From IMG/VR virus record IMGVR_UViG_3300025030_000459, positions 1 through 20,866 of that record: 20,866 bases of DNA, one strand, 5' to 3'. Position numbers and translations under genes: made by a program. Positions 1 to 20,866 of this stretch are shown piece by piece. The stretch is from a virus. The number at the start of each line of letters is the position of its first letter. The first letter of the stretch is position 1. Under the pieces are notes generated by a model, which did not search any database, had not been told where the DNA came from, and saw only the letters and a list, made by a program, of their open reading frames with translations.

Positions 1-92
1 GGGTGGGAAATAAAATAAATGTTAATCCTTATAGCCTTGAATACGAAGATGATAATAAATCAAAAAGAGTATTAGTTACTTTTATATATTAA
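1..92 (+). CDS. C-terminal fragment of a gene entering from the left
   Basis: Reading from base 3 there is an open frame of 29 codons ending in TAA at 90-92; it enters from outside the window. The peptide is hydrophilic and ends in a short hydrophobic strand (VLVTFIY). It is too short to assign. The next gene starts 34 bases downstream after a leader of the type repeated throughout this window, which fits a real gene end here. An accidental open frame of this length in A+T-rich DNA cannot be excluded. Confidence 0.45.
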   Translation, partial: VGNKINVNPYSLEYEDDNKSKRVLVTFIY

Positions 93-126
93 CTTAATTT
101 ATTAATCTTTATTAAAACTTAAAAAA

Positions 127-687
127 ATGAAAGACAAATTAACAAATGAGAAAATTGATCCAAATACAGATACGTATTATGAGGATCGCTTTGGTGATTT
201 CTACAATGAAGGTAGTTATCAATATATGTGGGAAACCCCTAGCACAATTTTTGAAATTGGACCAAATGGGGTTATAACCTTAAAATTCAATAATTCTTTT
301 GGTATGATGGATATGGATGAGAGTGGTGAATTATCTCTTGAAATGCCAGAACCTATTAAAGAAGAAAAATGGGTTAATACTGGTGGATATCGTGGTCATA
401 CTGATTGGGTGTTAAATGATGGATTTGTTGAATATTCTGAAGGGTGGGTAACAGGTCATCCTAATGAAACAACAAAAAGAAAAGCAGAACTTTCTGAATT
501 ATATGATGATTTAAGAACTGGTAAATTAGTTCCGCCAGTTACAATTTGGTGGGTATTTGGAGTAACATCCAATATATTTTCCACTGCATCTTCTATAATT
601 ATAAAAAAGAAAGATATGAAAAAATTAGATAAGTGGCTGGAATCAATTGGACATTCAAAAGAAAGTATTGATTATCAGATGTCGTGA
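127..687 (+). CDS. Hypothetical protein, 186 aa; stop codon supplied by the adjacent IS
   Basis: I do not recognise the family. The product is acidic in its first half (Tyr/Asp/Glu-rich, residues 15-90) and has a short hydrophobic stretch near residues 138-160 (TIWWVFGVTSNIF) followed by a basic tail. The ATG follows the A-rich leader typical of this phage (TTAACTTAATTTATTAA, then AAAACTTAAA), so the start is well supported. The TGA stop (685-687) lies in the end of the IS element. If the element is removed, the codon becomes TAA at the same place, so the protein is probably full length. A weak variant promoter (TACTTTTA near 77-84) lies upstream without a clear -33 box. Confidence 0.7.
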   Translation: MKDKLTNEKIDPNTDTYYEDRFGDFYNEGSYQYMWETPSTIFEIGPNGVITLKFNNSFGMMDMDESGELSLEMPEPIKEEKWVNTGGYRGHTDWVLNDGFVEYSEGWVTGHPNETTKRKAELSELYDDLRTGKLVPPVTIWWVFGVTSNIFSTASSIIIKKKDMKKLDKWLESIGHSKESIDYQMS

Positions 688-840
688 ACTACCCCTTGCC
701 TAAATAACTAAAGGCAAAGGGGCTTCGGAAGATAAAAAATGATGAACCATATCAGAACATACAGAATTACCAACCAAGTTGATACCCAACTTATGAATAT
801 TAATAGCAGCATTATGGTCTCTCGTAGTTTCAAACTCACA
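684..840 (-). ncRNA. Putative omega RNA (reRNA) at the TnpB right end
   Basis: In this family the guide RNA scaffold overlaps the 3' end of tnpB and the right end of the element, and the guide is the flanking DNA just outside. Here the minus strand has a stem formed by 713-722 (GGCAAAGGGG) and 692-700 (CCCCTTGCC), with one bulged base and a 12-base loop, followed by TAGTTCAC at the boundary. The 5' limit of about 840 is a guess from usual lengths. The guide would begin on the minus strand at base 683 (GACATCTGATAATCAA). Confidence 0.45.
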
Positions 841-1857
841 AGTAGTACACTTATGAGAGCGTTCATAGAGGGTTTTAGGTTCGAGAGTACCACAATTACT
901 GCATTTTATTGTTGTGCCTTTTGGATTTACTGCTATACAATAAGTACCAGCATCTTCCGCTTTGTACTTCAGCATAAAAATAAATGTACTCCAAGAGGCA
1001 TCAGAAATATGTTTTTGAAGATTATATTTATTATCTTCAATCATTTGTTTAATTTTCAAATCTTCATAAGCAATAAGGTCAAAAGTATTTACCAACCTAT
1101 AAGAAAGTTTATGCTGAAAATGATTTCTCTGTCTTGCAATTTTTCTATGAAGATTGGTAAGTTGTTTTTTAATTTTTTTACTTTTCCCTTTAGAGTATTT
1201 GCTCTGAATTTCTTTAAGTTTATCTTCAGATTGTTTCAAATATTTTGGATTGGCAATTTCTTCTCCATTGGAAAGTACTGCAAAATTAGTAAGTCCCAAA
1301 TCAATCCCAATTACATTAGTAATAACTTTCTTTTCTGGAATAGGATTAGAAAGTTTACAAGAGAAAATAACATACCATTGATTGCCTTCTCTCTTAATTG
1401 TGCAAGTTTTTATTTCACTATTCAAAGGAATTTGCCTGTGAAGTTTAATTTTTATAGATCCTATTTTAGAAAGTCTAACTTTTTTATTAATAATATCAAA
1501 TCCACTTTGAGGATAAGTAAAACTATCATATCTATCAAAACTTTTATAACGAGGAAAACCAGATTTTTCTCCTTTTTGTTTTATTCTGCGAAAGAAATTT
1601 TGATAAGCCAAATCAACCCGTTTAATTACATTCTGCAATACTTGGCTATGAATTTTATTATATTCAGGGAATTCATCTTTAATCGATGGCAATTCATTTT
1701 GTTGTTCATTATAAGAAATAGATTTTTGAGCAATACGATATGCTTCTCTGCGATGCTCCAATGCTGTATTATAGAGTTTGAAGCAAGAAAACAAAGTATC
1801 TTGCAAAACTTTTTTCTGTTTGGGGGTAGGATAAATTCTATATTTATAAGCTCTCAT
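700..1857 (-). CDS. tnpB: TnpB RNA-guided nuclease of IS200/IS605 element
   Basis: TnpB proteins are RNA-guided endonucleases that cut DNA next to a short target-adjacent motif and help keep the element in the population; they are the ancestors of Cas12. With the start at 1857 (MRAYKYRIYPT, the usual N-terminus) the protein is 385 aa, a full family length. RuvC I is GIDLGL with Asp186, RuvC II is AYEDLKI with Glu265 and RuvC III is RDHNAAINI with Asp347, so the catalytic triad is intact. A zinc ribbon sits between II and III (Cys319, Cys322, Cys337, Cys340). Nine more in-frame codons upstream give a hydrophobic start that I reject. The 3' end of the gene runs through the right-end hairpin, as is common. 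Confidence 0.93.
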   Translation of the reverse strand: MRAYKYRIYPTPKQKKVLQDTLFSCFKLYNTALEHRREAYRIAQKSISYNEQQNELPSIKDEFPEYNKIHSQVLQNVIKRVDLAYQNFFRRIKQKGEKSGFPRYKSFDRYDSFTYPQSGFDIINKKVRLSKIGSIKIKLHRQIPLNSEIKTCTIKREGNQWYVIFSCKLSNPIPEKKVITNVIGIDLGLTNFAVLSNGEEIANPKYLKQSEDKLKEIQSKYSKGKSKKIKKQLTNLHRKIARQRNHFQHKLSYRLVNTFDLIAYEDLKIKQMIEDNKYNLQKHISDASWSTFIFMLKYKAEDAGTYCIAVNPKGTTIKCSNCGTLEPKTLYERSHKCTTCEFETTRDHNAAINIHKLGINLVGNSVCSDMVHHFLSSEAPLPLVI

Positions 1858-1931
1858 AATATAAATAAATATACCAATAAACAAAATTTATTTCAATATC
1901 CTAAAAGGTGGGGGATTTATTTTGTAAATAT

Positions 1932-1988
1932 TTTAAAACCCATTGAGCATTATTTGCTCATGCAGGTTCGAACCCTGCCTCTGGCACA
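1932..1988 (+). pseudogene. Orphan 3' half of a tRNA-Leu(UAA) gene
   Basis: From left to right: an anticodon loop TTTAAAA (anticodon TAA at 1934-1936), the 3' side of the anticodon stem CCCAT, a long variable arm hairpin TGAGCA/TGCTCA (1944-1960), a perfect T arm (GCAGG, TTCGAAC, CCTGC; 1962-1978), an acceptor strand CTCTGGC (1979-1985), discriminator A and CA. This is the class II layout of tRNA-Leu. The matching 5' half (acceptor GCCAGAG, D arm, ATGGG) is absent here and was not seen elsewhere in the window. Bases before the loop (AAATAT) cannot pair, so the break is at the anticodon loop. Confidence 0.75.
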
Positions 1989-2000
1989 AAAAATAAAATT

Positions 2001-2333
2001 ATGATTGTATATAGGGCAATGTCTAAAAAAGAAAGGGACTTAACTCTTGAACATAATGATTTTGCCTTTGACAAAAAACGTAAATATTTTTCATTTAATC
2101 TGGATTGGATAAAATCAAGAGTAATGGATGGAAATTTTAATAATTCCAAATTTAAAACAGAAAGATATAAGCATTTATTAAAATTTGAAATTGATGATGA
2201 ATATATAATTCAGTTTAGTAAAGTGGGGGAAAAAGAATTAATGTTACACAAATGGAAATCAAACTTTCCCATTAAAAATATCAGTGAAATTGAAAATGGC
2301 CCCGTAACTCAACAGGATAGAGTACTGCCATAA
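2001..2333 (+). CDS. Hypothetical protein, 110 aa, ending in tRNA-derived sequence
   Basis: Unrecognised. It is a mixed charged protein; the first residues (MIVYRAMSKKERD) and the body (KFEIDDEYIIQFS) look like a genuine globular domain. The gene starts 12 bases after the tRNA-Leu remnant and no host-type promoter is visible. Its last 11 codons (2298-2330) overlap the 5' half of a tRNA-Arg gene, so the natural C-terminus may have been replaced. The final residues (GPVTQQDRVLP) are then a translation of tRNA sequence. It may have been expressed with the tRNA genes before they were broken. Confidence 0.55.
   Translation: MIVYRAMSKKERDLTLEHNDFAFDKKRKYFSFNLDWIKSRVMDGNFNNSKFKTERYKHLLKFEIDDEYIIQFSKVGEKELMLHKWKSNFPIKNISEIENGPVTQQDRVLP
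2298..2329 (+). pseudogene. Orphan 5' half of a tRNA gene, probably tRNA-Arg
   Basis: GGCCCCG (2298-2304) reads as a 5' acceptor strand. It is followed by TA, a D arm with stem ACTC/GAGT (2307-2310, 2320-2323) and a loop containing the GG pair, a linker A, and CTGCC (2325-2329) as the 5' side of an anticodon stem. This closely matches the common tRNA-Arg(UCU) 5' half; the identity is from memory. The D stem has A-T pairs at both ends where G-C pairs are usual, so both sides changed together, which suggests descent from a working gene. After 2329 no GGCAG, T arm or CGGGGCC follows. The break is again at the anticodon arm. Confidence 0.6.
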
Positions 2334-2388
2334 ATAATTTCGATTCTGTTAAAATTTATAATTTAAAAATGGAATTATTTAAATAACT

Positions 2389-2712
2389 ATGACAGAAGAA
2401 TGTAGAAAAGAAATTATAGATTATCTCACATTAAAAGATTGGATATTTCCTCATAGTGTTAAATTGTTTGGTGGTTCTAATACCTCTTTTTTAAGCACAA
2501 TAATCATATACTCAAAAAATGGTGTAAAAAAAAATATGGAAAACAAATTTGAAAAAAATAAAATTAATATGTCAAAATATTTCTTAGAATATATTGGTCA
2601 TTTTTTAAGAAAATATAAAATAGAAACTGTTAATTTTTTTCATAGCGAGCAGATTACTTATACATCAAAATCCTGGAAATTTAAAGAAATAAAAGAGTCT
2701 ATTGTTTTATAA
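2389..2712 (+). CDS. Hypothetical protein, 107 aa
   Basis: Unrecognised. It has a short helical N-terminus (TEECRKEIIDYL), a central lysine/asparagine-rich stretch (around residues 44-60) and a predicted helix (KYFLEYIGHFLRKYKIE). The start ATG follows an A+T-only leader. The 3' end overlaps the converging DNA polymerase gene by 14 bases, so the two transcripts run into each other. No clear promoter is visible between 2334 and 2388. It could be the last gene of the leftmost plus-strand cluster. Confidence 0.55.
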   Translation: MTEECRKEIIDYLTLKDWIFPHSVKLFGGSNTSFLSTIIIYSKNGVKKNMENKFEKNKINMSKYFLEYIGHFLRKYKIETVNFFHSEQITYTSKSWKFKEIKESIVL

Positions 2713-5488
2713 CTTCCATTTCATCAATTTCTTTAAATTCCCCCCCGACTACCTCACTTAAAATCCATTTTTCTTCTCCATTTTCAATTTTAGGTAGTAT
2801 AACAAATTCTCCGTTATTATAATTTTCTTTATATGATTTTATATTTACCCCTTCTTTTTTAAATTTTCCTTTTAAATCTGATATTATATTATCATATCTT
2901 GTTATATCAAGTTGCCTGATACAATTGTTTGTGGTAAATCCATCAAATATTTCTCTTGGATTTTTCCCTATTTTATTCCAAAAATCTAACTCACGTTGGT
3001 CTATATTCATTGTCTCTTCAATTGTGTCCAAATCTTCCATTTGGAGTTTTAATTGTTTCTCAGTATAATATTGTTTATCTTTTGGATTTTTTACTAATAA
3101 TGTATCTCTGACTTCTTTTTGAAAACAAGTCAGCAATTGTTTTATCCTGTTATTTAAAATATTAACATATCTTAAAAAATTATAATGTCCATATTCTTCC
3201 TTTTCTGGATCAATTAATATTGAATTTCCAACATCCTGGTCTGAAACTTTATTTCCATTATTAACATAATAGACAATTTCCCCCAAGTTCTTATCAATGT
3301 TTTTTTCCACCAATAATTCCATATAGGCGAACCTTGGAAGTGGTTTTCCATTTTTATTTGTTTTTTGTAATCTTTTTTTATAATCTTGTTTTGATATTTT
3401 AACTTTAGCCTTATTTGCCATATAATTTAATGGTAATTGTTTATTATATATTTTTTCTATATACTCATAATAATATTCAACAAACTCTTTTGGTTTGTTG
3501 TTTAATAATAAATTAACACTTTTATCAATAAATTCTTCCAAATATCTTTGTATCTTATTTGATTTTAACGTATTCCCTGTAATTTCAGATTTTCCTTCAT
3601 AAGTCAAATTAACATAATTTTTTCTTTTCATATTAATTGAAGATTTCCATTTTTTGTCAATATCCAAATTCATGAATCCTTTCATATAAGTTTTATTAAA
3701 ATATTCAACCAATTCTTCAATTTTATTTTTATGACTGTCCGGTACTGAATAATTACCCCCATCTGTATCTGTTTGTAATAAAATAAAATCATTATCTACA
3801 AAATATTTTATCATTTTTCTAAGATATTGTCTTCCAGTACAAGTTATTCTTTCCCCACAATCCATATCACCCCAATTGAAAACTTCTGGAGCGCTTAAAG
3901 AACCAAAAAATCCATTATTTAATATTTTAAGTGGTAATTGTCTGACATTATAATAATTTGATAATTCTTCATTATTTTCTTTTTTATATTTTTCTTTTAA
4001 ATGTTTATATTTATTTCTTGTTTTACTAAAATAAGTTATCAATTTTTTCATAACATGATCAATATCACAATCTGGAAATACATCATGTTCAATCATAATT
4101 GAAGGATAAAGACTAGCAAAATCAAGTTTTACTATATTTTCTCCATATCCTATTTTAAATAATCTTGATAGTCCACCAACCATATCTCTTTTTTTATCAT
4201 TGTTTGGTATTGATATTTTATTTTCATAAGAATATGCCATCATAAGAATTTTCCAAGTAACTGCGGTTCCCATTGTCGATGTTCTTCCCAAAGAAGATGG
4301 TATCAATGAAGATAATAAAAAAGATGCCTGATTAAATATTTCATCTACTTGTTCTGTTTCCCATAAGTCATCCAAAAGATATTGACGTACTATTTCTTTT
4401 CCTGTTATTGTGTCTTCTGTTGAAGAAACATATTCATTATCTTTAATTAACTGATAATTATTAGTTTTTCTATCAATTTTATATCTTTTATTCTCTTTAT
4501 ATATTTGATAAATTTTATCACCATCAACATACATTCTATTTGGCTTATTTTTCTTTGCATATTTTGTAATATATTTTAATCCCCATGTTTTTATATCAGA
4601 ATTTATTGCCATTGTTCGTCTAACAGAATGAGCAACATCCGTTACATTGTATCCATACATTATTGTTTGAAAATATTCTTCTGTTTCTGATGCCATTTTT
4701 AAAAATCCTTTTTTCTTTCTTATTGGTTTTTTCTTATCCAAAGAAGTTGGAAACTCACAATTATTTAAATCAATACCCAATCTGTTACATCTTTCAATTA
4801 TAAAAGGAAAATCAAAATTTTCACTATTGTATCCACTTATAATTGAGGGTTTTATTTCATTTATTATTCTAAAAAACATTTCTATTCCTTCTATTTCGGA
4901 ATCATCATTATCATCAATTTCAATAACATGTTGAAAACCTCTATTATCTTTTATTCCAATTAAAAATATTTTTTGTGTTTTTGGATCAATTCCAGTTGTT
5001 TCAAGGTCAAAATATAATTTATGAACATCTTTATAATATTCAAAACCTTTAAATAATCTTTTTCCTGTTTGAATTAAAAATTGTTCCTCTGGTCTGTTTA
5101 TTATAAATAAATCTTTTCTTTCAAATGGGTCATATCCTCCTTTTTTAAAAAAATTAATTAATGCTCCAACAGATTTAGTACTGGTAACTAAATATTTAAA
5201 TCCGTTTTCCAATCTTAAATTATTATCTGTTCTTAATTTTTCTATTTTAATTCCATAATATTCTATTGCCTTATCTCTTATTTCTTTGGATTGATATAGT
5301 TGAATTTTATTTTGTTTTAAATCTTTCATAAAAAGATAGGGAGTATAATGATGTTTTTCAGTATATTTACCTTTTACTGGATCATCAATAAATAATGTAA
5401 CTGAATTGGTATAATAATCTCCCTCAACAGAAGTTATGTACCTTTGTGGGTCCTTTCCTTCTAAAAAAACTTCTATAAAATCTTTCAC
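2699..5488 (-). CDS. gp43: Family B DNA polymerase, T4 gp43-like
   Basis: This is the replicative polymerase with 3'-5' proofreading. The 929 residues compare with 898 in T4. Exonuclease motifs are Exo I DLETTG (161-166), Exo II GYNSENFDFP (219-228) and Exo III YLLDD (370-374). Polymerase motifs are A DFASLYPSI (456-464), B K521 to G529 (KILNNGFFG) and C TDTDG (573-577). All metal-binding aspartates are present. Motif C has Gly where T4-type enzymes usually have Ser. The start is GTG at 5486-5488; no ATG fits near the promoter. A host-type promoter lies 26 bases upstream (5515-5545), which fits early expression. It stands alone, without clamp or loader genes in view. Confidence 0.95.
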   Translation of the reverse strand: MKDFIEVFLEGKDPQRYITSVEGDYYTNSVTLFIDDPVKGKYTEKHHYTPYLFMKDLKQNKIQLYQSKEIRDKAIEYYGIKIEKLRTDNNLRLENGFKYLVTSTKSVGALINFFKKGGYDPFERKDLFIINRPEEQFLIQTGKRLFKGFEYYKDVHKLYFDLETTGIDPKTQKIFLIGIKDNRGFQHVIEIDDNDDSEIEGIEMFFRIINEIKPSIISGYNSENFDFPFIIERCNRLGIDLNNCEFPTSLDKKKPIRKKKGFLKMASETEEYFQTIMYGYNVTDVAHSVRRTMAINSDIKTWGLKYITKYAKKNKPNRMYVDGDKIYQIYKENKRYKIDRKTNNYQLIKDNEYVSSTEDTITGKEIVRQYLLDDLWETEQVDEIFNQASFLLSSLIPSSLGRTSTMGTAVTWKILMMAYSYENKISIPNNDKKRDMVGGLSRLFKIGYGENIVKLDFASLYPSIMIEHDVFPDCDIDHVMKKLITYFSKTRNKYKHLKEKYKKENNEELSNYYNVRQLPLKILNNGFFGSLSAPEVFNWGDMDCGERITCTGRQYLRKMIKYFVDNDFILLQTDTDGGNYSVPDSHKNKIEELVEYFNKTYMKGFMNLDIDKKWKSSINMKRKNYVNLTYEGKSEITGNTLKSNKIQRYLEEFIDKSVNLLLNNKPKEFVEYYYEYIEKIYNKQLPLNYMANKAKVKISKQDYKKRLQKTNKNGKPLPRFAYMELLVEKNIDKNLGEIVYYVNNGNKVSDQDVGNSILIDPEKEEYGHYNFLRYVNILNNRIKQLLTCFQKEVRDTLLVKNPKDKQYYTEKQLKLQMEDLDTIEETMNIDQRELDFWNKIGKNPREIFDGFTTNNCIRQLDITRYDNIISDLKGKFKKEGVNIKSYKENYNNGEFVILPKIENGEEKWILSEVVGGEFKEIDEMEVIKQ

Positions 5489-5514
5489 AATTTGAAAAAA
5501 CTTAAATTAATATA

Positions 5515-5545
5515 CAAAGATAATAAAAATTAACTAAAAAGTCAA
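5515..5545 (-). promoter_or_regulatory. Bacteroidota-type promoter for the DNA polymerase
   Basis: On the minus strand TTG (5543-5545) is followed by exactly 20 bases and then TATCTTTG (5515-5522). This is the primary sigma factor pattern of Bacteroidota (TTG at -33, TAnnTTTG at -7). It is the only host-type promoter seen on the minus strand. Confidence 0.75.
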
Positions 5546-5567
5546 TGGTTTTAATCTTATTTTCATA

Positions 5568-6155
5568 TTATTTTATTATATCCCATTCACCTTCTTTATT
5601 TTTCATTTGAAATTTTCCTTTAATATTATATATCTGATAAGGAAATTCATTCATCCAGAATAATTCTTTTCCAAAATATACATCCCCAACATTATTTGTG
5701 AAATTAACGGAATTAATGTTAAACCATATAATTGAAGTTAACCATACATTATCTTTATTATTAAATATAATATTATTTCCCATTTTATTAAGAGATTGTA
5801 ACCACACATTACCTTTATTATTAAATTGTATATTATTTCCCATTTCTTTAAGAAAATTTAACCATACATGACATTTATTATTAAACACAATATTATTTCC
5901 CATTTCTTTAAGAGAATCTAACCACACATAACCTTTATTATTAAATTCAATATTATCTGGAATATATGTTATTAAATCAGAATTAATATAACCACCACCA
6001 ATAATAATCTTATTGTTTTTTATTTTATAAGGATATTTTTCCTTATTTAATATATCAATAAATTCTTTTCTTAAAGAACCTTCCGAAGGGAAGGATTCAT
6101 CAATAATATTTTCAATTAATCTTTTAAATTGACTTTCTGTGATTACTATTTTCAT
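5568..6155 (-). CDS. Tandem-repeat protein with MKIxITExQF N-terminal motif (paralogue 1)
   Basis: Function unknown. The N-terminus MKIVITESQFKRLIENIIDE (1-20) is a short amphipathic helix shared with the gene at 17086-17658. Residues 68-147 hold four 20-residue repeats of the form NNIxFNNKGxVWLxSLKEMG, encoded by 60-base imperfect tandem repeats (about 5708-5950), which suggests a solenoid fold. The C-terminus (from VNFTNNV, 150) is also shared with the paralogue. A GC-rich hairpin (6079-6094) lies in frame near codons 21-26. The AT-only motif just upstream matches that of the paralogue. The product may be a virion or host-contact protein, but that is inference. Confidence 0.8.
   Translation of the reverse strand: MKIVITESQFKRLIENIIDESFPSEGSLRKEFIDILNKEKYPYKIKNNKIIIGGGYINSDLITYIPDNIEFNNKGYVWLDSLKEMGNNIVFNNKCHVWLNFLKEMGNNIQFNNKGNVWLQSLNKMGNNIIFNNKDNVWLTSIIWFNINSVNFTNNVGDVYFGKELFWMNEFPYQIYNIKGKFQMKNKEGEWDIIK
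5708..5950 (-). repeat. Four 60-base tandem repeats inside the repeat-protein gene
   Basis: The plus strand shows TTATTTCCCAT, then TTAAGAGA, then AACCACACAT and CTTTATTATTAAA recurring every 60 bases. Units differ at a few positions and encode the 20-residue repeats. The exact period with no indels indicates expansion by unequal recombination or slippage under coding constraint. Confidence 0.8.
6079..6094. repeat. GC-rich 6-4-6 hairpin inside a coding region (copy 1)
   Basis: CCTTCC-GAAG-GGAAGG is a perfect 6-base stem with a 4-base loop in strongly A+T-rich DNA. It is the reverse complement of the hairpin at 17302-17317 in the paralogous gene, where it sits at a different codon position. 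Here it encodes the FPSEG segment after the N-terminal motif. Confidence 0.7.
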
Positions 6156-6160
6156 ATATT

Positions 6161-6174
6161 CTTATATAAATATT
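6161..6174 (-). promoter_or_regulatory. Candidate late-type promoter motif
   Basis: On the coding strand this reads AATATTTATATAAG, ending five bases before the ATG of the repeat protein. The same motif with the same five-base spacing precedes the paralogue at 17658, and related copies precede the virion genes. If it is a -10 element, the mRNA would be almost leaderless. Chance occurrence in A+T-rich DNA is the main doubt. Confidence 0.4.
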
Positions 6175-6202
6175 TACTTATATTAAAATATTTGATAAAA
6201 TA

Positions 6203-6234
6203 TTTGGAAATGTCAATTATTTTACTTACCTTTG
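6203..6234 (+). promoter_or_regulatory. Bacteroidota-type promoter of the first accessory island
   Basis: TTTG (6203-6206), 20 bases, TACCTTTG (6227-6234). Downstream is the standard leader (TTAAC, ATTTATTAAC, AAAACTTAAAAACA) ending at the ATG at 6277. The sequence is almost the same as the promoter at 13112-13143. Confidence 0.8.
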
Positions 6235-6276
6235 TATTCTAATTAACTGAATTTATTAACTTAAAACTTAAAAACA

Positions 6277-6495
6277 ATGACAAACATAGAAAAATTAACA
6301 GAATTAGCTATAATAGGGGATATCAGACAACGTTTAGGCGCATCTGATGAAAATGATACATCAAAAGACTATAAAATTAATGAAATGAGTAATTATGAAC
6401 TTATTAAAAAATGGTGCGGATGGAACATTGGTGATGAAGAATGGTGGGTAACTATGAAATATAACTATGATATGTTAGAAAAAATGAAAAATTAA
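6277..6495 (+). CDS. Hypothetical small protein, 72 aa
   Basis: Unrecognised, but it looks like a real conserved small phage protein: acidic, with a Trp-rich C-terminal half (KKWCGWNIGDEEWWVTMK, 46-63). It is the first gene after a strong host-type promoter and starts at an ATG directly after the standard leader, so early expression is likely. Another copy of the leader, without a promoter, follows its stop and precedes the next gene. The tryptophan/glutamate cluster could be a protein-binding surface, as in phage inhibitors of host proteins, but nothing in the sequence shows a target. Confidence 0.75.
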   Translation: MTNIEKLTELAIIGDIRQRLGASDENDTSKDYKINEMSNYELIKKWCGWNIGDEEWWVTMKYNYDMLEKMKN

Positions 6496-6525
6496 CTTAA
6501 ATTATTAACTTAAAACTTAAAAACA

Positions 6526-6729
6526 ATGTATGAAGTAGATTTTACAGGTTGGACAAGAACACCAGAAGAACTTGATAGAGTAGAGACAGATAAATTATAT
6601 CGTTTTAAAAGAAACTGGATTATATTTTTTGGAATGATAAAATATAAAAGATTTCCTTTTGATAAAGATTTTTTTGATTATTTCTGGTACTATTTATCAA
6701 ATTTAATATTTAATAAAAATAACTTTTGA
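6526..6729 (+). CDS. Hypothetical aromatic-rich small protein, 67 aa
   Basis: Unrecognised. The C-terminal half is very rich in Phe, Tyr and Trp (FFDYFWYYLSNLIF, 49-62), with another hydrophobic stretch at 31-36 (WIIFFG), so it may associate with the membrane. It has its own copy of the standard leader (6493-6525) but no TAnnTTTG box, so it is probably co-transcribed with the gene before. Its TGA stop shares a base with the ATG of the next gene (TGATG), a classic coupling arrangement. Confidence 0.65.
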   Translation: MYEVDFTGWTRTPEELDRVETDKLYRFKRNWIIFFGMIKYKRFPFDKDFFDYFWYYLSNLIFNKNNF

Positions 6730-7268
6730 TGAAAACACTTGTTATTCATCCTCATGATGATACTACTAACGTTTTATCCATAATTTATAAGGATAAAAAG
6801 GATTGGACAATTATAAATGATTGTAATATATCCAATAATAAATTAACAGAACAAATTAAACAACATGATAGAATTATAATGTTGGGCCATGGTTCTCCTA
6901 ATGGATTATTTAATCCTGTTAATCCAGGATTTCTTATTGATAAAAGACATGTTTTTTATTTAAGACAAATGAAAAACAATGTTTATATTTGGTGTAATGC
7001 TGACCAATTTATTAAATCCCATAATTTAAAAAATTGTTTTTATACTGGAATGATAATATCAGAAAAAAGTGAAGCAGTTTTTTGTGGTGTAAATTCAACA
7101 CTTGAAGAAGTTAATAGTTCAATTTTATTATTTTCTGAATCAATAAGAGATAATATTGATTTAGAACCAAAATTAATGTGTGAAAACGTTATTTCTCAAT
7201 ATAATGTTGATTATTATGAGAATAGTAATGTTATGGAATATAACAGAAAAAGAATTTATTTTAGTTAA
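6729..7268 (+). CDS. Hypothetical protein with caspase/CHAT-like His-Gly and Cys pair
   Basis: This 179-residue protein starts at the ATG at 6729, overlapping the previous stop by one base; a TTG one codon earlier is less likely. It has alternating beta/alpha character: TLVIHPHDD, then DRIIMLGHGSPNGL (His54-Gly55), then VYIWCNADQF (Cys89), then FYTGMIISEKSEAVFCG. A His-Gly after a hydrophobic strand and a Cys after the next strand is the layout of clan CD peptidases (caspase, CHAT), though 35 residues is shorter than usual between them. I could not recognise a named family. It may be a cysteine peptidase or only share a Rossmann-like fold. Confidence 0.75.
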   Translation: MKTLVIHPHDDTTNVLSIIYKDKKDWTIINDCNISNNKLTEQIKQHDRIIMLGHGSPNGLFNPVNPGFLIDKRHVFYLRQMKNNVYIWCNADQFIKSHNLKNCFYTGMIISEKSEAVFCGVNSTLEEVNSSILLFSESIRDNIDLEPKLMCENVISQYNVDYYENSNVMEYNRKRIYFS

Positions 7269-7272
7269 ATAA

Positions 7273-7304
7273 TTTGACTTTTTCAAATATTATGTTTATC
7301 TTTG
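7273..7304 (+). promoter_or_regulatory. Bacteroidota-type promoter
   Basis: TTTG (7273-7276), 20 bases, TATCTTTG (7297-7304). The ATG at 7313 follows after only 8 bases, so the leader is very short and lacks the usual AAAACTTAAAAACA block. Confidence 0.75.
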
Positions 7305-7312
7305 TTTAAATT

Positions 7313-7714
7313 ATGAAAAAAAAGATAGAAAAAATACTTGAGGATACTCTACAATTATATGGTGAGTTCTATGGTCAATCTTGTTATTTTGCGGGTGAAG
7401 ATAAGAAAAAAGAATTGCCCAAAGATGAATTTTTAGAAATATACAAAAAGAAAGCTCTTGAAAAAATAATAAAATTACTTAATGAAAAAAATATGAAAAT
7501 AACAAAAAAAAATAGAAAATTAACATACAAAGAAAGAATTAGATGGTTTATTCAAAATTATTATGAAACAGGAATGGAATATGGAATATTATTGGATACA
7601 ATGAAAAATGAAGATCTTGATAATTTTAAATGGTATGATGATATAATAAAAATTCCAAAATATGTTTCTGAAATGAGCAAAGAAGAATGGCAATTAATTA
7701 AAAATGCATTATAA
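7313..7714 (+). CDS. Hypothetical two-domain protein, 133 aa
   Basis: Unrecognised. The N-terminal half (1-62) is a charged helical segment. The C-terminal part (66-116) is nearly the same as the whole of the 60-residue protein at 14357-14539: RKLTYKERI, WFI, NYYETGMEYGILLD, NFKWYDDIIKIPKY are shared. Most DNA differences between the two copies are at third codon positions, so the domain is under selection. The short protein shows that the domain can stand alone. The gene has its own host-type promoter and is probably early. Confidence 0.75.
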   Translation: MKKKIEKILEDTLQLYGEFYGQSCYFAGEDKKKELPKDEFLEIYKKKALEKIIKLLNEKNMKITKKNRKLTYKERIRWFIQNYYETGMEYGILLDTMKNEDLDNFKWYDDIIKIPKYVSEMSKEEWQLIKNAL

Positions 7715-7724
7715 TAAAAAAACA

Positions 7725-7859
7725 ATGAATATATCAGAAGAACTTGTAAGTATAATAGGTGAACATACAAAAACTATAACTTCCATTATTGAGGCTATCC
7801 GTATTTTAAGAGAAAGAATAGAAAAATTAGAAAAATCAATAAAAGAAATAAAAAATTAA
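7725..7859 (+). CDS. Small coiled-coil protein, 44 aa
   Basis: The ATG at 7725 follows AAAAAACA, the A-rich sequence used before most starts here, and the frame ends in TAA at 7857-7859. The peptide is one amphipathic helix with heptad-spaced Ile/Leu (IISEE, IRILRERIEKLEKSIKEI). It could be a small oligomerising or regulatory peptide. It lies 10 bases after the preceding stop, so it is probably in the same transcript. Confidence 0.55.
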   Translation: MNISEELVSIIGEHTKTITSIIEAIRILRERIEKLEKSIKEIKN

Positions 7860-7875
7860 TGAATTATGATAAAAT

Positions 7876-8041
7876 ATGAAAAACAATACAAATAAATTAA
7901 CAATAAAAAAAACAAAGTAAAATACTTATTTTATCATTACTTAAAGAATTAGAACAAGAATCTGTTAAAAAAGAAGATTATAAAAGTGCTGCCCATTATA
8001 GAGACAGAATAAAACGAACAGAAAAAAGATATGCTACTTAA
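7876..8041 (+). pseudogene. Frameshifted small gene with a UVR-like motif
   Basis: An ATG at 7876 opens a 14-codon frame that hits TAA at 7918-7920. The +1 frame beyond an A8 run (7905-7912) is open to TAA at 8039-8041 and encodes about 40 residues, including LLKELEQES, EDYKSAAHYRDRIKRTE. The pattern of a YxxAAxxRDxI core matches the UVR motif of UvrB/UvrC and related proteins. Dropping one A from the run would give a single protein of about 54 aa. It may be a real frameshift, programmed slippage, or a sequencing error in the homopolymer. Confidence 0.5.
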
Positions 8042-8090
8042 TCAATATTAAAACTTAAAATTTATTGATTTTTAATAAGTTACAAAAATA

Positions 8091-8122
8091 TTTGAAAATA
8101 TTATTTATTTTACTTACTTTTA
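8091..8122 (+). promoter_or_regulatory. Variant Bacteroidota-type promoter
   Basis: TTTG (8091-8094), 20 bases, TACTTTTA (8115-8122). Spacing and flanks match the other promoters (TTATTT, TTACTTAC before the box), but the last G of TAnnTTTG is A. The leader to the ATG at 8166 carries ATTATTAATC and AAAAACA. Confidence 0.6.
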
Positions 8123-8165
8123 TACCCCGATTAAATTATTAATCAATTTCAATATTTTAAAAACA

Positions 8166-8471
8166 ATGATTGAAACAAAAAATTTATTTATCTTAAAAAA
8201 GGTTAGAAATTTAAAAGAAAAACCAACTAAAACCAAAAAAGAACAGAAAATTAGCAAAATAATTGATAATAGTCTGTCTTTAACAGTTGCTAGATATTTA
8301 AGAAAAAATCCGAGTCTGGTCTTTAAAAATTTTAAAAACGAAAAATCAATTTTTGGACATTACAAAGTTTCCAATAAAATCTTTGAAAAAACAGAAGAAA
8401 ACTTAGATTCAATTATAAATTCTCTTAAAAAATTATATAACAACAAACAATTAGAAAAATATGAAAACTAA
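8166..8471 (+). CDS. Hypothetical basic protein, 101 aa
   Basis: Unrecognised. Very lysine-rich, especially residues 12-31, with a likely helical C-terminus (NLDSIINSLKKLYNNKQLEKYEN). It overlaps the next gene by 11 bases (8461-8471), so the two are probably translationally coupled and made together. The partner is a DNA-binding protein, so this one may act with it on DNA, but there is no diagnostic motif. Confidence 0.65.
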   Translation: MIETKNLFILKKVRNLKEKPTKTKKEQKISKIIDNSLSLTVARYLRKNPSLVFKNFKNEKSIFGHYKVSNKIFEKTEENLDSIINSLKKLYNNKQLEKYEN

Positions 8472-9297
8472 AAAATATCAAGATAAACCATCAATAAAAT
8501 TAAATATTGATTATATAATTGATTTATATACAAATAAAAAAATATCTTGCTCAAAAATAGCTAAAATTCATAATCTTAATAAATCGACAATAAGAAGAAT
8601 ATTAATTAAAAATGGCATAGATACAAGTTTAAAACCTAATAAATATTATACAAACAGAAAAAATAAAATTTTAAAAATGATCCATAAAGGATTTAGATTT
8701 CAATATATTGCTAATAAATATGGAATAACTAAACAAAGAGTTAATCAAATTGCTTATAATAATAAAATTCATCGTCAGAAAAATATAAGAAAAAAATATA
8801 AAAAATTAATAAATAAAATTTATCAATATGTTCAAAATAATCCATATGCCACATATCAAGATATACGAATAAAATTTAATTTAACTTATGGAGATATGGG
8901 AATTTTAAGAAATTATCATGGATTAAACTTATCATTATCTTCTATATTACAAAATAGAAATAAAAGTATTATTAATGATTATTTCAACAATAAATTAACT
9001 GCTACCGATATAATTAATAAAAATTATGGTATAACAACTCAACAAGCAATATATAAAATATGTTATTCAAGTGGTCATTATCATAAGTTAAGGACTAAAT
9101 ATAATTTAAAAAAAAGATATTTTGAAAAAAAAGAAATTTTTGATTTGATTTTTAATTTAAGAAATAACAAAAAAATGAATTTTAAAAATATTTGTAACTA
9201 TTTAAATGATAATAATTATAAAACAATATATGGAAGAAAATTTAGAATTAACAATGTTAAATACAAATATAATAAATCAAAAGAATTATTAAAATAA
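8461..9297 (+). CDS. Multi-helix-turn-helix DNA-binding protein, 278 aa
   Basis: Four HTH-like units can be read: residues 17-52 (KISCSKIAKIHNLNKSTIRR), 69-102 (FRFQYIANKYGITKQRVNQI), 118-152 (YATYQDIRIKFNLTYGDM) and 168-202 (LTATDIINKNYGITTQQAIYK). Near 234-262 there is a recombinase-like segment (FKNICNYLNDNNYKTIYGRK) resembling the domain that follows the catalytic core in large serine recombinases. No catalytic domain is present. The protein is extremely rich in Lys, Asn and Ile. It could be a transcription regulator, or the DNA-binding part of a lost recombinase or homing enzyme. Confidence 0.75.
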   Translation: MKTKKYQDKPSIKLNIDYIIDLYTNKKISCSKIAKIHNLNKSTIRRILIKNGIDTSLKPNKYYTNRKNKILKMIHKGFRFQYIANKYGITKQRVNQIAYNNKIHRQKNIRKKYKKLINKIYQYVQNNPYATYQDIRIKFNLTYGDMGILRNYHGLNLSLSSILQNRNKSIINDYFNNKLTATDIINKNYGITTQQAIYKICYSSGHYHKLRTKYNLKKRYFEKKEIFDLIFNLRNNKKMNFKNICNYLNDNNYKTIYGRKFRINNVKYKYNKSKELLK

Positions 9298-9326
9298 ATG
9301 AAGGCACTGATAAAACTTAAAATTTT

Positions 9327-9551
9327 ATGAAAACATTTGAGATGACTGGTTCACCTAAACCACTTTTTGAAACAAAAGAGGATTTTGTTAATTTTATGGA
9401 ATCCATGGGATTTACTCATACAGGACTAAACAAAGAAACAAATTTACTTATAACAAACGAATTAAAATCAACATCTGGTAAAATGAAAAAGGCCTTTAAA
9501 TATAATATAGAAATAAAATCTTATAAACAAATATTTAAAGAAATTAAATAA
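9327..9551 (+). CDS. Stand-alone BRCT-domain protein, 74 aa
   Basis: The sequence reads as a single BRCT domain of the NAD-dependent DNA ligase type: FEMTGSPKP (strand 1), a helix EDFVNFMESMGF, the turn GLNKETNLLIT (where ligase BRCTs have V-x-K-x-T-x-x-L-V), SGKMKKAFKYNIEIKSYKQI (usual S-x-K-x-x-K-A then hydrophobic-I). No nucleotidyl transferase or other domain is attached. BRCT domains bind DNA ends or phosphopeptides. The gene lies in a plus-strand run with the HTH protein and the ExoX-like small protein. I am fairly sure of the domain; the role is unknown. Confidence 0.75.
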   Translation: MKTFEMTGSPKPLFETKEDFVNFMESMGFTHTGLNKETNLLITNELKSTSGKMKKAFKYNIEIKSYKQIFKEIK

Positions 9552-9559
9552 AATATATT

Positions 9560-9772
9560 ATGAAAAATAAAACTTTGGGTTTTGGAAAATATAAAAATAA
9601 AAAATTAGAACAAATTGCAATTATCGATCCAAATTATATTTTTTGGTTATTAGAAAATAAAATAATCAATATCTCTAATGGTATTCAAGAATTAGCATCA
9701 GAAAATATTTCATTAGATCCAATGCCACCAGATCTTGATATGGTTCATGAAGATTGGGGTGATAGAGATTAA
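9560..9772 (+). CDS. ExoX C-terminal-like / DUF3820-type small protein, 70 aa
   Basis: Residues 7-31 carry the pattern F-G-K-Y-K-x-K-x-L-x-x-I-A...D-P-x-Y-I-x-W-L-L, the signature of the small domain found at the C-terminus of exodeoxyribonuclease X-like proteins and as the stand-alone DUF3820 family. The remaining 38 residues are acidic (DPMPPDLDMVHEDWGDRD). No nuclease domain is present. It begins 8 bases after the BRCT gene. Family recognition is from the motif only. Confidence 0.7.
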   Translation: MKNKTLGFGKYKNKKLEQIAIIDPNYIFWLLENKIINISNGIQELASENISLDPMPPDLDMVHEDWGDRD

Positions 9773-9827
9773 ATAAATATATTATATTCATCAACTATGT
9801 TATACAGTAAGGATTTATATTAAAAAA

Positions 9828-10979
9828 TTAAATAACCTCTTTTTCAAATATGCGTTTATTATAATTTTTTTTTAACTGTTTTAAAATTTCCTTCATTTTT
9901 TCTTCAATATTTTCATCATACTTAATAATATATAAGGGAATATTATTATCTTTACAATAATTTTTTTTTATTTGATCTCGTTTTTTTATTTCTTTAAAGT
10001 TATTTATCCCGCCCCAATATTCTATTGGTTCATAATGTTGAATACCATCAAATTCAATACAACCAATTTCTGGAATATAAAAATCAAATTTTAACGGCCA
10101 CTTATATCTACAATAAATAAATATTTTTTGTCTTTCATATTTTATAATAATTTTATCTAATATTTTAAATATTTCTCTTTCTCCTCTAGATTCTCTGCAA
10201 TATATACACCCACACCCACTTAAATGGGTGGTTGGTGTCTGTTCAAAAATTCCACATTTAGAACAAATTATCTCTACTTTAGTTTTAGCATTTATATAAT
10301 TTACTTTAGAGTAATCATATTTATTACCATGTATTTTAATTGCTTTTTTTATGAATTCTTCTGTATTACTATTATAATTCCCACTACAATATTTACACCC
10401 ATTCCCTCTTAAATGTATATCTGGAGTTTGCTCGAATATGTGGTTTGCTTGACAAATAATCTTAATTTTTGTATTATTATTTACATACTCTGATAATGAA
10501 TAATCATATTTATTATTATGAATTTTATTAGCCATTTCTATAAATTTTTCTTTACCCAATATTTGTTTTATACTATTAGATTTATACCCACAAAATTTAC
10601 ACCCATTCCCGCTTAAATGTTTATCTGGAATTTGATTAAAAATACCATGTTGTTTACAAATTATTTCTACTTTAGTTTTAGCATTTATATAATTTACTTT
10701 AGAGTAATCATATTTATTACCATGTATTTTAATTGCTTTTTTTATGAATTCTTCTGTATTACTATTCTTTTTTTCACCGCACGATTTCCTTCCACAAAAT
10801 ATGCAACCAGAGCCATTATTTATATGTGTTGCTGGAATTTGACTAAAATACCCATGTAATTTACAACCAATGATAACCTTAGTATAATAATTTATATATT
10901 TTACCTTAGAATAGTCATATCTATTTCCATGAATTTTTTTTGCTTCTTTTATAAATTCTTCAGTTGTTTTTCTTCTCAT
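9828..10979 (-). CDS. Zinc-finger-repeat PD-(D/E)XK endonuclease, homing-endonuclease-like
   Basis: Four repeats of about 56 residues (7-62, 75-130, 143-198, 206-261) each carry FIxxAxxIHGxKYDYS, a CxxH/CxxC pair and a closing GCxxC, reading as small zinc fingers. The C-terminal domain (265-355) has FDFYIP (Asp299), IEFDGIQHY (Glu309, Asp311) and RDQIKKNYC, matching Vsr/DUF559-like PD-(D/E)XK nucleases. The plan resembles phage free-standing homing endonucleases with repeated DNA-binding modules. Repeats 2 and 4 share an exact 101-base DNA stretch. The gene overlaps a small ribbon-helix-helix gene by 20 bases, suggesting coupled and repressed expression. Confidence 0.8.
   Translation of the reverse strand: MRRKTTEEFIKEAKKIHGNRYDYSKVKYINYYTKVIIGCKLHGYFSQIPATHINNGSGCIFCGRKSCGEKKNSNTEEFIKKAIKIHGNKYDYSKVNYINAKTKVEIICKQHGIFNQIPDKHLSGNGCKFCGYKSNSIKQILGKEKFIEMANKIHNNKYDYSLSEYVNNNTKIKIICQANHIFEQTPDIHLRGNGCKYCSGNYNSNTEEFIKKAIKIHGNKYDYSKVNYINAKTKVEIICSKCGIFEQTPTTHLSGCGCIYCRESRGEREIFKILDKIIIKYERQKIFIYCRYKWPLKFDFYIPEIGCIEFDGIQHYEPIEYWGGINNFKEIKKRDQIKKNYCKDNNIPLYIIKYDENIEEKMKEILKQLKKNYNKRIFEKEVI
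10273..10373 (-). repeat. Exact 101-base direct repeat, copy A
   Basis: This stretch is identical to 10666-10766, offset by 393 bases (131 codons). It encodes repeat 4 of the zinc-finger nuclease. Silent sites are identical too, so the duplication or gene conversion is recent. Confidence 0.85.
10666..10766 (-). repeat. Exact 101-base direct repeat, copy B
   Basis: Identical to 10273-10373 and encoding repeat 2 of the same nuclease. Repeats 1 and 3 differ clearly, so only this pair was recently homogenised. Confidence 0.85.
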
Positions 10980-11112
10980 AATTTTTTATTTTTTTTTTAA
11001 TAAATTCTCTTATGTCTTTTGACATTGATATATTATTTAATTTGCAATATTGAAAATATTTATTAAATAATTCTTTTTTTAATCTTATATTAACTCTTCC
11101 GTTTTGTTTCAT
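10960..11112 (-). CDS. Ribbon-helix-helix (Arc/CopG-type) regulator, 50 aa
   Basis: The product has RVNIRLKKELFNKYFQYCKL followed by NISMSKDIREFIKKKI. A short RVxIRL strand followed by two helices with the S-x-x-I-R-x-x-I pattern is the ribbon-helix-helix fold of small dimeric repressors. It starts at ATG 11112 and its 3' end overlaps the nuclease gene by 20 bases in another frame. A perfect palindrome TGTACGTACA lies 26 bases upstream and is the obvious operator candidate. Likely job: autoregulate the regulator-nuclease pair. Confidence 0.75.
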   Translation of the reverse strand: MKQNGRVNIRLKKELFNKYFQYCKLNNISMSKDIREFIKKKIKNYEKKNN

Positions 11113-11138
11113 AATATTATATTTTTAAATTATTAACT

Positions 11139-11148
11139 TGTACGTACA
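11139..11148. promoter_or_regulatory. Palindromic operator candidate for the RHH regulator
   Basis: TGTACGTACA is a perfect 10-base palindrome and stands out in an A+T-only region. On the minus strand it lies just downstream of TATATATTTATATA (11147-11160), which resembles the motif before the virion genes, and 26 bases before the ATG. Dimeric RHH proteins bind such short palindromes. Confidence 0.5.
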
Positions 11149-11215
11149 TATATAAATATATAATAGAATAGCAAAAAACTAATTATTTTAATTTTTTTTA
11201 AAAAAATTTTCTATC

Positions 11216-13051
11216 TTAAATTGTTATTCTTCCTGATTTTACAAAAACTTTTATATCTTTTTCAGGGAATTTTATTTCAAACATGCTTGATGGTTCTCCG
11301 AATAGCGTAAAATCAATAAGTTTAATTTGTCTGGTATTATTATTTAACAATTCTTGGGAAATCTCGTTTAAACTATATTTACCACCTCCCACTTTATTGA
11401 AAATTCTGGTCTCTATAATGTTGATAACTCCTGGTTGATTATTAATTTTTTCTATTAAATTTCCAATATATATATTTTCATTCATTGTATGTTTTTTTAT
11501 ATCTAATTCGTCAGTTACAACACTTATAACATTTGATGCAATCTCACTTTGAGAAAATTGTTGATCAATGAAAAGATCAAATTCAAAAGAAAGATTTATA
11601 ACTCTTCCATCACTTACTTCAACATAATCATTTAACATTCTGAATTCTGTAAGATATTCGGCAATATTTTCTTTTAATGTTTGGGTTGAGGTGTTATCTA
11701 ATTTACCATTTTCATCCAATGCTAATATTTTAACTTTAACTTTATTTTGTTCTTCAAAGCAGCTATTTCTAAATGCACTTCCAAATTTCCCCGGAATTTT
11801 CATAATTTGACTCATATAATCCCGTACAGTAGTCGTGCGCAATTGACTCGAAAAATTATAACTTATAAGTTTTCTCATTTCTTCAATACTTAATTCGTCT
11901 TTTCCACCCAAGCCAGGAACAGGGTTAGAAACTTCTAATGATGTCCTTACAGATCTATTTATATCTGCCCGAGGACCATCAACTGTCATATTTACATTTC
12001 CAACTTCTGTCAAAACATTACGACCAATATTTGAATCTGCGCCACCACCAACTCTATATCGTATAAAAATAGTAGTTCCCACAACTGGACCTTGGCCTAG
12101 TGCATTATTATTAAGAAAATCTCCTAATTGAGTTTCAAATCCAGTTCCTTTTATAACATTTTCATATATTTCTGATTGAAAATCAGATCCAAAAGTAATT
12201 TTACAAAAACCGTTTGGAGTATATTCTTTAATAAATCGTTTATTAGCTGTTTTCCAAGTTCCAGGAACAACCCCACTTCTATCACTAACTCTGGTAAAAT
12301 CTTCTTTAAATATAGAATCTTGTGCAAGATGTTCTACTTCAAAAAATCTCCTATCATCATCTAAAAATTCATCAATTGTTGGGGTTCTGATGAAATTAGT
12401 ACCTTCTAATGAAATACATTGTTCAATAGAAATAACATCTTTATCTGGTAAAATAATTTCAAAAAAAGGTTTAATATCTTCTGCAGTTATAACTCGTTTA
12501 AAAATTTTTGATACACCATTAATAACCAATTCTCTTTTTGTTATTTTATAATTTTGAATTTTATCATTTGCATCAATATTAGGAATAATTAATCTATTTG
12601 GTGCTCCTCCCCTTCCAAATGGTGAACTAAAATCAATTTCTTCAGTAGTTTCATAGACCTTTCCAGCACCAATTGCTTGAGTCCCAGGTTTTAATATTGG
12701 CAAATATTCTTTTGAAAATGTATCTCCAAATGTTGGTACAGTTACAGAAAAATCAACTATTGTTATTGCTGGTTTTTTACCACCTATTTTCAGTCCCATA
12801 TTAGCAGCATGCCCAAATAAAGACCTTTTTTCTTGTGCTTGTTGGAGTTGTGTTTCCTGGAAATTTCTGTCAATTGTAAAATTTAATTGGTCGGCAACCG
12901 CAGCATTTAGTTCAACAAGAAGAGAATAAATTGAAGAATCATTAAATGAACTGATTAAATCAGGATAATATTGTTTTGTGAAATTTATAAGTTGTTCCCT
13001 GATTTCTTGAAAATTACGTTTATCGTAAGAAATTGCTTGCTTTAGTGCCAT
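11216..13051 (-). CDS. gp6: Baseplate wedge protein, T4 gp6 / baseplate J-like
   Basis: The protein joins neighbouring wedges in the contractile-tail baseplate. The 611 residues compare with 660 in T4 gp6. The N-terminal region DSSIYSLLVELNAAVADQ (38-55), the beta-rich middle with YLPILKPGTQAIGAG, and the later ELSIEEMRKLISYNFSSQ...TTVRDYMSQIMKIPG and a C-terminal NNQPGVINI are the features of this family. It is transcribed on the minus strand, like the gp25-like gene, but separated from it by a plus-strand island. The AT motif at 13073-13085 is identical over 13 bases to the one before the gp25-like gene. Confidence 0.87.
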   Translation of the reverse strand: MALKQAISYDKRNFQEIREQLINFTKQYYPDLISSFNDSSIYSLLVELNAAVADQLNFTIDRNFQETQLQQAQEKRSLFGHAANMGLKIGGKKPAITIVDFSVTVPTFGDTFSKEYLPILKPGTQAIGAGKVYETTEEIDFSSPFGRGGAPNRLIIPNIDANDKIQNYKITKRELVINGVSKIFKRVITAEDIKPFFEIILPDKDVISIEQCISLEGTNFIRTPTIDEFLDDDRRFFEVEHLAQDSIFKEDFTRVSDRSGVVPGTWKTANKRFIKEYTPNGFCKITFGSDFQSEIYENVIKGTGFETQLGDFLNNNALGQGPVVGTTIFIRYRVGGGADSNIGRNVLTEVGNVNMTVDGPRADINRSVRTSLEVSNPVPGLGGKDELSIEEMRKLISYNFSSQLRTTTVRDYMSQIMKIPGKFGSAFRNSCFEEQNKVKVKILALDENGKLDNTSTQTLKENIAEYLTEFRMLNDYVEVSDGRVINLSFEFDLFIDQQFSQSEIASNVISVVTDELDIKKHTMNENIYIGNLIEKINNQPGVINIIETRIFNKVGGGKYSLNEISQELLNNNTRQIKLIDFTLFGEPSSMFEIKFPEKDIKVFVKSGRITI

Positions 13052-13072
13052 TTTTTATATTGGTTATGTTTC

Positions 13073-13085
13073 TATTATAAATATT
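13073..13085 (-). promoter_or_regulatory. Candidate late-type promoter motif before gp6-like gene
   Basis: On the coding strand AATATTTATAATA, 21 bases before the ATG. It is identical to 16510-16522 upstream of the gp25-like gene. The extended region (13076-13090) is a palindrome of A and T, so orientation alone does not prove a promoter. Confidence 0.5.
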
Positions 13086-13111
13086 TATAATTGAAAATAA
13101 TTCACTTTTTA

Positions 13112-13143
13112 TTTGGATAATTCAAATATTTTACTTACCTTTG
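13112..13143 (+). promoter_or_regulatory. Bacteroidota-type promoter of the second accessory island
   Basis: TTTG (13112-13115), 20 bases, TACCTTTG (13136-13143), then TATTATAATTAACC and the AAAACTTAAAAACA leader to the ATG at 13178. Confidence 0.8.
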
Positions 13144-13177
13144 TATTATAATTAACCTTTTTTAAAACTTAAAAACA

Positions 13178-13798
13178 ATGAAAACAGAAAAGGAGAAAAA
13201 ATATGAAGAAGGGTTAAACGCATATATAAGAGACAAAAGAAAGGGACTTATGGACTATACAGGAATGTTTAAAGAACGTTATGGGGATAAAATAACTCAT
13301 CCACTAGATGGTGAAGAAATGAAAGAGTATAAACATTTACAAAATGCTAAAAATACTGAAGAACAAAATTTCAAAGAACTAATAAAAGCAATAACTAAGG
13401 ATTATGCAAATCAAATTATTAATCCCCCAATAACAGAACAAGATTTTTTAAGACCACTTATAACAAACGGAGAAAAGAGACTTATTTACTACAAAAAACT
13501 ATTAGAAGAAGTTCATAGGGATAAAATAACTTGGCCACCAGATGATGAATTTGTTAAATGGTTTAAAGATTTTTTACGAGATAATAAAAATGAAGAAGAG
13601 CAATTATTAAAAAAATATAGAAAAGAAATGACTTATGCAAACCAAGGTCTTAATCCTCCTCGCTTTTATCCACCAGAAAATGCTGAGGATAAACGAAAAT
13701 GGTTTGACGAACTTCGTGCTACACATATCAATATCAATAAAAAAGAAGAGGGCAATAATAATATTTCAAAAGAAAATCCATTTGCTAACAATAAATAA
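13178..13798 (+). CDS. Hypothetical charged protein with internal duplication, 206 aa
   Basis: Unrecognised. Two halves align: DKITHPLDGEEMKEY (near 37), EEQNFKELIKA, YANQIINPP (77-85) against DKITWPPDDEFVKWF (near 115), EEEQLLKKYRKEM, YANQGLNPP (152-160). The unit is about 75 residues: DKIT-x-P, a charged helix pair, YANQ-x-x-NPP, suggesting a duplicated helical domain. The C-terminal 30 residues are Asn/Lys-rich and probably disordered. No Cys and no membrane segment. It is the first gene behind a strong host-type promoter, so probably an abundant early protein. Confidence 0.75.
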   Translation: MKTEKEKKYEEGLNAYIRDKRKGLMDYTGMFKERYGDKITHPLDGEEMKEYKHLQNAKNTEEQNFKELIKAITKDYANQIINPPITEQDFLRPLITNGEKRLIYYKKLLEEVHRDKITWPPDDEFVKWFKDFLRDNKNEEEQLLKKYRKEMTYANQGLNPPRFYPPENAEDKRKWFDELRATHININKKEEGNNNISKENPFANNK

Positions 13799-13805
13799 TT
13801 TTTTA

Positions 13806-13837
13806 TTTGGATATGTCAAAAATTTTACTTACTTTTG
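13806..13837 (+). promoter_or_regulatory. Bacteroidota-type promoter
   Basis: TTTG (13806-13809), 20 bases, TACTTTTG (13830-13837). The leader TTAATTTATTAACTAAT...AAAACTTAAAAACA runs to the ATG at 13884. Confidence 0.8.
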
Positions 13838-13883
13838 TGATTAATTAATTTAATTTATTAACTAATATTAAAACTTAAAAACA

Positions 13884-14147
13884 ATGAAAAAATTAACAAA
13901 AAAGGAATCAAAGAAAAGAAAATTAAAAAAAGATGATAAAACAAATTCCCCACTTAAAACTGTTTCAACAATTGCTTTATTGGGTGAAATTTTTGGCAAA
14001 ACGGATAAAGAAAAAAATGATTGGAAAAAAAGAATGCTTGGTACAATACATGGATTATCTTTTCCTGATGATTTTGATACTCTACCTGAAAAAGAGCGCA
14101 GTCGTAGATTGGACGGAGTTATCAATATTGGGCTTGGAAAAAAATAA
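13884..14147 (+). CDS. Hypothetical basic protein, 87 aa
   Basis: Unrecognised. The N-terminal 18 residues are almost all Lys, Thr, Ser, Glu and Arg (KKLTKKESKKRKLKKDDK), followed by a helix (TVSTIALLGEIFGKTDKEK) and a C-terminal half with LPEKERSRRLDGVINIGLG. The charged N-terminus suggests nucleic acid binding, but that is weak. An overlapping minus-strand frame exists; the plus-strand frame is chosen because it has its own promoter and standard leader. Confidence 0.65.
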   Translation: MKKLTKKESKKRKLKKDDKTNSPLKTVSTIALLGEIFGKTDKEKNDWKKRMLGTIHGLSFPDDFDTLPEKERSRRLDGVINIGLGKK

Positions 14148-14184
14148 TTATTTAATTTATTAACTTTTTTAAAATAAAATACTT

Positions 14185-14376
14185 ATGCAAACAGGAATAT
14201 CAGATATTCAAAAAATGCCAGATAATAATATAGAAATTACTTTTTGTACATATCCCAACTGTGAGGATTATTTGACACTTACAATTGATGAAAGAACAGC
14301 TTGGGAAATTCATGACTTTTGTCAAAAAAAATTAAGTTATGGGGCACAATTAAAAAATGAAAAAATCAAAAAATAG
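14185..14376 (+). CDS. Hypothetical small protein, 63 aa
   Basis: Unrecognised. Reads as beta strands followed by a helix: ISDIQKMPDNNIEITFCTYP, YLTLTIDERTAWEIHDFCQK. It contains three Cys. The leader (TTTAATTTATTAAC, then AAAATACTT) is a weaker version of the standard leader with no TAnnTTTG box, so it is probably expressed from the promoter at 13806. It overlaps the next gene by 20 bases. Confidence 0.6.
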   Translation: MQTGISDIQKMPDNNIEITFCTYPNCEDYLTLTIDERTAWEIHDFCQKKLSYGAQLKNEKIKK

Positions 14377-14539
14377 AAAATTAACATATAAAGAAAGAAT
14401 TAAATGGTTTATTGAAAATTATTATGAAACAGGGATGGAATATGGGATTTTATTAGATGATATGAAAAATAAAGACCTTGATAATTTTAAATGGTATGAT
14501 GATATTATAAAAATACCAAAATACACAAATAAAATATAA
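14357..14539 (+). CDS. Small protein, paralogue of the C-terminal domain at 7313-7714
   Basis: The 60 residues match residues 65-116 of the 133-residue protein: RKLTYKERIKWFIENYYET, GMEYGILLD, NFKWYDDIIKIPKY. DNA identity over about 150 bases is high, with most changes at third positions. Function unknown; the domain is probably a compact helical unit with many aromatic residues. The stop is followed 4 bases later by the ATG of the next gene, so the two are in one transcript. Confidence 0.7.
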   Translation: MKKSKNRKLTYKERIKWFIENYYETGMEYGILLDDMKNKDLDNFKWYDDIIKIPKYTNKI

Positions 14540-14543
14540 AGTT

Positions 14544-14885
14544 ATGGAAAAATCAAAAGAAGATTATTTTATTGAATTATTAAAAGTTTTAAAACCAAAA
14601 ACTCTTAATGAATATCCAGATTCAATATTTTATATTTATAAAGATAAATTTTATATTGAATACAATAAAAGAATTAAGTATGCCTGGTTAAATTATAATA
14701 GAATTTGGTCAATTTTTGAATCTAAATATCATTGTAGCTGTCGGGAAATCAAGGAGATAACTGGTCATCTGTTGGAAGAACATTTAAAATTGAGGAGACC
14801 AACAACTGGTAGTGAGGTCATAATGGTTATTGATATGTTGGAAAAACATTTAAAATTGAATGGAGTAACAACTATAAATAATTAA
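14544..14885 (+). CDS. Hypothetical protein, 113 aa
   Basis: Unrecognised. It starts with a helix (EDYFIELLKVLKPKT), followed by a beta hairpin with a Tyr/Lys-rich stretch (SIFYIYKDKFYIEYNKRIKYAW), a Cys pair (YHCSCREI) and two similar helical segments (LLEEHLKLRRPTTG and MLEKHLKLNGVTT), a small internal repeat. It lies between the small paralogue and the RNA ligase, 15 bases before the latter, and is probably co-transcribed with it. Confidence 0.65.
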   Translation: MEKSKEDYFIELLKVLKPKTLNEYPDSIFYIYKDKFYIEYNKRIKYAWLNYNRIWSIFESKYHCSCREIKEITGHLLEEHLKLRRPTTGSEVIMVIDMLEKHLKLNGVTTINN

Positions 14886-14900
14886 TTTAAGTTATTTTTT

Positions 14901-16016
14901 ATGTTAAAAATCCAAACATATCTAAAACAACATGGTTTAGAGAAAACCATAAATGATTTTGATTTGATATATAAAGAATATGATAATAGGTTTCTTTTAA
15001 AATATAAACAAATTGATTCTGATTTTTCAAAACAAGAAGTAAGGGAATGCAGAGGACTAATATTAGAAAAAAATACTTATAATGTAATATCTTTGGGATT
15101 TAAAAAATTCTTTAATCACGGGGAACAATGGGCCAGTAAAATTGATTGGGATTCTGCTGAAATACTTGAGAAAATAGACGGTTCTTATATTCAAGTTTAT
15201 AATTATAATAATAAATGGTATATGGGAACATCTGGAACTGGAGAAGGTGAAGGAGAAGTTAATAATAAACCAGGATTAACATTTAATAATTTATTTAATA
15301 AAATATTAAAAGAAAAATATAATTTAACATTAAATTCTTTTAACCCACAATATATTTATATTTTTGAATTAACAACCCCATATAATATTGTTGTTACCCC
15401 TCACAAAGAATCAAAAATTACGTTATTAACGTTACGTGATTTACATAATCTAAAAGAATTATCAAGAGAAGATGTTTTAAAAACAGGACAATTATATAGT
15501 TTACCAGTAGTTAAATCTTTTAATTTTAAAGATAAAAATATTCAAACCTTAATAGACACATTTGAAAATATGCCGTATTATGAAGAGGGATATGTGATTG
15601 TTGATAAATATTTTAATAGAATTAAAATAAAAAATCCAAAATATCTGGCAGTACATTATCTCAAATCAAGTACTGCTCAACATCATATATTAATAATCAT
15701 AAAGTCAAATGAAATTGAAGAATATGTTTCAACAATTCCTGAAAGAAAGGATGAATTATTAAATTTAAAAGAAAAATATGATTTACTACTTAAAAGATTA
15801 AATAATATATGGGATAATCTGTTAGAAAAACCAATAAATATAACAAAGGAGGAAAGAAAATTATATGCTCAAAGAGTTTTTAATATCTGCAAACAAAATA
15901 ATATTGAATTATTCACTGGATTATTTTTTACGCTGATTGATAAAAAAGTATTATCAGTTAATGAATATTTAATAAATTTTGATAATAAAAAATTATATGA
16001 GTTTTTAAACAATTAA
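14901..16016 (+). CDS. rnlA: RNA ligase, T4 Rnl1 family
   Basis: Rnl1 enzymes join RNA ends in an ATP-dependent reaction via a lysyl-AMP intermediate; in T4 the enzyme reseals tRNA cut in the anticodon loop by a host defence nuclease. The 371 residues compare with 374 in T4. Motif I is EKIDGS (90-95, nucleophile Lys91); then YIFELTTP (153-160, motif III region), EEGYVIVD (228-235, motif IV) and IKIKNPKY (241-248, motif V lysines). The C-terminal helical region is present. It is the last gene of the plus-strand island and overlaps the converging gp25-like gene by 4 bases. No polynucleotide kinase gene is in view. Confidence 0.92.
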   Translation: MLKIQTYLKQHGLEKTINDFDLIYKEYDNRFLLKYKQIDSDFSKQEVRECRGLILEKNTYNVISLGFKKFFNHGEQWASKIDWDSAEILEKIDGSYIQVYNYNNKWYMGTSGTGEGEGEVNNKPGLTFNNLFNKILKEKYNLTLNSFNPQYIYIFELTTPYNIVVTPHKESKITLLTLRDLHNLKELSREDVLKTGQLYSLPVVKSFNFKDKNIQTLIDTFENMPYYEEGYVIVDKYFNRIKIKNPKYLAVHYLKSSTAQHHILIIIKSNEIEEYVSTIPERKDELLNLKEKYDLLLKRLNNIWDNLLEKPINITKEERKLYAQRVFNICKQNNIELFTGLFFTLIDKKVLSVNEYLINFDNKKLYEFLNN

Positions 16017-16492
16017 AATTTTAAAATAACTGTATCTTTACTTTCAAAAACTCCCTCATTTATAGAAAAATCTATTTTTACACTAATTGAATTTCCTTCT
16101 TCTCCTGATGATGTGTTTAATTTTCCCTTTATATGTGTTTTTGTAATTAAACCACCCTGTTTATCTATAATTGTTTGATCTAAACTTGTATCATCCAAAT
16201 CTGAAACATCGTCCATTTTTACTTCAATATTGTTGATTGTGAGATTAGGAATCCATTTACTTATATCTTCCTGAAGTGAACTTTTTATATCTTCATAAGT
16301 ATCATTGTCATTTGGTTCAAATAAAAATTCAAGTAATCTTGTACCAAAGTCAACATTATATAATCTTTCTCCCTTTCTGGTTAAAAGTAAATGTATGAGA
16401 TTTGATTTAATTTCTTCTGCTGATGTTTTTGTAGTTGCAAGAAAGAATCCTTTCGGATCTTCCTCAAATGGAAATTTTATGCCTATTGACAT
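16013..16492 (-). CDS. gp25: Baseplate wedge protein, gp25/gpW family
   Basis: The family is a core part of the contractile-tail baseplate wedge and of related injection machines. Residues 31-90 carry the signature: NLIHLLLTRKGERLYNVDFG, TRLLEFLFEP, then DIKSSLQEDISKWIPNLTI. The length of 159 is slightly longer than T4 gp25 (132) owing to an extended C-terminus. The gene is the last of the right-hand virion block on the minus strand. In P2-like phages gpW is followed directly by gpJ (gp6 homologue); here a 2.9-kb plus-strand island separates them. Confidence 0.9.
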   Translation of the reverse strand: MSIGIKFPFEEDPKGFFLATTKTSAEEIKSNLIHLLLTRKGERLYNVDFGTRLLEFLFEPNDNDTYEDIKSSLQEDISKWIPNLTINNIEVKMDDVSDLDDTSLDQTIIDKQGGLITKTHIKGKLNTSSGEEGNSISVKIDFSINEGVFESKDTVILKF

Positions 16493-16509
16493 TTAATTAT
16501 TGTTTTTTT

Positions 16510-16522
16510 TATTATAAATATT
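16510..16522 (-). promoter_or_regulatory. Candidate late-type promoter motif before gp25-like gene
   Basis: On the coding strand AATATTTATAATA, 17 bases before the ATG, identical over 13 bases to the copy before the gp6-like gene at 13073-13085. Confidence 0.5.
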
Positions 16523-16545
16523 GTCATTTATTTTATTATATATCT

Positions 16546-17085
16546 TTAAACTTTAACAAAATCTCCCTCTTTTAAAAAATTTGAATCTTTTAAAATAAAT
16601 TTGGCACCAATTTCATTCGGGTCATCTGGAATTGAAATATTTAATGAATCCCTTCCAGAAAAAAATAACTTTATTTTTTTTATTTCTGGTGTTATGTCTA
16701 TATTTTCAATTTTACTATCCAATCTTGTTTTAAATATACTATCATCTTTTTTTAAATTATCTGTTCTTTCAATTTGTTCATTATCAAATAATTGTTTACT
16801 CTTAGTTATATCAAACGTTCCCTTTATCTGTTTTTCTTCTGTTTGAGTAATTTGATTTAACAAATCAATGTCTTTATTTTTAATATCTTCAATTATATAA
16901 TAAAATTCTCTACCATTTGATACAGATATAAATTTTGGTCTTAGTTCTGGTAATGATTTCCCTGATATTTTATAATTTTTAATGGTTTTAGATTCAATTT
17001 TTCTATAATCATCTATAATATCAGAAGAAAATCTTCTTCTAGTATCCAACCCCAAATTTGTTAAATTTAATTTAAATATTGTCAT
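16546..17085 (-). CDS. Probable virion protein, 179 aa, unassigned
   Basis: Unrecognised. It is beta-rich at the start (TIFKLNLTNLGLDTRRRFSS) and end (IKLFFSGRDSLNISIPDD, KEGDFVKV), with a charged middle. Placement directly upstream of the gp25-like gene on the same strand, inside a block of baseplate-type genes, suggests a baseplate or tail component. It starts immediately after the stop of the repeat-protein gene, so the two are probably one operon. The C-terminal FLKEGDFVKV is like the ends of small OB or LysM-type tail proteins, but I cannot name it. Confidence 0.7.
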   Translation of the reverse strand: MTIFKLNLTNLGLDTRRRFSSDIIDDYRKIESKTIKNYKISGKSLPELRPKFISVSNGREFYYIIEDIKNKDIDLLNQITQTEEKQIKGTFDITKSKQLFDNEQIERTDNLKKDDSIFKTRLDSKIENIDITPEIKKIKLFFSGRDSLNISIPDDPNEIGAKFILKDSNFLKEGDFVKV

Positions 17086-17658
17086 TTATTTTATTATTTC
17101 ATAATTACCTTTTTTATCATTATATATTTTAAATTTTCCTCTAATATTATATAACTGATAGGCGAATTCATTTCCCCAGAATAATTCTTCTCCAAAAAAT
17201 ACATTTTCAACATTATTTGTGAAATTAACAGAAAATGTATCAAACCATATAATTGAATATAAATTTACATTACCTTTATTATTAAACTTAATATTATTTC
17301 TCCTTCCCTTCGGAAGGTTATTTCCCATTTTATTAAGAGAAGATAACCATACATACCCATGATTATTAAATATAATATTATTTCCCATTTCTTTAAGAGA
17401 AGATAACTCTAAATAACCATTATTATTAAATTCAACATTATCTGGAATATATGTTATTAAATTTGAATATATATCATCACCACCAATAATAATTTTATCC
17501 ACCCCTGCGGGTGGTTGTTTATTCTTTTTTATTTTATAAGAAATATTTTTTTTATTTAATATATCAATAAATTCTTGTCTTTTAATATCATTATTATTCT
17601 CGTCAATAATATTCTCAATTAATTTTTTAAATTGATTTTCTGTGATTATTATTTTCAT
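17086..17658 (-). CDS. Tandem-repeat protein with MKIxITExQF motif (paralogue 2)
   Basis: A 190-residue paralogue of the protein at 5568-6155. It shares the N-terminus (MKIIITENQFKKLIENIIDE), the YIPDN segment, units of the 20-residue repeat (here fewer and less regular, such as MGNNIIFNNHGYVWLSSLNK) and the C-terminus (VNFTNNV, NEFAYQLYNIRGKF). Compared with paralogue 1 it has two extra eight-residue segments, QPPAGVDK near residue 48 and LPKGRRNN near 115, each encoded by a 24-base insertion around a GC-rich hairpin. It is embedded in the virion operon, touching the next gene, which hints that the family is made late and may be structural. Confidence 0.8.
   Translation of the reverse strand: MKIIITENQFKKLIENIIDENNNDIKRQEFIDILNKKNISYKIKKNKQPPAGVDKIIIGGDDIYSNLITYIPDNVEFNNNGYLELSSLKEMGNNIIFNNHGYVWLSSLNKMGNNLPKGRRNNIKFNNKGNVNLYSIIWFDTFSVNFTNNVENVFFGEELFWGNEFAYQLYNIRGKFKIYNDKKGNYEIIK
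17294..17324. repeat. GC-rich 6-4-6 hairpin insertion with 7-base direct repeats (copy 2)
   Basis: CCTTCC-CTTC-GGAAGG (17302-17317) is flanked by TTATTTC on both sides (17294-17300 and 17318-17324). The paralogue and neighbouring repeat units have only one TTATTTC at this place. The insert is therefore 24 bases: 17 new plus 7 duplicated. It is the reverse complement of the hairpin at 6079-6094. Confidence 0.75.
17499..17514. repeat. GC-rich 6-4-6 hairpin insertion (copy 3)
   Basis: CCACCC-CTGC-GGGTGG forms a perfect 6-base stem with a 4-base loop. Alignment to the paralogue shows a 24-base in-frame insertion here. On the coding strand it is flanked by ATAAA on both sides, which could be a 5-base duplication. 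Its sequence differs from the other two hairpins but the architecture is the same. Confidence 0.65.
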
Positions 17659-17663
17659 ATATT

Positions 17664-17677
17664 CTTATATAAATATA
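17664..17677 (-). promoter_or_regulatory. Candidate late-type promoter motif
   Basis: On the coding strand TATATTTATATAAG, ending five bases before the ATG. The 19 bases ATTTATATAAGAATATATG up to and including the start codon are shared with the paralogue at 6155. Confidence 0.4.
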
Positions 17678-17681
17678 ATTA

Positions 17682-18980
17682 TTAATTATAAACAACAAAA
17701 GATTCTGATACATATGATTCACCAGAATCTGATGTGTCTAATTTCCAATTTGATAGTGAGGTTGTTCCATACTTACTTAATCCTCCCACATAACTATTAC
17801 TTACCGCATTTCTAATATCCAATTCAAATTTAATACTTATTCTTCCACCAATATCAAAACTACTGTCTGTTTTTGGTTTTAAAACAATTGGTTTTGAAAT
17901 ATAGTGATTTGTATTTAATTCTGTAAATAAATTTAAGTTTTTATCTGTATTTGTTAAATAATATTCAACAAAATGTTGTAAATAATCTATTCTTGATTTT
18001 ACTAATTGCCTGTTAAATAATTTTAAATATTGATTATTAAATGCTTTATCTTTATTTATTAATGATTCTTCCATTATATTATTAATTGTTTTACTAGTGG
18101 TAAGTTCAGTACCTTTAACAAATCCTAAAAGTACATTTTCATTAATTCTAATTTGTTCTACATTAAATTGAGATGTATTATTAAATTGTCTCCCAATGAG
18201 TGCAGCAGGAACAATATAAGCATTATTTATATTATCTTTTATATCTTTTTGTTGAAAGTCAAATTCTTTCTCTATATCCGAGATTCTAAAATATGTTTTA
18301 GAGTTAATATTCTCATTTGAAGAACTATTACTATGAATATTTGAATAATATCCATAAGATTCTGGCTGTATTAGTATTCCCCCAGGTCCAGCACCAGTTA
18401 TTAAATCACTGCTAAACTCATTTGAAAATTTATTTAATTCATTATCATAAGAAGATAAACACAGTACAAATGGTGATTTAAAAATATCTTCATCCTTTTT
18501 TTCTAAAATTTTATTATCATTTATTATTCTATTATCTTTAGAATCAATTAATTGATTTATATTAAAAAATCTACTAAATCTTATTATTTCATCATAAGAC
18601 CCACTATCTGGAATAAATTCTATTTTTTTTCTTATAATATCTGATGAATTATCACTTTTTTCAATATGAACAAATACTTCTGACCAAAAATCTGCAAAGG
18701 GCGATTTTAAATTATTATCAAATTTATTATCAATTACTTTACCTTTTTTACCTTCTGATGATTCTGCTAACATATATTTAATCATTCTATCCAATTTAAT
18801 TGTGATATCCAAATTATGATAAAATGTGGTATCTCCAGATTTTATATAATCATCATTTTTTTTAAACTTAATTTTCCTGGTTTCTGTACGTTGTTTTATT
18901 CTAACAGAATCCAATAAAGATTGTTTATTTTTTTTTGATAATATTATTGGATTAGATATTTTTAGTTGAGATAATTTCAT
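17682..18980 (-). CDS. Probable virion structural protein, 432 aa
   Basis: Unrecognised. Large, Ser/Asn/Asp-rich and without membrane segments or Cys clusters. Segments such as FADFWSEVFVHIEKS, GAGPGGILIQPESYGYYSN and FDIGGRISIKFELDIRNAV suggest a beta-rich structural protein. The last strand reads ESYVSESFVVYN. It starts 5 bases after the stop of the 100-residue gene, so it is in the same transcript as the baseplate-type genes. A baseplate, tail or fibre-attachment component is the best guess. Confidence 0.75.
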   Translation of the reverse strand: MKLSQLKISNPIILSKKNKQSLLDSVRIKQRTETRKIKFKKNDDYIKSGDTTFYHNLDITIKLDRMIKYMLAESSEGKKGKVIDNKFDNNLKSPFADFWSEVFVHIEKSDNSSDIIRKKIEFIPDSGSYDEIIRFSRFFNINQLIDSKDNRIINDNKILEKKDEDIFKSPFVLCLSSYDNELNKFSNEFSSDLITGAGPGGILIQPESYGYYSNIHSNSSSNENINSKTYFRISDIEKEFDFQQKDIKDNINNAYIVPAALIGRQFNNTSQFNVEQIRINENVLLGFVKGTELTTSKTINNIMEESLINKDKAFNNQYLKLFNRQLVKSRIDYLQHFVEYYLTNTDKNLNLFTELNTNHYISKPIVLKPKTDSSFDIGGRISIKFELDIRNAVSNSYVGGLSKYGTTSLSNWKLDTSDSGESYVSESFVVYN

Positions 18981-18985
18981 AATTA

Positions 18986-19288
18986 TTATTCTATGTTTAT
19001 ATCAGTTATACCGTCCAATTCCCCATTAAATATTGGAATAAATACTTTTATTTTATGTTTAATATCTGTTTCTGCAATAGATTTTACACATCCTGTATCA
19101 TCACCAGTTAAATCTGGAATATTACCAGTTGGTAAAGGATTATCAATATTATAATTAGTATCAGAATCTCCCAAAGAAAAACTTACAATAGTTTTATCTT
19201 GTATATTTTTGGATAATAATCTATTTCTACCTAATGGTGTTAAATAAGCATTTAATGTTATAGTGTCTCCAGATTCAATAAATCCCAT
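18986..19288 (-). CDS. Probable tail or baseplate protein, 100 aa
   Basis: Not assigned to a named family. The N-terminal section TITLNAYLTPLGRNRLLSKN, followed by IVSFSLGDSDTNY, has the look of a small virion protein in which a tail-associated strand-helix is followed by a G-D-S-D-x-N-Y turn. It is the first gene after the small membrane-protein gene that interrupts the minus-strand block, and has its own candidate late motif (19304-19316). It is followed closely by the 432-residue gene. Confidence 0.7.
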   Translation of the reverse strand: MGFIESGDTITLNAYLTPLGRNRLLSKNIQDKTIVSFSLGDSDTNYNIDNPLPTGNIPDLTGDDTGCVKSIAETDIKHKIKVFIPIFNGELDGITDINIE

Positions 19289-19303
19289 TTGTTTATTATT
19301 TTT

Positions 19304-19316
19304 TTATATAAATATT
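19304..19316 (-). promoter_or_regulatory. Candidate late-type promoter motif overlapping a divergent early promoter
   Basis: On the coding strand AATATTTATATAA, 15 bases before the ATG of the 100-residue gene. Its upstream end overlaps the -33 box (19315-19318) of the plus-strand promoter, so use of the two may be mutually exclusive. Confidence 0.45.
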
Positions 19317-19346
19317 TGTTTATTCCAATTATTTCACTTATCTTTG
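19315..19346 (+). promoter_or_regulatory. Bacteroidota-type promoter of the small membrane-protein gene
   Basis: TTTG (19315-19318), 20 bases, TATCTTTG (19339-19346), then TTATTAACTTAATTTATTAA and AAAACTTAAAAATT up to the ATG at 19393. Confidence 0.8.
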
Positions 19347-19392
19347 TATTCTTATTAACTTAATTTATTAATCTTTTTAAAACTTAAAAATT

Positions 19393-19566
19393 ATGAAAAA
19401 ATTACAAAAATATTTAAATTGGGTTGCTTTCGGATATCTTGGTGGAATATTGGGCATTGCCAATATAACATTTATAATGTGGCAATGGTGGGCGATTATG
19501 GTGCCAATGATAATATTATTGGTTTGGTGGGGTCACTATATGAAATATCATGATAAAGATTACTAA
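19393..19566 (+). CDS. Small two-helix membrane protein, 57 aa
   Basis: The frame runs from ATG 19393 to TAA 19564-19566. Residues 9-29 (LNWVAFGYLGGILGIANITF) and 31-46 (QWWAIMVPMIILLVWW) are two hydrophobic segments with a short turn, a positive N-terminus (MKKLQKY) and a charged tail (KYHDKDY), as in a small inner-membrane hairpin protein. It has a complete host-type promoter and the standard leader and sits alone between two minus-strand virion genes, the arrangement of a moron. Early expression and action on the host envelope (for example superinfection exclusion) are possible but unproven. Confidence 0.75.
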   Translation: MKKLQKYLNWVAFGYLGGILGIANITFIMWQWWAIMVPMIILLVWWGHYMKYHDKDY

Positions 19567-19571
19567 ATTTT

Positions 19572-20105
19572 CTACCCATCAAAAACATCTGAATCAATTA
19601 ATATACATGATATTCTTCTCCAATATGGTTTATAACCCATGATAGTTTTATTAAGTGAAAAATTACGATTGTCTGCATTAATAATTTCAAAATATCTCAT
19701 TCCCTTTGTTCCATCATTATATCCTAGGTAATCTCCTCTTTTTGGATCTACATTTTTTTCTTCTAATTGTTGAGTGAACACGCTCAGAGACATTTTTATC
19801 TGCGATTCACGACTTGTAATATTATCTCTTGTCTCTAATTCTGATTCCTCCATACTATCAATTCTAACTTTTAGCTCAACTGGTGGTAAGTAATGTTTTT
19901 CATGTGGCTTTGATTCACCATATAAATCATCAACTTGTGTTTTATTTATATCAATTCTAAATAATACTACAATAGTATTTAAATCACCCTCTAACCATTC
20001 TCTACCCATTTGTACTTCAAGATTAAATTCATCTTCATTAAAAAAAGATGAAATTCTGCGAAGAGGAAGGTGTTGTTTGATTTTATTACTTTTTTTGCCA
20101 GCCAT
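19572..20105 (-). CDS. Probable virion protein, 177 aa
   Basis: I cannot name the family with confidence. The N-terminal region has EVQMGREWLEGDLNTIVVLFRID, then TQVDDLYGESKPHEKHYLPP, then a beta-rich second half with KRGDYLGYNDGTKGMRYFEI and a closing GYKPYWRRISCILID. The pattern of a DDLYGE segment, PPVE and a GDYLGY barrel resembles small neck or head-completion proteins of T4-like phages in my memory. Its place at the head of the visible virion block fits. It starts 2 bases after a small remnant frame. The nearest upstream AT motif is weaker than the others. Confidence 0.7.
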   Translation of the reverse strand: MAGKKSNKIKQHLPLRRISSFFNEDEFNLEVQMGREWLEGDLNTIVVLFRIDINKTQVDDLYGESKPHEKHYLPPVELKVRIDSMEESELETRDNITSRESQIKMSLSVFTQQLEEKNVDPKRGDYLGYNDGTKGMRYFEIINADNRNFSLNKTIMGYKPYWRRISCILIDSDVFDG

Positions 20106-20107
20106 AA

Positions 20108-20230
20108 TTATTTATTTTTATATTCCCATTTATATCCCTTAGCTGTTTTTTGTCTCCTATTAATATTTCTTCTTATGTTACATAAATATATCATTGAATT
20201 AAAAAAAGTAAGTGTTATTAACATATTCAT
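20108..20230 (-). pseudogene. Possible remnant of a NUMOD-type homing endonuclease C-terminus
   Basis: A 40-codon frame from ATG 20230 to TAA 20108-20110. Its end, NIRRNINRRQKTAKGYKWEY, resembles the G-K-x-K-T-A-x-G-Y-x-W-x-Y ending of NUMOD1-like DNA-binding modules in phage HNH homing endonucleases. No HNH domain precedes it, and the upstream sequence is A+T-only. It lies just before the 177-residue gene, where a nuclease gene may once have inserted. The match is a short motif, so chance is possible. Confidence 0.35.
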
Positions 20231-20259
20231 TAAATAATAGAAATATATATAAAAAATAT

Positions 20260-20322
20260 TTAAAAAACAATAACTTTTTCCATTATTTGTTTTAATTGAT
20301 TTTCTGTTAATCTTATTTTCAT
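20260..20322 (-). CDS. Mini-ORF carrying the MKIRLTENQL motif, 20 aa
   Basis: The frame is ATG 20322 to TAA 20260. The peptide, MKIRLTENQLKQIMEKVIVF, is a third version of the N-terminal motif of the two repeat proteins (MKIIITENQFKKLIENIIDE). It begins 4 bases after the stop of the leucine-rich repeat gene, preceded by AAAACA. It may be a real short peptide or the surviving start of a lost gene of the same family, whose body has been deleted. Confidence 0.4.
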   Translation of the reverse strand: MKIRLTENQLKQIMEKVIVF

Positions 20323-20326
20323 TGTT

Positions 20327-20866
20327 TTAATTAATTACTGATGTATTTGGTAATAATTCCCTTATCTTTTTTAATTCAATATCAGATACATTCATTTGTT
20401 TTAAAGTTAAAAATCTTAAATTTTTAAAATTAGGAAACCTTTTTATTTGTTCTGATATTTTTTTTATGTTTTTATTTTCAGACAAATACAAACTTCGCAA
20501 TTTTGTTACTTTACTTAGTACCGGAGGAATTTCAGTAAATTCATTATGATTTATCATAACGTCAGTTAATTTTTTTAAATTACCTATACTTTCAGGTAAT
20601 GCTCTTAGATTATTATATGGGGCGGAAATAGCAGTTAAATTTTTTAAATTTCCAACTGATTCTGGTAAAGATGTTAAGTTGTTATTACCAACACTAAAAA
20701 TAGTCATATTGGTTAATCGTCCAATATCATCAGGTAATCGTGTTAATCCTAGGCCATGCAAATTTAAATTTAAGATATTTGGATCAACAAAACTAACCCA
20801 ACTTATAACTCCAGTTTTTAATAAAAATTTCCAATGATGAAATAATTTTCCAGATTCAATTAATGG
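20327..20866 (-). CDS. Leucine-rich repeat protein, N-terminus outside the window
   Basis: The open frame continues without a stop to the right edge, giving at least 179 residues; a TTG near 20761 is not a convincing start. Five LRR units of about 23 residues are visible: LTRLPDDIGRLTNM, LTSLPESVGNLKNL, LRALPESIGNLKKL, FTEIPPVLSKVTKL and a weaker last one. They follow the L-x-x-L-P-x-x-I/V-x-x-L-x-x-L plan of plant-intracellular/Shoc2-like LRRs. The upstream section (DPNILNLNLHGLGL) looks like a first repeat or cap. LRR proteins bind other proteins; in a phage this could be a virion adhesin or host-interaction protein. Confidence 0.8.
   Translation of the reverse strand, partial: PLIESGKLFHHWKFLLKTGVISWVSFVDPNILNLNLHGLGLTRLPDDIGRLTNMTIFSVGNNNLTSLPESVGNLKNLTAISAPYNNLRALPESIGNLKKLTDVMINHNEFTEIPPVLSKVTKLRSLYLSENKNIKKISEQIKRFPNFKNLRFLTLKQMNVSDIELKKIRELLPNTSVIN

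Follow-up and report, generated by a model that had tools for sequence, protein, structure and literature searches.

Short N-terminal signals that place proteins inside phage heads have been described in several systems. In phage T4, the prohead protease gp21 cuts after L/I-x-E, and the internal proteins carry propeptides of 10–19 residues which target them to the core (both from the cited passages of PMC9026906). In phage P1, the first 30 residues of DarB suffice to direct a reporter into the capsid, and the phage appears, as far as the cited passages go, to lack a separate scaffold (PMC9024508). In SPN3US, the prohead protease gp245 removes N-terminal propeptides, one of 20 and one of 24 residues, from two head proteins; these resemble the tag described below in their shortness, whereas the other N-terminal propeptides of that phage have 111–254 residues, and the cited part of that work describes no common tag on unrelated proteins (PMC10052503).

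The stretch of DNA studied here (the window) is an entire IMG/VR record of 20,866 bases. The original prediction, made from its letters, held that a recurring N-terminal motif occurs at three places in it, as a short helix reused at the start of repeat proteins that could be a virion-targeting or scaffold tag. A degenerate 33-nt pattern of the motif matched the window three times, each on the minus strand (6123–6155, 17626–17658 and 20290–20322), and the pattern in reverse, searched as a control, gave no match. The three copies indeed start where they had been placed, at 6155 (MKIVITESQFKRLIENI...), 17658 (MKIIITENQFKKLIENI...) and 20322 (MKIRLTENQLKQIMEKVIVF, then a stop), and the last is, as claimed, a stand-alone mini-ORF behind an LRR gene, 20 codons long and 4 nt past the LRR stop. 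The fourth trace reported at 5534–5566 is also present, but it does not read MKIRL with an immediate stop; the actual reading is MKIRLKPLTF and a stop. The features are as follows:

5534..5566, minus strand: ATG-led remnant MKIRLKPLTF plus stop, 10 codons, its first 16 nt being those of the mini-ORF start
5568..6155, minus strand: tagged repeat protein of 195 aa, paralogue of the 17086..17658 protein
6096–6155, minus strand: tag of the 195-aa repeat protein, residues 1–20, ends LIE15 and IDE20
17086..17658, minus strand: tagged repeat protein of 190 aa, paralogue of the 5568..6155 protein
17599–17658, minus strand: tag of the 190-aa repeat protein, residues 1–20, ends LIE15 and IDE20
20260..20322, minus strand: stand-alone 20-codon tag ORF, MKIRLTENQLKQIMEKVIVF plus stop, with the top tag score of the window (28.2)
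20327..20866, minus strand: LRR gene, C-terminal part, its start beyond the window and complete in G001

Positions 7221–20866 match the terminal part of G001, a contig of 76.8 kb, at 99.993% identity, and positions 5672–20866 match a further contig (G002) likewise; the window, G001 and G002 are the same phage. The complete LRR gene of G001 (62418–63731, 437 aa) is itself tagged, beginning with MKKTILITESQFENLVNTLLNEDD and carrying the tag MKKTILITESQFENLVNTLLNE. Other tagged genes in G001 are a third repeat paralogue (40749) and an 85-aa gene (60988), with a weaker tag on a 90-aa gene (36937), and G003, a 100-kb contig from a more distant relative, has seven tagged genes. Restriction of the motif to the two repeat paralogues had been named as the outcome that would tell against a reused tag; the motif extends beyond them, to further genes of G001 including the LRR gene.

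In IMG/VR the tag takes the form MKKxIRLTESDLxRIVKRVIxE or a shorter form, MKIxLTExQLKxxIxE. A 38-nt pattern for the short form matched 58 stretches in viral_contigs, and a 44-nt pattern for the long form at least 120. An ORF census over 251 sequences (250 loci and the window, many overlapping) yielded 356 motif-initial ORFs, with 283 distinct starts, falling into 184 body clusters (blastp 1e-4). One of these, an 18-aa match in immuto, was false and was removed. The tag thus forms the N-terminus in at least 183 protein clusters whose bodies are unrelated, although the tag copies have common ancestry and these counts are not independent trials; with more than 180 body clusters tagged, the idea that repeat proteins in particular reuse it does not hold. 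The alignment, which took 150 of the 172 clusters with representatives of at least 75 aa, has the long form as its consensus and no consensus residue downstream. When a 12-residue profile was applied to called genes at a cut-off score of at least 8, it was positive for 164 of 2855 gene starts as against 2 of 2217 equal-length internal stretches (15 contigs and the window), so that the site of the tag is the extreme N-terminus, like that of a T4-type capsid targeting sequence (CTS). In the richest contig (G017), 29 of 377 called genes are tagged, and of 20 control contigs, selected through an AT-rich pattern unrelated to the motif, one is tagged (G052, with five tags, retained in the count).

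Searches elsewhere gave little. A tblastn search of the phages collection with the 23-residue consensus gave no match, which is not evidence of absence because no query of that length can become significant against 2.3 Gb. Of the four phage records nearest by capsid protein, Mel-JY01 and immuto lack the tag, RM378 has one out-of-frame, chance-level match, and the environmental record LR756508 one weak match, also at chance level. No description of the motif was found in the open-licence PMC literature using motif strings and capsid-targeting or propeptide terms.

The downstream end of the tag is sharply defined. Counted from the E of TE, an E stands at +13 in 69%, I, V or L is favoured at +11, and conservation drops away past the +13 E. 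Of 183 tags, 159 have the signature [IL]xE no more than 18 residues from TE (mean 36 and maximum 51 in 200 shuffles), which leaves 24 without it; the signature is seen in 13 of 159 later stretches of the same tagged proteins; over whole contigs it occurs in 127 of 164 tagged starts vs 553 of 2452 untagged ones. Three length classes are evident, +9, +13 and +17, all with a terminal [ILVM]xE, the outer two differing from the +13 form by about one helical turn. As judged from its sequence, the [IL]xE end is the cleavage signature of the T4 prohead protease gp21. The residue that would follow the cut (P1') is, among the 113 tags with [IL]xE at +13, Q in 43, E in 14, N, D and S in 12 each and A in 3; alanine, usual though not required in CTS, is therefore mostly absent.

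The body of the tag fits well with a predicted amphipathic helix, the hydrophobic moment being maximal at 90–100 degrees, and its LTE-x-[DQ]-L start resembles, by general helix rules, a helix cap with a hydrophobic staple. The model of the 17086–17658 protein, which is of middling quality (mean pLDDT 72, three sequences), has a helix over residues 7–36 followed by short strands, at modest confidence; a fold search with it returned no match at E<=0.001. A subfamily with the start MKYLITESQ[LI]D..[IV]F.YLD was also observed (G019 2205–3200, locus L275; G021 152867–155379, locus L274). It is without [IL]xE, lies on the strand opposite the protease in G019, G021 and G024, and may represent an independent use of the motif.

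Synonymous codons at the conserved tag positions track background usage closely; it is therefore the peptide, not the DNA, that is conserved, and selection acts at the protein level. This bears on a reading in which a module of promoter and gene front has spread by recombination and the peptide is functionless. Such a module would account for the joint repetition of upstream region and tag in the window and G001, as well as for the frequency of adjacent tagged genes (41 pairs against about 10 expected, maximum 18 in 500 draws), an arrangement that is cassette-like, but it is already disfavoured by codons at background usage in a conserved protein, and the conservation follows the reading frame at the protein start; we regard it as extremely unlikely. 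A ATATTTATATAA-like motif does precede portal, scaffold, gp25-like and gp6-like genes together with some tagged genes in G001, G003 and the window, where its positions, with one variant for comparison, are:

6162..6173, minus strand: ATATTTATATAA motif upstream of the tagged gene at 6155, common to structural genes
17665..17676, minus strand: ATATTTATATAA motif upstream of the tagged gene at 17658
13076..13085, minus strand: variant AATATTTATA, upstream of the baseplate-wedge gene at 13051

An intergenic repeat of about 110–140 bp, with the core GTAAGTAAAAT, was also seen upstream of genes in the window and G001. It is possibly a divergent promoter region, and its copies in the window are:

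6156–6296, intergenic repeat
8057–8184, intergenic repeat
13070–13194, intergenic repeat
13786–13924, intergenic repeat
19302–19411, intergenic repeat

Tagged phages also possess the protease that the tag end calls to mind. The gp21-family protease PF03420 is present in G001 (E=1.1e-23) and in records behind tagged loci (9 of 16 in one set, 13 of 18 in another), including 11 of the 12 virus records of at least 149 kb from both sets. It was found in 2 of 20 control contigs of at least 40 kb, whose average size is below that of the tagged records; with a minimum of 75 kb, the protease occurs in 21 of 30 virus records with tags and in 2 of 8 controls. The cut-off for the T4-type capsid family is passed by 21 of 22 protease-bearing tagged records, the exception being G005, whose record ends about 2 kb after the protease, and by none of the nine protease-lacking tagged records tested. 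Because the latter fail the capsid cut-off as well, they appear to be fragments that lack the head module. The capsid proteins of all 21 tagged genomes have [IL]xE followed by A or S, aligned to LTE65 and A in T4 gp23, which is cut after residue 65; that of G001 (PF07068, E=5e-66) reads LNE followed by S at the gp23 site. INE, LNE and LSE are common to tag ends and capsid sites, with a mismatch at P1', which is A or S in the capsid proteins and mostly Q, E, N or D in the tags.

This mismatch could mean that the tag is not cleaved at all and instead docks accessory proteins in the virion, with the helix as an anchor on some helical partner of the head or tail and with the terminal E forming part of the binding surface or the end of the helix. 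Amphipathicity would suit such an anchor, and some bodies are like tail lysozyme or tape-measure families. However, conservation stops sharply after [IL]xE, the +9, +13 and +17 classes all retain the terminal [ILVM]xE, and an S77 protease is present together with matching capsid sites, and we consider docking without cleavage unlikely.

We suggest that the motif is probably an N-terminal capsid-targeting propeptide, like the T4 CTS in action and removable. An amphipathic helix, LTExDLxxIVxxVIxE, fused ahead of many unrelated cargo proteins, would dock on the prohead core during head assembly, so that the cargo would be built in; the gp21-family protease would cut after [IL]xE, a signature also found in the phage's major capsid protein; and the trimmed cargo, retained in the head, would pass into the next host along with the DNA. 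We infer this course of docking, cleavage, packaging and ejection from the sequences of tag, protease and capsid protein. The virion-targeting part of the original prediction fits the helix, the [IL]xE end, the gp21-type protease and the capsid site, with packaging and cleavage as its conditional steps, and nothing suggests that the tag itself is a scaffold. Several points speak against the propeptide reading: the P1' mismatch, the lack of enrichment near the protease (see below), the 24 of 183 tags without a site, the MKYLITESQ subfamily, the L127 MAG without PF03420, and the absence of sequence similarity to T4 CTSs.

The last but one of these concerns metagenome bins. A MAG of Bacteroidota contains one tagged contig and a MAG of Alphaproteobacteria contains three, a placement that may reflect noise in the binning. 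Bacteroidetes are the predicted hosts of large freshwater phages whose head module is T4-like, according to the cited passage of PMC9723584. The Bacteroidota contig L127 (164 kb) has a 53-aa tagged ORF, and PF03420 was not found in the MAG that contains it; L127 is perhaps a phage contig binned into the MAG.

What the tagged proteins do is visible for a small fraction. Pfam names few of the 150, among them LysM, lysozymes, M23, glucosaminidase, thioredoxin, LRR and InPase. An 836-aa tagged protein of G004 (L089:9070-11577) has the InPase domain (PF18823, E=4.8e-48) right behind the tag and matches the DarB-like antirestriction family phrog_10089 (E=9.5e-40) over residues 25–214, largely the InPase region; its matches to DarB-like and minor-head families thus come mostly via this domain. 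For phage InPase domains, packaging has been predicted in the cited part of PMC5512222. A possible parallel with the P1 DarB signal, also N-terminal, lies in this family match, while the difference is that one motif here stands on many unrelated proteins and the P1 work, in the passages cited, concerns DarB (PMC9024508).

Tagged genes share the strand of the protease more often than untagged ones (110 of 134 vs 1374 of 2090; Fisher p=6e-5, shared ancestry not being corrected for), with no clear strand bias in G012, G019 and G024. Their number within 8 kb of the protease is no higher than expected (9 of 134 against 11.1), and a tagged gene directly follows it in G005 and G018. Could the tag instead direct proteins to a place outside the virion, for example a host or phage complex or replication sites during infection? 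Most bodies are without assigned function, there is no enrichment beside head genes, and the MKYLITESQ subfamily frequently occupies the strand opposite the protease, all of which would suit that destination. The late-strand bias, the upstream motif common to structural genes, the prohead-protease consensus at the tag end and the DarB-like and lytic cargo point the other way, and a non-virion address appears very unlikely.

Taking the capsid-targeting propeptide as the preferred reading, the comparison with T4 can be made in detail. Like the T4 CTS of IPI, IPII and IPIII, the tag is N-terminal and is the sole part common to differing proteins (cited passages of PMC9026906 and PMC3012670); it begins with MK and ends with [IL]xE, and the tagged phages have a gp21-family protease and a gp23-type capsid protein as T4 does. 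Unlike the T4 CTS, its [IL]xE end falls mostly at residues 15–26, against 10–19 in the T4 propeptides as cited, its P1' is Q, E, N or D where IPI, IPII and IPIII all have A, and up to 29 tagged genes occur in one contig (G017). Similarity in sequence is lacking, the tag PSSM scoring the T4 CTSs all at −8.8 or lower (−18.0, −25.3 and −18.8 for IPI, IPII and IPIII), and by this measure the tag family is not the T4 CTS. There is perhaps an even chance that it constitutes a new capsid-address code, a helix-plus-cleavage tag unlike the T4 CTS in sequence, carried by an uncultivated group of T4-like phages, with about 29 swappable cargo genes per genome at most. If so, the full set of preloaded cargo (antirestriction-like, cell-wall and unknown proteins) could be listed straight from sequence by means of the tag, and the 12-residue profile would predict head-packaged, host-delivered proteins that are normally learned phage by phage via proteomics. 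It would also imply that capsid-address tags arose repeatedly or diverged past recognition.

The mini-ORF and the 5534–5566 trace are related to each other. The first 16 nt of the trace, ATGAAAATAAGATTAA, are the mini-ORF start; this stretch occurred in none of 100 shuffles, with 0.001 expected by chance, and the identity is more than chance. The mini-ORF carries IME15, with F as residue 20, and it ends at the position of the E in long-class tags. Strong tag starts with an ORF below 45 aa are rare (3 of 123 in 14 contigs), and tags broken by an internal stop are found in G001 (47844) and G003 (59638). Both features are probably what is left of tandem tagged genes that lost their bodies. In T4, too, a gene for a packaged protein occurs with a broken front: its record describes alt.-1 and alt.-2 as a duplicated first part of alt with a stop inside. 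That the mini-ORF is no relic but a functional free propeptide, for example a competitor for core sites or an inhibitor of the protease, is suggested by its intact state, by its top tag score in the window and by its start 4 nt past the LRR stop, which makes translational coupling possible. Since G001 and G002 are one phage (99.993%), conservation of the mini-ORF between them is no evidence either way, and given the rarity of stand-alone tags and the existence of broken ones we hold such a function to be quite unlikely.

Further observations were made in the window and G001. A TnpB/OrfB-like transposase ORF of 394 aa, named by eye, lies at 700–1884 (minus strand); because a 198-bp piece of this region is 99.5% identical to the end of the related G003, a mobile element probably breaks both assemblies. 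At 9828–10979 (minus strand), a 383-aa protein has several TEEFIxKAxKIHGNKYDYSKVxYINxxTKV repeats and, by eye, a nuclease-like end, and its gene contains DNA repeats (10195–10757 and 10384–10964). The sequence RKLTYKERIxWFIxNYYETGMEYGILLD is common to two genes, at 7313–7714 and 14357–14539 (plus strand), where the 88.6% DNA identity over 175 bp indicates a recent partial duplication. In G001, a 1315-aa ORF (41592–45539) with a portal-like start is about twice the usual length and may be a fusion or an intein-bearing gene.
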